In this document: one piece after another, positions 1 through 64,000 of the stretch
How positions within the stretch are numbered: the first letter of the stretch is position 1
Layout: the number at the start of each line of letters is the position of its first letter
Source of the DNA: Oscillibacter sp. ER4
GTDB lineage: Bacteria; Bacillota; Clostridia; Oscillospirales; Oscillospiraceae
DNA: 64,000 nucleotides
Direction of reading: 5' to 3'
Assembly: GCF_000765235.1 (NCBI RefSeq)
Contig: NZ_JPJG01000059.1
Coordinates: forward strand, 1-64,000
Made by a program: the position numbers and the translations under genes
Notes under the pieces: generated by a model
What the model saw: only the letters and a program-made list of their open reading frames with translations
Database searches by the model: none
What the model was told of the DNA's origin: nothing

Positions 1-1
1 G

Positions 2-499
2 GGGGGGGGTATTGCTAACGAGGATTGCGTGCTTTTCATGTGGGCGACCTTCCCCATGCTCCGCGAGGCTCTCGACGTGATCGAGGCGTGGGGCTTCAGC
101 TACAAGACCGTCGCCTTCAACTGGGTAAAGCAGAACAGAAACGGCACCGGCATCTTCATGGGGCTCGGAAACTGGACGCGCAGCAACTCAGAGATCTGCC
201 TGCTGGCGACCAAGGGCAAGCCGAAGCGCATCAGCGGCAGCGTCCGCAGCATCGTCCTCTCCCCGCTCCAGCAGCACAGCAGAAAGCCGGCCGAAATCCG
301 CGACAGGATCGTCGAGCTGATGGGAGACCTACCCCGCATCGAGCTTTTTGCCCGAGAAGCCGCCCCGGGATGGGACGTGTGGGGCAACGAAGCGCCGACG
401 CCTGAAGTCAAGGACGCGCCAGTCGACAGCGTCGAGCTGGCCGGAAAGGAGGAAACACATGAACCAGACAACCAAAGAGACCCGGCGCCGCAGCTATGA
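2..499 (+). CDS. MT-A70 family adenine-N6 DNA methyltransferase, 5' truncated by window
   Basis: The frame is open from base 2 and already in mid-protein, so only about 165 C-terminal codons are visible. LFMWATFPML, RSNSEICLLATKG and GDLPRIELFAR followed by GWDVWGN are conserved stretches of the MT-A70 (S-adenosylmethionine-dependent adenine methylase) family. The DPPW catalytic motif would lie left of the window. In phages these enzymes usually methylate phage DNA, which can protect against host restriction. The 3' end overlaps the next gene by 41 bases, as expected in a tight early operon. A run of nine G at the very start may be a contig edge or assembly artefact. Confidence 0.85.
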   Translation, partial: GGGIANEDCVLFMWATFPMLREALDVIEAWGFSYKTVAFNWVKQNRNGTGIFMGLGNWTRSNSEICLLATKGKPKRISGSVRSIVLSPLQQHSRKPAEIRDRIVELMGDLPRIELFAREAAPGWDVWGNEAPTPEVKDAPVDSVELAGKEETHEPDNQRDPAPQL

Positions 500-827
500 C
501 GCCGTACTCCCCAAGCGGGCCGCCCGCTGCCGCCTGATCCTCGAGACCCTCGGCAACCGTGAGCTCACGGCCAGCGAGATCACCGAGGAGCTCGTCGCAG
601 CCGGCCGGATCCCGTACTTCAACCGCAACTACGTCGCCCCGCGGCTCACAGAGCTGAAGGAGATCGGGATCCTCACGACGGTCGGCCGCCGTAAGGCCAC
701 CCGCTCGGACGCCACCGAGGCCGTGTGGGCCAGAGCGGAGCCTTCGGGCCCCACGGGCCAAACGGCCGCAGCCCACGCAGACAACCCAACCGAGGCCGAG
801 CAGATGACGCTCGGATCGGCCACCTGA
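459..827 (+). CDS. phage winged-helix-like protein
   Basis: 122 residues starting at an ATG preceded by GGAAAGGAGG. Residues about 22-75 read like a winged helix: a helix RLILETLGNRELTASEITEEL, then a recognition-type helix around RNYVAPRLTELKEIGIL and a short wing with VGRRKATR. The C-terminus is low complexity (A, P, T, E). It lies between the MT-A70 gene and a small phage gene in the early operon. Role is probably DNA binding, either regulation or replication; no specific family could be assigned, and this is inferred from pattern only. Confidence 0.6.
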   Translation: MNQTTKETRRRSYDAVLPKRAARCRLILETLGNRELTASEITEELVAAGRIPYFNRNYVAPRLTELKEIGILTTVGRRKATRSDATEAVWARAEPSGPTGQTAAAHADNPTEAEQMTLGSAT

Positions 828-840
828 GAGGAGGGCCAGC

Positions 841-1107
841 ATGGAACGCCTGACCCACGAGAGAGCCAACGGCATCAAGACGGGCTACTGGAGCGCAGCC
901 ACCAAGGAGGTGCTCGTCCAGAAGCTCGCCGCCTATGAGAACACGGGCTACGAGCCCGACGAGATCCGCGCAGCTATTGAACAGGCTGCAAAAAACAGCG
1001 AAACCAAGACCGCGACCATTATGGCCGAGTGCATCGCCGGAGCGATGAAGGACACGCTCGAGAAGTACGGCACGGCCGGCAGCGGAAAGAAAGGAGAAAC
1101 CCCATGA
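841..1107 (+). CDS. small conserved phage protein with YENTGY motif
   Basis: 88 residues, ATG preceded by GAGGAGGG. The segment KLAAYENTGYEPDEIRAA matches a motif repeatedly seen in short phage proteins of Clostridia (YENTGLTPEEI type) whose function is unknown. The rest is polar and helical. It overlaps the next gene by four bases (ATGA), so the two are probably translationally coupled. Confidence 0.65.
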   Translation: MERLTHERANGIKTGYWSAATKEVLVQKLAAYENTGYEPDEIRAAIEQAAKNSETKTATIMAECIAGAMKDTLEKYGTAGSGKKGETP

Positions 1108-1475
1108 ACGAACAGAACCAGCGCGACAGCATCATGTCGATGGCCCGCGGCGCCTTCGAGGAGCGCGTCGACTATGAGATGGACAAGGTGATCCAGAACA
1201 TCCTCGACCCCAACACGAAGGCCACCGCCAAGCGCAAGATCACCCTCACCATCGAGCTGACCCCGGACGACGAGCGCCGCACCATCGGCGTCTCCGTGAC
1301 AGCCAAGTCTACGCTCGCAGCCACCAACCCCGTCGCCACGGCCCTCTATGTCACCTCTGACGGCAACGGCGAGCTCGTCGTCGCCGAGATGGTGCCGCAG
1401 GTGCCCGGCCAAATGAACATGGACGGCACGCAACAGGAGGCCCCGAAGCTCCTGAAACTCGTCCAGCACGGATAA
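1104..1475 (+). CDS. phage protein of the replication terminator protein annotation family
   Basis: 123 residues. The start ATG at 1104 is chosen for the preceding AAAGGAG and the ATGA overlap with the upstream stop. The pattern FEERVDYEMDKVIQNILDPNT, KRKITLTIELTPDDERR, then SVTAKSTLA and a C-terminal DGNGELVVAEM resembles small Clostridial phage proteins that databases label replication terminator protein. That name is a database habit; no biochemical role is visible in the sequence. It sits in the early replication/modification operon. Confidence 0.55.
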   Translation: MNEQNQRDSIMSMARGAFEERVDYEMDKVIQNILDPNTKATAKRKITLTIELTPDDERRTIGVSVTAKSTLAATNPVATALYVTSDGNGELVVAEMVPQVPGQMNMDGTQQEAPKLLKLVQHG

Positions 1476-1508
1476 ACACCCACAACACAGAACAAGGAGG
1501 ACAACACA

Positions 1509-2222
1509 ATGCTCGCAAAAATGATCGACAAAATCGTCAGCCTGAAGGAGACCAAGATCTTCGAGATTGACGGCCAGACCTACGCCGACGCATCACTCAC
1601 CCGCATCCCGCCGCACGTCGACCGCCCTGACTGCATCAGCGTCAGCGGACTCGATAGCATCTGCAAGCTGATCCGCACCGAGCTCGAGAAGGTCGGCACG
1701 ACCATCATGGTGCAGGTCAAGAGCAACGACACCGTCGAGGTGATGACCACCTACCTGAGCGACTTCTCCCGCAACACGCTCTACCGCGCCAAGGCTGACG
1801 CCCCGGGCCTGTACACCGGCTTCAGAGGACGCGAGGTAGCTCTGATCGAGCTGCGGAGCCTCTGCATCCCCAACGAGGGCACGGCCTACCTGCTCGACCT
1901 GCTGAGTCGCATGACCAACGAGAACAGCGTCAGCACCAACGACAACGGCGTCACACAGACCGTCGAGGCGCGTCAGGGCGTCGCCCTCAACGCGGTCGTC
2001 GAGATCAAGCCCCGCGTCATGCTGCGGCCGTTCCGCACCTTCCTCGAGGTGGAGCAGCCCGAGAGCGAGTTCCTGCTGCGCGTGGATCCCGACGAGGGGA
2101 TCGGCTTCTTCGAGGCTGACGGCGGCATCTGGAAGCTCGAGGCCAAGAAGAACATCGCCGACTACTTCCTGAAGAACATGGGCGATCTGATCGACGCCGG
2201 CAAGGTCGTCGTCATGCAGTAA
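1509..2222 (+). CDS. conserved phage protein of unknown function
   Basis: 237 residues, ATG preceded by AACAAGGAGG. Soluble, acidic, mixed alpha/beta with no signal or membrane segment. The layout (N-terminal DGQTYADASLTRI, a central regular domain, C-terminal RPFRTFLEVEQPESEFLLR) recalls phage early proteins of the DUF2303/YfdQ type, but I could not confirm this. It is followed by a hairpin with a T-run, so transcription may partly stop here. Confidence 0.5.
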   Translation: MLAKMIDKIVSLKETKIFEIDGQTYADASLTRIPPHVDRPDCISVSGLDSICKLIRTELEKVGTTIMVQVKSNDTVEVMTTYLSDFSRNTLYRAKADAPGLYTGFRGREVALIELRSLCIPNEGTAYLLDLLSRMTNENSVSTNDNGVTQTVEARQGVALNAVVEIKPRVMLRPFRTFLEVEQPESEFLLRVDPDEGIGFFEADGGIWKLEAKKNIADYFLKNMGDLIDAGKVVVMQ

Positions 2223-2229
2223 ATGGAGC

Positions 2230-2259
2230 GCCGGGCGGGCTCCGGCCCGCTCGGCTTTT
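2230..2259 (+). terminator. hairpin terminator after the early unknown gene
   Basis: An 11 bp stem (one G-T pair) from 2230-2240 and 2245-2255 with the loop TCCG, followed by TTTT. It lies within the 54 bases between the stop at 2222 and the GTG at 2277. Confidence 0.6.
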
Positions 2260-2276
2260 CTGAAAGGAGCAGCACC

Positions 2277-3053
2277 GTGAAAGAATACGAAACCCTCACC
2301 CGTGAGAAGGTCGACGTCGTGCCCTTCGGCTGCGGTATGCCGGAGACCCACCTGATGCAGGACTGGAGCGACAGGATGCTCGACCTGATCCTGAACGGGC
2401 CCACCATCAACGGCATCAAGAAGGACGAAGTGCGGGCCATGCTGCGCGAGACCTACACGGCCCTGAAGCAGTACGAGAAGATCGGCCCGATGGCCTCGCC
2501 CTTCATCAACGACCCGACGGCCATCGTGGCCCGGGCCTTCTCTGAGCTCTACCCCGGCATCGAGTACGTCGTCCAGTACGTCCCCGACCTGCGGGACGAG
2601 ACCAACGGCACCGCCTACGGCCTGACCATCTTCCCCGACGACGGCAGCACGCCGATCGTCTGCATCTCGGCCGAGGCGCCCATCAGCGCCGCCCCTGAGC
2701 TGCTGGCGCACGAGCTGGCCCACGTCGCCACCCCGGAGGACACGGAGCACGGCGAGAGCTGGAGCGCAGCGTCGGAGGCCATATTCAAGAAGTACAACGA
2801 GCTCCTCGACGCCATGATCCCCGACGAGCCCGAGCCTGTCCTCTCGCCCCACCAGCCCGGAGACGGCGGGATCCTCACCATGCCGCTGCGTGATAACGTC
2901 CCGGAGCCTCCGACGGACGACTGGCAGCTCACCACCTGCCCCGTCTGTGGCGCTGAGTGCTGGCAGACAGACACGGCCCGCCGGATCCTCGCACTGGAGC
3001 CCGACGTCCGAACCGCCTGCACAGCCTGCGCGCAGAAGGGGCTCGGCAAATAA
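2277..3053 (+). CDS. HExxH metalloprotease-like phage protein with zinc ribbon
   Basis: 258 residues from a GTG start preceded by GAAAGGAGC. Residues about 150-172 contain LLAHELAHVATPEDTEHG, an HExxH zinc-peptidase motif with a downstream E/H, resembling SprT-like or M78-type phage metallopeptidases. The C-terminus has four cysteines in two CxxC pairs (CPVCGAEC and CTAC), a zinc ribbon as in SprT proteins. Possible roles are processing of host regulators or DNA-protein crosslink handling; both are inference. An ATG at 2223 is in frame but lies inside the terminator hairpin and lacks an SD. Confidence 0.65.
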   Translation: MKEYETLTREKVDVVPFGCGMPETHLMQDWSDRMLDLILNGPTINGIKKDEVRAMLRETYTALKQYEKIGPMASPFINDPTAIVARAFSELYPGIEYVVQYVPDLRDETNGTAYGLTIFPDDGSTPIVCISAEAPISAAPELLAHELAHVATPEDTEHGESWSAASEAIFKKYNELLDAMIPDEPEPVLSPHQPGDGGILTMPLRDNVPEPPTDDWQLTTCPVCGAECWQTDTARRILALEPDVRTACTACAQKGLGK

Positions 3054-3068
3054 TACTGGAGGTAATAC

Positions 3069-3287
3069 ATGAACAACGAAAGAAACAACACGACGGCCGG
3101 CGGGATCGGCTTCTGCGGCCTTCTCGCCGTCGCCTTCATCGTCCTGAAGCTCACCGGCGTCATCAACTGGAGCTGGCTGTGGGTACTGGCCCCGATCTGG
3201 ATCCCGACCGCCATCACCCTCGCCATCATCGTGATCGTGCTCGTGGCCATACTGGTCAGAGAGCTGACGAAGGGAGGCCGCCCGTGA
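3069..3287 (+). CDS. small two-helix membrane protein
   Basis: 72 residues, ATG preceded by ACTGGAGG. Two hydrophobic segments, about residues 12-31 (IGFCGLLAVAFIVLKL) and 36-62 (WLWVLAPIWIPTAITLAII and on), then a basic tail. No known domain. It overlaps the next gene by four bases (GTGA), so it belongs to the early operon. Confidence 0.55.
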   Translation: MNNERNNTTAGGIGFCGLLAVAFIVLKLTGVINWSWLWVLAPIWIPTAITLAIIVIVLVAILVRELTKGGRP

Positions 3288-3649
3288 TAACCGCGGAGGA
3301 GCGCCGGGCCCTGCTGGATCGCGCAATCACGACCTACGGCGCACCGGCACAAATGGACATGGCCGTCGAGGAGATGGCCGAGCTGACCAAAGCCCTCTGC
3401 AAAATCAAACGGGCACAGGCTGGCTGCGAAGTGACCGCAGCGATCGGCAACGTGATCGAGGAGATGGCCGACGTCCAGATCATGCTCGACCAGCTCCGCA
3501 TCATCTTCCACCGATCTACCGAGGAGGTCGAGGAGGCGAAACTGGAACGGCTGAAAAACCGTCTTGACGGCCGAAACAACTGGCAGGGCTCCAGCCTCCA
3601 CAAGTGGATCGAGAAGCAATTCTCCACAGGAGGTGACGGCCATGAATAA
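3284..3649 (+). CDS. MazG-like nucleotide pyrophosphohydrolase-type phage protein
   Basis: 121 residues from a GTG that overlaps the upstream stop and follows AGGGAGG. The helical pattern MAVEEMAELTKALCKIKR and later NVIEEMADVQIMLDQLRII gives the paired ExxE/ExxD arrangement of MazG/phosphoribosyl-ATP pyrophosphatase-like folds that bind Mg. Such proteins hydrolyse nucleoside triphosphates in phage nucleotide metabolism. It overlaps the ParB-methylase start by eight bases. Family assignment is from motif only. Confidence 0.65.
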   Translation: MITAEERRALLDRAITTYGAPAQMDMAVEEMAELTKALCKIKRAQAGCEVTAAIGNVIEEMADVQIMLDQLRIIFHRSTEEVEEAKLERLKNRLDGRNNWQGSSLHKWIEKQFSTGGDGHE

Positions 3650-5024
3650 ACAGCAGCCGCAGACCGGCCCCGAGATCGAGGAGTACAGCACCACGGCAAC
3701 GCCCAAGGCATACGCCGGCAGCGTCCCCGTGTTCTGTGCACACGACGCCATCGTCCCGCTGAAGGATCTGCGGCCCAACCCAAAGAACCCCAACCAGCAC
3801 CCGCCGGAGCAGATCAAGCTCCTCGCCTCTATCATCAGGGCGACGGGCTGGCGCGCCCCGATCACTGTCAGCAAGCGCAGCGGGCTCGTCACAAAGGGCC
3901 ACGGCCGTCTTATGGCCGCGCAACTCGACGACCTGACCGACGCCCCGGTCGACTATCAGGACTACGCAAGCGAGGCCGAGGAGCTGGCCGATCTGACGGC
4001 AGACAACCGCATCGCGGAGCTCGCCACAACTGACAACAAGATGCTCGCCGAGGTTTTCGCCGACATCGACACCGGCGAGATCCCGTTCATGCTCAGCGGC
4101 TACACCGAGGACGACTACGGCAACATCGTGACGGCGCTCTCTGAGGCGCTGCACACCAAGGAGCCGAGCAGCGACCCCGACGCCGAGATCCCGGCCCCGG
4201 CCGCGCCGGTCACACAGTACGGCGACCTCTGGATCCTCGGCCGGCACCGCGTCCTCTGCGGAGACTGCACCCGGCCGGAGGATCGCGCCCTGCTGCTCGA
4301 CGGCAACAAGCCCGAGATCCTGCTGACCGACCCGCCATACTGCTCAGGCGGCAGCAAGGAGTCGCAGAAGTCGACCGGCAGCATCGGCACCGAGAGAAAG
4401 AACGGCAAGGCCCCGAAGATCGCCAACGACATCCTCAGCACACGCGGCTACCAAAACCTGATCCGCGGCGCACTCACCGACATCCCCTGCCTCTACGCCT
4501 ACATCTTCACCGACTGGCGTATGTGGGTATATCTGTTCGACCTCGTCGAGGCTGCCGGCTTCGGCGTCAAGTCTGAGATCGTATGGGACAAGGGCACGCC
4601 GGGCATGGGCGTCGGCTGGCGCTCGCAGCATGAGCTCATTCTGTTCGGCGCCAAGGCCGCCACCCACTTCGACGGCCACAAGGGCTACGGCAACGTCCTG
4701 AGCATCTCCCGCTCCGGGAATGAGCTGCACCCCACGCAGAAGCCCGTCGAGCTGCTGGAGAAGCTGGTCGACAACACGGACTTCGCCACGGGCGTCTATG
4801 ATCCCTTCGGCGGCTCCGGCACGACGCTGGCCGCCTGCGAGGCATACGGGCAGCCCTCCTACATCATGGAGCTGACGCCCGCCTTCACGGACGTGATCGT
4901 CAAGAGGTACATCAGAATAACAGGAAAGACAACCGTGCGCTGCGTCCGTCAAGGCCGAGAGCTACCGCGCGAGGAGATCGCCGCGATCTTCGAGCCTGAC
5001 GAGGAAGGAGGTGAGCAGGAGTGA
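3642..5024 (+). CDS. ParB-like domain plus DNA (N4/N6) methyltransferase
   Basis: 460 residues starting at the ATG after CACAGGAGGTGACGGCC. Residues about 25-115 form a ParB/Srx-type domain (DLRPNPKNPNQHPPEQI, then KGHGRLMAAQL). The C-terminal half is a beta-class methylase with LLTDPPYCSGG as the catalytic DPPY motif and YDPFGGSGTTLAACE as the SAM-binding motif. The fusion is widespread in Firmicute phages and is annotated as a DNA modification methylase. Together with the MT-A70 gene upstream, the phage carries two adenine/cytosine methylases, probably for self-protection. Confidence 0.9.
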   Translation: MNKQQPQTGPEIEEYSTTATPKAYAGSVPVFCAHDAIVPLKDLRPNPKNPNQHPPEQIKLLASIIRATGWRAPITVSKRSGLVTKGHGRLMAAQLDDLTDAPVDYQDYASEAEELADLTADNRIAELATTDNKMLAEVFADIDTGEIPFMLSGYTEDDYGNIVTALSEALHTKEPSSDPDAEIPAPAAPVTQYGDLWILGRHRVLCGDCTRPEDRALLLDGNKPEILLTDPPYCSGGSKESQKSTGSIGTERKNGKAPKIANDILSTRGYQNLIRGALTDIPCLYAYIFTDWRMWVYLFDLVEAAGFGVKSEIVWDKGTPGMGVGWRSQHELILFGAKAATHFDGHKGYGNVLSISRSGNELHPTQKPVELLEKLVDNTDFATGVYDPFGGSGTTLAACEAYGQPSYIMELTPAFTDVIVKRYIRITGKTTVRCVRQGRELPREEIAAIFEPDEEGGEQE

Positions 5025-5036
5025 CGCTCTGACATA

Positions 5037-5534
5037 ATGAGCGAGAAGCCGATCACACAACGGATCAAGGACAGGCTCGCGGCCTACACCGCCATGCTGA
5101 GGGACATCGACAACCAGCTCGAACGCCTCGACCGCATGGAGATGGCGATGGCCTCACCGCCCGGCCCTGATCTGACAGGTATGCCACGCGGATCCGGCAC
5201 ACCATCCGACCGCACCGGCATGATGGTGGAGCGGAAAATGGAGCTCGAGGAACAGATCGACCGGCTCAAGGCTGAGGAGAAGCAGGAGCGCAACGCCATC
5301 GAGGGCATGATCCTCCAGCTCTCCAACCCCGACGAGCGCGCCGTCATCCGGCTGCGCTACTTCGACCGGGCTGACTGGGAGAGCACCTGCGGCGTCCTGT
5401 TCGGTGATCGGCGGGACTACGTCGACAGAGTGGACGCCTACCAGAACAGGACATACAAGATCCACGGCCGCGCCCTGCTCAACCTCGCCGCCGTGCTGGA
5501 CGAGCTGGAGCCCCTGCCTGAGCTGCGGCAGTAA
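5037..5534 (+). CDS. sigma-70 region 4-like late transcription regulator (DUF1492/ArpU-like)
   Basis: 165 residues, starting at the ATG a few bases after the methylase stop. The N-terminal half is coiled coil (DRLAAYTAMLRDIDNQLERL and KMELEEQIDRLKAEEKQERN). The C-terminal segment DERAVIRLRYFDRADWESTCGVLFGDRRDYVDR followed by KIHGRALLNLA matches the pattern of ArpU/RinA/DUF1492 proteins, which resemble sigma factor region 4 and activate phage late operons. Its position directly before a promoter-bearing gap and the terminase/head genes fits that role well. Confidence 0.75.
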   Translation: MSEKPITQRIKDRLAAYTAMLRDIDNQLERLDRMEMAMASPPGPDLTGMPRGSGTPSDRTGMMVERKMELEEQIDRLKAEEKQERNAIEGMILQLSNPDERAVIRLRYFDRADWESTCGVLFGDRRDYVDRVDAYQNRTYKIHGRALLNLAAVLDELEPLPELRQ

Positions 5535-5580
5535 AACGCAGTAAAAGGAACAAAAGGGAAGTAAAAGGAATTGAAAAGCA
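5531..5580 (+). repeat. five 10-bp phased A-rich repeats upstream of the late promoter
   Basis: Decamers begin at 5531, 5541, 5551, 5561 and 5571. They read GTAAAACGCA, GTAAAAGGAA, CAAAAGGGAA, GTAAAAGGAA and TTGAAAAGCA, so a short A-tract recurs every 10 bp, on one face of the helix. The array begins at the stop codon of the sigma-like regulator and ends on the -35 element of the candidate late promoter. It could be an activator-binding or bent-DNA UP element. Confidence 0.6.
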
Positions 5581-5600
5581 GTAACGACCCGTGCTATTCT
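5571..5600 (+). promoter_or_regulatory. candidate late promoter
   Basis: TTGAAA at 5571-5576 and TATTCT at 5595-5600, spaced by 18 bp. It lies in the only gap of over 200 bp between the early operon and the head genes, just after the late-regulator gene. Confidence 0.55.
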
Positions 5601-5690
5601 ATATCCTGCAAAAGACCGCCGGACACACGGGCAACGCCGTGACAATTCCGAGCGGCTGACCAGAGGAAAACCAAATAACAACCGACGGCA

Positions 5691-5729
5691 AGAGGCCGAC
5701 GGGCGAACCAACGCCCGCCGGTCTCTTTT
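5691..5729 (+). terminator. leader hairpin with T-run before the head operon
   Basis: An interrupted GC-rich stem (GAGGCCG-ACGGGCG / CGCCCG-CCGGTCTC) followed by TTTTT. With a start near 5607 it would end a roughly 120-nt leader RNA before the first late gene, so late expression may need antitermination, or the leader could be a small RNA. Confidence 0.55.
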
Positions 5730-5754
5730 TGCGTATAGGAAGGAGGCGACGGCC

Positions 5755-6414
5755 ATGCCGCAGAACAGCATCTCGGCGCAGCTCAGCAACCTGCAACAGC
5801 TCGTCGCCGACCTCGAGGCAATCGAGAACGGCGGCAAGAAGGCCATCAGCAACACCATCAAGGACGTCAAGGCCAGAGCCCCGGGCTGGATCACTCAGGA
5901 GGTCACGGCCGTCTACAACATCAAGAAGGGCGAGATCACCCCGTCCGGCAAGAACAGCAGCAAGCCGAAGAAGATGGCGGGCAGCGTCAGCGTCTCAGGT
6001 GAGACCATCGAGGAGCTGACCATCACCTACTCCGGCCGGATGCTCACCCCTGTGCACTTCGGCATGACACCAAAGACCGCACCGCCGGGCAAGAGCTACA
6101 CGCTGCGGATGCAGGTGGTCAAGGGGCAGAAGAAGGTCATCGGCCGTTACCTGAACACCCGCACCCCGGGCGGCCCGTACTCCGAGCGATCGCACAACAT
6201 CCTCATGGGGACGGGCAACACCAAGGCCGGCGGCGTCAGCGCCATTCCATTCCAGCGAATGAGCCGGACGCGCACCGACATCAAGAAGTTCACCACCATC
6301 TCGGTGCCCTCCATGATAACCAGCGAGCGCACCAATGAGAAGATAATGACCCGACTCCAAGAGGAGACGGCCAAGCGCCTCCAGCACAACCTCGACCGAG
6401 CTCTCGGGAAGTAG
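5755..6414 (+). CDS. prophage minor tail protein Z-like
   Basis: 219 residues, ATG preceded by GGAAGGAGG. The pattern of N-terminal helices (LSNLQQLVADLEAIENGGKKAISNTIKDVKARAPGWI), a central TPVHFGMTP and FGxxPK region, and a basic C-terminus fits the phage minor tail protein Z (GPZ) family, which acts in head-tail joining or tail completion. Unusually it precedes the terminase genes rather than lying among tail genes, and it is the first gene of the late transcript. Assignment is by pattern only. Confidence 0.6.
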   Translation: MPQNSISAQLSNLQQLVADLEAIENGGKKAISNTIKDVKARAPGWITQEVTAVYNIKKGEITPSGKNSSKPKKMAGSVSVSGETIEELTITYSGRMLTPVHFGMTPKTAPPGKSYTLRMQVVKGQKKVIGRYLNTRTPGGPYSERSHNILMGTGNTKAGGVSAIPFQRMSRTRTDIKKFTTISVPSMITSERTNEKIMTRLQEETAKRLQHNLDRALGK

Positions 6415-6657
6415 CCCACAGCGGCCCGCAGGGCGCCCACCACGGCGCCCTGCACCGAGCCCGGCCCCACACCGCCAGACGCGCACAGAGCGCGCCACAG
6501 CGCCGCGCAGACGCCTCCACGGCCACGCGCAGCGCCGCAAGGTACTGTGACGGGCCTCTCTGGCCTGCGGTGCTGGCGAGCCCAAAAAACGCGCAGCCGG
6601 GAAAAATTTTTTTCGGGCCGTTTCGTTTCGCCCGAGCGGCAGAAAGGAGGGAACGCC
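6415..6657 (+). other. 243-bp GC-rich noncoding gap before terminase, with hairpins
   Basis: No convincing gene. It contains a perfect 10-bp stem at 6428-6437/6444-6453 with a 6-nt loop, further GC-rich dyads, and an A/T run at 6601-6613. Its place directly 5' of the small terminase makes it a candidate packaging (cos/pac) region; this is inferred from position only. Confidence 0.35.
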
Positions 6658-7233
6658 ATGCCGAACCCAACCAACAACAAGCTCGTCGACAGCAAGACCA
6701 TCGCGGCCCTGTTCGACATGACGCCCCGCCGAGTGCAGCAGCTCACCAAGGATGGCGTCATCGCCGCGGTCAAGGAAGGCAACGCCAACCGCTATGACCT
6801 GCTGCCGACGATCCAGAGGTACATCCGATACCTGACGGCCAAGGCCAACGGCCGGGAGCCGTCGAAGAAGGACAGCGAGATCGAGGGCCGACGTCTGGAG
6901 GCTGAGGCTGACCTCAAGCGCAGCAAGGCAGACATCGCCGCCCTCCAGCTCAGTGAGCTCGAGGGCACCATGCACCGCAGCGAGGACGTCGAGGCTGTGA
7001 TGACCGACCTCGTCTACAATATCAGGTCGATGCTCGTGGCCCTGCCGGGCCGTCTGGCCGTCGACGTCACCGGCGCAGCAACACCCGCCGAGGCGTCTGA
7101 GATCATCCGCACAGAGGTCTACAAGATCCTGACGGAGCTGGCCGGTTATAAATACGATCCCGAGGTGTACGCCCGGCGAGTAAGGGATCGGGAAGGCTGG
7201 AGCGAGCAGCTCGCCGATGACGCGGACGACTAA
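6658..7233 (+). CDS. terminase small subunit (Nu1-like)
   Basis: 191 residues from the ATG after AGAAAGGAGGG. The N-terminal 60 residues hold a MerR/Nu1-type winged helix (SKTIAALFDMTPRRVQQLTKDGVI followed by RYDLLPTIQRYIRYL), which would recognise the packaging site. The middle is helical and charged, fitting oligomerisation, and the C-terminus (YDPEVYARRVRDREGWSEQ) would contact the large subunit. It overlaps terL by 17 bases. An upstream in-frame ATG at 6547 would put the SD inside the gene and is not preferred. Confidence 0.85.
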   Translation: MPNPTNNKLVDSKTIAALFDMTPRRVQQLTKDGVIAAVKEGNANRYDLLPTIQRYIRYLTAKANGREPSKKDSEIEGRRLEAEADLKRSKADIAALQLSELEGTMHRSEDVEAVMTDLVYNIRSMLVALPGRLAVDVTGAATPAEASEIIRTEVYKILTELAGYKYDPEVYARRVRDREGWSEQLADDADD

Positions 7234-9139
7234 AAAAGCCGCCGCGAAGCTCAATACCGCCATCGCCGGAGCGGTCAAACGCTTCGCCCCGCCTGAGAGC
7301 CTGACCGTGGACGAGTGGGCCGACAAGCACCGCCGCCTCTCCCCGGAAAGCTCAGCCGAGGCCGGCCCGTGGCGTACCAAGCGCACCCCGTACCTCGAGG
7401 AGCCCATGCGGGCCTTTACGGATCCGAAGGTGCACAAAATAGTCATGGTGGCCGCCTCTCAGGTCGGCAAGTCTGAGCTCGAGCTCAACATCATCGGCTA
7501 CATCATCGACCAAGACCCCGGCAGCATCCTCTACGTCCACCCGACCATCGACGACGCCCGGAAGTTCAGCCGCCTCCGCGTGGCCCCTATGATCCGCGAC
7601 AGCAAACCCCTGAAGGCGAAGGTGCACGACGTCAAGGCCAAGGACAGCGGCAACACGATCCTCCAGAAGTCGTTCCCGGGCGGGATGCTCACCCTGACCG
7701 GCTCCAACAGTGCCTCGGCTCTGGCCTCCACGCCTGCCCGCTATATCATCGGCGACGAGCGCGACCGCTGGGCGACCAGCGCCGGCACCGAGGGCGACCC
7801 GTGGGCGCTGGCCGAAGCACGTCAGGCCACATTCTACAACGCCAAGGCGGTCGAGGTCTCCACCCCGACCATCAAGGGCAACAGCAACATCGAAACGAGT
7901 TTTTACCAAGGCACGCAGGAACGCTGGTGCCACCGCTGCCCCGAGTGTGGGGAGTACAGCGAGATCGTGTTCGACAATATCCACTTCGACCCGGAGGCCA
8001 AGAGGATCCGCGGGAAAAAGTCGTGGAGCCTCAAGAGCGGCGTCTCGTGGAGCTGCCCGGCCTGCGGCTGCCTGATCCCCGAGGACGTCATGCGAAAGCA
8101 GCCGGCCAAGTGGATCGCCGACAACCCGGACGCCTACAAGAAGGGCGTCCGTTCTTTTTGGCTCAATGCCTTCTCGAGCCCGTGGACTCCGTGGGAGAAA
8201 ATCGTCCTCAAGTTCCTCGACGCCAAGGATGACCCGCAGCGCCTCAAGGTCGTCTACAACACCCTGCTCGGCCAACTGTGGGAAGATCGCGGCGACCTCG
8301 AGGACGAGGACACCATGCTCGCCCGCCGTGAGGACTACGGCACCCGCCCGGACGGCACCCCTGTGGAGCTGCCTGACGGCGTGCTCGTGCTGACCTGCGG
8401 CGTCGACACTCAGGACAACCGCCTCGAATACGAGGTAGTCGGTCACGGGAAGTACGGCGAGACGTGGGGCGTCGTCAAGGGCTACATCATGGGCCGGCCA
8501 GACACCCCGGAGGTCTGGCAGCGACTCGACGACGTGGTCGACCACGTCTACAAGTTCAAAAACGGCCGCGGCCTGAAGATCTCCATCACCTGCGTCGACT
8601 CCGGCGGCCACTTCACCCAAGAGGTCTATGAGGCGTGCCGGGCCCGCGCCGGCAAGCGCGTCTTTGCCATCAAGGGCAAGGGCGGCGACGGCATCCCCTT
8701 CGTCTCGCCCCCGAGCAAGGTGCCGATCCGCGACAACAAGCGGATCACCTGCTGGCTCTACACCATCGGCGTCGACGCCGGCAAGGCGACGATCATGGCT
8801 AATCTGAAGGTGCAGGAGCCCGGGCCAAAATACTGCCATTTCAACCGGCACCCCGACGCCGGCTATGACCTCAATTTCTTCAACGGGCTCCTCTCCGAGA
8901 AGCTGGTGCTCACGCACACGCGCCGCGGCGACCGCTGGGCGTGGGAGAAGTTGCCCGGGCACAACCGCAACGAGGCCCTCGACTGCCGCGACTACGCCAA
9001 CGCCGGCCTCAAGATCATCAACCCCGACATGGACGCCATCGAGCGCCGCCTGCAAGGACTGGAGGAAAAACCGAAGGCCCCGCAGCAGCGACGGCAGCGG
9101 CAACGGCACAACCGGGCCGACGCCTTCGACGACTGGTAA
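7217..9139 (+). CDS. terminase large subunit, GpA family
   Basis: 640 residues, the expected length for the lambda gpA-type packaging ATPase/nuclease. VAASQVGKSELELNIIGY near residue 76 is the Walker-A-like loop and DERDRW near residue 181 is a plausible acidic site. Two CxxC pairs (CHRCPECG and CPACGC) are the zinc-finger insert typical of GpA. CGVDTQDNRLEYEVVG opens the nuclease domain. It packages phage DNA into the prohead together with the small subunit, whose gene overlaps its start. The C-terminus is a basic, Q/R-rich tail. Confidence 0.95.
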   Translation: MTRTTKKAAAKLNTAIAGAVKRFAPPESLTVDEWADKHRRLSPESSAEAGPWRTKRTPYLEEPMRAFTDPKVHKIVMVAASQVGKSELELNIIGYIIDQDPGSILYVHPTIDDARKFSRLRVAPMIRDSKPLKAKVHDVKAKDSGNTILQKSFPGGMLTLTGSNSASALASTPARYIIGDERDRWATSAGTEGDPWALAEARQATFYNAKAVEVSTPTIKGNSNIETSFYQGTQERWCHRCPECGEYSEIVFDNIHFDPEAKRIRGKKSWSLKSGVSWSCPACGCLIPEDVMRKQPAKWIADNPDAYKKGVRSFWLNAFSSPWTPWEKIVLKFLDAKDDPQRLKVVYNTLLGQLWEDRGDLEDEDTMLARREDYGTRPDGTPVELPDGVLVLTCGVDTQDNRLEYEVVGHGKYGETWGVVKGYIMGRPDTPEVWQRLDDVVDHVYKFKNGRGLKISITCVDSGGHFTQEVYEACRARAGKRVFAIKGKGGDGIPFVSPPSKVPIRDNKRITCWLYTIGVDAGKATIMANLKVQEPGPKYCHFNRHPDAGYDLNFFNGLLSEKLVLTHTRRGDRWAWEKLPGHNRNEALDCRDYANAGLKIINPDMDAIERRLQGLEEKPKAPQQRRQRQRHNRADAFDDW

Positions 9140-9154
9140 GGAGGACACACCACA

Positions 9155-9421
9155 ATGAGAAAGACCCGCGAACAAATCGAGTACCAGCTCTCCATCAAGA
9201 GGAACCGGCTGGATCTCTACCTGAAGCGAGAGGCCGAGATGCTGGACGGAGGCGTCCAGAGCTACGGCATCGGCTCGCGAAATCTGGCCCGCTACAACAC
9301 CGACCTCGGATCCATCCGGGCCGCCATCAAACAGCTCGAGGCAGACATCGAAGCCCTCGAGGCCGCACTGAACGGCGAGAAGCCGCGAAAAGCTGTGGGA
9401 GTAGTGCCCCGAGACTGGTGA
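9155..9421 (+). CDS. small head-joining type protein (DUF6148-like)
   Basis: 88 residues, ATG preceded by AAGGAGG. RKTREQIEYQLSIKRNRLDL followed by YGIGSRNLARYNTDL and a coiled-coil C-terminus match short proteins found between terminase and portal in Clostridial phages (DUF6148; functionally similar in position to lambda gpW). It is probably a head-tail joining or connector-associated protein; the role is inferred from position. A strong hairpin follows. Confidence 0.7.
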   Translation: MRKTREQIEYQLSIKRNRLDLYLKREAEMLDGGVQSYGIGSRNLARYNTDLGSIRAAIKQLEADIEALEAALNGEKPRKAVGVVPRDW

Positions 9422-9424
9422 AAG

Positions 9425-9446
9425 AAGCCCCGAAAGGGGCTTTTTT
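9425..9446 (+). terminator. intrinsic terminator between joining protein and portal
   Basis: Stem AAGCCCC/GGGGCTT with a GAAA tetraloop followed by TTTTTT. It is perfect and compact. The portal and later genes must be reached by read-through or from another start. Confidence 0.75.
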
Positions 9447-9502
9447 CATAGGCCGACGCCGGGAGTTTTCGCTCCTTTTCTCCCGGCTCGGCCATCTTCA
9501 CC

Positions 9503-11155
9503 ATGAAGGAGGTGAGCACCATCAGCAAAAGAAAAAGCAGAAGCCGCCCGCAGAACAGGCGGCAGCAGCCGCGCCCTGTGAATAAGGGCTACGGCGACGC
9601 CGGCGCGAGCTGGCACAAGAAGGCGACCAAGGGCTTCAGAGCTATGAGCGGCAGCCCGAAGGAGGACATCGACGCCAACAACTACACCCTGCGGCAGCGT
9701 GCCCGGATGCTTTACATGGCGGCCCCGATCGCCACCTCTGCCATCCGCACCAACCGCACCAACGTCGTCGGCATCGGCCTCCAGCTCAAGAGTCGGATCG
9801 ACCGCGAGGCGCTCGGCATGACGCAGGAGGCCGCCGACGCATGGCAGGCTCAGGCCGAGCGTGAGTTCGCTCTCTGGTCTGAGAACAAAAGGGCGTGCGA
9901 CGCCACCGGCGTCAACAACTTCGCAGCCATGCAGCAGCTCGCACTCTCCTCGTGGCTGGTCAGCGGCGACGTGTTCGCCGTCGTGAAGCAGTACGAGCCG
10001 ACGCCGCTCACACCCTACTCGCTACGCCTGCACCTGATCGAGGCTGACCGAGTCGCCACGCCAACGACCTCCGGCATCATCACCCCGATGCTGCTGACCA
10101 CCGGCAGGGCGGCCAACGGCAACACCATCTACGACGGCGTCGAGGTGAACGACGACGGCCAGATCGAGGCGTACCACATCCGCAGCACCTACCCCTTCGA
10201 GCTCGGCAGCACGACGACAACGTGGGCCCGTGTTCAGGCATACGGCGAGCGGACTGGCCTGCCGAACATCCTGCACGTCATGGAGAGCGAGCGCCCGGAT
10301 CAATACCGCGGCGTCAGCTATCTCGCGCAGGTCATCGAGCCCCTGCTCCAGCTTCGCCGCTACACCGAGAGCGAGCTGACTGCGGCGGTCGTCGAGTCGT
10401 TTTTCACGGCCTTCATCAAGACCGAGGCAGGCGCCGGCGACAACCCGTTCAACGAGGTCGGGAGCAGCCTGCCGGAGGTGAGCCGAGATCCTAACGAGTA
10501 CGAGATGGGCCCCGGCCAGATCAACATCATGGAGCCCGGCGAGGACGTGACCTTTGCAGACCCCAAACGGCCGGCCAGCGGCTTCAACACCTTCCTGCGT
10601 GCCATCTGCGAACAGGTGGGCGCGGCGCTCGAGATCCCGGCCGACCTGCTGCTCAAGAGCTTCAACAGCTCGTACAGCGCCAGCCGCGCCGCCCTGATGG
10701 AGGCGTGGAAGGCGTTCCGCATGAGGCGCAAGTGGTTTGTCGATGACTTCTGCACGCCGGTATATGAGATCTGGCTCTCCGAAGCCGTCGCCCGCGGCCG
10801 CATCAGCGCCCCGGGCTTCTTCGCAGACCCGGCGATCCGCGCCGCATACCTCGGCGCCGAGTGGATCGGCCCCTCTCAGGGACAGCTCGACCCGACGAAG
10901 GAGATCACGGCCGAGATCCTCGCCATCGGCGAAGGCATCACGACCAGAGAGCAGGCGACCATCCGACTCAACGGCGGTCAGTGGGACGCCAACGTCGACC
11001 AGCTCGCTCGGGAAAACGAGAAGCTGCGCGCAGCGCAGGGGCAGGTCGACCAGAGCACAGCGGCCAGCGGCACGATCTCCGCAGCTCTGCGGGAGGCGAT
11101 CGTCGCCGAGGCCATCAAAAGCATCAAGGAAGGAGACAAGCATGAGAACGCATAA
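9503..11155 (+). CDS. portal protein, lambda family
   Basis: 550 residues with the features of lambda gpB-type portals: an R/Q-rich N-terminus, AAPIATSAIRTNRTNVVG near residue 72, then a long domain with RYTESELTAAVVESFFTAFIK and a C-terminal SYSASRAALMEAWKAFR segment. It forms the dodecameric DNA entry ring at one capsid vertex. The start is uncertain. The ATG at 9503 has no SD of its own, but AAGGAGG at 9506-9512 lies 8 nt before an in-frame ATC at 9521, so a non-standard start six codons later is possible. Confidence 0.93.
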   Translation: MKEVSTISKRKSRSRPQNRRQQPRPVNKGYGDAGASWHKKATKGFRAMSGSPKEDIDANNYTLRQRARMLYMAAPIATSAIRTNRTNVVGIGLQLKSRIDREALGMTQEAADAWQAQAEREFALWSENKRACDATGVNNFAAMQQLALSSWLVSGDVFAVVKQYEPTPLTPYSLRLHLIEADRVATPTTSGIITPMLLTTGRAANGNTIYDGVEVNDDGQIEAYHIRSTYPFELGSTTTTWARVQAYGERTGLPNILHVMESERPDQYRGVSYLAQVIEPLLQLRRYTESELTAAVVESFFTAFIKTEAGAGDNPFNEVGSSLPEVSRDPNEYEMGPGQINIMEPGEDVTFADPKRPASGFNTFLRAICEQVGAALEIPADLLLKSFNSSYSASRAALMEAWKAFRMRRKWFVDDFCTPVYEIWLSEAVARGRISAPGFFADPAIRAAYLGAEWIGPSQGQLDPTKEITAEILAIGEGITTREQATIRLNGGQWDANVDQLARENEKLRAAQGQVDQSTAASGTISAALREAIVAEAIKSIKEGDKHENA

Positions 11156-12362
11156 CACTCCCCGGCTCTGCGCCGGGCCTCAGACTGCGGGCACGCCGAT
11201 CAAGTTCTGGAACGTCGCCAGCATCGGCGACGACGAGGGCGAGATCACCCTCTACGGCGACGTCGTGAGCCGTCAGCCTGTGGACTGGTGGACGGGCGAG
11301 CCCGAGCCCGGCCTCTACATCGCGCCCGAGAGCTTCATGGAGGATCTCGCGGCCGTCAAGGGCAAGAGCAACATCACCATCAAGATCAATAGCTGCGGCG
11401 GCGACCTCTACACCGGCATCGCCATCCACAACGCCATCAAGGGCCTGACCGGCCACAAGGTCGTCGTCGTGGAAGGCATCGCGGCCAGCGCGGCCAGTGT
11501 CATCGCCTGCGCAGGTGACGAGGTGCAGGTCTATCCCGGCAGCATGGTGATGATCCACGGCGTCGCCGGGCTGCTCTACGACTACTACACCCTCGCAGAC
11601 CTGAAGAAGCTCCAGAAGGACTTCGACGCGAGCGAGCGGGCCATCGCAGAGATCTACCACGCCAAGACCGGCCTCGAGGTCGACCAGCTCCGCAGCATGA
11701 TGACCCGCGAGACGTGGATGGTCGGGCAGGAGGCCATTGACAACGGCTTTGCCGACACCCTGCTCACAGACGAAGGCCCCGACGTCACCCTGAGCGCCGA
11801 CAAGAAGGTGCTCCTCGTCGCCGGCATCCGGCACGACGTCAAGGGCTTCAGACACATCCCGGGGACGATCCCCATCGACAACAGCATCCACGCCGCCCCT
11901 GCGGCTGGAAATAAACACGCGGCCGCCAAGAACGACGGCCCCAAGAAGGAGGACAACAAGACCATGACCCTCGAAGAAATGAGAGCACAGCACCCCGACG
12001 TCGTGGCTCAGATCGAGCAGCAGGCGGCCGAAACTGCCAGAACGCAGGAACGCGCCCGCATCGAGGCCATCGACAGCATCGCCGCAAGTGTGGGCGACGC
12101 GCAGCTCGTCAGGGACGCCAAGTACGGCGAGACCCCCTGCACCGCTGAGCAGCTCGCGCTCAAGGCTATGCAGAAGCAGGCGGCCCTCGGTGCCAAGCAC
12201 CTGAAGGACGCCAAGGCTGACAACGACGAGTCCGGCGCTGCCGGCGTCGGCGCTGCCCCTAACGGCGGCGAGGAAGGCAGCGAAAACGACGACAAGGCAA
12301 AGGTGGACGCCATCGTCGGCCTCTACAACTCCACCAAGTCTCAGAACGGAGGTAAGAAGTAA
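11142..12362 (+). CDS. prohead ClpP-like serine protease with C-terminal scaffold region
   Basis: 406 residues from the ATG after AAGGAGACAAGC. Residues about 15-215 form a ClpP/S49-type protease: INSCGGDLYTGIAIHNAIK, the nucleophile region GIAASAASVIACAG and the His region SMVMIHG. The remaining 190 residues are charged, helical and acidic (EQQAAETARTQERARIEAI; a Gly/Ala/Glu linker) like a scaffold. Comparable to lambda gpC, it would shape and then cleave the prohead. It overlaps the decoration gene as TAATG. See the internal start at 11964. Confidence 0.9.
   Translation: MRTHNTPRLCAGPQTAGTPIKFWNVASIGDDEGEITLYGDVVSRQPVDWWTGEPEPGLYIAPESFMEDLAAVKGKSNITIKINSCGGDLYTGIAIHNAIKGLTGHKVVVVEGIAASAASVIACAGDEVQVYPGSMVMIHGVAGLLYDYYTLADLKKLQKDFDASERAIAEIYHAKTGLEVDQLRSMMTRETWMVGQEAIDNGFADTLLTDEGPDVTLSADKKVLLVAGIRHDVKGFRHIPGTIPIDNSIHAAPAAGNKHAAAKNDGPKKEDNKTMTLEEMRAQHPDVVAQIEQQAAETARTQERARIEAIDSIAASVGDAQLVRDAKYGETPCTAEQLALKAMQKQAALGAKHLKDAKADNDESGAAGVGAAPNGGEEGSENDDKAKVDAIVGLYNSTKSQNGGKK
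11964..12362 (+). CDS. internal in-frame start giving a separate scaffold protein (lambda Nu3-like)
   Basis: Within the protease gene, AAGGAGG at 11946-11952 precedes an in-frame ATG at 11964 by 11 nt. Translation from it gives 132 residues (MTLEEMRAQHPDVVAQ and on) comprising just the helical, acidic scaffold part. Lambda makes Nu3 from an internal start in gene C in the same way. The separation of the protease and scaffold regions at exactly this point supports a real second start; it remains inference. Confidence 0.5.
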   Translation: MTLEEMRAQHPDVVAQIEQQAAETARTQERARIEAIDSIAASVGDAQLVRDAKYGETPCTAEQLALKAMQKQAALGAKHLKDAKADNDESGAAGVGAAPNGGEEGSENDDKAKVDAIVGLYNSTKSQNGGKK

Positions 12363-12769
12363 TGAGCAAGAGACTGGACGAAAACCTCGGCAGCGTCGGC
12401 TATGACGGTCTGATTGTTGCCAACGAGCCCGTCACTGACGTGTTCACCGTGACCATCTGCAAGGAGGCCACCGCCGCAGCCACCTATAAGCGCGGCACCG
12501 TGCTGGCCCTGTCTGCCGGCACCGCCGGCGACGGCAAGCTGGTGATCCTCGGCTCCACCGCGACCACCAACGAAACCCTGACCGCCAACTGCATCCTCGC
12601 CGAGGACGTGGAAGTCGGCACCACCGCGGACGTGACCGTGCTGGCCTACCGCACCGGCCACTTCGCCCGCAACAAGCTGGCCGTCGCAAGCGGCTACACC
12701 CTGAAGGCGACCGACGAGGAGGAGCTGCGCAAGGCCGGCATCCTGCTCTCCGACGCCATCGAATACTAA
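12362..12769 (+). CDS. head decoration protein (lambda gpD-like)
   Basis: 135 residues overlapping the protease stop (TAATG). ANEPVTDVFTVTICKEATAAATYKRGTVLAL near the N-terminus followed by a Gly/Thr-rich beta domain (ILGSTATTNETLTANCILAEDVEVG) matches the bacteriophage lambda head decoration family, which stabilises the expanded capsid. Gene order protease, decoration, E-type capsid is the same as in lambda (C, D, E). Confidence 0.85.
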   Translation: MSKRLDENLGSVGYDGLIVANEPVTDVFTVTICKEATAAATYKRGTVLALSAGTAGDGKLVILGSTATTNETLTANCILAEDVEVGTTADVTVLAYRTGHFARNKLAVASGYTLKATDEEELRKAGILLSDAIEY

Positions 12770-12787
12770 GAGAAGGAGGACAACAAA

Positions 12788-13918
12788 ATGCCTTTTAACT
12801 TCTACGACACCCACACGCTGCTCATGGCCGTGCAGCAGCTCACCCCTGCTGCGACCTTCCTGCGTGACCGCTACTTCCCCACCAACGACGCGAGCGACAT
12901 CTTCGCCACCGACGACGTGCTCGTCGAGTTCCGTGACGGCAGCAAGAAGCTGGCGCCCTTCGTGGCCCCTCGCAAGGGCGGCGTCACCGTCCTGCGCGCC
13001 GGCTACAATATGGAACGCTACACCCCGCCCTTCGTGGCTCCACGTCGCGTCCTGACCCTCGACGAGCTGCGCAAGCGCGGCTTCGGCGAGGCTCTCTACT
13101 CTCAGCTCACCCCTGAGCAGCGCCAGCAGACCCTCATCCTGCGCGACGCTGACGAGCTGGGCGAGCTCATCACCAACCGCGAAGAAGCGATGGCCGCCGA
13201 GACCATGCTGACCAATGGCTGCGTGATGAAGCACATCGCCGACGACGTCGACAAGGCCGACGAGATGGAGATCCGTTTCTACTCCGAGGCCAGCAACCCC
13301 GCGACCTACACCCCGACGGCCAAGTGGGACGCCACCGGCGGCAAGATCCTGAAGGATCTGGAGGCCATGATCCGTATGCTGACCAAGCGCGGCCTCCGCG
13401 CTTCTGATCTGGTCTGCTCCCCGGACGTGGCTGACACCATCATCAATGACGCGGCCGTGCAGAAGCTCCTCGACAACCGCCGCATCGAGATCGGCAACGT
13501 GGAGCCTGAGCTGCTGCCTGACGGCGCTGCCATCGTGGCCCGCCTGAACGTCCTCGGCCGCATCATCAGCGTCATCTCCTACGACCTGACCTACACCGAC
13601 GACGAGGGCAACGACAAGCTCTACATCCCGTCCGGCAAGTGCGTCCTCACCGCTCCCGGCGCTGGCCGCACCGCCTACGGCGCCGTCTCTCAGGTCGAGC
13701 AGAGCGACGGCGAGTTCCACACCTACGCCGGCCGCCGCGTGCCGAAGTATGTGAGCAGCGCCGAAGGCAACAGCCGCACGCTGACCATCTCCAGCCGCCC
13801 GCTGATGATCCCCAACAACAAGAACCCGTTCATCGTTGCGGACGTCCTGACGGACTGGGCGCAGCAGAAAGGAGCAGAGCATGATCCAGATCATCAAGGG
13901 CACCTTCGGCTACTATAA
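12788..13918 (+). CDS. major capsid protein, lambda E family
   Basis: 376 residues, ATG preceded by GAGAAGGAGG. The pattern FYDTHTLLMAVQQLTPAATFLRDRYFP, then VEFRDGSKKLAPFVAP and the long C-terminal domain with CVLTAPGAGRTAYGAV is that of E-type major capsid proteins (HK97 fold). It forms the icosahedral shell. The last 38 bases overlap the next gene. Confidence 0.92.
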   Translation: MPFNFYDTHTLLMAVQQLTPAATFLRDRYFPTNDASDIFATDDVLVEFRDGSKKLAPFVAPRKGGVTVLRAGYNMERYTPPFVAPRRVLTLDELRKRGFGEALYSQLTPEQRQQTLILRDADELGELITNREEAMAAETMLTNGCVMKHIADDVDKADEMEIRFYSEASNPATYTPTAKWDATGGKILKDLEAMIRMLTKRGLRASDLVCSPDVADTIINDAAVQKLLDNRRIEIGNVEPELLPDGAAIVARLNVLGRIISVISYDLTYTDDEGNDKLYIPSGKCVLTAPGAGRTAYGAVSQVEQSDGEFHTYAGRRVPKYVSSAEGNSRTLTISSRPLMIPNNKNPFIVADVLTDWAQQKGAEHDPDHQGHLRLL

Positions 13919-14300
13919 CGGCCGCAAGGTGATCCCCATCACTGAAGCAGACGGCCCTCAGAAGTTCGACGACGAGCTGGAGGCCCGTCTGGTGAAGGAA
14001 GGCGTCGCCAAGTACATCGGCGAGCTGGGCGAGACTGCCGAGCAGCCCGCACCCGCTCCCGGCGACGACGTCGACGAGCCTGCCAGCACCAACACAGCGG
14101 CCGACGAGGCCCTTGAGTACAACGAGGACATGAAGCTCGACGAGCTGAAGGAAGTGGCCGCGCGCTATGGCGTGGACGCCTCTGCTATGCGCAAGAAGGC
14201 CGACGTCATCGCTGCCATCGAGGCCGCCAAGGCCGAGCAGCCTGATGACGGTGCCGACGACGAGGAGCCCCCTCAGATCGGCGCCGCCGATCCCGTCTGA
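13881..14300 (+). CDS. head-region protein with SAP/Rho-N-like C-terminal motif
   Basis: 139 residues, ATG preceded by AAAGGAGCAG within the capsid gene. The first 50 residues (IQIIKGTFGYYNGRKVIPIT and following) look like small phage head proteins found after E-type capsids. Then comes an acidic linker, and residues about 88-115 (MKLDELKEVAARYGVDASAM) resemble a SAP or Rho N-terminal helix-turn-helix motif that binds nucleic acid. It could be a head-tail or DNA-stabilising protein; unproven. TGATG coupling with the next gene. Confidence 0.6.
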   Translation: MIQIIKGTFGYYNGRKVIPITEADGPQKFDDELEARLVKEGVAKYIGELGETAEQPAPAPGDDVDEPASTNTAADEALEYNEDMKLDELKEVAARYGVDASAMRKKADVIAAIEAAKAEQPDDGADDEEPPQIGAADPV

Positions 14301-14623
14301 TGGCCTTCAGCTTCAAGGCGATGGTCGAGGCTGACCGTCGGCGCACGTTTCTCAATCTCGACGAGTTCGGTGAGAAGCACACCGTCGAAGGCAGAGCCAT
14401 CGCCGCCGTGCTGGACGACAACGCCCTGAAGGAACGCCAAGGGGGGCAAGAGCTGAGCGTCGCGGAGTCCTCTCTGCTGCTTTACGCAGCGGTCGAGGAT
14501 CTGCCCGCTCGGCGCCCGGCGGGCGAAGGGCTCAACGTCGACGGCCGCGAGTACATCGTCAACGACTGGAGCGAGGACATGGGGATCGCCACCGTGGCCC
14601 TCGGCCAGACTGTCACCATGTAG
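14300..14623 (+). CDS. head-tail attachment protein (lambda gpFII-like)
   Basis: 107 residues overlapping the previous stop. The N-terminus AFSFKAMVEADRRRTFLNLDEFGEKHTVEG, a central hydrophobic strand pair and the C-terminal REYIVNDWSEDMGIATVALG fit small head-tail joining proteins of the lambda FII/phage attach type. It lies where a head completion protein is expected, between capsid and tail completion genes. Confidence 0.65.
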   Translation: MAFSFKAMVEADRRRTFLNLDEFGEKHTVEGRAIAAVLDDNALKERQGGQELSVAESSLLLYAAVEDLPARRPAGEGLNVDGREYIVNDWSEDMGIATVALGQTVTM

Positions 14624-14633
14624 GAGGTGCCCC

Positions 14634-15251
14634 ATGTCCATCGTCAACAGCATCGAAACCGTCCGGGACTGGCTGACCGCCGAGGTCTGCCCTCTGGTCA
14701 AGCTGAAGCTCCCCGACGACAACGCAACGGACGCCTCCTACCCATACAAGCTGGTAAACCCGGCCGCGTTCTCGCTTTTCGTACCATCGAAGGACAGGAC
14801 GCCCCCGAACATCGCCGCGCCGATCCCGTCGGTCTGCGTGCAGATCGTTCAGGGCGACGACGACCTGCTCCAGAGTGCCCGAGACATCAAGATCCGGCTC
14901 TGCTTCTCAGCGTGGGATCCCGGCTACCACGGGCCCGACATCTTCAAGCCGAAGGGCGACGGCAGCGGCACCTACATCCAGCAATACAACGAGGCGGCGG
15001 CCTCCTACTTCGTGAAGAACGGAGAGGGCTGGCGTGACGCATGGAATTTTGTGGACACAGCTCTCCGGCTGATTGAAAACGCCGAGTACCTCGGCGACCT
15101 CCGCGTCATCAAGGAGAAGGGCATCACCTTCGGCCCCGTCACGGAGCAAGACGCCGTCCCTGACTTCTACCCGTACTGGTTTGCATGGGCTGAGTTCTCC
15201 ATCGAGGAGACACTGACCCGCAACCCGAAAAGCTACCAACACCTGCTTTAA
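14634..15251 (+). CDS. tail completion/terminator type protein
   Basis: 205 residues, ATG preceded by TAGGAGGTGCCCC. SIVNSIETVRDWLTAEVCPLVKLK opens a mixed alpha/beta protein with SVCVQIVQGDDDL and a C-terminal FYPYWFAWAEFSIEETLTRN. Position just before the sheath gene and the size match neck or tail terminator proteins of myophages (Mu gp37 or lambda gpU by role). Sequence family not recognised with certainty. Confidence 0.55.
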   Translation: MSIVNSIETVRDWLTAEVCPLVKLKLPDDNATDASYPYKLVNPAAFSLFVPSKDRTPPNIAAPIPSVCVQIVQGDDDLLQSARDIKIRLCFSAWDPGYHGPDIFKPKGDGSGTYIQQYNEAAASYFVKNGEGWRDAWNFVDTALRLIENAEYLGDLRVIKEKGITFGPVTEQDAVPDFYPYWFAWAEFSIEETLTRNPKSYQHLL

Positions 15252-15298
15252 GGGCAGCCGCTCGGCTGCTCTAATTTCATGCAAAGGAGGATAAGCAG

Positions 15299-16810
15299 AT
15301 GGCAAACGAATACCTCTACGGCGCCTACGGCCACATCGGCGAGACCGTGGCACAGAGCGCCGTGCAGGCGGGCACCACGCCGGTCTATATCGGCACGGCA
15401 CCCGTCAACCTCGTGCGCGGCTTCGGCGAGGCCGGCATCATCAACGCGCCGATCAAGATCACCAGTCTGGTCGACGCTCAGAAGAAGATCGGCTACTCGT
15501 CCGACTGGGGCACCTTTACCCTGTGCGAGGCCGTGTACGCGCATTTCAACAACACCCTCGGGAACATCGGCCCGATCTACGTCATCAATGTGCTCGACCC
15601 CTCCGCGGGCAAGCACCGCAAGGAGACGGCCACCACCAAGACCCTCACCTTCACCGGCGGCCGCGCCGAGTTCGCCAGCGACAAGATCATCCTCGACACC
15701 CTGACCATCGCAAAGAATGACAGCGGCAACTACGTCGAGGACACCGACTACGCTGTGGACTATAACTTCACCAAGGGCACGGTCATCATCACCAGCCTGA
15801 AGGACGACGCGCAGCTCGCCGGCAGCCTGACGGCCAGCTTCAGTGAGGTGGACGACTCTGAGATCGCAGACAGCGACATCATCGGCGGCGTCACCTCCTC
15901 CGGCGAGTACAGCGGCCTGAGCGCGATCGCGCTGCTCTATCCCGAGCAGTTCGCGGTCTGCAATCTGATCGCGGCCCCCGGCTGGAGTCACAGCCCTGCC
16001 GTCTACAACGCCATGCTGACGGCCTGCAAGAAGATCAACGGCCACTGGGACGCCTTCGTCGTGGCCGACCTGCCTCTCGTGGACAGCGCCGCGCAGGCGG
16101 TCGACACGATCACCAAGGCGATCGCATGGAAGAAGGCCAACGCCTTCACCGGCGAGCGTTCTAAGGTCTACTGGCCGCAGGCTGTGGACAACCTCGGCAA
16201 CGTGTTCCACCTGAGCACGCTGGCCGTGGTCGAGCTTATGCGCGCTGACTTCAGCCACAACAGCGTCCCGATGGAGACCTGCGGCAACAAGGCCATCCCC
16301 GTCATCAAGCAGTATTTCGGGTCCAACGCCAACAACCGCGGCTTCGACCAGCAGACCGGCAAGGAGCTGACGCAGAACGGCATCAGCACCGCCGTCGCAT
16401 GGGGAGGCGAGTGGGTACTGTGGGGCGACCATACGGCCGCCTACACATACGGCGCAGACGTGGATCCTCGCGCGATCTTTGACGTCTCCATGCGTATGCT
16501 CATGCACATCACCAATAGTTTCCAGCGCGAGTGGAGCCCTGAGATCGACAGCCCTATGACCCGTGCGCTGAAGGATCGCATCATCAACCGCGAGCAGGAG
16601 AAGCTCGACGGCTATGTGAGCATGGGCGCCCTGCTGGGCGAGCCCGTGATCCTGTTCCTCGAGAGCGAGAACAGCACCACGGACGTGATGAATGGCGACT
16701 TCCGCTGGGACATCGCCGTCACCCCGACCCCGCCCCTCAAGTCTGCGAGCGTCTACGTCGCCTACACCGACGCGGGCTTCTCTGTCTACTACGAAGGAGG
16801 TGACGAGTAA
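15299..16810 (+). CDS. contractile tail sheath protein
   Basis: 503 residues, ATG preceded by CAAAGGAGGATAAGC. The N-terminus YGHIGETVAQSAVQAGTTPVYIGTAP and the C-terminal FNSFQREWSPEID-like NSFQREWSPEIDSPMTRAL region match P2 FI/Mu gpL-type sheaths. It builds the contractile tube that drives the tail through the envelope, making this a myophage. Residues about 105-185 are an extra beta-rich domain with EDTDYAVDYNFTKGTVIIT, similar to an insert in the baseplate gpJ-like protein downstream. It overlaps the tail tube gene by one base. Confidence 0.9.
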   Translation: MANEYLYGAYGHIGETVAQSAVQAGTTPVYIGTAPVNLVRGFGEAGIINAPIKITSLVDAQKKIGYSSDWGTFTLCEAVYAHFNNTLGNIGPIYVINVLDPSAGKHRKETATTKTLTFTGGRAEFASDKIILDTLTIAKNDSGNYVEDTDYAVDYNFTKGTVIITSLKDDAQLAGSLTASFSEVDDSEIADSDIIGGVTSSGEYSGLSAIALLYPEQFAVCNLIAAPGWSHSPAVYNAMLTACKKINGHWDAFVVADLPLVDSAAQAVDTITKAIAWKKANAFTGERSKVYWPQAVDNLGNVFHLSTLAVVELMRADFSHNSVPMETCGNKAIPVIKQYFGSNANNRGFDQQTGKELTQNGISTAVAWGGEWVLWGDHTAAYTYGADVDPRAIFDVSMRMLMHITNSFQREWSPEIDSPMTRALKDRIINREQEKLDGYVSMGALLGEPVILFLESENSTTDVMNGDFRWDIAVTPTPPLKSASVYVAYTDAGFSVYYEGGDE

Positions 16811-17322
16811 TGGCAAACCTGTGGCTCGACCTGAAGGGCCCCATCCTCGCCGACACCGTCTACATCGGCGGCACTCTCGTCGCCAAAGACGTGACCATCG
16901 CGCTGCCGGCTGTCACTCCCGTGACCGCTGACTTCAAGGCTATGGGAACCTACACCGCCCCCATCCTCGGCCAGATCGAGGCTATGGAGGCATCCATCAC
17001 CAAGATCGGCATCGACCTCGGCCTGCGGAACATGATGAAGCTCGAGAGCAAGACCATCGAGATCCGCTGGGCTCAGGACGTCAAGCAGGCCGACGGCTCC
17101 ACCAAGACCGAAGGCTGCAAGGCGTTCCTCCGCTGCGTCTCTAAGGGCATCCCGGGCCTCTCCGTGGATCCCGGCAACACCAGCGAGAACGAGGCCACGT
17201 TTGCCGTGAGCCGCTACCAGCTCTACGTCGGCGGCGCTGAATACTGGCTGATCGACCAGCTCAACACGATCCTGCGCGTCGGCGGCGTCGACTACGCCAA
17301 GGACATCCGCAGCCTGCTGTAA
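16810..17322 (+). CDS. major tail tube protein (P2 FII-like)
   Basis: 170 residues starting in the sheath stop codon with AAGGAGGTGACGAGTA upstream. Size and pattern (ADFKAMGTYTAPILGQIEAMEASITKIGID and later IEIRWAQDVKQADGSTKTEG) match P2 FII/Mu tail tube proteins. It polymerises into the inner tube beneath the sheath. Sheath then tube is the standard myophage order. Confidence 0.9.
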   Translation: MANLWLDLKGPILADTVYIGGTLVAKDVTIALPAVTPVTADFKAMGTYTAPILGQIEAMEASITKIGIDLGLRNMMKLESKTIEIRWAQDVKQADGSTKTEGCKAFLRCVSKGIPGLSVDPGNTSENEATFAVSRYQLYVGGAEYWLIDQLNTILRVGGVDYAKDIRSLL

Positions 17323-17327
17323 CCTGA

Positions 17328-17353
17328 AGGGCGCCGCGCCTATGCGGCGCCCT
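17328..17353 (+). terminator. hairpin between tail tube and chaperone genes
   Basis: Perfect 10-bp GC-rich stem AGGGCGCCGC/GCGGCGCCCT with a 6-nt loop. Only a weak T-run (CTGTTTA) follows, so it may be an RNA stability or attenuation element that lets tube mRNA exceed downstream mRNA. Confidence 0.5.
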
Positions 17354-17379
17354 CTGTTTATCGAAAGGAGACGCACCCA

Positions 17380-17790
17380 ATGAAGAACACCATCAAGCTC
17401 GACAACCCTGTGCAGATCAACGGCAAGAGCTACAACGAGCTGACCTATGACATCAGCGAGATCACCGCACAGGCGTTTGCTGAAGCTGACGCCAGAAAGC
17501 TGAGCGCCAGCGGCTCCAAGAATGGCAACGCAGCCGGCGCGGCCGAGCTGGACTACGGCCTGCACCTCTACCTCGGCTTCGCTGCCATCATCGCGGTCAA
17601 CCCTGAGATCGACATCTCCGACCTCGAGCGCGTCCGCGGCTACGACGTTATGAAGATTATGAGGATCGGCCGGGATTTTATTTCCGGGAAGTCGGAGGAA
17701 CCCTACACCCCCGACAGCTCCGACGCGCAATCCGAGACTACGCCCGAGCCTTCCACACATCAACGCGAGACCTCGGAGAGCGAAGGCTGA
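17380..17790 (+). CDS. tail assembly chaperone gpE
   Basis: 136 residues, ATG preceded by GAAAGGAG. NTIKLDNPVQINGKSYNELTYDISEITAQAFAEAD is the gpE/XkdN-type tail assembly protein pattern. These proteins coat the tape measure during tail assembly. The last 37 residues in this frame (SDAQSETTPEPSTHQRETS) are low complexity, as expected if the useful product continues in another frame; see the E' frame below. Confidence 0.85.
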   Translation: MKNTIKLDNPVQINGKSYNELTYDISEITAQAFAEADARKLSASGSKNGNAAGAAELDYGLHLYLGFAAIIAVNPEIDISDLERVRGYDVMKIMRIGRDFISGKSEEPYTPDSSDAQSETTPEPSTHQRETSESEG

Positions 17791-17900
17791 CCGACTTCCT
17801 GACCGAATACGGGGAGGCCGTCGAGGAGGCCAAGCGGCTCCAAGCGAGCCGGCCGACTCGTGCGGCCAGCTTTAAGAAACCACACATCAGAAGGAGGTGA
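17677..17900 (+). CDS. -1 frame extension of the tail chaperone (E' part of E+E')
   Basis: The -1 frame is open from the Phe codon TTT at 17677-17679 to a TGA at 17898, with no usable start codon of its own. Slipping one base back at GAT TTT ATT re-reads TTT, then gives YFREVGGTLHPRQLRRAI and further helices with LTDFLTEYGEAVEEAKRL. The fused product would be about 173 residues. P2-like and lambda-like phages make gpE+E' or gpG-T by the same -1 shift before the tape measure gene. The slippery site is not a perfect XXXYYYZ heptamer, so the exact site is uncertain. Confidence 0.65.
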
Positions 17901-17905
17901 CGCAC

Positions 17906-19960
17906 ATGGCAAACGGAAAAACGATGCAGGCGGTCGTCAATCTGGCCGGCAGCATCGACCCATCACTCGGCAAAGCCATCGAACAGGCTCAGAAGAAAAT
18001 CAGTGGCCTGAACGTGAAGGCGCTGGCCGTTGGTGCAGCCGTGGGCGGCATCGCTGTGGCGACAGGCAAGGCAGTCGTCGAGGCTGGAAAGTACATGAAG
18101 GATCTCGGCGCGTCCTTCGATGGCGCTGCTGATGCTATCCGCATCGGAACCGGCGCCACCGGCGACGCGCTGGATGGGCTTCTGGATGACTTCGACGCCG
18201 TCTATAAGAGCGTCCCGACCACAATGGAGGACGCCAGCAAGGCGATCGCAGACTACAACACCCGCCTCGGCCTCACCGGCCCGCAACTTCAGGAGATCTC
18301 CAAGCAGGCCATCCAAGTGAGCGATATGCTCGGGGACGACCTCGGCAGCGTGATCGAGGAGTCGAGCCAAGCCTTCCAGCAGTGGAACATCGACGCCGAC
18401 GACATGGGCGGCGCTATGGACTACATCTTTAAGGTTAGCCAGAGCACAGGCATGGGCTTCACGGATCTGATGGCAGATATGCAGAAGTTCGGCCCGCAGC
18501 TTCAGGAGATGGGCTACTCCTTCGAGACGGCGAGTGCCCTGATGGGCCAGCTCGACAAGGCCGGCGTAAACACCGACGAAGCGCTCGGCGCTATGAAAAA
18601 GAGCGTCGCCACACTCGCCAAGGAGGGCATCAGCGCCAGCGACGGGCTCGCCATGTACTACGAAAAGATCAAAAACGCCGGGACGGCCGCAGAGGCCGCC
18701 AGCATCGCGTCGGAGATCTTCGGCACAAGGGCAGGCTCCACGATGGCCGCAGCAATCCGAGACGGCTCTCTGGCCGTCGCAGACCTGACGGCTGAGCTGC
18801 AAGAAAACGGCGAGACAATCGCCGGCGCAGCTGATGACACCTACGACTTCGCCGAGCGGCTTCAGGTTATGAAGCAGGGGCTCGAAGTGGCCCTCAAGCC
18901 TATGGCGAACACTGTGTTCGACGGGCTCAACAAGTTCATGCCGACCCTGCAAAAACTGATGGAGCAGATCACTCCGGCCATCTCCAAGGCGGTCGAGGCT
19001 GCGGCCCCGTTTGTCGACGAGTTCCTGACCGGCGCTGCCGACGCCCTCGAGGACGTTCTGCCCCTGATCTCTCAGCTCGCGGCCGACCTTCTGCCAGTTC
19101 TGACGCAGCTAATGAGCACTCTGCTCCCGCCGCTTCTCAACCTCGTGCAGACGCTCCTCCCGCCACTCATGCAGATCGTCTCCGCGATCCTGCCGCCTAT
19201 TGCCAGCCTGCTTGCCACCGTGCTCCCTATCATCACGCAGATCGTCAGCGCCGTGCTGCCTGTGCTGGTGAGCATCATCTCGAGCCTGCTGCCGGTCATC
19301 ACCCCGCTGCTGGAAGTGGCTCTGCAAATCGTCAACAGCGTCATCATGCCGCTGCTTGATCCCCTGATGCAGCTCGTTCAGGCACTACTCCCCCCGATCC
19401 TGAGCCTGATCGGCGCCATCACCCCACTGCTGACTCCGCTGCTGTCTATTCTGGAACCCATCGCCAGCGTGCTCGGCACGATTGTCGGCTGGGTATCGAA
19501 GATCGTCAGCTTCGGCTCTGGCGTCATCTCCAAGATCGCCGGCCTGTTCGGAGGTGGAGGCGGCAGCGCGTCTGTCTCTGGCTATGCGACCGGCGGCTTC
19601 ACAAGAGGGCCGTCCATCGCCGGCGAGGATCCACGCTACCCGACCGAGGCGGTCATCAGTTTCAACCCTGCATACCGTTCACAAAACCTGTCCTACTGGG
19701 CAGAGGCGGGCCGGATGCTCGGGGCATCTGACGGCGAAAGCGACTACGAGCTGCTCAGCGGCGGCTCCGGCACTGCTGTGGTCTACGATCTGAGTGGCCT
19801 GTCCTTCTCTCCGCAGATCAAGGTCGAGGGCGACACTGACGAGGACGCACTGATCCGAAAGCTCCGCGACCTCGAGCCGGAGTTCATCGACTTCATTCTC
19901 GAGGCACTCAGCAGAAGGGAGGGCGGCGCTTATGTCACAGCAGACAGTCGGCTTTATTGA
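17906..19960 (+). CDS. tail tape measure protein
   Basis: 684 residues from the ATG 8 nt after AAGGAGG. The N-terminal third has the TMP signature: ATGDALDGLLDDFDAVYKSVP and DLMADMQKFGPQLQEMGYS. The middle (about residues 380-560) is a striking run of hydrophobic LLP-rich repeats (LLPVLTQLMSTLLPPLLNLV and similar) that may form membrane or pore segments. A Gly-rich hinge and a C-terminal GGFTRGPSIAGE domain follow. It sets tail length; its size is modest, so the tail should be fairly short. It overlaps the next gene by 29 bases. Confidence 0.93.
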   Translation: MANGKTMQAVVNLAGSIDPSLGKAIEQAQKKISGLNVKALAVGAAVGGIAVATGKAVVEAGKYMKDLGASFDGAADAIRIGTGATGDALDGLLDDFDAVYKSVPTTMEDASKAIADYNTRLGLTGPQLQEISKQAIQVSDMLGDDLGSVIEESSQAFQQWNIDADDMGGAMDYIFKVSQSTGMGFTDLMADMQKFGPQLQEMGYSFETASALMGQLDKAGVNTDEALGAMKKSVATLAKEGISASDGLAMYYEKIKNAGTAAEAASIASEIFGTRAGSTMAAAIRDGSLAVADLTAELQENGETIAGAADDTYDFAERLQVMKQGLEVALKPMANTVFDGLNKFMPTLQKLMEQITPAISKAVEAAAPFVDEFLTGAADALEDVLPLISQLAADLLPVLTQLMSTLLPPLLNLVQTLLPPLMQIVSAILPPIASLLATVLPIITQIVSAVLPVLVSIISSLLPVITPLLEVALQIVNSVIMPLLDPLMQLVQALLPPILSLIGAITPLLTPLLSILEPIASVLGTIVGWVSKIVSFGSGVISKIAGLFGGGGGSASVSGYATGGFTRGPSIAGEDPRYPTEAVISFNPAYRSQNLSYWAEAGRMLGASDGESDYELLSGGSGTAVVYDLSGLSFSPQIKVEGDTDEDALIRKLRDLEPEFIDFILEALSRREGGAYVTADSRLY

Positions 19961-20156
19961 TTATGTGGCGCAGGGCGGCGACACGTTCGACAGCATCGCG
20001 CTCGTCGCCTACAACGAGGAGCGCATGGCAAGCACCATCATCACAGCCAACCCCGACCTCAGCGACGTGCTGATCTTCGAGGGCGGCGAGGCTGTGCGGA
20101 TCCCGATCGTCGAGACCGTGGAGACGCCGGAGACCCTGCCGCCGTGGAGGAGGTGA
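19932..20156 (+). CDS. tail protein X (P2 gpX, LysM-like)
   Basis: 74 residues beginning inside the tape measure gene. VGFIDYVAQGGDTFDSIALVAYNEERMASTIITANPDLSDV is the LysM-like fold of P2 gpX, thought to sit at the baseplate hub and bind peptidoglycan. Order TMP, X, D, V, J, I is the classic P2 baseplate order. Confidence 0.85.
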   Translation: MSQQTVGFIDYVAQGGDTFDSIALVAYNEERMASTIITANPDLSDVLIFEGGEAVRIPIVETVETPETLPPWRR

Positions 20157-20160
20157 CGCC

Positions 20161-21081
20161 GTGAAGATCCTATACGAAGGCGTCGACATCTACCCGGACA
20201 TCAGCGTCCACCGCTGCTATCACGATATGTACGCCGAAAAGCAGAGCGACGAGCTACTGCTCAAACTCAACGACACCCGTGAGCTGTGGGACTCGTGGAA
20301 CCCAAAGAAGGGCGACACCATCGCCATCGAGGACGGCGCTGCCAAGACGGGCGAAATGTTCGTCGAGAGCGTCGTCCCCGAGTCCGGCATCATCACCCTG
20401 CGGGCCTATTCCATCCCGCAGTCTGCGAAGGATAAGCGGAGCAAATCGTGGGAAAAGGTCAAGTTCCTGCAACTGGCTCAGGAGATCGCCGGCCGCCACA
20501 GCCTGACGCTCGAGACCTACGGGATCACCGACCAGACCTACGACTACGTCGAGCAGAACAACCTCGCAGACTTCGCATTTTTTCAAAACCGCTGCACCCT
20601 CGAGGGCGCGGCGTTTCTGGTGTATGACGGCAAGCTGGTCGTCTACGACGAGGCGTACATGGAAAGCCAGCAGCCAGTCGACACCATCACCATCACCCCG
20701 GCCAATGACTTCGAGTACCGCGACGAGGGCACCAACGCCTACGGCTCGGCCGAAGCCGTCAACGGCGGTCTGACCGGCACCTTCGCAGCCCCGAACGGCG
20801 GCGACAAGGTGCTGCGCCGGATCCTACCCTTCCGCATGACTGACCAGAGCGAGGCCGACCGCTTCGCCAAGGGCCTCCTCCGGGGCGCCAACAAAAACGC
20901 GACCGTCGGCACCCTCTGGACGGGCTCGCTGCTGCGAGACTATGCGGCGGGATCTGTGGTCACGCTGGCGACCGATGGCGTTAAGTCGTGGGACGGCACA
21001 GCCTTCATCAGCCGGATCCGGCACGACTACGTCAAGACGCGGAGCAAGCTATACCTCCGCAAGCCACTGGAGGGATATTGA
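20161..21081 (+). CDS. baseplate hub / late control protein gpD-like
   Basis: 306 residues from a GTG preceded by GGAGGAGGTGACGCC. The sequence has the gpD/gp27-type hub features: an N-terminal beta domain with GDTIAIEDG, a central FQNRCTLEGAAFLVYDGKLVVYDE, and a C-terminal GLLRGANKNATVGTLWTG. In P2-like tails gpD forms the hub on which the spike gpV sits. Its stop overlaps the spike gene start (TGATG). Confidence 0.85.
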   Translation: MKILYEGVDIYPDISVHRCYHDMYAEKQSDELLLKLNDTRELWDSWNPKKGDTIAIEDGAAKTGEMFVESVVPESGIITLRAYSIPQSAKDKRSKSWEKVKFLQLAQEIAGRHSLTLETYGITDQTYDYVEQNNLADFAFFQNRCTLEGAAFLVYDGKLVVYDEAYMESQQPVDTITITPANDFEYRDEGTNAYGSAEAVNGGLTGTFAAPNGGDKVLRRILPFRMTDQSEADRFAKGLLRGANKNATVGTLWTGSLLRDYAAGSVVTLATDGVKSWDGTAFISRIRHDYVKTRSKLYLRKPLEGY

Positions 21082-21491
21082 TGAACAGCAACAACCAAAT
21101 GATCCAGAAGGGCAAGATCTCCAGCGTGGAGGGAAAGGCCGACAGGAACGGCGACAAAACCACGGCCAGAGTGCTCCCGAGCACAGCCGACAGCATGGTC
21201 ACGCGACCGCTGACGATCCCGTGGTATCTGCGCGGGGAGATGGGAAACCTGACCCCCGGCACAGAAGTCGCCTACGCCATGTTCGAGGACGGCACTGGCA
21301 TCATCCTCTCCCGCATGGACGGAGAGTGGGACGGTATCGTCCCGGGCGACATCACCGTCAAGAAGGGCGCGCTCACGATGCAGGACAAGGGCATCAGCGT
21401 CCCGTCGGCAGACGTGACCGCCACGGGCATCAGCCTGACCGGCCACACCCACACCGACAGCATGGGAGGCGGCACTTCTGGCCCACAGTAA
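21081..21491 (+). CDS. baseplate spike gpV-like protein
   Basis: 136 residues. An OB-like N-terminal half (KGKISSVEGKADRNGDKTTA) is followed by a beta-helical stretch (GDITVKKGALTMQDKGISV), ending in GHTHTDSMGGGTSGPQ. The HxH in the C-terminal tip is the metal-binding (iron) apex typical of P2 gpV/phi92 spikes that pierce the envelope. Confidence 0.9.
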   Translation: MNSNNQMIQKGKISSVEGKADRNGDKTTARVLPSTADSMVTRPLTIPWYLRGEMGNLTPGTEVAYAMFEDGTGIILSRMDGEWDGIVPGDITVKKGALTMQDKGISVPSADVTATGISLTGHTHTDSMGGGTSGPQ

Positions 21492-21503
21492 GGAGGGATA
21501 GAC

Positions 21504-22079
21504 ATGGCCGTCATGGCATCATGGAACGGCAAGACGTGGGGCGTCTCCAGCCAGAGGATCGCCGCCCTGAATGGCGTCTCTCACAGCGTCGAGCTCGACA
21601 CGGAAAACAGCGACGACAAAGCCGGATCCCCGGCGACCAAGACCAAGGCGCTCAAGCTGCAAAGCATGAGCTTCGACTTCGATCTGGCCGCCGCGGTCGG
21701 CTGCGACGTGCGCAGTGAGTACGAGTCGTGGACGGCGCTGGTCGGGCAGTATGCCCCCTTCTATCTGGCCGGCCGGCGCTTCGGCCCGGCCAACCTTCAG
21801 CTCACAGGCGTGAGCCTATCAGACACCAAGCTGGACAACCTCGGCAGGATCCTGACCGGCAAGATCACGATCAAGCTGACAGAGTACGCCGAGGAGGCCA
21901 GCAGCAAAAAGGCCAGTTCTGGAAAATCCAGCAGTAGCGGCAAGAGCGGCAGCAGCTCCAAGTCGGCGGCGGGCATCGCCACCTACAAGGAGCTCGGCAT
22001 CAGCTCCTCGGCTGTGAACGTCGGAGCCTCCAGCAGCGCCAAAGCATCCAAAAAGCCAACCAATGCGCAGCTCAAGTAA
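21504..22079 (+). CDS. tail/baseplate-associated protein (gpU-like role, family uncertain)
   Basis: 191 residues, ATG preceded by AAGGAGG. SWNGKTWGVSSQRIAALNGVSHSVELDTENSDDKAGSPATKTKAL and FYLAGRRFGPANLQLTGVS, then GRILTGKITIKLTEYAEE, describe a compact beta domain common in Clostridial myophages. The last 60 residues are a Ser/Lys/Gly-rich linker and a short helix, suggesting a tethered tail. Role is probably in the baseplate, given neighbours V and gp25; not proven. Confidence 0.6.
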   Translation: MAVMASWNGKTWGVSSQRIAALNGVSHSVELDTENSDDKAGSPATKTKALKLQSMSFDFDLAAAVGCDVRSEYESWTALVGQYAPFYLAGRRFGPANLQLTGVSLSDTKLDNLGRILTGKITIKLTEYAEEASSKKASSGKSSSSGKSGSSSKSAAGIATYKELGISSSAVNVGASSSAKASKKPTNAQLK

Positions 22080-22094
22080 AGCGAGGTGATCCCA

Positions 22095-22367
22095 ATGAAA
22101 GCATCTGGCAACGGAGCGCCCGAGATCTGTGTGCAGAACCTCCTAAAGACCATCCGCGGGGAGGTGCCCTATGAGCGCATCAAAGGGATCGACCGCACGC
22201 TGATCGACAAGCCGAGCGAAACCGCTGCGACCGATCTGGCCGCCGACGTGGAGTTCCTCGTGGAAACCTACGAGCCCCGCGTGCAGCTCAGTGACTCCGA
22301 CCTGAAGGCTATGACCGCTCAGGCCGGCGACTTCGAGCTGCGGGCCAGCATCGACAATATCACATGA
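22095..22367 (+). CDS. baseplate wedge protein (gpW/gp25-like)
   Basis: 90 residues from the ATG 6 nt after GAGGTG. Pattern CVQNLLKTIRGEVPYERIKGIDRTLIDKP and a C-terminal DFELRASIDNIT fits the gpW/gp25 lysozyme-like fold wedge proteins of contractile tails. Its stop overlaps a possible ATG of gpJ (ATGA). Confidence 0.85.
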   Translation: MKASGNGAPEICVQNLLKTIRGEVPYERIKGIDRTLIDKPSETAATDLAADVEFLVETYEPRVQLSDSDLKAMTAQAGDFELRASIDNIT

Positions 22368-22381
22368 AGGAGGTGAACAGC

Positions 22382-23773
22382 GTGAGCGACGCGACAAACA
22401 CCTACGGCGAGGACATCAAACTCACCACGACAGACGCGAGCACCCTATACAAGACCATCATCACCGAGCTCGAAAAGGGCGCCGGCGAGCCGCTCTACCC
22501 GGGCGACGAGCGCCGGATCTTCGGCGAGGCTCTCGTGCCCGTGTTCGTTGCCCTCTACAACAGCCTCAACGACGCCGGCCGGCAGACGCTCCTCCGCTAT
22601 GCGAGGGGCGAGGTACTGGACGCCATCGGCGAGCGACAGGATGTGAAACGACTGGAAGGCACACCGGCCAAGACGACCATGCGCTTCTCTGTCTCCACGC
22701 CGCAGGAGAAAAACATCATCATTCCGAAGTGGACGAAGGTGACGCCGGACAGCGAAAACTATTTTGCAACCGACGAGATCGCTGTGCTGCAAGCTGGCGC
22801 CTACTCTGTGGAGGTGCCGACCTCGGCCGTGAGCAACGGCACGAAGTTCAACGGCTACGCAGCCGGCACGATCACCACCCTTGTCGACCTGATCCCCTAC
22901 ATCGAGTCCGTCACCAATCTGACCGAAACGGCCGGAGGCGATGACGGCGAGCCCTACACCACCGAGGGCGACAACCGCCTCCGCGAGCGGATCCGTCTGG
23001 CGCCCGCCAAGAGATCCACCGCGGGCCCTGAACAGGCTTACATCTACTGGGTAATGACGGCCGACAGCTCCATCGTGGACGCAAAGGCCGTCAGCGAGAA
23101 GGAAACCGTCAGCGAGACCCTCACGGTCTACGACGGCAAAGCCTTCAAGGGCGGCGGCACACTTCTGACCGACACCCTCGTCGTGAAGGCCCACGGGCAG
23201 AGCACGGCGGCGGTCAAGGACACGGACTACACCGTCGACTACGCCGACGGCCTGCTGGCCATCACGCTCAAGGGCAGTCTCGCGGCTGCCGAAAGCATCG
23301 ACATCATCATCACCCGCACGCTGGAGGGCTGCGTCAAGATCGTGCCCCTGCTGGAAGGCGGCGGGATCCCCGACGCTGCCATGCTGGCGAAGGTGCTGGA
23401 CGTGGTCAACGCCAAGGACATCCGGCCACTCACTGACAAAGTGAGCGCCGTGCCCCCGGAGGTCGAGACCTACGACATCGAGATCGTGTACTACACCACG
23501 CCGAAGAACGAGGCCGAGGTGATCGCCAACGTCGAAGGCACCGGCGGCGCGATCGACCGCTACAACGAGTGGCAAGTCGCAGCCCTCGGCCGCGACATCA
23601 ACCCCGACCAGCTCCGCAAGCGGATCCTCTCGCCTTCGTGGGGCGAGAACCTGACCGGCGCCTTCCGCGTGGACGTCGTCAAGCCGACCTACAAGGCCCT
23701 CGACGACACGCAAGTCGCCAAGTTCAGCGGCCACCTGACTGTCAGCCACAAGGTCGAGAGTGAGGTGGTGTAA
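22382..23773 (+). CDS. baseplate protein gpJ-like with inserted beta domain
   Basis: 463 residues from the GTG placed 6 nt after AAGGAGGTG (an ATG at 22364 lies before that SD). EGDNRLRERIRLAPAKRSTAGPEQAYIYW is the hallmark of P2 gpJ/T4 gp6-type wedge proteins. P2 gpJ is about 300 residues; here about 75 extra residues (about 235-320) form a domain with KDTDYTVDYADGLLAITLK, similar to an insert in the sheath protein of this phage. gpJ joins the wedges into the baseplate ring. Confidence 0.88.
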   Translation: MSDATNTYGEDIKLTTTDASTLYKTIITELEKGAGEPLYPGDERRIFGEALVPVFVALYNSLNDAGRQTLLRYARGEVLDAIGERQDVKRLEGTPAKTTMRFSVSTPQEKNIIIPKWTKVTPDSENYFATDEIAVLQAGAYSVEVPTSAVSNGTKFNGYAAGTITTLVDLIPYIESVTNLTETAGGDDGEPYTTEGDNRLRERIRLAPAKRSTAGPEQAYIYWVMTADSSIVDAKAVSEKETVSETLTVYDGKAFKGGGTLLTDTLVVKAHGQSTAAVKDTDYTVDYADGLLAITLKGSLAAAESIDIIITRTLEGCVKIVPLLEGGGIPDAAMLAKVLDVVNAKDIRPLTDKVSAVPPEVETYDIEIVYYTTPKNEAEVIANVEGTGGAIDRYNEWQVAALGRDINPDQLRKRILSPSWGENLTGAFRVDVVKPTYKALDDTQVAKFSGHLTVSHKVESEVV

Positions 23774-24424
23774 ATGCGGCTCAATGAGACCGAGATGGTC
23801 AAGCTGCTGCCTGCGTGGATGCAGGAGGACGGCAGCGACAAGGGCCTCGCCACCGGCTGCGACATCATCAGCCGCGACGCCTATGCGCGCCTGAAGCTCC
23901 TGAGCAGGTGGGACAAGATCGACCAGCTCAACGATGCAGAGCTCGACGAAATGGCGTGGGAGCTGAACATCCAGTGGTATGACAGCACCGCGCCCATCGC
24001 AGTCAAGCGGGCCGTCATCCGCAGCAGCGACCGCGTCTACGCGAAACTCGGCACCCCATACGCCGTGGAGCAGATCGTGGCCGACTACTTCGGCACCGGC
24101 GAGGTCAGGGAGTGGTATCAGTACGGCGGGCAGCCGCATCACTTCAAGGTGCTGAGCGACAACCCGAGCCTCGTCAACAGCAATCTCGACCTGTTCCTGA
24201 AGCTGCTGCGGACGGTCAAGCGCCGCAGCTCGTGGCTCGACGCGATCCTGATCTGCCTGACCGGCGAAATGTTCCTCTATTCCGGCATGGCCGTCAGGGA
24301 TCACACCCAAGAGGTGCACGTCATGGGCAGCGACGAGATCCACATCTACCACGCGGCCGTCGTCCACGACAACAACCGCGAGACCGTCAGCATCGGCACC
24401 GACGCGGCGGTCATCTCAGACTAA
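23774..24424 (+). CDS. tail protein I (P2 gpI-like)
   Basis: 216 residues, ATG directly after the gpJ stop. LLPAWMQEDGSDKGLATGCD and the segment ELDEMAWELNIQWYDSTAPIAVKRAVI are the diagnostic gpI pattern (wedge protein linking baseplate and fibres). The C-terminal 60 residues are not part of the usual domain and may bind the fibre. Confidence 0.9.
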   Translation: MRLNETEMVKLLPAWMQEDGSDKGLATGCDIISRDAYARLKLLSRWDKIDQLNDAELDEMAWELNIQWYDSTAPIAVKRAVIRSSDRVYAKLGTPYAVEQIVADYFGTGEVREWYQYGGQPHHFKVLSDNPSLVNSNLDLFLKLLRTVKRRSSWLDAILICLTGEMFLYSGMAVRDHTQEVHVMGSDEIHIYHAAVVHDNNRETVSIGTDAAVISD

Positions 24425-24439
24425 GGAAAGGAGATAGAC

Positions 24440-25189
24440 ATGGCTGCATTTATCAACAACGACATCACCACCGCCGGCCTGATCGTTCTGGCGAAGGGCG
24501 TGGCCGGCCAGAAGATCAACTACACCAAGATCGTCCTCGGCGATGGCTACCTCGAGGAGGGCCAGACGCCCCGCACCCTCACCGGCGTGGTCAGCCCGAA
24601 GGCGACCGTCGACATCACGAAGCTGAAGATCAACGGCGACGGCACCGTGGCCGTCGGCGGCATCTTCACCAACGGCGACGAGACCGATGGCTTCTACTAC
24701 CGCGAGCTCGGCCTTTATGCCGAAGATCCCGATCCCGAGGTCGGCGAGGTGCTGTACTGCTACGGCAACTGCGGTGATCTGGCCGAGTGGATCCCGCCCT
24801 CCGGCGGCGCCACCATCGTCGAGAAAACCATCGACATCGTCACCGCGATCGGCACGGCCACCAACGTGACCGCCTACATCCCCGCCGACGCCTACGCCAC
24901 CAAAGAGGACTACGAGACCTACAAGGCCATCGCCCTCGGCGCGCAGGCTACGGCCGAGGAGGCTCTGGCACTCGCCCGGCAGGCCATCGCAATCGCGCAG
25001 GCTGCCGAGGCATCGGCCAACGACCTGAGCAACGCGGTCGGCCAGAACACCAGCAAGATCGCAACGCTGTGGGACGCCGTTTTCAGCGACATCACAAGTA
25101 ACCCGTTCCAGATCACATTCGCAGACTTAACAGGCATCACGCTGAAGTCTGGCGTCTGGAACGCTTCACTTCAAAGGCTCGAGTGCTGA
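24440..25189 (+). CDS. tail fibre protein with N-terminal tail-collar fibre domain
   Basis: 249 residues, ATG preceded by GGAAAGGAG. The N-terminal 150 residues (AAFINNDITTAGLIVLAKGVAGQKINYTKIVLGDG) are the conserved baseplate-attachment domain of tail-collar fibres. A helical, Ala-rich coil follows (AQATAEEALALARQAIAIAQAAEASA) and ends in a short tip. With no large receptor-binding domain of its own, it may serve as the stalk to which the DGR-diversified protein docks. The stop overlaps the next start (TGATG). Confidence 0.85.
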   Translation: MAAFINNDITTAGLIVLAKGVAGQKINYTKIVLGDGYLEEGQTPRTLTGVVSPKATVDITKLKINGDGTVAVGGIFTNGDETDGFYYRELGLYAEDPDPEVGEVLYCYGNCGDLAEWIPPSGGATIVEKTIDIVTAIGTATNVTAYIPADAYATKEDYETYKAIALGAQATAEEALALARQAIAIAQAAEASANDLSNAVGQNTSKIATLWDAVFSDITSNPFQITFADLTGITLKSGVWNASLQRLEC

Positions 25190-25446
25190 TGGGAAACTGC
25201 TACAACTACACCCCGATCCCACCGGCCGAAGCCTCCTGCATCATCGCGCACCTGTTCGTCGAGCTGGCCCTGCCCTGCTCCTGCTGCAAGCGGGAGGACG
25301 GCGTCATCGTCATTCAGGGCAAGACATACGACGGCAGCAGCGCCCGCGTCACAATCAAAGGCGAGGAGGTGAGATACTACGGCAAGCAACGGACACTCGC
25401 GGCCATACGAGCGGGCCAATGTAGGCCGCCCGCCCTTCGGCCGTGA
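25189..25446 (+). CDS. small Cys-containing protein upstream of avd
   Basis: 85 residues from the ATG that overlaps the fibre stop (an in-frame GTG lies at 25183). Hydrophobic HLFVELALPCSCC near residue 22, then a short beta stretch DGVIVIQGKTYDGSSARVTIKGEEV. No family recognised. It is probably translated by coupling with the fibre gene and ends 13 bases before avd. Whether it belongs to the DGR is unknown. Confidence 0.5.
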   Translation: MGNCYNYTPIPPAEASCIIAHLFVELALPCSCCKREDGVIVIQGKTYDGSSARVTIKGEEVRYYGKQRTLAAIRAGQCRPPALRP

Positions 25447-25459
25447 CAAACTGCCCGAG

Positions 25460-25858
25460 ATGCAGGTCATCACGGACGCCAAGGAGCTCGAGAAACACAC
25501 CTACATCAAGACCAGAAACCCGGCCGTTTTCCCGAAGAAGGAGCGGCTCGGTCTGGCACAGAGGATGATGAACGAGGCCAGCGACCTCGTCGCCGATCTG
25601 ATGGAGGCCAACGATCTGCTCCTGACGGATCCCGAGGAGCGTGAGCTCAGGTATCGCGCGCAGCGGTCGGCGCTTCGCAACTGCCGAAAGCTGATCCACC
25701 ACATCGAGCTCGCGCATGAGATCCTCAGCGGCTTCAGCGATGACGCCTTTGCATACTGGGCGAAGATGGCGGCCGGCGTGAAGAACCAGACCGCCAAATG
25801 GTACAAAACCGATAAAGAGAGGGCCGCCAAGCTGGACGCGCAGAAGCGTCACCAGTGA
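25460..25858 (+). CDS. avd: Avd-like DGR accessory protein (four-helix bundle)
   Basis: 132 residues of almost pure helix with many basic residues: LGLAQRMMNEASDLVADLMEA, RAQRSALRNCRKLIHHIELAHEIL, then FAYWAKMAAGVKNQTAKWYK and a basic tail. Size, basic helices and position immediately 5' of the template repeat and reverse transcriptase match Avd, the pentameric accessory protein that binds the DGR RT and template RNA and is needed for cDNA synthesis. The ATG lacks a good SD; the frame is open further upstream to 25373 without a standard start, so the true start is uncertain. Confidence 0.8.
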   Translation: MQVITDAKELEKHTYIKTRNPAVFPKKERLGLAQRMMNEASDLVADLMEANDLLLTDPEERELRYRAQRSALRNCRKLIHHIELAHEILSGFSDDAFAYWAKMAAGVKNQTAKWYKTDKERAAKLDAQKRHQ

Positions 25859-25890
25859 GGCGGCCCTCGGGGTATGCCTTGTTTTTTCGT

Positions 25891-25984
25891 GCCGGCTCGG
25901 CCAACAACGCCCGCAACGTCAACACCGATGGCACTCTGAACAGGAACAACGCCTACAACGGCAACAACGGCCTGCGCCCCGCTT
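25891..25984 (+). repeat. DGR template repeat (TR)
   Basis: This 94-bp noncoding stretch matches 27965-28058 (VR) without gaps. All 69 non-adenine positions are identical, while 17 of the 25 adenines differ in the VR (10 to G, 6 to T, 1 to C). That is the signature of adenine-specific mutagenic retrohoming. Most adenines sit in AAC codons when read in the VR frame, giving the largest amino-acid range. The 3' 16 bp, GGCCTGCGCCCCGCTT, is adenine-free and identical in both, so it is the likely IMH-type anchor. The TR lies between avd and the RT gene, the usual place. Confidence 0.97.
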
Positions 25985-26178
25985 CGATGGATCGCCCGAC
26001 TTATTAACCGCCCGGAGACGGACGGCGAACACTGTGCCCCATCATCCAAGGAAGGCATATCCCTCCCGCAGCCGCGGCCGTCTGACCGGCCCGGTCATGG
26101 GTAAACACAAGACCGCCGATGCTCCCGGCGGCGCACGCAAAGCGTGGCCGGAGCTATACACGGCGGGGAGACTTTTCA
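25985..26178 (+). other. TR-RT spacer of the DGR RNA
   Basis: 194 bases between TR and the RT start. No convincing gene. In known DGRs this spacer is part of the structured template RNA that primes and guides cDNA synthesis. Several GC-rich dyads are present; the segment carries the RT ribosome binding site GGGGAG at its end. Confidence 0.5.
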
Positions 26179-27402
26179 ATGGAGAATATCGTAAACAGCA
26201 CCATTGCGCTCTACAAAGCATACCGCAAAACCCGCTGCGGAAAGCGCGACAACCCGACCGCCATGCGCTACCGCATGGAGGCCATCGAGCGCACCGTCGC
26301 CCTCTCTGAGAGGCTCCAGCGGCGCGACTATTCCTTCGGGCCCTACTACCCCTTCAAGGTGTACGAGCCCAAGGAGCGGCTCGTCCTCGCCATCGACTTC
26401 GAGGGCAAAGTCGTCCAGCACTCGCTCTGCGACAACGTCCTCGAGCCGGCGTTCTCCCGGCGTTTCATCCGGGACAACTACGCCGGCCAGATCGGAAAAG
26501 GCACCCACGACGGCCTCGACCGTCTGGCTGCGGCCATGCGCCACTATTTCTTCAGCCGAAAGGCAGCAGACGAAGCAGCCCGCAAGGCTGCCGGCCTGCC
26601 GCCCCGGCCGATGAACGAGTGGGACTACGCCGACGGCTGGGTACTGAAGGGCGATTTTTCAAAGTTCTTTTACACCCTGCTCCATTCCTACTGTTACGAA
26701 ACGGCCCGCCGGGCCCTGAAGTGGCTGAAGGATCCCGAGCTGATCGACTTCGCTGAGTGGCTGCTGTGGCTCATAATCGACAGCACGCCAGACCCCGGCA
26801 TCCCGATCGGCAACCAGTCGAGCCAACTGCTCGCGCTGCTCTATCTGGACGCCTTCGACCACTGGCTGAGGGATGACCGCGGCCTCGTATATGGCAGGTA
26901 CATGGACGACTTCTACATCATCCACAGCGACAAGCTGCTGCTCCGGCAGATACTCAAGGAGATCGAGGCGTACATCAAGCCGCTCGGCCTTCGGCTGAAC
27001 GGCAAGACGCAGATCCTCCCGCTGAAGAACGGCATCGACTTCCTCGGTTTTCACACCTACCTCACGCAGACCGGCAAGGTCGTGAGAAAAGTGCGAGCCA
27101 AGAGCATCGACAACATGAAGCGCAAGATCCGCAAGTTCCGCGGGCTGGTGGACTCCGGCAAGATGACACTCGACAGCGTCGTGCAATCCTACGCGAGCTG
27201 GACGGGCCACATCTCACACGGCAACACCTACCACCTGCGGCAGAACATGGACGCCTATTTCTTCAGCTATTTCCCGGAGCTCAAACCATCACCGAAAGGA
27301 GACACAACTCATGGCCCAAAAACTGAGCAACCTCGCAAACAAGTCGAAGGTCAAGTTCGGCAGCCTGTACGGCAGCCCGATCGTCTGGATCGTGGCCGAT
27401 AA
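26179..27402 (+). CDS. DGR reverse transcriptase
   Basis: 407 residues from the ATG 8 nt after GGGGAG (an in-frame ATG at 26119 has no SD). Group II-like RT motifs run in order: RLVLAIDFEGKVVQHSLCDNV, FSRRFIRDNYAGQIGKGTH, the catalytic WVLKGDFSKFFYTL, then IPIGNQSSQLLALLYLD and RYMDDFYIIHSD (YMDD active site). The IGNxSSQ form in place of the QGxxxSP of retroviral and retron RTs is diagnostic of DGR RTs. The thumb-like C-terminus has GLRLNGKTQILPL and DFLGF. It copies the TR RNA with errors at adenines. The last 92 bases overlap the target gene in another frame. Confidence 0.97.
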   Translation: MENIVNSTIALYKAYRKTRCGKRDNPTAMRYRMEAIERTVALSERLQRRDYSFGPYYPFKVYEPKERLVLAIDFEGKVVQHSLCDNVLEPAFSRRFIRDNYAGQIGKGTHDGLDRLAAAMRHYFFSRKAADEAARKAAGLPPRPMNEWDYADGWVLKGDFSKFFYTLLHSYCYETARRALKWLKDPELIDFAEWLLWLIIDSTPDPGIPIGNQSSQLLALLYLDAFDHWLRDDRGLVYGRYMDDFYIIHSDKLLLRQILKEIEAYIKPLGLRLNGKTQILPLKNGIDFLGFHTYLTQTGKVVRKVRAKSIDNMKRKIRKFRGLVDSGKMTLDSVVQSYASWTGHISHGNTYHLRQNMDAYFFSYFPELKPSPKGDTTHGPKTEQPRKQVEGQVRQPVRQPDRLDRGR

Positions 27403-29020
27403 GAACCACGCAGGCTACCCCTCCAACAGCGTCACGCTCGTGACCAACCAGATCATCAAGATGCTGTGCTTCGACGCAACAGAACCGAGTAACGGCAACA
27501 GCGACCGCCGCGGCTACGGCAACAACCGCTACATCTACTCGAACCTGCGCCAGTGGCTCAACAGCCCCGCGGCTGCCGGCCAGTGGTACACCGCACAGCA
27601 CTCCGCAGACCAGACGCCGGACTCCTCCCACGTCTGGAACGGCGTCAACCCGTACAGTGGCCTCGCCGGTTTTCTGAACGCCTTCACCGCCAACGAGCGG
27701 GCGGCTCTGCTGAACACCACCATCACGGTCGGCAAGAGCTCCACAGACGGCGGCGGGACGGAGACCTGCACGGACAAGATCTTCCCCCTGTCCTGCACTG
27801 AGGTCGGCCTGAGCGGTGACCACGTCTGCGGCAGCAAGCTGGCGATCTTCAGCGACAACAACAGCCGCATCGCCACCGTGACGGCCTCCTGCGTCGCCAA
27901 TTCCAACTATTCCAGCAACCCGGGCTCTGGCGCCGCGTGGTACTACTGGCTGCGGGACGCCTATGCCGGCTCGGCCGGCAACGCCCGCGGCGTCTACACC
28001 GGTGGCACTCTGGGCTGGGACTGCGCCTACTTCGGCTACCGCGGCCTGCGCCCCGCTTGTAATCTGTCCTCTGATCTCCTGATCTCCGACTCCGTCGACT
28101 CGGATGGATGCTATACAGTGATCTACAATCAGGCGCCCACAGCGCCGTCGTCCATCACTGTCCCGAGCGAAGTGCTCGGCGGCGAGAACCTGAGCATCTC
28201 GTGGGCGGCCTCCACCGACCCCGACGGCAACCTCTCCGGCTACGTTCTGGAGCGCAAGGTCGGGAGCGGCACATGGGCGCAGATCTACAAGGGATCCTCG
28301 CGCAGCTACACCGACGCCATCACCTACGGATGGACGAGCGTGCAGTACCGCGTCAAGGCATACGACGCCGCCGGCGCGGAGAGTGCGTACACCACCAGCG
28401 CCACCCGCACCGTCACCAATAACCGACCGCCCGTCATCAGCGGCACGGACGGCGCCCTCGGCAGCTTCAGCACGGCGGCCCCGTCCTACGAGTACACCGT
28501 CACCGACGCCGACGGCCATCAGGTCGACGTCGTGGAGATGCTGGACGGCGTCACGCTGCGCAGCTACACCGTGACCCTCGGCCATACCAACACGCTGACG
28601 ATCGGCTCCGAGGCGTGGCTGAAGGTCGTGAACGGCAGCCACACCCTGAAGATCGTGGCGACCGACGCCAAGGACGCCAGCGTCACCCGCACGCTGACCT
28701 TCACCAAGGCCGTCACGTCCGTCGAGTTCGAGCAGACCCTCGCTATGGAGGCCGACGCCATGCCGACCAAGGCCCTCGCCAACATTCAGGGCAATTTCCC
28801 GGCCGGCTGCACGCTTCAGGTCTGGATCTGCAACAACGGCAACGACGCGAGCCCGACGTGGGAGGACATCACGCAGAAGGTCAGAGCCGGCCAGAAGCAC
28901 TACTTCACAAACAAGACCAAGACGGCCGCAGCGTGGGGCGTCAAGGTTAAGGCCAAGCTGCTCCGCGGCTCTGCTACGGAGACCTGCTACATCCAGTCGA
29001 TCGGAGGTAACTTTGCATGA
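27311..29020 (+). CDS. DGR target: variable receptor-binding protein (DUF6273 CLec-like plus Fn3-like domains)
   Basis: 569 residues, ATG preceded by AAAGGAGACACAACTC. Residues about 15-260 form a DUF6273/C-type-lectin-like domain (RYIYSNLRQWLNS, GFLNAFTANERAALL, DKIFPLSCTEVGL, AWYYWLRDAY). Residues 219-249 are the VR, ending with GLRPACNLSSDLLI. After it come a fibronectin-III-like domain (about 270-365; SISWAASTDPDGNLSGYVLE) and a second Ig-like domain (about 370-470), then a small C-terminal beta region. Most DGR targets carry the VR at the C-terminus; here it is in the first half. It is likely the phage receptor-binding protein at the tail tip. Confidence 0.93.
   Translation: MAQKLSNLANKSKVKFGSLYGSPIVWIVADKNHAGYPSNSVTLVTNQIIKMLCFDATEPSNGNSDRRGYGNNRYIYSNLRQWLNSPAAAGQWYTAQHSADQTPDSSHVWNGVNPYSGLAGFLNAFTANERAALLNTTITVGKSSTDGGGTETCTDKIFPLSCTEVGLSGDHVCGSKLAIFSDNNSRIATVTASCVANSNYSSNPGSGAAWYYWLRDAYAGSAGNARGVYTGGTLGWDCAYFGYRGLRPACNLSSDLLISDSVDSDGCYTVIYNQAPTAPSSITVPSEVLGGENLSISWAASTDPDGNLSGYVLERKVGSGTWAQIYKGSSRSYTDAITYGWTSVQYRVKAYDAAGAESAYTTSATRTVTNNRPPVISGTDGALGSFSTAAPSYEYTVTDADGHQVDVVEMLDGVTLRSYTVTLGHTNTLTIGSEAWLKVVNGSHTLKIVATDAKDASVTRTLTFTKAVTSVEFEQTLAMEADAMPTKALANIQGNFPAGCTLQVWICNNGNDASPTWEDITQKVRAGQKHYFTNKTKTAAAWGVKVKAKLLRGSATETCYIQSIGGNFA
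27965..28058 (+). repeat. DGR variable repeat (VR) inside the target gene
   Basis: 94 bp matched to the TR at 25891-25984. All 17 differences fall on template adenines; none fall elsewhere. In protein terms, template residues such as N, N, N, D, N, R, N, N, N, N, N became G, G, Y, G, G, W, D, C, F, Y, R. The similarity stops sharply on both sides. Eight adenines are unchanged. Confidence 0.97.
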
Positions 29021-29187
29021 TTAAGCACAGAGCTGACAGCATCAAAGAGCTGAACGAGAAACAGGCCGCAGAGGCCAAGAAGGACAAAACCATCGCCGAG
29101 CAGGCTGACACCATCGAGCTGCTGAAAGGCTGCATCATGGAGCTGGCCGACGTGGTCTACGGCGACGGAGGGGAGGTAACAGCATGA
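29017..29187 (+). CDS. short coiled-coil protein after the DGR target
   Basis: 56 residues, overlapping the target stop (ATGA) with GGAGG 10 nt upstream. Almost wholly charged helix: SIKELNEKQAAEAKKDKTIAE and QADTIELLKGCIMELADVVYG. No family recognised. It could be a chaperone or trimerisation aid for the receptor-binding protein. It ends by overlapping the next start. Confidence 0.6.
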   Translation: MIKHRADSIKELNEKQAAEAKKDKTIAEQADTIELLKGCIMELADVVYGDGGEVTA

Positions 29188-29348
29188 GCAAGATCGTCGA
29201 GCTGTACGTCAAGGAGCTGACCCGCGAAGGCTCCACCATGACCATCAACGACGTCCCGAAGAAACTGCGCAAGCAGGTCAAGGACGCCATCGCTGCCATC
29301 GAGGCAGCCGCAAACGCTGGCACCGCGAAGGAAGGGGCGAGCGAATGA
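29184..29348 (+). CDS. small CD1375-like phage protein
   Basis: 54 residues, ATG overlapping the upstream stop with GGGGAGG before it. KIVELYVKELTREGSTMTINDVPKKLRKQVKDAI resembles the short CD1375/XkdX-type proteins found after tail fibre genes in Clostridia, where a VPxxL helix motif is typical. Function unknown. Confidence 0.6.
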   Translation: MSKIVELYVKELTREGSTMTINDVPKKLRKQVKDAIAAIEAAANAGTAKEGASE

Positions 29349-29404
29349 TCGCCCGGGCCCTCGCGTGGCTATTATTAAAAATTGCAGGAAAGGAGGAGCG
29401 TGAA

Positions 29405-29536
29405 ATGCTGGTACGTCTGTATGCAGGCGAGATCATCATGGGCCGCATCACCGAGGACAACGTCCCCGCGAAGCTGAAGGCCCGCGTGCACAAGTATCTC
29501 GTCGACATGGGCTACTTCGACGACGTCGAGGAGTAA
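29405..29536 (+). CDS. small XkdX/CD1375-like protein
   Basis: 43 residues from the ATG after AAAGGAGGAGCGTGAA. An in-frame ATG at 29345 would include this SD inside the gene. MLVRLYAGEIIMGRITEDNVPAKLKARV has the same VPxxLK helix as the preceding gene, so the two may be paralogues. A perfect terminator follows, closing the tail operon. Confidence 0.65.
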   Translation: MLVRLYAGEIIMGRITEDNVPAKLKARVHKYLVDMGYFDDVEE

Positions 29537-29548
29537 GCCCAACAACAA

Positions 29549-29580
29549 GGAGGGCCGCGTCCTGCGGCCCTCCGGCTTTT
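29549..29580 (+). terminator. terminator closing the tail/DGR block
   Basis: Perfect 10-bp stem GGAGGGCCGC/GCGGCCCTCC with a 5-nt loop, followed by GGCTTTT. Confidence 0.8.
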
Positions 29581-29593
29581 ATGAGGTGACACA

Positions 29594-29959
29594 ATGATCG
29601 AAATCAACATCGGCGCGCTCGTCGTCCTTATGGGGATCCCGACGGCCGTGACCGGCTTCTGCTTCTGGATGCTCGAGCACAGGATCCAGAAGCGCGAGAA
29701 GCAAAAGGAGGCCGAGGAGGCCAAACGACAGAAAGAGGCAGCGGCCCGAGAGCGTGCCCGTGAAGATCTCCAGATCATCACCATTCAGGGCACGTCGGCA
29801 GCCATCGCCCTCGGCGAGGCGACGGCCCGGGCCGTGCAGCGCATCCCTGACGCGCATTGTAACGGGGATATGCACGCGGCCCTCGACTACGCTGCCAAAA
29901 TCAAACACGCGCAGAAGGACTTCCTCACCAGTCAGGGGATCCACGCGATCATCGACTAA
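29594..29959 (+). CDS. membrane-anchored coiled-coil phage protein
   Basis: 121 residues. One N-terminal membrane helix (about residues 5-27, IGALVVLMGIPTAVTGFCFW), then a long charged coil (HRIQKREKQKEAEEAKRQKEAAARERARE) and a soluble end with IPDAHCNGDMHAALDYAAK. It begins the lysis module before two holin-like genes. Possible spanin-like or antiholin role; not established. Confidence 0.6.
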   Translation: MIEINIGALVVLMGIPTAVTGFCFWMLEHRIQKREKQKEAEEAKRQKEAAARERAREDLQIITIQGTSAAIALGEATARAVQRIPDAHCNGDMHAALDYAAKIKHAQKDFLTSQGIHAIID

Positions 29960-29972
29960 GGAGGTGAGCAGC

Positions 29973-30281
29973 ATGGCCGCAAAGAAGCGCCGGCGCAAGC
30001 GTAAAAAGAAAATCGAGGCGAGCAAAAAGCTCGCATACTGGGCGGCCAGCGTGGCAACGCTCAGCGCAGCCAGCTCTCTGCTGCTCTCTGCCTTCGGGCG
30101 CGACCCGGTCGGTGAGCTGACCGGCACCATCTTCACCGCCTGCGTCGGCTATCTAATCACATACGCCGGCAAGAGCCTCGGCGAGAAAATCAGCCGAAAC
30201 CGCCACAGGCTCGACGCCGACGGCAACCCGATCCCGGATCCGTCCGGGGACACTCTCAACAATGAGGAGGCACAAGGATGA
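29973..30281 (+). CDS. holin-like membrane protein
   Basis: 102 residues from the ATG after AAGGAGGTGAGCAGC. A very basic N-terminus (KKRRRKRKKKIEASKK) is followed by two hydrophobic segments (LAYWAASVATLSAASSLLLSAF and LTGTIFTACVGYLITYAG) and a charged tail, a holin-like plan. It overlaps the next holin by four bases. Confidence 0.6.
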   Translation: MAAKKRRRKRKKKIEASKKLAYWAASVATLSAASSLLLSAFGRDPVGELTGTIFTACVGYLITYAGKSLGEKISRNRHRLDADGNPIPDPSGDTLNNEEAQG

Positions 30282-30592
30282 ACACCATCGACATCACCCC
30301 CATCGTCAACGCAGCCCTCGCCCTGATCGGCGCCGGCGTCAGCGTTTTCCTGATCCCGTGGCTGAAGAAGCAGACCACCGAGGCACAGCGCAAGGAGCTG
30401 ACCGCGTGGGTAAAGATCGGCGTCGCTGCCGCTGAGCAGCTCTACGTCGGACAGGGCCGCGGCGAGGAGAAGAAGCAGTACGTCCTCGACTTCCTGAAGC
30501 AGAAGGGCTTCAAGGTCGACGAGGAAAGCGTCGTCAACGCGATCGAGGCAATCGTCAAGCAGCTCAACACTGAGGGCCTGACCATCGAATAA
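30278..30592 (+). CDS. phage holin, LLH family
   Basis: 104 residues. One N-terminal membrane helix (NAALALIGAGVSVFLIPWLKK) and the conserved amphipathic part WVKIGVAAAEQLYVGQGRGEEKKQYVLDFLKQKGF, typical of LLH-type holins. It would form the lesion that releases the amidase. A terminator follows at once. Confidence 0.85.
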   Translation: MNTIDITPIVNAALALIGAGVSVFLIPWLKKQTTEAQRKELTAWVKIGVAAAEQLYVGQGRGEEKKQYVLDFLKQKGFKVDEESVVNAIEAIVKQLNTEGLTIE

Positions 30593-30597
30593 CGGAG

Positions 30598-30622
30598 AGG
30601 GCGGGCTCCGGCCCGCCCTTTT
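30598..30622 (+). terminator. terminator after the holin
   Basis: Perfect stem GGGCGGGC/GCCCGCCC with the loop TCCG and a TTTT tail. Confidence 0.75.
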
Positions 30623-30646
30623 CTTGCTTGTAAAGGAGGTAAACCC

Positions 30647-30751
30647 ATGAAAAACCAGAACACCGACGACATCAAGCTGAAGCCCGGCGAGACCATCACA
30701 GACGAGACTCTCGACGAGCTGACCGGCGGGAAAGGAGACGACAATGAGTAA
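30647..30751 (+). CDS. 34-residue peptide with a double-glycine (LTGG) motif
   Basis: ATG 6 nt after AAAGGAGG; the product ends GETITDETLDELTGGKGDDNE. The LxDELTGG pattern resembles double-glycine leader peptides of bacteriocins and other RiPPs, and short phage peptides of this kind recur in front of lysin genes. The core after GG is only six residues, so it is not a complete bacteriocin. It overlaps the amidase gene by eight bases. Confidence 0.65.
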   Translation: MKNQNTDDIKLKPGETITDETLDELTGGKGDDNE

Positions 30752-31745
30752 CAGCCCTCTGGTGGTCTACACCAAGCTCAGCCCGAACCACTCGGGCAAG
30801 CGCACCAAGAAGATCGACACCATCACTATTCACTGCATGGCGGGCAACTGCTCCGTCGAGACCTGCGGCAACCTGTTCGCCAGCTCTGCGCGGCAGGCGT
30901 CCAGCAACTACGGCATCGGCACCGACGGCCGGATCGCCCTGTACGTCGACGAGGCAAACCGCTCGTGGTGCACCTCGTCCAACGCCAACGACCAGCGGGC
31001 CGTCACCATCGAAGTCGCCAACAACGGCGGCGCGCCTGACTGGCCCGTCTCCGCGAAGGCATACGCCGCGCTGCTGGATCTCGTGACCGACATCTGCAAG
31101 CGAAACGGCATCAAGCGCCTCGTCTGGTCGACCAGAAAAAACGACCGCGTGAACCACCTGAACGGCTGCAACATGACCGTGCACAGGGACTACGCGAATA
31201 AGAGCTGCCCGGGCGACTACCTCTACAACCGCCACGGCCAGATCGCCGCCGAAGTCAACAAGCGCCTCGGCGTCAAGGATGCAGGCAGCAGCACCGGCGG
31301 CCAGACCTCCGGCAACACAGAGACCGGCCTGAAGGTCGGCGACGTGGTCGACTTCAAGGGCACGCAGCACTACACCAGCGCGGCGGCCAAGGACGCCAAG
31401 ATCTGCAAGCCCGGCAAGGCCACCATCACGGCCATCGCGGCCGGCAAGGCGCACCCGTACCACCTGAAGGCGGTCGGCGGCGGCTCCACCGTTTACGGCT
31501 GGGTAAACGCTGCGGACATCTCGACCGGCAGCACAGGTACGGCCACGAGCTACCGCGTGCGGACGACGGCCGACGTGCTGAACATCCGCAAGGGCCCCGG
31601 CACCAACTACGGCGTCGCCGGCCAGATCAAGGGCAAGGGCATCTACACCATCGTCGCCGAAGCCGCAGGCCCCGGCGCGACCAAGTGGGGCAAGCTCAAG
31701 AGCGGCGCGGGCTGGATCTCTCTGGACTACGTCACGAAACTCTAA
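30744..31745 (+). CDS. endolysin: N-acetylmuramoyl-L-alanine amidase with C-terminal binding domains
   Basis: 333 residues. The N-terminal amidase_2 domain has the zinc ligands in TITIHCMAGN and VHRDYANKSCPGDYL plus the glycan-binding GIGTDGRIALYVDE. After a Gly/Ser/Thr linker come a basic LKVGDVVDFKG domain (about 196-255), also seen in other Clostridial phage lysins, and an SH3b domain (YRVRTTADVLNIRKGPGTNY) that would bind the wall. It cuts the amide link between MurNAc and the stem peptide at lysis. It has no signal peptide, so the holin is needed. Confidence 0.92.
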   Translation: MSNSPLVVYTKLSPNHSGKRTKKIDTITIHCMAGNCSVETCGNLFASSARQASSNYGIGTDGRIALYVDEANRSWCTSSNANDQRAVTIEVANNGGAPDWPVSAKAYAALLDLVTDICKRNGIKRLVWSTRKNDRVNHLNGCNMTVHRDYANKSCPGDYLYNRHGQIAAEVNKRLGVKDAGSSTGGQTSGNTETGLKVGDVVDFKGTQHYTSAAAKDAKICKPGKATITAIAAGKAHPYHLKAVGGGSTVYGWVNAADISTGSTGTATSYRVRTTADVLNIRKGPGTNYGVAGQIKGKGIYTIVAEAAGPGATKWGKLKSGAGWISLDYVTKL

Positions 31746-31766
31746 AACCGCATAGAAAAGCAGAAA

Positions 31767-31797
31767 CCCGCCCGGAGATCCCGGGCGGGCTTTTTCT
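31767..31797 (+). terminator. terminator between amidase and the convergent TM2 gene
   Basis: Perfect 9-bp stem CCCGCCCGG/CCGGGCGGG with a 5-nt loop and CTTTTTC. It closes the late transcript. Confidence 0.85.
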
Positions 31798-31810
31798 GTT
31801 ATGTGGGGCT

Positions 31811-32314
31811 TTACTCCTCAGCGTCGGGATCCGGCGCTTCACCGGCAGCGGCGAGCTCGGCCTCTGTGGGCTGGAACCGCAGCACACGGCCCTCGGAGTC
31901 ATAGAAACCGCCGAGCAGGATGGTGAAAATATCGACCAGCCAGCCGATCCCGCAGGCCCCGGCCGTCAGCAGCCAGATGACGCCTGTGCCGGTTTTCCCG
32001 ACATAGAACCGATGGACACCGAAGAAGCCGAGGAAGATGCACAGCAGCAGCGCCACCGTCTTGCTTTTCGGCGACGTCGGCCGCTGCGCTGCGGGGATGC
32101 TGACCGCGCCCTGCTGCGCGCCGGACTTCCCGCCGGAGCTCGTCGTATATGACAGACCCGTCCCGGGGATCCCGACGGTCGTGTGGCTTTTCCCCGTCGT
32201 GCTGACCGTGTGCTTCAGGCCCTTCGGGCCGAAGCTGATGCTCGCGCTCTTTTTGTTCAGGTTTACCCGGACACCCGGGGCCACCTTAAAGCTGCGTCTA
32301 AACCTTGTACCCAT
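31811..32314 (-). CDS. DUF4236 plus TM2-domain membrane protein (lysogenic accessory gene)
   Basis: 167 residues on the opposite strand to the phage genes. The N-terminus ([27 protein letters not shown]) is a DUF4236 domain. Residues about 85-140 are a TM2 pair: [33 protein letters not shown] and then a second helix. It has its own upstream region with repeats, so it is probably expressed in the lysogen. Possible roles are superinfection exclusion or another lysogenic conversion function; this is inference from orientation and location. Confidence 0.8.
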
Positions 32315-32346
32315 GCTTTTCCCTCCTATGTGCGCTTTTTAGCGTT

Positions 32347-32418
32347 TAGTCATCTTTGGCATAATATTACCACGCCAAAACTGGTAAAGTCAATATTGCA
32401 TAGTCATCTTTAGCATAA
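32347..32418. promoter_or_regulatory. divergent regulatory region with two direct repeats and a dyad
   Basis: TAGTCATCTTTGGCATAA at 32347-32364 recurs at 32401-32418 with one change, 54 bp apart. Between them lies the dyad TTACCA (32367-32372) and TGGTAA (32382-32387). The array separates the minus-strand TM2 gene from the plus-strand HTH gene, so it probably holds operators for both. Confidence 0.65.
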
Positions 32419-32436
32419 AGGGAGGCGAGGGCTGCG

Positions 32437-32676
32437 AAAATATACAAACCAGACGGCAGGTGCAACATCTCCGGGGAGAGAGTCAGGGAGGAGCGACTGC
32501 GGGCAAACCTGTCACAGGAACAGCTCGCCTACAAGCTCCAGATCATCGGGCTGGACGTCACGCAGAAGGTCATCAGCAGGATCGAGAACGGCGGCCGAGT
32601 CGTCGCTGACTACGAGCTGGACTATCTGGCGACCGCTCTCGGCACCACCATCAACCACCTGCTCGGGAAAGAATGA
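32437..32676 (+). CDS. XRE-type HTH regulator without a standard start codon
   Basis: The reading frame from about 32437 to the TGA at 32674 gives IYKPDGRCNISGERVREERL, NLSQEQLAYKLQIIGLDVTQ and VISRIENGGRVVADYELDYL, a clear Cro/C1-type helix-turn-helix ending HLLGKE. No ATG, GTG or TTG occurs in frame. The SD GGGAGG at 32420-32425 is placed for the CTG at 32432, which is one base out of frame. One more A in the run at 32437-32440 would join CTG to this frame. So it is either a one-base deletion or a non-standard start. It would control lysogeny. Confidence 0.7.
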   Translation, partial: KIYKPDGRCNISGERVREERLRANLSQEQLAYKLQIIGLDVTQKVISRIENGGRVVADYELDYLATALGTTINHLLGKE

Positions 32677-32681
32677 GAAAA

Positions 32682-32713
32682 CCGCACGGCAGCGACGCCG
32701 TGCGGCTTTTTTT
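32682..32713 (+). terminator. terminator after the HTH gene
   Basis: Perfect 9-bp stem CCGCACGGC/GCCGTGCGG with a 6-nt loop, followed by a C and seven T. Confidence 0.85.
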
Positions 32714-32756
32714 GTGGAAAAACGCGGGAAAATGTTGAAAATCTGCCGAATTATGC

Positions 32757-32785
32757 TTGACATTATAGAGCAAACGCTCTATAAT
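32757..32785 (+). promoter_or_regulatory. consensus promoter overlapped by a perfect 10-bp operator palindrome
   Basis: TTGACA at 32757-32762, exactly 17 bp, then TATAAT at 32780-32785: a full sigma-A consensus. The spacer and -10 form the perfect inverted repeat ATTATAGAGC (32762-32771) and GCTCTATAAT (32776-32785) around AAAC. A repressor bound here would cover the promoter, so this is the best candidate for the main lytic/lysogenic switch in this block. Confidence 0.85.
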
Positions 32786-32855
32786 ATAATCACAGGCAAG
32801 GGATAGCCGAGTACAGAAAGAAAGGAGAGCAAAACCGCGGAAAGGAGGCAAAGCC

Positions 32856-32969
32856 GTGGATACTGAGCAGATGAAAAAACTGCTCGAGCTGCTGGAACAG
32901 GCTCTAAAGTGTGAACAGGTTGCCACCATTACGATCACAATAAAGCCGAACCAAAAGCCCAAGCAGTAA
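32856..32969 (+). CDS. 37-residue phage protein
   Basis: GTG start 8 nt after AAAGGAGG. The product is a leucine-rich helix (MKKLLELLEQALKCEQVA) plus TITITIKPNQKPKQ. It is the only gene between the consensus promoter and the next terminator, so it is the first product of that promoter. Function unknown; a small antirepressor or regulator is possible. Confidence 0.6.
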   Translation: MDTEQMKKLLELLEQALKCEQVATITITIKPNQKPKQ

Positions 32970-32978
32970 GGTCGAAGG

Positions 32979-33010
32979 ACGGCGGGAAAAATCCCGCCCG
33001 CCGTTCCTTT
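32979..33010 (+). terminator. terminator after the 37-residue gene
   Basis: Stem ACGGCGGG/CCCGCCGT with a 10-nt loop, then TCCTTTT. Confidence 0.7.
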
Positions 33011-33056
33011 TCATTATAACCACGAAACCACGGCAAAGTCAAGCGGGAGGAACAAC

Positions 33057-33320
33057 ATGGACATCTCGATCAAAGTGACCTACAAAAGCGAGGGGCTGCA
33101 AAAGCTCCGCAAGGCTGCCGGCCTGTCTCAGTCTCAGCTCGCCGATCTGGCTGGGATCAAGGTGCAGGTGCTCCAGCAGTACGAGCGCGGCGCCCGGGAC
33201 ATCAACGGCGCAAAGCTGCCGACGCTGCTGAAGATCTGCAACGCGCTGGAGTGCAGGCTGGCTGACATCATCACAGACGAGGAGACGCTCGAGCTCCTGA
33301 AAAAGTACGAGGAACACTGA
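33057..33320 (+). CDS. XRE-family HTH regulator
   Basis: 87 residues, ATG preceded by GGGAGGAAC. GLQKLRKAAGLSQSQLADLAGI with QVLQQYERGARDINGAKL is a classic Cro/C1 helix-turn-helix; the rest (LLKICNALECRLADIITDEETLELL) is the usual C-terminal helix of short XRE proteins. It is closed off by its own terminator. Probably a regulator of the phage or of the adjacent transposase gene. Confidence 0.85.
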   Translation: MDISIKVTYKSEGLQKLRKAAGLSQSQLADLAGIKVQVLQQYERGARDINGAKLPTLLKICNALECRLADIITDEETLELLKKYEEH

Positions 33321-33329
33321 CACACAGAA

Positions 33330-33355
33330 GGGGCGGCCGGCGGGCCGCCCCTTTT
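33330..33355 (+). terminator. terminator between HTH and transposase genes
   Basis: Perfect 9-bp stem GGGGCGGCC/GGCCGCCCC with a 4-nt loop and a TTTT tail. Confidence 0.85.
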
Positions 33356-33378
33356 CTTTTATCACGGAGGGGAACACA

Positions 33379-34428
33379 ATGGGACAGCACTGGAGCCATC
33401 TGACGCCGACCAAGCGCATCCAGCTCGACGCCTTCATCCGCGCGGGAATGAAGCCGACGGACATCGCCAAGGAGCTCGGCGTGCATCATACGACGATATA
33501 CCGCGAGCTAAAGCGATGCACCTATGAGCACCGAAACAGCGACTACACCACCGAAATCAGATACAACCCCGACGGCGCGCAGGCTCGATATGAGGCAAAC
33601 CTCCGCGCCAAGGGCCCGGATCTGAAGATCGGCAACGACTACGAGCTGGCCGACTACCTGATCGCAAAGATCCGCGACGAGAAGTACAGCCCGGAGGCTG
33701 CGATCGGTGAGGCCGAGGTCAAGGGCTGGCCATTCAAGACCCACATCTGCGCGAGTACCGCCTACAACTACATCCGCGGCGAGATCTTCGGCGACGAGCT
33801 GACCGTCTCCATGCTGCCGCAGCACGGCAAGCGCCACCAGCCGGAGCGCCCGGCCGGATCCATGCCACGCAAGCCCGCGGGCCGGAGCATCGAAGATCGC
33901 CCCGAGCACATCAACGACCGCAGCACCTTCGGTCACTGGGAGATGGACAGCGTCGAGAGCTGCCAAGGCGTCAGCAACACCTACATCGTGATGACTGAGC
34001 GCAAGACCCGCCGCGAGATCATCATCCCCTCGCCGGATAAGACGAGTGCCAGCGTCGTCGCTGCCCTCGACACCCTCGAGAAGAAAGTCGGATCCAAAGT
34101 GTTCCCACTGATCTTCCAGTCGATCACCTGCGACAATGGCTGCGAGTTTGCAGACGCCGCCGGGATCGAGCGCAGCGTCACCGGCCGGGGATCCCGCACT
34201 GAGGTCTACTACTGCCACCCGTACCGCCCGAGCGAGCGCGGATCCAACGAGAACCAGAACGGCCTCATACGTCGGCACCTGCCGAAGGGCACCGACCTGA
34301 GCACAATCTCCTACGAGGAAACCAAGCGGATCGAGGACTGGCTGAACAACTATCCCCGCAAAATGTTCGGTTATCTGTGCTCCGAGCAGCTTTTCCGGGA
34401 AGAAATCGCCCTCATTCTGGCCTCATAA
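33379..34428 (+). CDS. IS30-family DDE transposase at the prophage right end
   Basis: 349 residues, ATG preceded by CACGGAGGGG. An N-terminal HTH (AKELGVHHTTIYRELKRC) and the DDE residues in HWEMDSV, CDNGCEF and ERGSNENQNGLIRRHLPKG give the IS30 catalytic pattern; the length is normal and the frame intact. Base composition matches the phage genes. No IS30-type terminal repeat is visible directly upstream, as would be expected for a plain inserted IS, and host-like sequence starts just after the gene. It could therefore serve as the phage's own integration/transposition enzyme; this is inference. Confidence 0.9.
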   Translation: MGQHWSHLTPTKRIQLDAFIRAGMKPTDIAKELGVHHTTIYRELKRCTYEHRNSDYTTEIRYNPDGAQARYEANLRAKGPDLKIGNDYELADYLIAKIRDEKYSPEAAIGEAEVKGWPFKTHICASTAYNYIRGEIFGDELTVSMLPQHGKRHQPERPAGSMPRKPAGRSIEDRPEHINDRSTFGHWEMDSVESCQGVSNTYIVMTERKTRREIIIPSPDKTSASVVAALDTLEKKVGSKVFPLIFQSITCDNGCEFADAAGIERSVTGRGSRTEVYYCHPYRPSERGSNENQNGLIRRHLPKGTDLSTISYEETKRIEDWLNNYPRKMFGYLCSEQLFREEIALILAS

Positions 34429-34522
34429 AAAATATTTTTGCTTTTTTGTGCATTTACTCTTGACAAATGGCCGGCAGCACACGCTGCGTGCGGCAAAAGT
34501 CCCGCAGGCCGAGCGAAATGAT
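34429..34522. other. AT-rich junction between prophage and host island
   Basis: After the transposase stop comes an A/T-rich run and GCATTTACTCTTGACAA at about 34451-34467, then sequence belonging to the degraded minus-strand zinc-ribbon gene. The prophage right end probably lies between about 34430 and 34480. The left end is outside the window, so the terminal repeats cannot be compared here. Confidence 0.5.
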
Positions 34523-35334
34523 TTACATCTTGTGCGCGTCATCGGGTGCGATTCGGCGTTGCTTTTTTGCGCAGGAGAGGCAACCGCTTACGCCGCACCT
34601 GCCGTCAGGAGAAATCTGCCACTCGTGACCGCATGTACTGCACTTCCACCACACTTTTTATTCGAGCGCGCAGTAACCTCTTGCGGCGGCTTCGCGTTCT
34701 TCTCATAATCCCATTCCTTCAGCAGATCAGGGCGCTGCGCCGCGATGCTCCTCAGTCTTTTAGAACGATCTGCACAGTACGGACAATTATGTCCTCTTTT
34801 GCTTCGGCTGCTGACAGATGCCTCCCATTCATTGTTTCTTCTCACAGCGCTACCAGCTCTGGATGCGTCACAGATAGCCGCAGGTGTTTATGATAATTGC
34901 AATACCGGCCCATCTTTTTTCTGGCGGTCTTTCGCGCTTACCTGCCATACAAACTCCCCGTGCTGCCACCAGAATATTTTGTTGGACCGAACTGTTACGT
35001 CCTCCGGTACGCGCGGCAGATTTTTAGTTGGGTGCCAAATCTGCACAAGCGGAGAATCAGCCAGCCAGTCCTTGGTTTCGACATAACAGTCAGGGCATCT
35101 GCTTTCACGGGAGCTGGTGTGGGAATAAACGCTCGCCTTCCAGACATGGCTCTCTACACATCGCCAGTATACTTCTCTTTCAGAGCCAAAAACGGCATCA
35201 CGCGGCCTCAAAGGAAAACAAGCTGCTCCAACGGCAGAGGTGTCTTTGCCATCAGCTAAAGATTCCCCCTCGAAAACTCCGCTGTACAGAGTCTTCGAGG
35301 GGGAATCTTTGGTGTCAAACAGCATGTCTATCAA
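34523..35334 (-). pseudogene. zinc-ribbon repeat protein, frameshifted
   Basis: Two minus-strand frames, 34888-35334 and 34588-34845, carry zinc-ribbon repeats (YWRCVESHVW with RCPDC; NCPYC with LLKEWDYEKN and VTARSNKK). After NKK a one-base loss shifts frame: the next frame reads WWKCSTCGHEWQISPDGRC to a stop at 34523. A further shift separates the two halves. These repeats occur in Clostridial proteins of unknown role linked to mobile islands. The 17-bp inverted repeat at 35258-35310 lies in the first part, so its start is doubtful. Confidence 0.7.
35258..35310. repeat. perfect 17-bp inverted repeat
   Basis: AAAGATTCCCCCTCGAA at 35258-35274 and its exact reverse complement at 35294-35310, with a 19-nt spacer. 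It could be a hairpin in RNA or a scar of a small mobile element. Confidence 0.75.
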
Positions 35335-35371
35335 GGTACCGCCTTATATGGTCGTTTTGCTTTGCCGCTGA

Positions 35372-35911
35372 TCATCCGGAAACGCAAAGGTCGTCGATCA
35401 CTTCGACTTCTTTTTTCTCGAGCAATTTCTTTACCCAGCCGCGGTCAGCCTTTCCGGCTTTGGTCGCCGCTACCTTAGCTTCATCCTTTTCGTGATAGAC
35501 GCGAGCTGCCTCCAGCACCGTCGGCGCATTCTTGATAGGAATGGCGATCACACCGTCGTGGTCGGCAAGAATGATATCGCCGAGATACGCGCTGATCTCT
35601 CCGCAGGCGATGGGAACGTTGATCTCGCCCGGGCCTTCTTTATAGGGTCCGCCAGGCGTGCTGCCCGTCGCATAAATGGGAAAGTCCCACTGTGAGAGCT
35701 CTTCTATATCGCGGATTGGTCCGTCAAGCACGATGCCAGCGATCTTCTTCTCATAACGCAGATAGGTCATCATGACTTCTCCGATCAACGCGCGTTTGTC
35801 ATCTCCTTCATTGGAAACGACAAGCACGTCGCCCTCCCCCGCCATTTCCATCGCGGCGTGGATACTCAGAATAGATTTCGGGAGAATCCAGAACAACGAT
35901 TTACGCCCCAT
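35372..35911 (-). pseudogene. RraA/HMG-aldolase family protein, N-terminus lost
   Basis: 179 residues remain against about 210-230 for the family. IHAAMEMAGEGDVLVVSNEGDDKRALIGEVMMTYL, GIVLDGPIRDIEEL and GDIILADHDGVIAIP are RraA-like aldolase/decarboxylase motifs (the GD-x-RD metal/substrate site). The first 20 residues do not fit the family, and the gene breaks off near a change of sequence type at about 35.94 kb. Relatives split 4-hydroxy-4-methyl-2-oxoglutarate or similar oxo acids. It may once have belonged with the sugar-acid genes next door. Confidence 0.75.
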
Positions 35912-35965
35912 GGGCCGGCCAAATTCTGAATGGTCGTCCCTAAATAAATTAAGGAGGAAACCAAT

Positions 35966-36444
35966 ATGAAACTTGGCATTATTCGTTGTATGCAGACAGA
36001 GGATTACTGCCCCGGAAGCCGGGATTTTCGGACAATCCGAGAGAGAAAAGGCGCTTTTATGGGAGAGGAGGATATTCAGTTAGTGGGCTTCATCAACTGC
36101 GGTGGCTGCCCCGGAAAAAAGCGGTGCTGCGGGCCCGCTCTCTGGTAGAACAGGGCGCAGACACCATTGCGTTTGCTTCCTGTATCAGCAAAGGGACTCC
36201 CATTGGTTACCCCTGTCCTTTCGCCAAACGTATGCGGGAGCTGGTGCAGAAAGAGGTAGGCGATGGTGTCCGTATCTTGGATTACACCCATGACGCTGGT
36301 CCTGAACCAGAAACATCTCAGAAGCAAAGTTTCTTTTCCCTCCGGCCTATGACTTCAAGGAGGAGTGCTAAATGGTTCAGAACCACTTACTCCACGACCA
36401 CGGACAAACTATCGAGCAGGAACTGGAACACATGCCCAGCGTAG
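35966..36444 (+). pseudogene. CGGC-domain protein, split by a -1 shift
   Basis: ATG after TAAGGAGGAAACCAAT. The first frame reads MKLGIIRCMQTEDYCPGSRDF and VGFINCGGCPGKK, then stops at 36148. The -1 frame carries on as KKAVLRARSLVEQGADTIAF, ASCISKGTPIGYPCPFAKRM and RILDYTHD. The break is at GGA AAA AAG, a textbook A-AAA-AAG slippery heptamer in the right phase. A one-base deletion is the simpler view. CGGC proteins are small cysteine-rich, probably metal-binding. An ArsR gene follows. Confidence 0.75.
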
Positions 36445-36812
36445 AGAACTTTCAAACCGTAGCTGATATTTTCAAACAGCTGGGGGATGGCAGCCGTATC
36501 CGCATTTTTTGGCTGCTTTGCCACTGTGAGGAATGCGTCATCAATCTTTCGGCCATGGTAGATATGAGCAGTCCTACAGTTTCTCACCGTCTCAAGCAGT
36601 TGAAATCAGCAGGTCTGATCGTTAGCCGCCGGGACGGAAAAGAGGTCTATTATAAAGCGGCTGATACACCACCTTGGAGGTTTACACAAAATATGGGATG
36701 GTCTCTTTTTATTCCGGCTGCGAATTGCAGCCGGGATTCTTTTGCCACTCAATACCAGAACTCTTTTATTATACCCCGGAGAACGAGACTGTATAGGCGC
36801 CGCTGGAGTTGA
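36372..36812 (+). pseudogene. ArsR-family regulator, C-terminus replaced
   Basis: The first 100 residues are a normal ArsR/SmtB winged helix: FQTVADIFKQLGDGSRIRIFWLL, the metal-box region CHCEECVINLSAMV, SPTVSHRLKQLKSAGLI and RRDGKEVYYKAAD. After YYKAADT (about 36670) the sequence no longer fits and runs into noncoding DNA, so the last helix is lost. Together with the CGGC gene it is a fragment of a metal-response locus dropped between two broken ends. Confidence 0.75.
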
Positions 36813-37150
36813 CGCTTACGGTGCTTCACTCTTGCTGCTACCTGGCGCATCTCACTTCTCTCTCACATTTGGGCAAAGAAAAGCCAGAGGAAGCGAATGC
36901 ACGCCTCTGGCTTGCGTCCGCTTCCTCTGGCAACCGCGGCCCCGCTGGGCTGCGTGGTCTTATTATTCGTCTGCCAACATTGCGCTCCCTTGGCATTGTT
37001 CGTCGCTTTGGCAGGGTATCAGTCCCTTTCACCAACGAACAATGCCGTACTCAGGAAAGGAAGGTGAAGAATTGCAAGAGTCCCTATCTTGAAGTGATCG
37101 GCAGCTTACAATGACACTTTATAAATTCAGGGAATATTTTAAAAATCAAT
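36813..37150. other. noncoding segment with nested inverted repeats
   Basis: No convincing gene. It holds perfect inverted repeats: AAGCCAGAGG 36881-36890 with CCTCTGGCTT 36904-36913; CCAGAGGAAGCG 36884-36895 with CGCTTCCTCTGG 36919-36930; and GGCATTGTTCGT 36992-37003 with ACGAACAATGCC 37035-37046. A further hairpin (CCGGCTGC/GCAGCCGG) lies just before, near 36714-36734. This suggests a structured RNA or a repeat element. Confidence 0.55.
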
Positions 37151-38179
37151 TCAGCGCTGGATGCGGCCGGAACCATCGCCGTCGGCCAACTTTTCCACCT
37201 CGGCCGCTGTAACCATGTTATAATCGCCCTCGACGGTATGCTTGAGCGCGGAGGCCGCCACGGCAAATTCCACAGCCCGCTGATTGCCCTTACCGGTGAG
37301 CAGAGCGTAAATCAGACCGCCGCCGAAGCTGTCTCCGCCACCCACGCGGTCAACGATATGCAAGTCATATTTTTTGGAGAAATGGTATTCATTGCCGACA
37401 GCGTCAAACAGCATGGCGCTCCAACCGTTGTCGGACGCCGAGCGGGACTCGCGCAGCGTGATAGCGACCTTTTCAAAGCCAAACCGATCAGCAAGCTGTC
37501 TTGCAACGGACTTGTAGCCCTCGCGGTTGATCTCGCCGGCATAAATATCGGTCGCCTCCGCCTCAATGCCGAACACATCCTTGGCATCCTCCTCGTTGGA
37601 AATGCATACGTCCACGTACTGACACAGATCAGTCATGGCCTCCCGTGCCTGCTGACGGCTCCACAGCTTGCCGCGGTAGTTGAGATCACAGCTAATCTTG
37701 AGCCCGTGTGCCTTCGCCGCCTTGCAGGCGTCACGGCAGGCATCCACCATGTTGGGGCCGAGCGCAGGCGTGATGCCGGTAAAGTGGAACCAGTCCGCGC
37801 CTTCAAAAATCACATCCCAGTCGAAGTCGGAGGGAGTGGACTCCTGAATGGCAGAATGCGCCCGGTCATAAATGCAAACGGAACCGCGCTGAGACGCGCC
37901 TTTCTCATTATAGTAGATACCGATACGGTCGCCTCCACGCACGATCATAGAGGTATCCACGCCGTAGCGGCGCAGAGAGTTGACCGCAGCCTGTCCGATG
38001 GCATGCGCGGGCAGCTTGGTGACGTAGACGGCGTCAAGGCCGTAGTTAGCCAGCGAAACAGCTACGTTAGCTTCCCCGCCACCGAAAGAAAACTCCAAGT
38101 GGTCCGCCTGAACAAAGCGCTCGTAATTGTATGGCTGGAGACGAACCATCAATTCTCCAAAGGTTACTACTTTCGGCAT
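37151..38179 (-). CDS. kdgK: 2-keto-3-deoxygluconate kinase (PfkB family)
   Basis: 342 residues. FSFGGGEANVAVSLANYGLDA and the C-terminal DRVGGGDSFGGGLIYALL are the two PfkB signatures, the latter with the catalytic Asp. The set of conserved residues (DWFHFTGITPAL, CDLNYRGKLW) fits KDG kinases, which phosphorylate 2-keto-3-deoxygluconate to KDPG. The gene follows the KDPG aldolase gene by 11 bases on the same strand, giving a two-step route from KDG to pyruvate and glyceraldehyde-3-phosphate. Confidence 0.88.
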   Translation of the reverse strand: MPKVVTFGELMVRLQPYNYERFVQADHLEFSFGGGEANVAVSLANYGLDAVYVTKLPAHAIGQAAVNSLRRYGVDTSMIVRGGDRIGIYYNEKGASQRGSVCIYDRAHSAIQESTPSDFDWDVIFEGADWFHFTGITPALGPNMVDACRDACKAAKAHGLKISCDLNYRGKLWSRQQAREAMTDLCQYVDVCISNEEDAKDVFGIEAEATDIYAGEINREGYKSVARQLADRFGFEKVAITLRESRSASDNGWSAMLFDAVGNEYHFSKKYDLHIVDRVGGGDSFGGGLIYALLTGKGNQRAVEFAVAASALKHTVEGDYNMVTAAEVEKLADGDGSGRIQR

Positions 38180-38190
38180 ACTCTTTCCTC

Positions 38191-39162
38191 CTATCGATTC
38201 AGAAGGTGAATGGCAAACCCGCCAAAGTCACCCTTGATGTAAACGAATTTTGGCTCGCCCTTGTCATTATACTGAAGCGTATCCTCATCGAATACAACGC
38301 CCGCACGGCCAAGATGATACATCGCGCGCTTCACGCTGTTCGTTCGGAAGCCGATGTGTCCCTTTACCCCCGGACCGGGCTTATTCATGTACTCAACCGC
38401 GCTTCCTGCGAACCACGATTTGCTCGTCTGGCGCACATCCAGTCCCAGCAGTACGCTGACTGCACGGGCCAGCGACTCCGCTTCTTCAGCACTTCCGCAG
38501 TTTACGCCGACGTGCGCAAGCTCAATGCCCAGCATGGTTTTGACCGCCTCCCGGCACAGTCGGATGATCTCGTCCCACCGCTCGTTTTCGATCATGTCCT
38601 TTTTGACCATCCACGTTCCGCCGCAGGCGAGAATCTGGTCGAAAGAGAGGTAATCCATCAGATTTTTGGCATTTATGCCTCCAGTCGGCATCCACTTTAA
38701 TGTGCGGTAAGGACCAGCCAGTGCTTTGAGCTTGGCAATACCGCCGTTTTGCTCGGCAGGGAAAAACTTCACCGCATCCAAGCCCATGCTCATTGCCTGC
38801 TCCATCTCACCGCCGGTGGCGGTGCCGGGAAGCATCAAAGCCCCCTTGGAGAGGCCGTATTTGACCATATCCGGATTGAAGCCAGGGCTGACGATGAATT
38901 TTGCTCCCGCTGCCAGCGCACAGTCCAGCTGCTCGCTGGTCGTAACCGTACCAGCACCGACCAGCATCTCCGGAACCTCTTTGCAGATAGCACGGATCGA
39001 CGCCTCTGCCGCTTGGGTCCGAAACGTAATTTCGGCGGCAGGCAGACCACCTTTTGCCAATGCCTTGGCCAAAGGGACAGCCTTGTCTGGGTCGTCAATA
39101 GCAATCACAGGAATGATTCCAATTTTATATATTTGTTCTAAAATCTGATTCATACTTAACAA
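38191..39162 (-). CDS. eda: KDPG aldolase fused to a VOC/glyoxalase-like domain
   Basis: 323 residues. Residues 1-205 are an Eda-type class I aldolase: AAEITFRT with the catalytic Glu, GAGTV, AVKFFPAEQNGG with the Schiff-base Lys, and PTGGIN. Residues about 215-320 (ELAHVGVNCGSAEEAESLARAVS, GHIGFRTNSVKRAMYHL) are a vicinal-oxygen-chelate domain, about 110 residues beyond normal Eda. The fusion occurs in gut Clostridia; the added domain might convert or sense the substrate. It cleaves KDPG to pyruvate and G3P. Confidence 0.88.
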   Translation of the reverse strand: MLSMNQILEQIYKIGIIPVIAIDDPDKAVPLAKALAKGGLPAAEITFRTQAAEASIRAICKEVPEMLVGAGTVTTSEQLDCALAAGAKFIVSPGFNPDMVKYGLSKGALMLPGTATGGEMEQAMSMGLDAVKFFPAEQNGGIAKLKALAGPYRTLKWMPTGGINAKNLMDYLSFDQILACGGTWMVKKDMIENERWDEIIRLCREAVKTMLGIELAHVGVNCGSAEEAESLARAVSVLLGLDVRQTSKSWFAGSAVEYMNKPGPGVKGHIGFRTNSVKRAMYHLGRAGVVFDEDTLQYNDKGEPKFVYIKGDFGGFAIHLLNR

Positions 39163-39457
39163 ACACCTTTTTAGGTTTTCAAAAATAAAGTCCTATTGTA
39201 AATTGCAATACACTGATCATGGGGCAGCTCTTAGCAGTCTGTTTTTCTGATATCGGGTCAGAGCATCGAGTCCAATTGATTCCAAAAGAGGAAACCTGTA
39301 CCAAGATACCCGGAAGACGGCGTTTCATAACCGCAGAAATTTGAAAATACTTAGCATTATAGGCTGCTTCATTACCGTTTTGTGGAAATGCAGCAATCAG
39401 TTACGACCATTCAACCGCGCAATATCCGACCGCCATACAGCTTTCCACCTTGATAAA
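39163..39457. other. intergenic region upstream of the KDG operon
   Basis: About 295 bases with no gene I can support. On the minus strand it must contain the promoter of the aldolase/kinase pair; several AT-rich stretches are present but no clear consensus promoter was picked out. Confidence 0.4.
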
Positions 39458-39492
39458 AAGGGGGGCCTGAGGAGGTCTTCCCCAGGCCCCAA
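39458..39492 (-). terminator. terminator of the amidohydrolase gene
   Basis: Stem GGGGCCTG (39462-39469) and CAGGCCCC (39483-39490). On the minus strand the hairpin is followed by CTTTTTATC, so it ends transcription of the gene that stops at 39502. Confidence 0.75.
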
Positions 39493-39501
39493 AACAGGCG
39501 C

Positions 39502-40926
39502 TTACAGCTTATCCTCACGCATAAAATGAGCATTGGTCCCATCAATGGAGAAGAACTCATCTGCTGCACGCCGACCGATGTCATCTGGGTACTTAGATAT
39601 CTCATTCAAGTACTCTTTTTCATCTACATAGGTAAACGCGCCGTCTCGCATTATGACCTTGCCGTCCACTGCAACCAGCGAAACCTCGGATCCCCTGGCA
39701 CTGTAAACCAGATTAGGTACCATGTTGCGCATTGGGTAAGTGTACACCGGTAACATGGAGGGACAATTGAGATCTATAGCAATATAGTCCGCACATTTTC
39801 CAGGCTCAAGAGAGCCTACGGTATCGCCCAAGCCAATCGCTTGGGCACCCTCAATGGTAGCCATACGCAGGGCTTTCCAGGCGGGCATAACTTCCGGATT
39901 CTGATACTTGATCTTGTTGAAGAGGCAAACATTTTTCATCTCATTGATGATATTATGGCAGTTGTTGCCCGGAGCCTGATCGGAACCCAAGGCCACCACA
40001 CCGCCCGCCTGTTGGAAAACAACACTTGGGCAGACAATGCCATCAATGATGCCGATCGAACCCGGATTAACGATCATTGAGGCACCTCGTTTGGCAATAA
40101 GGGCAGCTTCCTCATCTGTGCAGTCAGTAAGATGGACTGCAATAAGAGATTCATCCAGATAGCCCAACTCATCCAGAAAAGCTGTAGGACGCTTGCCATA
40201 GCGCTGGACGATCTGATAGGTCTCTCGATCTCCTTGCTGCACATGCATATGGATTTTGGTACCCCGCTCCTTGACCGCCTTTTGGATACGCAACAGCATC
40301 TCCGGGCTGACAAAGTCAGCGCCTTGCGGGCCAAACAGGATCTTAATCCGTCCCCCTGCCTTGTTGTTCCATTTATTATACAGATCAATGTTTCGATTCA
40401 GGCTTTCCTCTCCCATGGCATCATCAAACTCATAGAGTTCGCCCGGTTGATAAACCCGTCGTTTAGCCGCTCGAATCGTCTGTGCAATATTCCCTCGGGC
40501 GCCCACCTTATCGATGAAAGCACACACATTTTCCATTTTGGATTCATAGTCGCCCAGAGTGGTAGTGCCTGCCCGGACGGCCTCCAGAATGGCCACTCGG
40601 CTGCCCACATCCCGTTCCTCGTCATTAACCGCGTTGTCAAAGGGCTGGAGGCCGAACATCATCCAACTGTTGGTGTCTTGGGCCAATCCGCGCATAATAT
40701 TGCATGCAGTATGCATATGGCCGTCGATAAAACCAGGCAGCACCATATGATGATCCAAGGTGATCATTTCCTCAGCTGTATATTCCGCTAAAATCTCAGG
40801 CCGGTTGCCCACCTTCAAGATTTTGCCTCCGTCTACAGCCATAGCGGCATCACTATGATAGCCCACGCCGGCTCCCTCCATCGTATAGAAATGCGGGGCC
40901 ACCACAATGGTATCAATCTTTTTCAT
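39502..40926 (-). CDS. SsnA-like amidohydrolase (purine/aminohydrolase type)
   Basis: 474 residues of the metal-dependent hydrolase superfamily: LPGFIDGHMHTACN (HxH), KIHMHVQQGDRE, AVHLTDCTDEEA and ALGSDQAPGNN supply the His, His and Asp metal ligands, and GSLEPGKCADYIAID is the closing motif. The subgroup contains guanine deaminase, SsnA, TrzN/AtzA and creatinine- or S-adenosylhomocysteine-type deaminases. Substrate is unknown. Within this cluster it is well placed to deaminate a ring compound before hydantoinase opens it. Confidence 0.8.
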   Translation of the reverse strand: MKKIDTIVVAPHFYTMEGAGVGYHSDAAMAVDGGKILKVGNRPEILAEYTAEEMITLDHHMVLPGFIDGHMHTACNIMRGLAQDTNSWMMFGLQPFDNAVNDEERDVGSRVAILEAVRAGTTTLGDYESKMENVCAFIDKVGARGNIAQTIRAAKRRVYQPGELYEFDDAMGEESLNRNIDLYNKWNNKAGGRIKILFGPQGADFVSPEMLLRIQKAVKERGTKIHMHVQQGDRETYQIVQRYGKRPTAFLDELGYLDESLIAVHLTDCTDEEAALIAKRGASMIVNPGSIGIIDGIVCPSVVFQQAGGVVALGSDQAPGNNCHNIINEMKNVCLFNKIKYQNPEVMPAWKALRMATIEGAQAIGLGDTVGSLEPGKCADYIAIDLNCPSMLPVYTYPMRNMVPNLVYSARGSEVSLVAVDGKVIMRDGAFTYVDEKEYLNEISKYPDDIGRRAADEFFSIDGTNAHFMREDKL

Positions 40927-40955
40927 AAATGTCTCCTATTCCAACGGCAAAGCAG

Positions 40956-42488
40956 TTAGTGTACCTTCTCAGGGTAACGCCGTTTGGTAAGCTGAGTCAG
41001 AGTAATCAGGCTCACTGTCAGAATAGCAGCAGTAACCGCAATACTCAAGACATACTGTCCGGTCAGTCCGCCAAAAAGGAATCCCACGAAAGCCGAAATA
41101 CCAACCGTAATTCCGTAGGGGATCTGCGTCATAACATGGACGATATGGTTGCAGGAAGCACCGGTAGAAGAGAGCACAGTCGTATTGGAGATAGGGGAGC
41201 ACTGGTCGCCGAACAGGCCACCGCCAATCACGGCGCCAACAACAAACGGAATGGAAATATCAAAGGCGACGGCCATTGGGAAAGCAATGGGCATCATAAT
41301 AGACCACACGCCCCAAGAGGAACCGGTCGAAAACGAAATGAGTGCGCCAAACAGGAATACCAAAGCCGGAACCATGCCGGGAGTCAGGTACTGCTCCACA
41401 ATATGGATCAGAAACTCGCTGGTCCCCATGCCTTTGACGATAGAGCCCAAGGACCATGCGCACACCAGAATAAAGGGAACCGAGATCAGTTCGGCCATAC
41501 CGTTGACAAAGGTATCGAACGCCTTGGTCACGCTGAAGAGCTTGGTGCTTACACCCATGATGCCCGCACCCAGCGCGCCACCCATAAAGGCGATGCAAAT
41601 AGCAAGTGTAATGTTGGCACTGCGGAAGCATCCCACCAACCCGTTGTTAACCAGATCGCCGGACCAGAAAATGGTGGCAAAGAGAGAACCAAACAGGCAA
41701 ACAATAGGGATAATAAAGTTCCACATAGTAAGCTTATAATCTGCGGGCAGTTCATTTTTCACCTCTGGAACCAAGGGCTGAACCCCGTCGTCCAGCAGCT
41801 TTCCGGTCTCTCTGGCCCGCTTTTCTTCCTTGTACATAGGGCCAAAGTTCAAGCCGAAAGCAGCAACGATCAAAACAGAAATCATGGCAAATACGCCATA
41901 CAGATTGAACGGAAGCATATTCAACCAGATGCCCCATTCGTTGCCCTCAACGCCGCTTGCCAACAGCTCTGCGGCAATCAGTCCCGTGATAAAGGGACCA
42001 TAGCTGCTAATGGGAGAAAGCGCAGCTAAATTGCATCCCATGGAATCCAAGATATAAGCCAATTTTGCCCGAGAGATGCGCACCATGTCAGTAACGGGCC
42101 GCATGATAGTACCAAGCATGAGGCAGGGCTCCGTATAGCTGAAAATGAAGGCGCTTAGGCAAGTAACTATCTGCCCCTTCTTGGCAGTATTGATAACCTT
42201 TGTCACCCTAGTAGCAAAGGCCTCTGCAGCACCAGTGGTACGGAGCATGGCGATCATACCGCCGGAGAGTGTAACCAAAATAATCAAAGATGCATTTCCG
42301 CTGAGAGAGGGGATCATATAGTCCGAGATAATTTTGACAAAACCAACCAAAGGGTTAAAGCCGTTCATCATTGTGGACCCCAACCAAACCGCGATGAATA
42401 AAGAGAAAATCGTCTGTTTGGTCCACAGGGCCAATCCGATTGCCACGATGGGGGGAATGAGACACAACACTCCATATGTAGTATCCAT
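40956..42488 (-). CDS. nhaC: NhaC-type Na+/H+ antiporter family transporter
   Basis: 510 residues with 11-12 predicted membrane helices. SYTEPCLMLGTIMRPVTDMVRISRAKLAYILDSMGC and SFSTGSSWGVWSIMMPIAFPMAVAF, then GDQCSPISNTTVLSSTGASCNH are the conserved NhaC signatures. Members swap Na+ for H+ or exchange malate/lactate-type anions. Lying between the amidohydrolase and hydantoinase genes, it may import the substrate or handle Na+ or ammonium-linked pH stress. Confidence 0.88.
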   Translation of the reverse strand: MDTTYGVLCLIPPIVAIGLALWTKQTIFSLFIAVWLGSTMMNGFNPLVGFVKIISDYMIPSLSGNASLIILVTLSGGMIAMLRTTGAAEAFATRVTKVINTAKKGQIVTCLSAFIFSYTEPCLMLGTIMRPVTDMVRISRAKLAYILDSMGCNLAALSPISSYGPFITGLIAAELLASGVEGNEWGIWLNMLPFNLYGVFAMISVLIVAAFGLNFGPMYKEEKRARETGKLLDDGVQPLVPEVKNELPADYKLTMWNFIIPIVCLFGSLFATIFWSGDLVNNGLVGCFRSANITLAICIAFMGGALGAGIMGVSTKLFSVTKAFDTFVNGMAELISVPFILVCAWSLGSIVKGMGTSEFLIHIVEQYLTPGMVPALVFLFGALISFSTGSSWGVWSIMMPIAFPMAVAFDISIPFVVGAVIGGGLFGDQCSPISNTTVLSSTGASCNHIVHVMTQIPYGITVGISAFVGFLFGGLTGQYVLSIAVTAAILTVSLITLTQLTKRRYPEKVH

Positions 42489-42788
42489 ATAACAAGCCTC
42501 CTGTTATAAATTATCTATGGTTTTTTTCATGGAATCTCTGCTTCCGCAACTACAGGCCCTATCCGAATCTGCAAATCACACCTCCTCACTTTCTTGGTCC
42601 AGGGATGCGCAAAACGTAAGTCTTGCAAAATCAAGACACGGCATATCTGCTTTGAACGAGACTGATCATACTATATACCGTATATTTTCATGAACAGATC
42701 AAAAGTTTTGCTCACTCCGGTTTCCAGCCTCCCACCGCTCCCAACATCTTCGGTTTTGGCAGCGCGAGTAGCTACGGATCACACTTGG
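42489..42788. other. intergenic gap between nhaC and hydantoinase genes
   Basis: 300 bases without a supported gene. It must hold the promoter for nhaC and the amidohydrolase (minus strand); an AT-rich stretch near 42665-42690 is a candidate. This splits the cluster into two transcripts. Confidence 0.4.
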
Positions 42789-44195
42789 TTAATTTCGGTT
42801 TTCGTAACCGGATGCGTACATATTTGCAGGGATGAATTTTCCCTGGCCGTAGCGGCCCACAAACTTGGCGTTCTCCACTACAACCTGGCCTCGCAGCAGA
42901 ACCGTCTCCACCCGGCCAGACTGACGACGGCCCTCATAGAGGTTGTAGTCCACGCCGTTAGGGTTATCTGCCAGATGAACTGTCCCCTCATAATTGGGAT
43001 CGAAAATGACAACATCTGCGTCAGAACCTACCGCCAGCGTTCCCTTTCTCGGATAGATACCGTTGATTTTTGCCGGCTGAGTGGCTATAACATCTACAAA
43101 TTTCTGGCGGGTCAGCTTTCCCGTGCATACACCTTCGGTCCACACCATATGCAGTCGATCGCCGGCGCCGGGGGAACCGTTTGGAATCTGAGTAAAATCA
43201 TTCCTGCCGGCCTGCTTGAGCTCTGCCACATCTATACCGCAGTGGTCGGATGAGACCGCCGTCAGCAGTCCGTCGGATAATGCCTGCCAAAGAGCCTCGC
43301 AGTCCTCACGATCCCGCAAAGCGGGGGAGCAAACGAACTTAGCCGCTTCATTGAAATCCGGATTATCCAGAACTTCCTTAGTGGTGGTCAGATAGTGAGT
43401 GCAAGTCTCGCCGGAAACCCGCTGGCCAGTTCCCTTGGCCTTTTGTAATTCGGCAATGGCTTCCCGACAGGTCATATGAGCAATATAAAGAGGCGTATCG
43501 GTCTGACCAGCCAGATAAATAGCCCGGCGCACCGCCTCCGCCTCAGTAAAAGGCGGACGGGAAACATAATGGTAATGCGGCGTCAGTTGGCCCTTCTTTA
43601 CACACTCGCTGCGGAGGAAATTCAGGATCTCTCCATTCTCTGCGTGCACAAATACCGTAGCGCCAACCTGCCGGCTCTTCTCCAGAATACGGAAGAAAGT
43701 ACCGTCATCTACATGAAGCGGAGAGCCGTTGTAGGCCATAAAAATCTTGATGCTGGAAATGCCTCTCCGAGGAAATTCTTCGATCTCATCAAAGATACTG
43801 TCCATAATATATGTTACCATGGAATGCAGTGCAAAATCCACACAAGACTTATCCTTCGCCCGCACATTGATTCGATAATCAATGGAATCCAGCAGTCCGC
43901 GATCCGGATCCTGCGGAGCAAAGTCCACAATGGTGGTCGTGCCGCCTACAATAGCAGAGTCGGTCGTCTCATATCCGGCGGTGTCACGGTTGCCGACATT
44001 ACACAGGGCGGAAAAGTGGGTGTGCTGGTCTACGCCTCCCGGAAACACATATTTACCTTTGGCGTCTATCACACGATCTGCAGCTTCGTCCAAATGTGTC
44101 CCCATTGCGCGGATCACATCGCCCTCCACCAGGATATCCCCCACATACTCTTGTTCTGCGGTTACGATTGTGCCTCCTTTAATCAAGGTACGCAT
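42789..44195 (-). CDS. hydA: D-hydantoinase / dihydropyrimidinase
   Basis: 468 residues from the ATG after AGGAGATGACAGT; the longer frame upstream overlaps the racemase gene. Metal ligands are seen in DQHTHFSALCN, the carbamylated Lys in SSIKIFMAYNG, His in VFVHAENGE and YIAHMTC, and Asp in SSDHCGID. ADVVIFDPNYEGTVHLADNPNGVDYNLYEG is the C-terminal dihydropyrimidinase signature. It hydrolyses the cyclic diamide of hydantoins or dihydropyrimidines to N-carbamoyl amino acids. Neighbours supply the racemase and the carbamoylase. Confidence 0.9.
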   Translation of the reverse strand: MRTLIKGGTIVTAEQEYVGDILVEGDVIRAMGTHLDEAADRVIDAKGKYVFPGGVDQHTHFSALCNVGNRDTAGYETTDSAIVGGTTTIVDFAPQDPDRGLLDSIDYRINVRAKDKSCVDFALHSMVTYIMDSIFDEIEEFPRRGISSIKIFMAYNGSPLHVDDGTFFRILEKSRQVGATVFVHAENGEILNFLRSECVKKGQLTPHYHYVSRPPFTEAEAVRRAIYLAGQTDTPLYIAHMTCREAIAELQKAKGTGQRVSGETCTHYLTTTKEVLDNPDFNEAAKFVCSPALRDREDCEALWQALSDGLLTAVSSDHCGIDVAELKQAGRNDFTQIPNGSPGAGDRLHMVWTEGVCTGKLTRQKFVDVIATQPAKINGIYPRKGTLAVGSDADVVIFDPNYEGTVHLADNPNGVDYNLYEGRRQSGRVETVLLRGQVVVENAKFVGRYGQGKFIPANMYASGYENRN

Positions 44196-44206
44196 ACTGT
44201 CATCTC

Positions 44207-44953
44207 CTAAAATATCAATTCTTGTTTGGTAAACATGGGAAAGCCTACGATATTCTTCTGCTCTGGGAAGCCCCAAGTAGACACCTTGCTGGTACGCAGC
44301 CCCATATCTACCATGGCTTCCGCAAATTTAACTGCTGGCATTACCCCATCCAACACGGGAACGCCCAGCTGGGCGGACAGGTCCTCAACAAAGTCCACGA
44401 AACCAGCGCACCCCAGCAAAATACATTCGGCGCCGTCCTGCTGCACGGCTAACTTTCCCTGATAGGCTAACGCTTCCAATCCCTTCTTGGGGTCCCTGCC
44501 AAATTCCAGCACGCTCAAACCTGTGGATCGGATAGAACGGCAAAACTTTTCCGCTCCATAGTTGGAGACCACATCCTCTGTAACCTTGCGAGACCGATCC
44601 AACACCGATACGATAGAAAAGTACGGCGCTATAAATTTGGCAGCAGCAATGGCCGACTCACAGATACCCAGCACAGGCTTGGAGGTGACCTCTCTGGCTG
44701 CCTGAAGCCCAGGGTCACCAAAGCAGGCGATGATAAATGCATCGGCGCCTTCCTCTCGGTCTCCCCGGATCACTTCTTTCAGGACCCCCGGAACAGCCAA
44801 ATACTCATCCACATAACATTCGATGCTGTCCGGCCCGGATGCCGGAGTAACCGCCCAAACCTGAGTGTCGCTGCGTGCCACTCGACGTGCTAAATTTTCT
44901 ATACTTTCAGTCATGGATTGCGTCGTATTGGGATTGATGATTTTGATCTTCAC
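44207..44953 (-). CDS. Asp/Glu/hydantoin racemase
   Basis: 248 residues. The N-terminus KIKIINPNTTQSMTESI and the two catalytic cysteines in FIIACFGDPGLQAAREV and CILLGCAGFVDFVEDL are the marks of HyuE/allantoin racemase-type enzymes. It would interconvert the two forms of the 5-substituted hydantoin (or allantoin) so that all of it can be used. It overlaps the carbamoylase gene by four bases, so the two are coupled. Confidence 0.88.
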   Translation of the reverse strand: MKIKIINPNTTQSMTESIENLARRVARSDTQVWAVTPASGPDSIECYVDEYLAVPGVLKEVIRGDREEGADAFIIACFGDPGLQAAREVTSKPVLGICESAIAAAKFIAPYFSIVSVLDRSRKVTEDVVSNYGAEKFCRSIRSTGLSVLEFGRDPKKGLEALAYQGKLAVQQDGAECILLGCAGFVDFVEDLSAQLGVPVLDGVMPAVKFAEAMVDMGLRTSKVSTWGFPEQKNIVGFPMFTKQELIF

Positions 44954-46131
44954 AATTTTCCCTCCTCTTGGTCCAAAGCCTGAACCATCTCCATCAGCAG
45001 ATCAGCTCCCTGGTACAAGTCCTCAGGAGCGCTGTATTCTCGGATAGAGTGGCTAATCCCGTCTTTGCTGGGAATGAACAGAAGCATGGAGGGGACCGCT
45101 TTCCCCCAATTCATCAGATCGTGTCCTGCACCGCTGAACATTCTGCGAAAACGGATACCGCGGTTGCGGCACAGTGTCTCGCTCAGCTTTATCAGCTTAG
45201 AACTGCACTGGGTAGGCGACTGGCGAATATATTCTTCGCCTACCAGCTCCGGGTGCTCTTTCAGCACGGAGTCAATGACCTGATCCATGGGCTCCATCGT
45301 TGGGTTGCGCAGTTCCACAATAAACTCCACCTTGCCCGGAATCACATTGACCGCTCCTGGGAACACCTGAAGGGTTCCTACAGTGCAGACCATATCCGGC
45401 GAAGCGGCCTCAGTCCGTTCCATAAGCTGGGTAATGATCCGGCAGGCTTTCACCAGCGCGTCATCCCGCAGATGCATGGGTGTGCTGCCTGCATGATTGG
45501 CACAGCCGGAAACCGTCATGCGATAGCGCACGATGCCCACAATACCATCAACCACGCCTATTTGCATCCTTTCAGCTTCTAATACCCCGCCCTGCTCAAT
45601 ATGTAACTCCAAGTAACACTGATATTGGGTCAGATCTCTTCGGCAGGCGCCGACCTGCTCCATTGTAAGTCCGTGGAGGGCCAGATTTGGCCGCATAGCT
45701 TCATCAATCTCTCCGCCGGTAAATGCCTTACTTCCAAAAGTTCCGCCAATGACATTGCCTTCCTCCTCGGTAAATGCAATCACCTGGATGGGATGCCGAT
45801 TTTGATATCCCAACTCCTTAAGGCGCTGCACACACTCGATTCCGGACAACACACCATAGGTTCCGTCGTAAATCCCGCCCCCCGGCACCGTATCGATGTG
45901 GGATCCAATGCAAATGATCTCTCCCTGACCGGGAAGCGTACCGATCAGATTCCCTACAGGATCGACGGATGTCTGAAGTCCTGCCTGTTCCATGCACTGC
46001 TGAACATAGATTCGTCCTTCGTCATAGGCAGGGGTATACGGCAATCGTGTGGTTCCTTCTTTCGGCACAAAACCGATTCGCCCAAGTCGGGTCAAATGAT
46101 CATATAAGCGGGTACCGTTGATCATACTCAT
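44950..46131 (-). CDS. M20 amidohydrolase: N-carbamoyl-L-amino acid hydrolase / allantoate amidohydrolase type
   Basis: 393 residues. Metal ligands and catalytic residues are visible in CIGSHIDTVPGGGIYDGTYGVL, AFTEEEGNVIGGTFGSKAF and LELHIEQGGVLE, then SGCANHAGSTPM and MFSGAGHDLMN. That set belongs to the HyuC/AllC branch, which releases CO2 and NH3 from N-carbamoyl or ureido groups. With the hydantoinase it would yield a free L-amino acid. It overlaps both neighbours by four bases. Confidence 0.9.
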   Translation of the reverse strand: MSMINGTRLYDHLTRLGRIGFVPKEGTTRLPYTPAYDEGRIYVQQCMEQAGLQTSVDPVGNLIGTLPGQGEIICIGSHIDTVPGGGIYDGTYGVLSGIECVQRLKELGYQNRHPIQVIAFTEEEGNVIGGTFGSKAFTGGEIDEAMRPNLALHGLTMEQVGACRRDLTQYQCYLELHIEQGGVLEAERMQIGVVDGIVGIVRYRMTVSGCANHAGSTPMHLRDDALVKACRIITQLMERTEAASPDMVCTVGTLQVFPGAVNVIPGKVEFIVELRNPTMEPMDQVIDSVLKEHPELVGEEYIRQSPTQCSSKLIKLSETLCRNRGIRFRRMFSGAGHDLMNWGKAVPSMLLFIPSKDGISHSIREYSAPEDLYQGADLLMEMVQALDQEEGKL

Positions 46132-47309
46132 GCGGGGTCCCCCTCAGTCTTATGGGATCTGACAAACTCCTCCAGCTCCTGCAGCCCCTGCTCCAGGCAC
46201 TGCATGGATGTCGCATAGGACAGACGGATATATCCCTCGCCAAATTCGCCAAAGGCCGTACCGGGTACCACTACCACCTGTCGTTCTTCCAGCAGCTTCA
46301 TGGCAAATTCTTCACAAGGCATACCCAGTTGACTGATGTCAATAAATGCATAGAAAGTCCCAGCCGGAGCATGGCAGGACAAACCAGGGATCTCAGATAT
46401 CCGCCTCATCACATAGTCCCGGCGCAGGCGGTACTGATCCACCATATACTTCAAGTGGTCTTGTGGACCTTCCAAAGCTTCAATAGCCGCGACCTGGCAG
46501 GGAGTGGCCGCACAAGCACTGACATTTTCCTGCAGCTTGACCATATTCCGGATCACATTTTCCGGTCCGGCAGCATAACCGATACGCCAACCGGTCATCG
46601 CATAGGTTTTGGAAAGGCTATCAATAACCAGGGTCCGTTCTTTCATTCCAGGCAGAGCAGCAAAGCTTGTATAAGTCCTCCCATCAAAGAGGATGTGCTT
46701 ATACACCTCATCAGCCAAGATCACCAAGTCCTGCTTCTGGGCCAATTCGGCCAGTTGGAGCAGCGTTTCAGTGCTGGCTACAGCTCCTGTGGGGTTGCAT
46801 GGGCTGTTTAGAATAATGGCCTTTGTCTTATCGGTAACAGCTTCGGCAATAGCGGATACATCCAAATCAAATCCCCGTTGTGCGTTGGTTTTCACCGACA
46901 CCGGCACGCCGCCGCACATCCGAATCTGTTGGACATAATTAGTCCAGCAGGGTTCGTTGACGATAACCTCATCCCCAGGATTCAGCAGCACTTTCAGCGC
47001 CAAAAACAAGGCTCCCATGGCTCCAGGCGTCACCACAATTTGGCTTGCAGGATCGTAAGAGAGTCCCTCTGTGCGATGGAGATACGCTGCAATCGCCTGG
47101 CGCAGAGCCAGCAGCCCTGCATTTTCTGAATACTTGGTCTTTCCTTCCCGAATGGCCCTGCACCCAGCCTCCACTACGTTCGACGAGGCAGTAAAATCCG
47201 GCTCTCCCAGTGTAAAACTAATTACATGATCGTACTCCAGCGCCTTATTGAACATTTTTCGAATCTTGGAGGGTTGGATCTGCTGAGTGTTATCTGAAAT
47301 TTGAATCAT
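46128..47309 (-). CDS. class I/II PLP-dependent aminotransferase
   Basis: 393 residues. ILNSPCNPTGAV and DSLSKTYAMTGWRIGYAAGP (Schiff-base Lys) are the fold-type I, AAT-like signatures; FTLGEPDFTASSNVVEAG is the N-terminal consensus. Substrate unknown. In this operon it could turn the amino acid released by the carbamoylase into a 2-oxo acid. It is not of the class V PucG type used for ureidoglycine, which argues against a plain allantoin route. Confidence 0.85.
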   Translation of the reverse strand: MIQISDNTQQIQPSKIRKMFNKALEYDHVISFTLGEPDFTASSNVVEAGCRAIREGKTKYSENAGLLALRQAIAAYLHRTEGLSYDPASQIVVTPGAMGALFLALKVLLNPGDEVIVNEPCWTNYVQQIRMCGGVPVSVKTNAQRGFDLDVSAIAEAVTDKTKAIILNSPCNPTGAVASTETLLQLAELAQKQDLVILADEVYKHILFDGRTYTSFAALPGMKERTLVIDSLSKTYAMTGWRIGYAAGPENVIRNMVKLQENVSACAATPCQVAAIEALEGPQDHLKYMVDQYRLRRDYVMRRISEIPGLSCHAPAGTFYAFIDISQLGMPCEEFAMKLLEERQVVVVPGTAFGEFGEGYIRLSYATSMQCLEQGLQELEEFVRSHKTEGDPA

Positions 47310-47980
47310 ATAGGTAACTCCTTTCTACTCCGATTCTTCCGTTCCCTTAATTTGAGAACAGTCATCAATATTCCAAATGCCAAGGAAAGCACCGCTGCAA
47401 ATACGATACGATATTCTTGCGGAAGAAGAAATCCCACGGTATTGACGGGGATCCAAAAGAGAGGAATCGTTTTAAACAGAGTAAAATCGATCAATTCTCC
47501 CCAATCTACAGAGTCCACCGCTTGGCGTGGAGTGATATGCTGTCCCGCCAAAAAGCGGATTTCAGCATAATTTCCACATACTCGCATCAGAGCGGAATGA
47601 ATAGGAGCAAAAAACAGATTATTGGTCAAGCTGGTAAAAAAGGCCTGTGCCAGAGCATTTCCATATCCCGGAAGAAGACCTGCTGCCATGGCTTGCCGGG
47701 TACCTTGGCTGAACACGGTAAAGGCAAGCGTGACAAGGACGCCTCCTATTCCCCAACTCAGGCTTTTGAACCAAGTCGCCCGGTTGATCTGCCAAGTTCC
47801 CTCCAACATACGTCCGGAGAGCAACTCACCCGCCGTAGCATAGACAGCGAATTGCGCAAAACCTGCCAGATAAGGATACGCTATATTGACCTTGGCAAAG
47901 CCTCCTGTGACGCAAAAGAGTACCGTAAACACAGCCAACAACCCATAAGCAGCTGCCCACCAAATATCGCTTCGTTTCAT
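47306..47980 (-). CDS. integral membrane protein of unknown function
   Basis: 224 residues, starting at the second Met, which has AGGGG 6 nt upstream. Five to six hydrophobic segments (WWAAAYGLLAVFTVLFCVTGG, IGGVLVTLAFTVFS, PLFWIPVNTVGFLLP, FAAVLSLAFGILMTVL). I do not recognise the family. It is the first gene of the hydantoin operon and overlaps the aminotransferase by four bases, so a transport or substrate-sensing role is plausible. Confidence 0.6.
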   Translation of the reverse strand: MKRSDIWWAAAYGLLAVFTVLFCVTGGFAKVNIAYPYLAGFAQFAVYATAGELLSGRMLEGTWQINRATWFKSLSWGIGGVLVTLAFTVFSQGTRQAMAAGLLPGYGNALAQAFFTSLTNNLFFAPIHSALMRVCGNYAEIRFLAGQHITPRQAVDSVDWGELIDFTLFKTIPLFWIPVNTVGFLLPQEYRIVFAAVLSLAFGILMTVLKLRERKNRSRKELPI

Positions 47981-48014
47981 ATGCATCCCCTAACTTTTGT
48001 ACCCCAAATATAGC

Positions 48015-48056
48015 AAAATGGAACCGGCGTTAAAATTCAGCGCCAGTTCCATTTTA
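48015..48056. terminator. long bidirectional hairpin between the LuxR gene and the operon
   Basis: AAAATGGAACCGGCG and CGCCAGTTCCATTTT pair around an AT loop (one G-T pair). It can end the LuxR transcript; since the operon starts only 35 bases further on, any operon promoter upstream would have this hairpin in its leader. Confidence 0.7.
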
Positions 48057-48180
48057 TGTAGTCTGTATATTATTTGGACAAGCCTTCTGTGTCCCGATGT
48101 AAGACCAACGAATCTTTATATACTACCAAAGGATAATGCAGTTTAGCCAATGCAGGCGGTACATTTTTCCCGAGTTTTAT

Positions 48181-48981
48181 TTATAGCGCATCAAAATCGA
48201 TCTTGTTGGTTGATACAGGAAGACTCTGGATCATCTGTATCCGGTTACGCACATTCATTTTGGTATATATGCTGTGGAAATGTTTTTTTACCGTATGGAT
48301 ACTGATATTCATTTTTTGAGCGATATCTTCATTGGACAGCCCGTGTACGGCCAAATCTAACATTTCCCCTTCTCGACTGGTCAAGCCGTACTGGCTGCAC
48401 AACTTTTCATGATATCCTTTTGCGTAAAAATAGCGGGTGTCTCCCTTTTTTGCTTCATATACTAAACGGTATGCAAAGTGCTTGTGCAACTGCTCCAATA
48501 CAAACATATCCCGTTCGCTAAACGGAGGCTTATCAGCTTGCCGGTACAATTTCAATAAGCCGACCGGTTCTTCTCGAAAGGAGATGGAAAGGCCGACGGA
48601 ATATGCCAAGCGATTGGGCAGATAGAAGTTCTGGTAGATTCCGCTGCTATTCACCTGTTCATCCGAAGATGCCATAGATTCCCGAAAAGCACCGCCTTTA
48701 CAGGTATACAGCGCCCAGCGAAAAGCATCTGAATTCAGGCTTTCCTGCATCCAGACATCGACAGCCTGCTGAGGCAGATGAAAAGCCGCTGGGGCCTGAA
48801 ACTGATAGGATCCATTCTCCGCAATAGAGATTCGGGCAAAAATTGCGCTATCATACGAAATCAAAAAAGGAAGCCATCGGTTCAGAATTTCATGCTGCAT
48901 TTCCTCTACTGTATAGATAAATGAAATATTGTATGCGATCTCATTGAGGCGTATCCATTCGTTTTCATTTAAAAATGCCAT
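48181..48981 (-). CDS. LuxR-family transcriptional regulator
   Basis: 266 residues. The N-terminal 170 residues look like a GAF/PAS-type sensor (SFIYTVEEMQHEILNRWLPF, ISFREEPVGLLKLYRQ). The C-terminus is a LuxR HTH: GLTSREGEMLDLAVHGLSNEDIAQKMNISIHTVKKHFHSIY. It is AT-rich compared with most of the window. Placed directly upstream of the hydantoin operon on the same strand, it is the likely regulator of that operon, but this is by position only. Confidence 0.85.
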   Translation of the reverse strand: MAFLNENEWIRLNEIAYNISFIYTVEEMQHEILNRWLPFLISYDSAIFARISIAENGSYQFQAPAAFHLPQQAVDVWMQESLNSDAFRWALYTCKGGAFRESMASSDEQVNSSGIYQNFYLPNRLAYSVGLSISFREEPVGLLKLYRQADKPPFSERDMFVLEQLHKHFAYRLVYEAKKGDTRYFYAKGYHEKLCSQYGLTSREGEMLDLAVHGLSNEDIAQKMNISIHTVKKHFHSIYTKMNVRNRIQMIQSLPVSTNKIDFDAL

Positions 48982-49559
48982 ATCAATATCTCCCTTAACA
49001 TTTGTATCCAGCCATAAGCAAAGCTCAAAAAGATAACAGTATCAATGAATTCCGACCACAATTGCAATTAAAGCGTTCCCATCGTAGAAAGCATTCTAAC
49101 TCGGTCACAGGTGTAGATGCTCGAAATGCAGATGTGCCACATTATCTCTGACATAACATTCTCCCCACCCTTTCTTTGTCCGATCAGGTCTTGGCGTTCA
49201 CATAAATACACCCGATCCTATCGATAAGTTTCTCGCGTTATGCTACCATTATTATATCAGGCAGAAGGCTAAAAAGCAATTCCAAACAGAAAGCTGAAAA
49301 GCAAAGTAATAAGGCTGCATCTCCACGATCACGATGTCGGCACATTGAATCTCAATTTTGAAACCATTCTTGACAGCAGGCATTTTCTTCACCTTTTCAG
49401 AGACGAACGAAGCATGAGCCTCCGTGCGCAATCTACCTCTGCGCGGGCGGTATCATCGCGTTTTCGCCGCTGCTCATCCGCCTGCTTGCAGCGGAGAACT
49501 ACCTGAGCTCCGCAAATGTCAGGTATTTTGTGCGAAAAAGATAGAATAAATTTTTAGAG
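48982..49559. other. AT-rich intergenic region with direct repeats and gene remnants
   Basis: No intact gene. Two 18-bp direct repeats, CAGAAGGCTAAAAAGCAA at 49262-49279 and CAGAAAGCTGAAAAGCAA at 49287-49304, lie 25 bp apart and may bind the LuxR regulator. Near 49420-49543 a plus-strand frame reads IYLCAGGIIAFSPLLIRLLAA and ends VRYFVRKR: the stub of a lost membrane protein. Confidence 0.5.
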
Positions 49560-49562
49560 CGT

Positions 49563-49950
49563 TCACGCCGCCCGGTCAAACGCTATCTTGAAAGCCTCCG
49601 CCGAGGACATAAAGCTGAGGATTTCTTTCGGGTAATCATTGAGCCACGTCTCGACGCACTTAACCTCCGCCGCCGTCACCTTGTCGAAGTCCGTCCCTTT
49701 CGGGAACTGCCGCCATATTATGCGGTTAATATTCTCGTTCGTGCCGCGCTCGCAAGAGCTATATGCATGGCAGTAATAGACCGTCGTCCGCTTTGCATCC
49801 TTGTGCCGGGCGCTCCGCTCAATGCCGTCAGCATCCGCGAACTCGGAGCCGTTGTCTACGATTATCGTTTTGAAAATCTCATAGAACACCGCGCCGTAAA
49901 TACACTCGAGGCGGTCTAAAGCCGCGACGACCGAGCTACCCGAGCTCAAT
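49563..49950 (-). pseudogene. IS30-family transposase, C-terminal fragment
   Basis: About 125 residues remain. IIVDNGSEFADADGIERSA and YSSCERGTNENINRIIWRQFPKG carry the second Asp and the Glu of the DDE triad. The N-terminus with the HTH and first Asp is missing; upstream codons of the frame belong to other sequence. It is a different copy from the intact transposase at 33.4 kb. Confidence 0.85.
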
Positions 49951-49965
49951 AACGTAGGTTGATTT

Positions 49966-50246
49966 TCACCTATTATTGTGAATAATAGGCGTAGGAGCAT
50001 AGAGTCCATCTGTTTCCAGATCCCTTGCGATGCCACATGCCAGCTTGAAGCCCGCCGTAAAGCTCAGCAGCGTGGCCTCCTCCAGTAACATATTCTGTGC
50101 ATCTAGCAGACGGAGCAGCTTCTTGCGCTTCTCATCACCCATTCTCCCTCACGTACCTCTTCGCGGGCGGATTGGACAGCGCGGACGAGCCGCTCCGGCG
50201 GCTTCTTGTCAAACCGTTCCTGCAAGGCTTTCATGTAGTCGTACAT
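49966..50246 (-). pseudogene. DUF6809-like mobile-element protein, frameshifted
   Basis: ATG preceded by GGGAGGGATACC. The first frame reads MYDYMKALQERFDKKPPERL and AVQSAREEVREGE, then stops; the next frame continues as DEKRKKLLRLLDAQNMLLEE and LLSFTAGFKLACGIARDL to 49966. Such short proteins occur in Clostridial conjugative elements. It lies beside the integrase stub and the IS30 fragment. Confidence 0.65.
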
Positions 50247-50324
50247 GGTATCCCTCCCTTTGCAGCCACAACACATACCACAACTCACCGCACAAAGCTA
50301 CTGTTATTTCGATGCTGACGATAT

Positions 50325-50435
50325 TCATATCTCCAGCATCCCCTGCAAGCCCGCGCTGGCGGCCTTTTTGTTCTTATCAAAGGCATGGGTATAAATGTCG
50401 AGCGTAGTGGATGGCTGGCTAAGAATAAAGTTCAT
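50325..50435 (-). pseudogene. tyrosine integrase C-terminal stub
   Basis: A 36-residue frame, MNFILSQPSTTLDIYTHAFDKNKKAAS and on. The stretch STTLDIYTHAFDKNKKAA is the end of a phage/ICE tyrosine recombinase just after the catalytic Tyr region (TxxIYTH). The rest of the integrase is gone. It marks an old mobile element near the tRNA gene. Confidence 0.7.
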
Positions 50436-50449
50436 AGTGTGGTTCCTCC

Positions 50450-51157
50450 TCATTTTTCTTTGGTAGGTGTTTTGATGGCGAGGGTAGGTTCGTGCATCAG
50501 CTCATAACGAGTATCGCTGCTGCCATCCAGCAAGCTGTCCAAAGTCAGCTGCCAGCAGGCTTTCCGAGGATCATAGTTGGTGATGATATCCGTAAGCTCA
50601 AAGAAGTGCTCATTCACAGAGTCGGTGCAGCATCGGTAAATCTCAGTCAGCTGTTCCGGGCTGAAAAGCTGTTCCTTTTGGATAAGTCCTGAGCGTGTGG
50701 CGAAGTCCTGCTTGGCGCCATCGTAGTTCTCCATAAAGTAGTGTCCGTGTACCACACCCGTGCGGTCATAGTCCCAATCCCATGTGACGAATTGAACGCC
50801 GTATTTGCTCGGAGAACCTGCCAGCACCGTGCCGCCAAAGTCAGCGAGGATACGGTAGTCGCCATCCAGTCCGCTGGCTTTGAGCTGCGGGGCAGCTTCC
50901 ATAGCGGTCATATACTCCAGCGTTTTCGCGGCGATGTCCTCGACGCGATATAGGGCATCCTCTGCCTGGGGCGTGTCCACATCCTCTCGCCGATAGAATA
51001 CGCTGCCCTTGCCGGTGATGCGGCAGAGGGGTGTGCCATTCCAATGGACAGGCAACTGCTCTCCCTCCACCGGCAGGGTTCCAAATCCTGCACGGTGCAG
51101 GGGAGTACGGACTTCTTCAAGGTAGCGAAGCTGACGGCTTGTGTTTTGGGTGTCCAT
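50450..51157 (-). CDS. conserved ICE-type protein of unknown function
   Basis: 235 residues, ATG preceded by CAGGAGGATCGC. Soluble; segments HWNGTPLCRITGKGSVFYR, YMTAMEAAPQLKASGLDGDYR and GVQFVTWDWDYDRTGVVHGHYF are characteristic of a protein often carried on Clostridial integrative conjugative elements, with no known role. It is the only complete gene left of the island's right end. Confidence 0.65.
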   Translation of the reverse strand: MDTQNTSRQLRYLEEVRTPLHRAGFGTLPVEGEQLPVHWNGTPLCRITGKGSVFYRREDVDTPQAEDALYRVEDIAAKTLEYMTAMEAAPQLKASGLDGDYRILADFGGTVLAGSPSKYGVQFVTWDWDYDRTGVVHGHYFMENYDGAKQDFATRSGLIQKEQLFSPEQLTEIYRCCTDSVNEHFFELTDIITNYDPRKACWQLTLDSLLDGSSDTRYELMHEPTLAIKTPTKEK

Positions 51158-51177
51158 GTAAGCGATCCTCCTGTTGT

Positions 51178-51210
51178 AAAAAAATAAGGCCGGAGAGGTC
51201 TTCTCCGGCC
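51178..51210 (-). terminator. intrinsic terminator reading leftward
   Basis: Stem GGCCGGAGA/TCTCCGGCC with a 5-nt loop; on the minus strand it is followed by TTATTTTTTT. It insulates the ICE-type gene from the tRNA side. Confidence 0.75.
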
Positions 51211-51230
51211 TGCCGCTTCAGACGCTGCAG

Positions 51231-51371
51231 CCAGCGCCCTTTTAGAAATTGAAAAAAGGCACCGCTTTTTCAGCTGTCAAAGCCGACAAAACGACGCCCA
51301 AATATTTATGATTCTTTTTCTGCGATGATGCCGCTTTTTTGAGAGAAAAGTTCTCTCTAAAAGGGCGCTGG
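51231..51371. repeat. 141-bp element bounded by perfect 16-bp inverted repeats
   Basis: CCAGCGCCCTTTTAGA at 51231-51246 and its exact reverse complement at 51356-51371. The inside has poly-A/T runs and the mirrored motifs GGCACCGCTTTTT and GCCGCTTTTTT but no gene. The plan suits a MITE-like element or a large cruciform. Confidence 0.6.
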
Positions 51372-51541
51372 AGGTTGGAAACTGTCCAAGACATGAGATA
51401 CTCCAGTTCAAATCCGGTCAGTTGCTCCGAAACCTCCATAAAAATCTATGGTTCAAAAGAAGAAATCCGGGCTCGAAAAAGCCCGGAAACGGTTGATGCG
51501 CTTGGCTTTGCGCCAGACGCATCTATACCGGTAATTCTTTA

Positions 51542-51618
51542 TGGTATGCCCGACTGGATTCGAACCAGCGGCCTTCAGAGTCGGAGTCTGACGCTCTATC
51601 CAACTGAGCTACGGGCAC
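51542..51618 (-). tRNA. tRNA-Arg (CCG anticodon)
   Basis: 77 nt with an encoded CCA end. Acceptor GTGCCCG/CGGGCAT, D-arm GCTC..GAGC, anticodon stem TCAGA/TCTGA with loop CTCCGAC (anticodon CCG, reads CGG), T-loop GGTTCGAATCC. The island with the integrase stub lies 3' of it, the usual side for tRNA-directed integration. Confidence 0.95.
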
Positions 51619-51712
51619 ATATTGAATTGGGACGCAGGGGTTAACAAAGTAAGTATAGCAACTTTTTCCACTTCTGTAAAGCTAAAATTTTCGTCAAAGA
51701 TCGTTAAAAAAA

Positions 51713-51741
51713 TTGACAACTTCTTCTCTCGCTCGTATAAT
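51713..51741 (+). promoter_or_regulatory. rex promoter
   Basis: TTGACA at 51713-51718, 17 bp, TATAAT at 51736-51741: full sigma-A consensus, 31 bases before the rex ATG. Confidence 0.85.
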
Positions 51742-51772
51742 TGCAGTATCCTAAAACAAAGGATCGTTCCTT

Positions 51773-52432
51773 ATGAAAAAACGCAAAATTTCCGACGCTG
51801 TCGTCCGGCGTCTTCCCCGTTACTACCGCTATCTCGACGATCTGCACTCCAAGGGCATCGTGCGCATCTCGTCGAGCTCGCTCGGCGAGCGCATGGGCAT
51901 CACCGCCTCGCAGATCCGCCAGGACCTGAGCTGCTTTGGCGAATTCGGCCAGCAGGGCTACGGCTACAACATTTTGGAGCTGCGCACCGAGATCGGTCAT
52001 ATTCTCGGCGTGGACGAGCAGCACCGCCTCGTCGTCGTCGGCGCCGGCCACCTGGGCCACGCGCTGCTGCGCAACTTTGACTTCATGCAGACCGGTTTTC
52101 TGCTTGACACCGCGTTCGACGTCTCCCCCACGCTCATCGGCACGCGCGTCAACAACGTGCTTATCCGTTCGTTCGACGAGATCGGCGACTATTTCGCCGT
52201 GTGCCATCCCGATGTTGCGGTACTGACCGTGCCCAAGCACATCGCGCAGGAGGTCGCCGAGCAGCTCGTTGCGCTCGGCGTGCGCGGGATCTGGAATTTC
52301 ACCAACACAGAGCTGCACGTCGGCAGCGAGGTCTTCACCGAGGACGTCCACTTTGCCGACAGTCTGCTCACGCTGAGCTACCGCATCTCCAAGACCTCCG
52401 CCGAGGCGGAGGAGGAAGGAGCCAAACCGTGA
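51773..52432 (+). CDS. rex: redox-sensing transcriptional repressor Rex
   Basis: 219 residues, the family length. N-terminal winged helix (VRRLPRYYRYLDDLHSKGIVRISSSSLGERMGITASQIRQDLSCFGEFG) and a Rossmann domain with VVVGAGHLGHALLRNFDF that binds NADH/NAD+. High NADH releases Rex from operators of fermentation and respiration genes. RGIWNFTNTELHV is the conserved C-terminal region. It overlaps the next gene by four bases (GTGA). Confidence 0.96.
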   Translation: MKKRKISDAVVRRLPRYYRYLDDLHSKGIVRISSSSLGERMGITASQIRQDLSCFGEFGQQGYGYNILELRTEIGHILGVDEQHRLVVVGAGHLGHALLRNFDFMQTGFLLDTAFDVSPTLIGTRVNNVLIRSFDEIGDYFAVCHPDVAVLTVPKHIAQEVAEQLVALGVRGIWNFTNTELHVGSEVFTEDVHFADSLLTLSYRISKTSAEAEEEGAKP

Positions 52433-53544
52433 AAAGGCCCATTGCCCTGCTCGCATCGCTCCTCGCAGTGACGATGCTCGCCACCGCGGCCATGGCCGCA
52501 GGGGGAGACAGCAGCGACCCGCTGATCTCGCTCAACTATCTGCAAACAACGTTTACCACCAAGGCGACTTCGTCCATCGACGCCGCCCTCGACAAGTCCG
52601 ATCAGGCGGCGTATTCAAAGGCTGAGGCCGCACTCCGCTCGACCATCGCCGTGGCCGAGGCCAACGTGGGCGCGCAGCGCGCCGACGTCTTCACCGAGTC
52701 GCGCCTCAAGCAGGGAGATGTGCTCTCCGGCACGACAGGGCTTCAGGTCATCGTGCTGGCGGGCAGCGTCAATGTGCAGTTTTCCTCCGGCGCGGTCGTC
52801 GACGTGACGAACGGCAGTGAGGTTAAAAGCGGCGCGGCGCTCGCGGAAAATCACCGCTATCTCGTCGCCGAGGACACGACAGCGCTTTTCACCGTCACCG
52901 GCAAGACCGCGGTCGTGAATTACTGCGGCTTCTATTCCATCGCAAGCTCTTCCTCGGTCGACTATCCGGCCATGGCCGCCTCGCTCAAAACGCTCACGCT
53001 CTTCCGCGGGTCGGACACGGGCTACGGCGAGGGCTTTGACCTCGAAAAGGCCCCCACGCGCATGGAGGCGCTCATTATGCTCATTCGTCTTCTCGGCGAG
53101 GAGAGCGAGGCGCTGACCTGCACGGCCTACCAGCCCTTTACCGACGTGCCCGACTGGGCGCTGCCCTACGCGGCCTACGCCTACTCCAAAGGCTACACCA
53201 ACGGCGTCGGCCCAACGACATTCGGCACGACGATGAGTGCATCGGCGGAGATGTACACAGAATTTCTGCTGCGTGCACTGCGCTACAGCTCCACCGCGCA
53301 GTCTGATATCTCCAACGCGCCCGAGCGCGCGTACTTTGTGGGCGTCCTGACCGCGGGCGAGGTGAGCGCGCTGCGTGCATCCGCGTTCCTGCGCGCTGAT
53401 GTTGTGTATCTTTCCTACTACGCGCTCGAAACGAATGTCAGCGGCGGCAGCACACTGAGCGACACGCTCAGCGCGCGTGGTGTCTTCTCCGACGCGGCCT
53501 ACCGCGCTTCCCGCGCGATGGTAAATTCTGCGCGCATCGGCTGA
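52429..53544 (+). CDS. secreted SLH-domain protein
   Basis: 371 residues from a GTG overlapping the rex stop with GGAGGAAGGAGCC upstream. Signal peptide RPIALLASLLAVTMLATAAMAAGG. The middle (about 75-190) is a beta-rich domain (DVTNGSEVKSGAALAENHRY). The C-terminal part has S-layer homology features (APTRMEALIMLIRLLGE, FTDVPDWALPYAAYAYSKGYTNG), which tie proteins to wall polysaccharide. Coupling to rex is common in this group of Clostridia but its meaning is unknown. Confidence 0.8.
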   Translation: MKRPIALLASLLAVTMLATAAMAAGGDSSDPLISLNYLQTTFTTKATSSIDAALDKSDQAAYSKAEAALRSTIAVAEANVGAQRADVFTESRLKQGDVLSGTTGLQVIVLAGSVNVQFSSGAVVDVTNGSEVKSGAALAENHRYLVAEDTTALFTVTGKTAVVNYCGFYSIASSSSVDYPAMAASLKTLTLFRGSDTGYGEGFDLEKAPTRMEALIMLIRLLGEESEALTCTAYQPFTDVPDWALPYAAYAYSKGYTNGVGPTTFGTTMSASAEMYTEFLLRALRYSSTAQSDISNAPERAYFVGVLTAGEVSALRASAFLRADVVYLSYYALETNVSGGSTLSDTLSARGVFSDAAYRASRAMVNSARIG

Positions 53545-53622
53545 CACCTTTTTGCGTTCCCACCATACTATGGATTGAGACCGCCGCGCGGGCGGTTTCA
53601 ATCTTCATAGGGGGTTCGTTTT

Positions 53623-53784
53623 ATGTGCAATAATAACTGTGGTTTTGGCGGCGGCTGCTGCCTGTGGATCCTGATCCTCATCATCCTGATCTTCGCCTGC
53701 GGCGGCTGCGGCGGTGGCTGCGGCTGCAACAATGGCTGCGGCTGCAACAATGGCTGTGGCTGCAATAACGGCTGCGGCTGCTAA
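53623..53784 (+). CDS. Cys/Gly-rich small membrane peptide with CNNGCG repeats
   Basis: 53 residues. MCNNNCGFGGGCC, one membrane helix LWILILIILIF, then a tail of repeating GCGCNNGCGC units with 12 of its last 25 residues cysteine or nearly so. It resembles YjcZ-type or similar small Gly/Cys-rich sporulation or surface peptides. GGGG lies 10 nt before the ATG. Flanked by hairpins on both sides. Confidence 0.7.
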   Translation: MCNNNCGFGGGCCLWILILIILIFACGGCGGGCGCNNGCGCNNGCGCNNGCGC

Positions 53785-53796
53785 ACCTGCATAAGA

Positions 53797-53829
53797 AGGG
53801 GGCTGTGCGAAAGCGCGGCCCTCTTTTTT
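53797..53829 (+). terminator. terminator after the Cys-rich peptide
   Basis: Stem AGGGGGCTGTGC/GCGCGGCCCTC (two G-T pairs) with a GAAA loop and seven T. Confidence 0.75.
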
Positions 53830-53883
53830 TGCTTTCTGCGCACAGCGCAGTGGGGATGGCAGCGCCGGTGGCGCTGCCTCGAA

Positions 53884-54129
53884 TCAAGGGGGGGATTCTC
53901 TTTCTCGAAAGAGAATCCCCCCCTTGAACCCCCAAGAGAAAGGTTACATTGCCTGTCTCGATCTTGAAGAGCTGCACACGCTGCGCAATGTAAGTGCGGT
54001 GTACATGGCTTCGCCATGAATCTTCTGCGAGTCGTGACTACACGCAACCGCGCCTTACTATCGTGAGGCGCGAGTGACGGCAGCACGGCGGCAGACTGCG
54101 TGCGGGCGCGGCATTGCTGCGCTCGCCGC
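53884..54129 (+). repeat. left long inverted repeat of the RHH cassette
   Basis: Starts with a near-perfect palindrome: 21-bp arms at 53884-53904 and 53907-53927. Then CCCCCAAGAGAAAGG, CTTGAAGAGCTGCA, TGTACATGGCTTCGCCATGA, GCGCCTTACTA and CTCGCCGC follow in this order. The same blocks occur in reverse complement at 54577-54858, with scattered changes between them. No gene is supported in it. Confidence 0.8.
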
Positions 54130-54146
54130 TTTTGGAGGGTGCTTTT

Positions 54147-54296
54147 TTAGTTTTGTGCTGTGATATAGATTTCTTCTGCTTTTTGCTGGGCAGAGATAAG
54201 TGTTTCTTTGGCGTCGCCGTAATTTTGTGTTTCGATTTGGGAAAGTGCGTCGGTGATCGCGTTGAATAAGGTGGTATACATCTTCTGATAGTCCAT
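54147..54296 (-). CDS. 49-residue helical protein divergent from the RHH gene
   Basis: MDYQKMYTTLFNAITDALSQ followed by TQNYGDAKETLISAQQKAEE, a short all-helical protein with no known family. It starts 80 bases from the ribbon-helix-helix gene on the opposite strand and shares its operator region. Similar 50-residue proteins are common in gut Clostridia; function unknown. Confidence 0.65.
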   Translation of the reverse strand: MDYQKMYTTLFNAITDALSQIETQNYGDAKETLISAQQKAEEIYITAQN

Positions 54297-54322
54297 TGTG
54301 TTCTTCTTTCGTACGCTATAAA

Positions 54323-54354
54323 GTATGCTAATTTAGAATCTATATTTAGCATAC
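54323..54354. promoter_or_regulatory. operator palindrome between the divergent small genes
   Basis: GTATGCTAA (54323-54331) and TTAGCATAC (54346-54354), exact inverted repeats 14 bp apart, with a related half-site GTACGCTA just before at 54311-54318. Fits binding by the RHH protein next to it. Confidence 0.65.
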
Positions 54355-54376
54355 ACCACAGCAAGAGGTGATTACC

Positions 54377-54544
54377 ATGGCTGATTTCATCCCGAAGCAA
54401 TATACCAAGGAACCCATCACGATCCGGATTGCCCCCGATAAGCTGGCGCAGATTGACGCGTTTGCCGCGAAGTTCAACATGAGCAGAAGCGAATTTATCA
54501 ACCAGTGCATCGACTACGCACTGAACAATCTTCCCCAGACATAA
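54377..54544 (+). CDS. ribbon-helix-helix (Arc/MetJ-type) DNA-binding protein
   Basis: 55 residues, ATG preceded by AGAGGTG. The strand ITIRIAPDKLAQIDAFAAKF and helices with MSRSEFINQCIDYALNN are the RHH fold. Likely represses itself and the divergent 49-residue gene through the palindrome between them. A toxin gene is not obvious, although the arrangement recalls small toxin-antitoxin or plasmid-control units. Confidence 0.8.
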   Translation: MADFIPKQYTKEPITIRIAPDKLAQIDAFAAKFNMSRSEFINQCIDYALNNLPQT

Positions 54545-54571
54545 AAACGACCGCCACCGCGGTCGTTTTTT
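54543..54571. terminator. terminator after the RHH gene
   Basis: Perfect 9-bp stem AACGACCGC/GCGGTCGTT with a CACC loop and T-runs on both sides. Confidence 0.8.
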
Positions 54572-54576
54572 GTTAC

Positions 54577-54858
54577 GCGGCGAGCACAGCAACACCGCGC
54601 CCGCATGCAGTCTGTCGGCGTGCTACCGTCACACGCGCCTCACGGTAGTAAGGCGCGGTTAATAGTGGTGCCGAATCGCAGGGATTCATGGCGAAGCCAT
54701 GTACACCGCACCCGATTCGGCAAGCATTGCAGCTCTTCAAGCTACCGACCGGCAATGAGCGGGATTGAGGGGGGAAGGCCCCTCGTCCCTTTCTCTTGGG
54801 GGGTGTAAGTGGGGCTGTTCTCTTTCCTCGGAAAGAGAACAGCCCCACTTTTGCGCAC
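54577..54858 (-). repeat. right long inverted repeat of the RHH cassette
   Basis: Reverse-complement partner of 53884-54129. It ends in another palindrome, with 20-bp arms (AAGTGGGGCTGTTCTCTTTC and its complement) around CTCG at about 54808-54851. The palindromes differ in their outer half but share TTCTCTTTC/GAAAGAGAA. Confidence 0.8.
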
Positions 54859-54892
54859 TCCCGCGCCGCGCGGGAGATTATTTCACGTTTTA

Positions 54893-55465
54893 TTAAAACG
54901 CGATCACACCCAAATGTTCAAGCAAGATCTTGAGCCCGATCAAAATAAGGATCACGCCGCCGGTGAGCTCGGCGCGGCTCTTATAGCGCGAGCCGAACAC
55001 ATTGCCAACGTACACACCCGCAATCGAGATCACAAACGTCGTGCAGCCGATGATCGTGATGGCAGGCACAATATTCACCTGTAAAAAAGCAAACGTCACG
55101 CCGACGGCCAGCGCGTCGATGCTCGTGGCGACGGCGAGGATGAGCAGCTCCTTGAAGTTGACGCCCGCGTAGGGCTTTTCCTCTTCTTTCTCCTCTTCGC
55201 GGCTCTCCTTGATCATGTTAAAGCCGATCAGCGCGAGCAGGACGAAGGCAATCCAGTGGTCGAAGCGCTCGATATACCCTGAAAACCGGCTGCCGAGAAG
55301 GTAGCCCGTCAGCGGCATCAGCGCTTGGAATCCGCCGAAAAAGAGGCCGATGCAGAGCGTATACTTTTTGTCGATCTTCTGCATGGAAAGGCCCTTGCAG
55401 ATCGACACGGCGAAGGCGTCCATCGAAAGCCCGATACCGATGAGGAACAGCTCGAAAAATGTCAT
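54893..55465 (-). CDS. mntP: manganese efflux pump MntP
   Basis: 190 residues from the ATG after TTGGAGGATCTTACC. Six membrane helices; [22 protein letters not shown] and its internal mirror [22 protein letters not shown] carry the conserved Asp residues ([16 protein letters not shown]) of this two-fold repeat family. It exports Mn2+. The leader carries a Mn riboswitch-like element and a terminator, so Mn itself likely controls it. Confidence 0.95.
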
Positions 55466-55484
55466 GGTAAGATCCTCCAAACAA

Positions 55485-55512
55485 CAAAAAATCAGGCGCG
55501 GTACCGCACCTG
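55485..55512 (-). terminator. expression-platform terminator of the mntP leader
   Basis: On the minus strand CAGGTGCGG-TA-CCGCGCCTG (one G-T pair) followed by ATTTTTT, 20 bases before the mntP start. A stem this close to the gene implies regulated read-through. Confidence 0.85.
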
Positions 55513-55650
55513 AGCATAAGAAAAGAGACACAGGTACAGCGAAGCCATACTTGAGTCTCGTTGTTTAAGACAAGCCAGACCGCAAAAGCGGTCAGTCTGT
55601 TGACTTGCCACGCCATCTAAAGCAGTTGACGCCATCTACTCCCTCAAAGT
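55513..55650 (-). promoter_or_regulatory. yybP-ykoY-type manganese riboswitch
   Basis: The minus-strand leader has GAGGGAGTAG at the 5' end and AACAACGAGAC further on, with a stem GACCGC/GCGGTC between them: the two conserved internal-loop blocks of yybP-ykoY aptamers. It lies between a strong promoter and a terminator before mntP. In known cases Mn2+ binding favours read-through. Covariance scoring was not possible. Confidence 0.8.
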
Positions 55651-55657
55651 AGGACAC

Positions 55658-55686
55658 AGTATATCATATCCCCGCAGGGCCGTCAA
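55658..55686 (-). promoter_or_regulatory. mntP promoter
   Basis: On the minus strand TTGACG, 17 bp, TATACT, just upstream of the riboswitch. Confidence 0.75.
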
Positions 55687-55846
55687 GCATTCTTTGACTC
55701 GCATTCAGACATTTTTCATTCAATGTATCATTATTTCTGAATCGTTCGATAAAAATATGAAATCATTGACAAAAGTTCCCTTGCCATTCCCACGCTGCTG
55801 TGCTAAACTAAATATCAAATTTAAGAAAGGATGTCCTCATACCGCT

Positions 55847-57289
55847 ATGGAATTCTTATCGAACAAGCCCCTTCTCATCACCGACACCATCCTGCGCGAC
55901 GCGCACCAGTCGCAGGCTGCCACGCGCATGACGCTCGAACAAATGCTCCCCGCCTGCGAAATTCTCGACTCGATCGGCTACTACTCTCTCGAGTGCTGGG
56001 GCGGCGCCACGTTCGACGCCTGCCTGCGTTTTCTGGATGAGGATCCGTGGGAGCGGCTGCGCCAGCTGCGCGCCCACCTGCCGCACACGAAGCTCCAGAT
56101 GCTCTTCCGCGGCCAGAACATCTTAGGATACAAGCACTATGCTGACGACGTCGTCGACGAGTTCTGCGGCAAGTCCATTGATAACGGCATCGACATCATC
56201 CGCATCTTCGATGCGCTCAACGATGTGCGTAACTTAGAGCAGGCCATCAAGTCCACGAAGAAATACGGTGGTCAGGTCGAGGCCACTCTCTCCTACACCA
56301 TCTCCCCCATCCACAATGAGGATTATTTCGTGAAGCTCGCTAAGGAGCTCGAGCAGATGGGCGCGGACGCTCTCTGCATCAAGGACATGGCGAACCTGCT
56401 GCTGCCGATGGATGCCTACTCCCTTGTCAAGCGCCTCAAGGAGACCGTCAGCATCCCCATCCATCTGCACACGCACAACACCAGCGGCACGGGCGACATG
56501 GTCAACCTGATGGCCGCGATGGCGGGCGTCGACATTGTCGACACCGCGCTCTCCCCGCTCGCCAACGGCACGTCCCAGCCCGCGACGGAGTCCCTCGTCG
56601 CCACGCTCAAGGGCACGCCGCGCGACACAGGGCTCGACCTGAACAAGATGAGCGAGGCTGCCGTCCACTTCCGCAAGGTCGCGGATGAGCTCAAATCGAG
56701 CGGCGCGCTCGACCCGAAGGTGCTGAATGTCGACACGAACACGCTCCTCTATCAGGTCCCCGGCGGTATGCTCTCGAACCTCATCTCCCAGCTCAAGCAG
56801 GCGGGCAAGGAGGACAAGTACTACGACGTGCTCGCTGAGATTCCGCGCGTGCGCGAGGACTTCGGCTATCCCCCGCTGGTCACGCCGTCCAGCCAGATCG
56901 TCGGCACGCAGGCCGTGCTGAACATCATCACCGGCGAGCGCTACAAGATGGTCCCCAAGGAGTCCAAGGCCATGCTGCGCGGCGAATACGGCAAGCTGCC
57001 CGGAACGGTCAACGAAGAGGTCCGCGCCAAGGCCGGCATCAAGCCCGAGGACGTCATCACCTGCCGCCCCGCCGACCTTCTGGAGCCCGAGCTTCCCAAG
57101 TACCGCGAGGAGTACAAGGACCTCGCCAAGAGCGAGGAGGACGTGCTCTCCCTCGCGCTGTTCCCGCAGGTCGCACCCAAGTTCATCAACCGCCGCAACC
57201 TGCGCACGCCGAAGCCGCACCGCACGATGGCTCCCATCGCGCACCGCGAAGCAAAGGAGCGCGCCGTCGCGCCGTTCTCCCGCAAGTAA
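55847..57289 (+). CDS. oadA: biotin-dependent carboxyltransferase subunit (oxaloacetate decarboxylase alpha type, no biotin domain)
   Basis: 480 residues. LITDTILRDAHQSQAATRMT, ECWGGATFDACLRFLDEDPW, LFRGQNILGYKHYADDVV, IHLHTHNTSGTG and LSPLANGTSQPATES are the carboxyltransferase motifs (metal ligands and the catalytic Lys region ALCIKDMANLL). The family usually ends with a biotinyl MKM domain; this one stops before it, so a separate biotin carrier is needed. Acts on oxaloacetate or pyruvate. The start ATG is 16 nt after AAAGG, so it is not certain. Confidence 0.85.
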   Translation: MEFLSNKPLLITDTILRDAHQSQAATRMTLEQMLPACEILDSIGYYSLECWGGATFDACLRFLDEDPWERLRQLRAHLPHTKLQMLFRGQNILGYKHYADDVVDEFCGKSIDNGIDIIRIFDALNDVRNLEQAIKSTKKYGGQVEATLSYTISPIHNEDYFVKLAKELEQMGADALCIKDMANLLLPMDAYSLVKRLKETVSIPIHLHTHNTSGTGDMVNLMAAMAGVDIVDTALSPLANGTSQPATESLVATLKGTPRDTGLDLNKMSEAAVHFRKVADELKSSGALDPKVLNVDTNTLLYQVPGGMLSNLISQLKQAGKEDKYYDVLAEIPRVREDFGYPPLVTPSSQIVGTQAVLNIITGERYKMVPKESKAMLRGEYGKLPGTVNEEVRAKAGIKPEDVITCRPADLLEPELPKYREEYKDLAKSEEDVLSLALFPQVAPKFINRRNLRTPKPHRTMAPIAHREAKERAVAPFSRK

Positions 57290-57298
57290 ACCGCAACG

Positions 57299-57332
57299 AA
57301 AAATCGCCCTTCCAAATGGAAGGGCGATTTTC
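57299..57332. terminator. bidirectional terminator
   Basis: AAAATCGCCCTTCC/GGAAGGGCGATTTT around AAAT, between two convergent genes. Confidence 0.85.
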
Positions 57333-57776
57333 TTATTTTGTCAGGTCGAGCTGCATCTGCACGTGCGGGATGCCGTCCTCTAAGAATTCTTCCGACGTCT
57401 GGCGGAAGCCGAAGTTCTCGTACAGTTTCTTCACATAGGTCTGCGCTTCAATCGTGATCCTATCGGCGTGCAGCTTCTCTTTCGCCGTGCCGATGGCCGC
57501 GGCGACGATTTGCTTCCCCAGACCGCAGCGCCGTTTCACGGCGATCACGCGGCCGATGGAGACCTCCGGAAACGTTGCGCCGCGCGGCAGAACGCGCGCA
57601 TAGGCCTCGATGCCGTCCTTGTCCCGCAGCCAGACGTGATAGGCGTCCTTGTCCGCGTCGTCGACCTCCTGATAGCAGCATTTCTGCTCCACGACGAAGA
57701 CCGACACGCGCAGCCTGTAAATTTCATAGAGCTCTTGCGCCGTGAGCTCGGAAAAATGCTTGACGAACAGCTCCAT
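57333..57776 (-). CDS. GNAT acetyltransferase, ElaA-like
   Basis: 147 residues. YEIYRLRVSVFVVEQKCCYQEVDDADKDAYHVW is the ElaA-type N-terminus; VSIGRVIAVKRRCGLGKQIVAAAI is the acetyl-CoA loop (RxxGxGK variant), and LYENFGFRQTSEEFLEDGIPH the closing motif. Transfers acetyl from acetyl-CoA to an unknown amine. Confidence 0.88.
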   Translation of the reverse strand: MELFVKHFSELTAQELYEIYRLRVSVFVVEQKCCYQEVDDADKDAYHVWLRDKDGIEAYARVLPRGATFPEVSIGRVIAVKRRCGLGKQIVAAAIGTAKEKLHADRITIEAQTYVKKLYENFGFRQTSEEFLEDGIPHVQMQLDLTK

Positions 57777-57786
57777 GCACTTTCCC

Positions 57787-58413
57787 TCAGCGGATGAAGT
57801 GCGTGGCGATCCGCTCTTCCTTTTCAGGCAGGCCGAACTGCTCCTTGCCGAGCGCGATACTCTTCATCAAAAACGTCATGTTGCGCGCGAGCGTGCGCAT
57901 CGTCTGCCGGCCCTCTCCGTCCTGCTCCGCCTCGCCCGGTGCGCGGCCGTGGATGCTGTTCCAGTACTGGCTGGACGCGACCGGCATGCCGGAGATGGTG
58001 AAATACTTGTTGAGCTCATCGAACGTCGCCGAGCAGCCGCCGCGGCGCGCGCAGACGACGCTCGCGCCGACCTTCATCGTCTTGTCGAACGGTGTGCTGT
58101 AAAACAGGCGATCGAGGCAGGCGATGAGCGTCGCGTTCGCGGACGCGTAATAGACGGGGCTCGCCACGACGAGGCCGTCCGCCTCCTCAAACTTCGGCTT
58201 GAGCTCGTTGACCACGTCGTCAAAAACACACTTGCCGAGCTTGCCGCAGGCTCCGCAGGCCGTGCAGCCGCGCACGGCCTGATTGCCGATGAGCACGGTC
58301 TCGACCTCCACGCCGCTTGCCTTGAAGATCTCCTCCATCTCACGCAGTGCGACGGCGGTGTTGCCGTTTGCGTGCGGGCTGCCGTTGAGCATCAGTACCT
58401 TCAAATTTTTCAT
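57787..58413 (-). CDS. flavodoxin-fold NAD(P)H-dependent FMN reductase
   Basis: 208 residues. LKVLMLNGSPHANGNTAVAL is the FMN-phosphate loop, GCTACGACGKLGKCVFDD a cysteine cluster as in iron-sulfur flavoproteins, and ASPVYYASANATLIACLDR the second flavin loop. Likely a cytoplasmic NAD(P)H-dependent flavin oxidoreductase in redox balance. Confidence 0.88.
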   Translation of the reverse strand: MKNLKVLMLNGSPHANGNTAVALREMEEIFKASGVEVETVLIGNQAVRGCTACGACGKLGKCVFDDVVNELKPKFEEADGLVVASPVYYASANATLIACLDRLFYSTPFDKTMKVGASVVCARRGGCSATFDELNKYFTISGMPVASSQYWNSIHGRAPGEAEQDGEGRQTMRTLARNMTFLMKSIALGKEQFGLPEKEERIATHFIR

Positions 58414-58461
58414 TGCTGTCTTCTCCTGTATGCTCCGCGCGCCGCTGAGCGCTTGCCTTGC

Positions 58462-59013
58462 TCAACGCGCACTGTTTTCTATTCTCTCGTCGATCTCGCG
58501 AAAAAGCCGCCGGTAGTCTTCGTTCGACCAAATCCTTTTCGGCCGCCAGCAGTCCCGCAGCTGTCGCAGCGCGGGCGAATCGCCGCAAAAGGCTTTCACC
58601 CGCTGCGCCGCGAATTCATTGGCGTCCACCTCGTAAGGAAAGCCCAGATAAGCGTCGCGAAACCTCTCTTCTCCGCCGTCCAAGCGGCACTCCTGCCAGG
58701 TTTCGCCGCGCAGGCGGAAGCACGTTCCATCATAGAGCACCACGTAGGGAAGGCTTACGCGGATCATCGCGTCGAAGCGCTCGGGATGCTGGTACTGCTC
58801 CGCGTGCCGCAGCTCGTGGACAAGATAGAACATCGCCTCGTACTCCGGCGCACTTTGCAGCACGGCCGGATTGAGAAAAAGCGTTTTTGCCACCGGATCA
58901 AACGTGCCGTTGGCCGTCTCGTATCCCTGCGGCATGTCCCACGAAAGTACGACGGACAGTCCGCGCTCTGCGCAGATGCTTCCGACCAGCGTGCTCCATT
59001 CCGTCTGTCCCAT
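58462..59013 (-). CDS. HExxH metallopeptidase-like protein
   Basis: 183 residues. YLVHELRHAEQYQHPERF has the HExxH zinc motif, and FPYEVDANEFAAQRV gives the downstream Glu ligand, as in small gluzincin-like DUF3920-type proteins. No signal peptide, so a cytoplasmic role. Natural substrate unknown. Confidence 0.7.
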   Translation of the reverse strand: MGQTEWSTLVGSICAERGLSVVLSWDMPQGYETANGTFDPVAKTLFLNPAVLQSAPEYEAMFYLVHELRHAEQYQHPERFDAMIRVSLPYVVLYDGTCFRLRGETWQECRLDGGEERFRDAYLGFPYEVDANEFAAQRVKAFCGDSPALRQLRDCWRPKRIWSNEDYRRLFREIDERIENSAR

Positions 59014-59031
59014 GGGCTGGCCTCCTCTCGA

Positions 59032-60162
59032 TTACTCCTCGCCCGCGTCCCCTGACATACGGTGGGCTTTGCGCTCTTTTTTGTAGCGGTACATGTTGTG
59101 GTCGGCGCGGTCCTTGACCGTGACGACGTTCTCACTTGAAATCTCTGCCGAGCCGAACGACACCGTCGGCAGGAAGTCGAGTTCCTTGCGCCGCTCGTCC
59201 AGCCGGCGCACAAAGTCCCGTGCACAGGCGTGTTCCCTGTCGCCGTCGCGCAGCAGCACGCAGAATTCATCGCCGCCCGTGCGGTAGCAGTAACCGTGGC
59301 GCGCATAGGCCTTCTTGATGCACGCGGCGATCTCGGCAAGGCAGATATCGCCTTTCACGTGGCCATATCGGTCGTTGACCTGCTTGAAGTCGTCCACGTC
59401 GAAGACGACAAGCACCTCGCCGCTGCGGCGCATCTCCGCCGTGCGATTGAGATAGCTGTTCTGATTCAAAAGGCCCGTGAGCGCGTCGAGCTGGTTCCAC
59501 ATCTCGCTGCAATAGATGAAATACAGCACCGAAAGCAGCGTGACGCACAGCCATGTCACGTGCAGCTGCGGCAGCGCGATCTGGATGATCGTCTCCGCCG
59601 CCAGAAAGACGATGAACGGATAGATCAGTACGCGGCTGCGATTCTGGAACGCACGCGCCGTGATGGCCGTACAGGCCGCAAGATAAACAAGCGCGGCAAA
59701 GTACGCCGTAACGTAAAACGCGAAAAAGTCGCCGCGCGAATAAAGGTTCTCTTCGCTCACGGAGAACACCATCCCGCGCGGCAGCATCAGCGCCAGCGAA
59801 ATGAGATACGCCGCCTCGCACGCGACCGCCGTTTTGAATCCGCGCCGGACGCCCTGCTTTTTGTCCAGCACATACACAAGGCACAGCGACACCGCGGGCG
59901 ACAGGCCGAAACCGAGGTAGTTCGACAAAATATTCAGACAGCGCAGATGCACCGGCGCACCGTCAACCAGAATCGTGATGACCTCGAGGATCGAGATCAC
60001 GCCGATGAGCACAAAGGCGAGGAAAAAGCCGCGCTTCTGCTTTCCGTTGAGCGTTTCGCTCATCTTTGTGAGGATGCACATGAACGTCAGCACGAAGAGG
60101 TCGATCGTCGTTAAAACCAAGAAATACTGATCTATCATAAAATCAAAAATACCTTCTGCCAA
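59032..60162 (-). CDS. membrane diguanylate cyclase (GGDEF)
   Basis: 376 residues. Six to seven N-terminal membrane helices (about 1-200) serve as sensor. The C-terminal GGDEF domain has the active site YRTGGDEFCVLL and VFDVDDFKQVNDRYGHVKGD. The RxxD inhibitory I-site expected five residues before GGDEF is missing (HGYCY), so it should lack product inhibition. Makes cyclic di-GMP. Confidence 0.92.
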   Translation of the reverse strand: MAEGIFDFMIDQYFLVLTTIDLFVLTFMCILTKMSETLNGKQKRGFFLAFVLIGVISILEVITILVDGAPVHLRCLNILSNYLGFGLSPAVSLCLVYVLDKKQGVRRGFKTAVACEAAYLISLALMLPRGMVFSVSEENLYSRGDFFAFYVTAYFAALVYLAACTAITARAFQNRSRVLIYPFIVFLAAETIIQIALPQLHVTWLCVTLLSVLYFIYCSEMWNQLDALTGLLNQNSYLNRTAEMRRSGEVLVVFDVDDFKQVNDRYGHVKGDICLAEIAACIKKAYARHGYCYRTGGDEFCVLLRDGDREHACARDFVRRLDERRKELDFLPTVSFGSAEISSENVVTVKDRADHNMYRYKKERKAHRMSGDAGEE

Positions 60163-60373
60163 AATAAAAGGCCGATAATCCGGCCCGACAAAAATCTCCT
60201 CATTTGTCCTCTTTGGGACATTTTTAGTATATCACATAGTTTGACATTTGCAAAGCACAGAATGCGACGCACAAAAATTTTGCATATCCCGCGCAGGGCC
60301 AAAACGCGGTAAAAATTCACATATCTTACGATTATCCGCCCTGCGTATCTCCAAATTACGGAATAATTGTGCA

Positions 60374-60402
60374 TTGTGCAAGGCATATATTTCCCGTATA
60401 AT
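60374..60402 (+). promoter_or_regulatory. candidate promoter of the C39-like lipoprotein gene
   Basis: TTGTGC at 60374-60379, 17 bp, TATAAT at 60397-60402; the gene starts 72 bases later. Confidence 0.65.
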
Positions 60403-60474
60403 GCAACCATTCCGCGGTCTTTGCGGAAAATCGGAAAAAGGGGCTCCGCCCCGAAACAAAAAAGGAGATTTGCA

Positions 60475-61296
60475 ATGAAAAAAACTGTCACTCTGGCGCT
60501 CACCCTCGCGCTTGTGCTGGGCCTTCTGTCCGGCTGCGCCAACAATGACACACCGGCTGATAACGCCGAGAACAGCAAGGCAGCGGAGACTGCCGAAAAC
60601 TTTACCGACGAAATGAAGATCCCCTACGCTGTCGACCTGTCCCCTGAGGACGGCGCGGACTCCGTGGAACGCAGCGGCGACCATGAAAACTCGCCCTACT
60701 TCGCCCACCCCGACGTCTACAACATGGAGTCCACGGACACGCTGACCATGCTGCCCCACTTCAGGACCATGCAGCAGACCAGCGAATGGTCCTGCGGCGT
60801 GACGGCGGCGCTGATGGTACTCGACTGGTACGATGCGCTCGGCGACTGGAACGAAGAGTCCCTCGCGGCGCTGCGCCACTCGCTCGACGGCACGGAGCTT
60901 GAGGGCTATCCCGGCACCACACTCAACCAGGCCATTGACATTTTCAACGGCGTAGGCGATTTTGATATAATATCCTCCAACGACTATCCCGACGGCATCT
61001 GGCTCGACGATATTCAGGGCTGGCTGAGCGAAGGCAAGCCCGTTATGATCTGCTGGAACGACTGGGGCGGCCACTGGCAGACCATCATCGGCTACGATAC
61101 GATGGGCACGGAAAATGAGAACGACGACGTCTTCCTCGTCGCCGACTCCTACGACACCACCGACCACAATCAGGACGGCTACGGCATCTATCCCGCCGAG
61201 CGCCTGATGTACAACTTCACGATGTACGGTGCGTTCCCTGAAAGCGAGGGTGGCAGCGACATGCTGTTTCTTGTCGCCTCTCCCAGCGCGAAATAA
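60475..61296 (+). CDS. lipoprotein with C39-like peptidase domain
   Basis: 273 residues from the ATG after AAAGGAGATTTGCA. Lipobox LGLLSGC with Cys about residue 20. A linker rich in D/E/N/A precedes the C39-like domain: QQTSEWSCGVTAALMVLDWY with the nucleophilic Cys, and WNDWGGHWQTIIGYDT with the His, then FLVADSYDT with the Asp. An exported cysteine peptidase anchored to the membrane; substrate unknown. No ABC transporter nearby, so it is not a bacteriocin exporter. Confidence 0.85.
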   Translation: MKKTVTLALTLALVLGLLSGCANNDTPADNAENSKAAETAENFTDEMKIPYAVDLSPEDGADSVERSGDHENSPYFAHPDVYNMESTDTLTMLPHFRTMQQTSEWSCGVTAALMVLDWYDALGDWNEESLAALRHSLDGTELEGYPGTTLNQAIDIFNGVGDFDIISSNDYPDGIWLDDIQGWLSEGKPVMICWNDWGGHWQTIIGYDTMGTENENDDVFLVADSYDTTDHNQDGYGIYPAERLMYNFTMYGAFPESEGGSDMLFLVASPSAK

Positions 61297-61311
61297 CGAT
61301 CCAAACGCAGC

Positions 61312-61345
61312 AAAAAGCAGCAGGCCGTCGGTCTGCTGCTTTTTT
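61312..61345. terminator. bidirectional terminator
   Basis: AAAAAGCAGCAG/CTGCTGCTTTTTT around a 9-nt loop, between convergent genes. Confidence 0.85.
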
Positions 61346-61353
61346 CGTTTCAC

Positions 61354-61989
61354 TTACTGTCTGCAAATTTTGATAAGCAGGAGCTTTCCATCCCGCACGG
61401 AGATTTTCGCGGTCTTTCCGGGCAGGACCTCGTTGCTCACGCCGTACTGGTATTCGCACGTGATCTCCGCGCCGTCGAGCGGGTACTTCGCATCGCGGAT
61501 CGTAATCCCCCTCGCACAGCCCGTGATATTGAGCAGCGAGAAAAACGGGTACTTATCCTCGATGGAGACTTCGTCCTTCGAGACGATCTGCATCTCCGAA
61601 TAGTCGTCCACGATCTCCGCCCTTTTGCCGAGCGAATCGAGGTAGAGCAGGATCGACACGTTTCCGAGCGTGTGGTCGAGCCGCGCGCCGATGACGCCGA
61701 TGAGCAAAAAGTCGTCATACCCGCGCTGTACCATCGTCTTGACGGCAAACACCGTGTCGGTGTCGTCCTTTTCACACGGGAGCACGATGGTCTCTACATC
61801 GAGGTGCGGATTGCAGTGCGAGTCAAAGTCGCCGACGATCAGCGCGGGCTTCACCCCCAGCGCCTCCATGTGCTTGAGGCCGCTGTCGCAGAAGACGATC
61901 GCATCGTCCGCTCTCAGATATTGCTTTACGCGCGCATAGTCGCCGATGTCCGCGCCGCCGACGATCACGCAGCGTTTTTTCTCGCTCAC
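61354..61989 (-). CDS. thiN: thiamine pyrophosphokinase
   Basis: 211 residues from a GTG that overlaps the tenA stop (GTGA). CVIVGGADIGDY, ALIVGDFDSH, KDDTDTVFAVKTM and GARLDHTLGN are the TPK motifs that bind ATP, Mg and thiamine. Makes thiamine diphosphate from thiamine. Last gene of the thiD-tenA-thiN operon. Confidence 0.92.
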   Translation of the reverse strand: MSEKKRCVIVGGADIGDYARVKQYLRADDAIVFCDSGLKHMEALGVKPALIVGDFDSHCNPHLDVETIVLPCEKDDTDTVFAVKTMVQRGYDDFLLIGVIGARLDHTLGNVSILLYLDSLGKRAEIVDDYSEMQIVSKDEVSIEDKYPFFSLLNITGCARGITIRDAKYPLDGAEITCEYQYGVSNEVLPGKTAKISVRDGKLLLIKICRQ

Positions 61990-62645
61990 AGTCTCATCTC
62001 CCAAGCCATCTGCCAGAAGGCCATCTCGTAGCGCGAGCAGGCGATGAAAATGTCCTCCAAATGCCGGAGCTGCTCTTCCGTATAGTGCGCGGACAGGCGG
62101 TCGAGCGTTTCGATCAGGATGACATTGCCCGCGGCATACTCGTCTGAGGCGTAGCCGCGGATCCAGTCGCCGTAGAACGGGTCGTCGACCGACTCGGGGC
62201 GGTTCGCAACGATCTTCTTGGCGATGACCTCGTAGCTGTAAGCGCACGAGAGCACCGCCGCCAAGACCTCGACCTCGCTCTCATCATAGGCGACACGGAC
62301 CATGTAGGACGTGTAGGAGAGATTATCGAGCGAGGGCTTCATCGCGTCGATCTCCTCCTGCGTCACTGCAAACTTACCCATGTAACCCTTGTGCACGTCC
62401 AGCTCGCCGTTCATCACGTTGATGTACTTGGCGAAAAGGTTCGCCGTCTCGACGCTTTTCGCCTTGGCGACGCCCACGGCGTAGGTCTTGGCATAGTCCT
62501 TGAGATACAGGAAGTCCTGCATGATGTAGTAGCGGAACTTATCACGCTCCAGCGTGCCGTTCTGGATGCCGAGCACAAAGGGGTGCTCGTTGTAGGCGTC
62601 CCAGATCGTTTTGCTGGCGTTCAGCAGTCTTTCAGATGTTTTCAC
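61986..62645 (-). CDS. tenA: TenA/thiaminase II family aminopyrimidine hydrolase
   Basis: 219 residues. FRYYIMQDFLYLKDYAKTYAVGVAKA is the conserved N-terminal block, and AAVLSCAYSYEVIAKKI carries the catalytic Cys. It salvages the pyrimidine (HMP) from thiamine breakdown products. It overlaps thiD and thiN by four bases each. Confidence 0.92.
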   Translation of the reverse strand: MKTSERLLNASKTIWDAYNEHPFVLGIQNGTLERDKFRYYIMQDFLYLKDYAKTYAVGVAKAKSVETANLFAKYINVMNGELDVHKGYMGKFAVTQEEIDAMKPSLDNLSYTSYMVRVAYDESEVEVLAAVLSCAYSYEVIAKKIVANRPESVDDPFYGDWIRGYASDEYAAGNVILIETLDRLSAHYTEEQLRHLEDIFIACSRYEMAFWQMAWEMRL

Positions 62646-63451
62646 TTGGTATTTTCCTTTGCAAACTCGCCCCGCAGGTCAAAATTGTGCTGCATGGGCC
62701 CCGCCCCCTTGCCGAGGTCCAGCATTGCCGACAGCGCGCCGGAAATGTACTCCTTCGCCCGCGCGACGGACTCGCTGAGCGAGTAACCCTTGGCGAGGTT
62801 CGACGCGATGGCGCTCGAGAGCGTGCAGCCCGTGCCGTGAGTGTTGGGATTGTCGATGCGCTTGCCCTCGAACCACTGCATCTCGCCGCCTGCGTAGAGC
62901 AGGTCATTGGCGTCGTTCACGCGGTGACCGCCCTTTAAGAGCACGGCGCAGCCGTAGGTGTCGCCGATGCGCTTGGCGGCGCGCTCCATGTCGTCCCTGC
63001 TCTCGATCTTCTCACTGGAGAGGATCTCACCCTCGGGAATGTTCGGCGTGATGACGGTCGAGAGCGGCAGAAGCTCGTCGATGAGCGTCTGCACCGCGTC
63101 GGTCTTCATCAGGCTTGAGCCGCTCGTCGCGACCATCACTGGGTCGACCACGATGTTCTTTGCCCCGTAGTGGCGCAGCCGCTCCGCGATCACGCGGATC
63201 AGGTCGGAGGACGAAACCATACCGATCTTGACCGCGTCGGGGAAGATATCTTCAAATACCGCGTCCAGCTGCTCTTTTAAGAATGCAGGCGTTGCCTCCT
63301 GAATTGCCCTCACGCCGGTCGTGTTCTGTGCCGTGAGCGCGGTGATCGCGGTCATGGCATAAACACCGTTCATCGTCATCGTTTTGATGTCTGCCTGAAT
63401 ACCGGCGCCTCCGCAGGAATCGCTTCCCGCGATGGATAATGCTGTTTTCAT
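62642..63451 (-). CDS. thiD: HMP/HMP-phosphate kinase
   Basis: 269 residues from the ATG after GAAAGGACGAAAAACG. ALSIAGSDSCGGAGIQADIKT at the N-terminus and THGTGCTLSSAIASNLAKG with the catalytic Cys are ThiD signatures. Phosphorylates HMP twice for thiamine synthesis. Heads the salvage operon after the HAD gene. Confidence 0.94.
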   Translation of the reverse strand: MKTALSIAGSDSCGGAGIQADIKTMTMNGVYAMTAITALTAQNTTGVRAIQEATPAFLKEQLDAVFEDIFPDAVKIGMVSSSDLIRVIAERLRHYGAKNIVVDPVMVATSGSSLMKTDAVQTLIDELLPLSTVITPNIPEGEILSSEKIESRDDMERAAKRIGDTYGCAVLLKGGHRVNDANDLLYAGGEMQWFEGKRIDNPNTHGTGCTLSSAIASNLAKGYSLSESVARAKEYISGALSAMLDLGKGAGPMQHNFDLRGEFAKENTK

Positions 63452-63538
63452 CGTTTTTCGTCCTTTCGATTCAAAATGCATCTCTTTTGTTATGCGACAG
63501 AGAGTGGTGCCCCCGGTCTGCCGCCCAAAGCCGCGGCT

Positions 63539-64000
63539 TTAGTCCGCCGCGGTCATTGCCCAGAATTGCTCTAAATGCTCAAAGCTCGTGATATAGCAGT
63601 CCGCCAGCGCTCTGACCTCGTCCTGGCGCTTCTCGCTCTCGTCGAAGACCGCCGCGACGGTAAAGCCGTCCTTTTTCGCGGTTTCGATGGCGTGGATGGC
63701 GTCCTCGATGACCACGGTGCTGCCGCGCTGCGCGCCAAAATGCTCCATCGCACGGCGGAAGATGACGGGCTCGTCCTTGCCGTGCCCGACCTCGCTGCAT
63801 GTGAAGATCGCGTCGAAGAGGTTCTCAATGCCGCAGCGCCGCAGCGCCGCTTCGATGAGGTAGCGGTCTGTCGCCGTCGCGATGCAGACGTCGGCGCCCT
63901 TTGCGCGCAGCTCTTTCAAAAACGGGACAACGCCCGGCTTTGGCTGCACCTCGTCGCGGTAAAAATGCTCGATGATGCCATCGATGCCCGCCATGATCTC
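63539..64000 (-). CDS. HAD-family phosphatase, N-terminus outside the window
   Basis: At least 154 residues; the frame is open to the window edge. CIATATDRYLIEAALRRCGIENLFDAIFTCSEVGHGKDEPVIFRRAME and STVVIEDAIHAIETAKKDGF are motifs II-IV of beta-phosphoglucomutase-like HAD proteins; the DxDxT nucleophile motif is off the edge. Next to thiD it could dephosphorylate a thiamine intermediate, but substrate is not shown. Confidence 0.85.
   Translation of the reverse strand, partial: EIMAGIDGIIEHFYRDEVQPKPGVVPFLKELRAKGADVCIATATDRYLIEAALRRCGIENLFDAIFTCSEVGHGKDEPVIFRRAMEHFGAQRGSTVVIEDAIHAIETAKKDGFTVAAVFDESEKRQDEVRALADCYITSFEHLEQFWAMTAAD

Follow-up and report, generated by a model that had tools for sequence, protein, structure and literature searches.

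A diversity-generating retroelement in an nd4-like prophage of Oscillibacter sp. ER4, with one template repeat and two likely targets

Diversity-generating retroelements (DGRs) with two targets each have been described in the phages nd4 and nd12 by Baykov et al. 2023 (PMC10743442), who found the template repeat (TR) of nd4 in 54 genomes and both targets in 39 of them. They proposed a receptor-binding role like that of Mtd for the second product, target 2, and reported that it is devoid of the Mtd parts that attach to the tail fibre. Lelie, CP11 and Lagaffe likewise have two variable repeats (VRs) each (Gulyaeva et al. 2024, PMC11792537); at sampling, the reads of Lelie, Lagaffe_CP and CP11 showed no variation in the same study. 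For Lagaffe, an integrase of the IS30 type was noted in Cornuault et al. 2018 (PMC5883640). A search of the main texts of PMC10743442 and PMC11792537 found no remark on the location of the second target, nor the word 'early'.

Here we describe a related element in a stretch of 64,000 nucleotides of Oscillibacter sp. ER4 (contig NZ_JPJG01000059.1), referred to as the window. With a probability of about 0.93, we read it as the DGR of a temperate, nd4-like phage, now a prophage in a gut-type genome, with one TR serving two VR targets, a tentaclin and a DUF6273 protein encoded among early genes. Positions 3-34471 of the window are colinear with nd4 at ~96% identity (90% in the initial 0.8 kb); the remainder of the nd4-like genome is found on the minus strand of contig C89 (29-10157), except for an unmatched segment at 8602-9758. 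Where the ends of the two contigs come together there is a poly-G run, and each host junction of the prophage bears a copy of the 15-bp direct repeat CGGCAGCACACGCTG. From the colinearity with nd4 and the shared poly-G end we infer that window and C89 hold a single prophage. At its right end (33379-34486), the other end being on C89 near 10157, there is an IS30-family transposase gene; by analogy with the proposal for Lagaffe, this transposase is probably the integration enzyme. Phage MT835922 stops at the same phage base as the prophage, and the DNA beyond differs. An nd4-like prophage of Flavonifractor sp. AGMB03687 (L093 7342-14283) is apparently deleted, retaining target 2, a partial exonuclease gene and the IS30-type transposase; an RT was not found in that genome. 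The features of the element are collected in Table 1.

Table 1. Features of the DGR and of the prophage that carries it (window coordinates unless a contig is named)
Feature	Position	Strand	Evidence or remark
nd4-like prophage, right-hand and structural part	1..34471	+	colinear with nd4, ~96%
avd, accessory variability determinant, 132 aa	25460..25858	+	phrog_3206 'Avd protein of DGR', E 2.1e-27
Template repeat (TR)	25891..25984	+	94 bp, 25 adenines; ungapped match to VR1
DGR reverse transcriptase (RT), 407 aa from likely start	26179..27402	+	phrog_1423, E 9.5e-116; RVT_1; motifs; tree
Target 1, tentaclin-type protein, 569 aa	27311..29020	+	DUF6273, phrog_10993, orthology with nd4
Variable repeat VR1	27965..28058	+	17/25 adenines changed, 0/69 others
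Stretch 3' of VR1	28059..28087	+	resembles stretch 3' of VR2, not TR; candidate homing signal
Early part of the prophage (target 2, VR2)	contig C89 1-10157	-	colinear with nd4
VR2	C89 6973-7049	-	77 bp against TR 25908-25984; 13 changes, all at TR adenines

An earlier note, made from the letters of the window, had recognised a complete DGR there, and its avd, TR, RT and VR-bearing target are indeed all intact, with strong family matches for the open reading frames. The RT frame spans 26119-27402. The motifs that the note had taken as fitting DGR RTs are present, PIGNQSSQ being of the GxxxSQ type and accompanied by YMDD, whereas two outgroup RTs of group II intron type carry QGxxxSP and YADD instead. 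In a maximum-likelihood tree, the placement that the note had proposed as a check, the window RT groups with four IMG/VR RTs at 100/100 support, and every DGR-type RT, the long-branched Brt of BPP-1 among them, lies across the tree from the group II pair. The RT gene and the long form of target 1 share ~92 bases, read in different frames, where the former ends and the latter begins (27311-27402); the nd4 annotation places the start of target 1 later than this long form. Target 1 is the orthologue of nd4 target 1 and matches phrog_10993 over its full length (E 1.9e-256). It is Hoc-like, and its DUF6273 domain covers residues 39-253 and includes the VR. In tentaclins a VR-bearing lectin domain at the N-terminus precedes Ig-like domains. 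For target 1, an AlphaFold model built on a four-row alignment gave no reliable fold over the first 275 residues, and the lectin fold was not recovered; beyond them, a model of moderate quality is beta-rich.

Realignment of TR and VR1 reproduced every figure given for the pair. The changes are 10 A>G, 6 A>T and 1 A>C, with no gaps over the 94 bp, and the chance that 17 randomly placed differences would all hit adenines is 5e-13. No other site in the window comes close to the TR, the runner-up matching at 39/69 non-A positions, and decoy scans in which C, G or T was the free base, or in which the TR was reversed, returned 0 matches. The nd4 VR2 region aligns with window 27982-28087, so that the likeness extends past the end of VR1; the stretch beyond it is a candidate homing signal, conservation at the protein level being the alternative cause of the likeness. 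Folding of the DNA 3' of the VR gave no convincing hairpin, and the sole Rfam match is a sub-threshold RT-15 on the opposite strand.

While the DGR parts described for the window stand, the system as the note drew it is incomplete, since its TR also serves a target that lies beyond the window. VR2 lies in the gene of a 234-aa DUF6273 protein, target 2 (30965-31669 in nd4), which is followed on C89 by a DnaQ-type exonuclease gene and then by the genes of Gam, Erf and SSB. The repeats and their adenine specificity, the type of the RT, Avd and the second VR can all be read directly from the DNA. In the proposed scheme, TR RNA would be copied by the RT together with Avd, with misreading of adenines, and the mutated cDNA would replace VR1, in the tentaclin gene beside the RT, which encodes a late, virion-type protein; it would also replace VR2 in the early replication and recombination cluster of the same phage. 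Copying of this kind is established DGR biology. Target 2 is likely to be cytoplasmic because it has no long hydrophobic stretch. The model of a target-2 homologue (pLDDT 75) matches the N-terminal part of 9qa6, a bacterial IgA peptidase, with Z 14.6, and a series of C-type lectins at Z ~5, the latter values by themselves being no proof. In the early targets the VR domain is followed by a charged C-terminal tail (L006 6767-7471, minus; L119 6506-7153; L122 31798-33060; L089 4676-5404), helical at 188-232 in the single model made, and this tail could be a docking part.

Nine phage lineages proved to have a remote second VR whose changes are entirely, or nearly entirely, confined to adenines: the nd4-like prophage, nd12, Lelie/Toutatis, Brigit, Lagaffe, Shimadzu, a prophage on contig C74 (on only 5 changes, chance 8e-4), a genome of the same genus (G011) and Petralouisia muris, where TR and VR2 are on separate contigs. 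The C74 prophage is a second prophage of the Oscillibacter genome, with its own complete DGR and adjacent target (L005 5557-9029), and its remote VR lies near 15217-15297 of L088, ~19 kb from the RT. In the TR search C74 had appeared as a possible trans target, which we rejected, the match being the TR of this separate DGR with its own RT. Contig C33 of G011 bears a further target-2-like gene (35076-35579, minus, in L091); the contigs read hold no TR for it, and a DGR serving it, should there be one, must lie elsewhere. One VR each, with no remote VR2, was found in the first 50 kb of Taranis, in Idris and in 50 kb of phiARM81mr; for BPP-1 the search for further VRs covered the first 6 kb of the genome.

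Wherever neighbours were read, the second-target gene is in the early half of the genome, mostly adjoining genes for an exonuclease, Gam, Erf/RecT, SSB or replication. These neighbours are exonuclease, Gam, ERF and SSB in Lagaffe, Erf and SSB in Roseburia phage Shimadzu, and exonuclease and RecT in Brigit; for G011 and for Petralouisia the adjoining gene encodes a replication initiation protein. In nd12, target 2 is a fusion with DUF3310. Early and late targets can be of the same domain type, FGE-sulfatase in Lagaffe and DUF6273 in Shimadzu, which is what a single TR that has to suit the two would lead one to expect. This arrangement bears on the view of Baykov et al. 2023, in which both targets are virion receptor binders, target 2 being Mtd-like as in BPP-1, and the early position has no functional meaning. 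The predicted placement of its VR in a C-lectin-like domain is compatible with that view, as is the resemblance of both Lagaffe targets to Mtd-type FGE-sulfatase proteins, and the role was proposed by the authors who described the system. Against it stand the early neighbourhood, replication initiation genes included, the DUF3310 fusion of nd12 and the missing tail-fibre attachment parts, and we consider it possible but rather doubtful.

The early-gene location favours instead an intracellular variable binder over an Mtd-like receptor binder. That target 2 binds host or rival-phage factors inside the infected cell has, in our opinion, about an even chance of being correct; its early expression is deduced from gene position, and the alternatives would be transcription from a late promoter or a function in the virion. 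For the tentaclin, variation would change virion binding. More tentatively, and at somewhat less than even odds, a single DGR may, in gut Clostridia phages, repeatedly have been linked both to a late virion protein and to an early cytoplasmic, lectin-type hypervariable binder, directed for instance against host defences or rival phages, which would represent a new class of DGR target. Should target 2 act intracellularly, surface recognition would not be all that phage DGRs diversify.

The note had also judged the element recently active, arguing that no background changes had built up. Activity is supported, but we dropped the argument as proof of recency: it is too weak, because a cassette divergence of ~0.7-0.9% leads to only ~0.5 expected changes in 69 positions. 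Relatives provide better evidence than missing background. The search for VR variants changed only at TR adenines, which the note had suggested, was run on assembled sequences, and the VRs of near-identical phages differ almost only there. Between the window and the MT835922 cassette, 18/94 VR positions differ against 25/3607 others; for nd4 the counts are 15 and 33. When each TR was compared with its own VR1 (eight pairs), 104/169 adenines differed and 5/447 other positions, and in nine VR2 copies, each set against the closest known TR, 99/189 adenines and 2/504 others. Neither outcome that the note had named as refuting, equal change at non-adenine positions or an RT outside the DGR clade, was seen in the assembled sequences. 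Moreover, non-adenine markers of the TR reappear in the VR1 of the same locus in three cases (L021, L025 and L026), a prediction of copying from TR to VR. L022 is an exception: its TR differs from VR1 at three non-adenine positions, the TR having changed and the VR looking older. These comparisons, with near-identical phages from other samples, support DGR activity, and the window element is a complete and apparently working DGR.

It could be argued that the cassette, although intact, is now inactive in the lysogen and that the VR differences were left by previous rounds, in keeping with the invariant reads of Lelie, Lagaffe_CP and CP11 (PMC11792537); the intact RT, Avd and TR and the strong VR differences between near-identical phages make this unlikely. 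A reading with no retroelement, by plain duplication and divergence or by gene conversion, has nothing in its favour beyond the existence of repeats and is refuted by the adenine-only pattern in VR1, in VR2 and across relatives, together with the empty decoy scans.

The window DGR is thus of an already published type, to which it adds one integrated nd4-like prophage. It shares with nd4 (OR777945) the order avd-TR-RT-target, an identical TR, and targets 1 and 2 of 569 and 234 aa, the latter bearing VR2, and differs from it in being an integrated prophage with VR1 and VR2 sequences of its own, the cassettes being ~98.7% and the genomes ~96% identical. The Faecalibacterium phages Lelie, CP11 and Lagaffe resemble it in having one TR and two VRs. 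Lagaffe further resembles it in its integrase, which is of the IS30 type, and in the position of its second target directly before the exonuclease, Gam, ERF and SSB genes, but its targets are of the Mtd/FGE-sulfatase type, while Lelie differs in an RT that is ~40% identical. Finally, Bordetella phage BPP-1 has in common with the window Avd, TR, an RT with GxxxSQ and YMDD, and an adenine-driven VR, whereas its target, Mtd, is encoded on the far side of avd.
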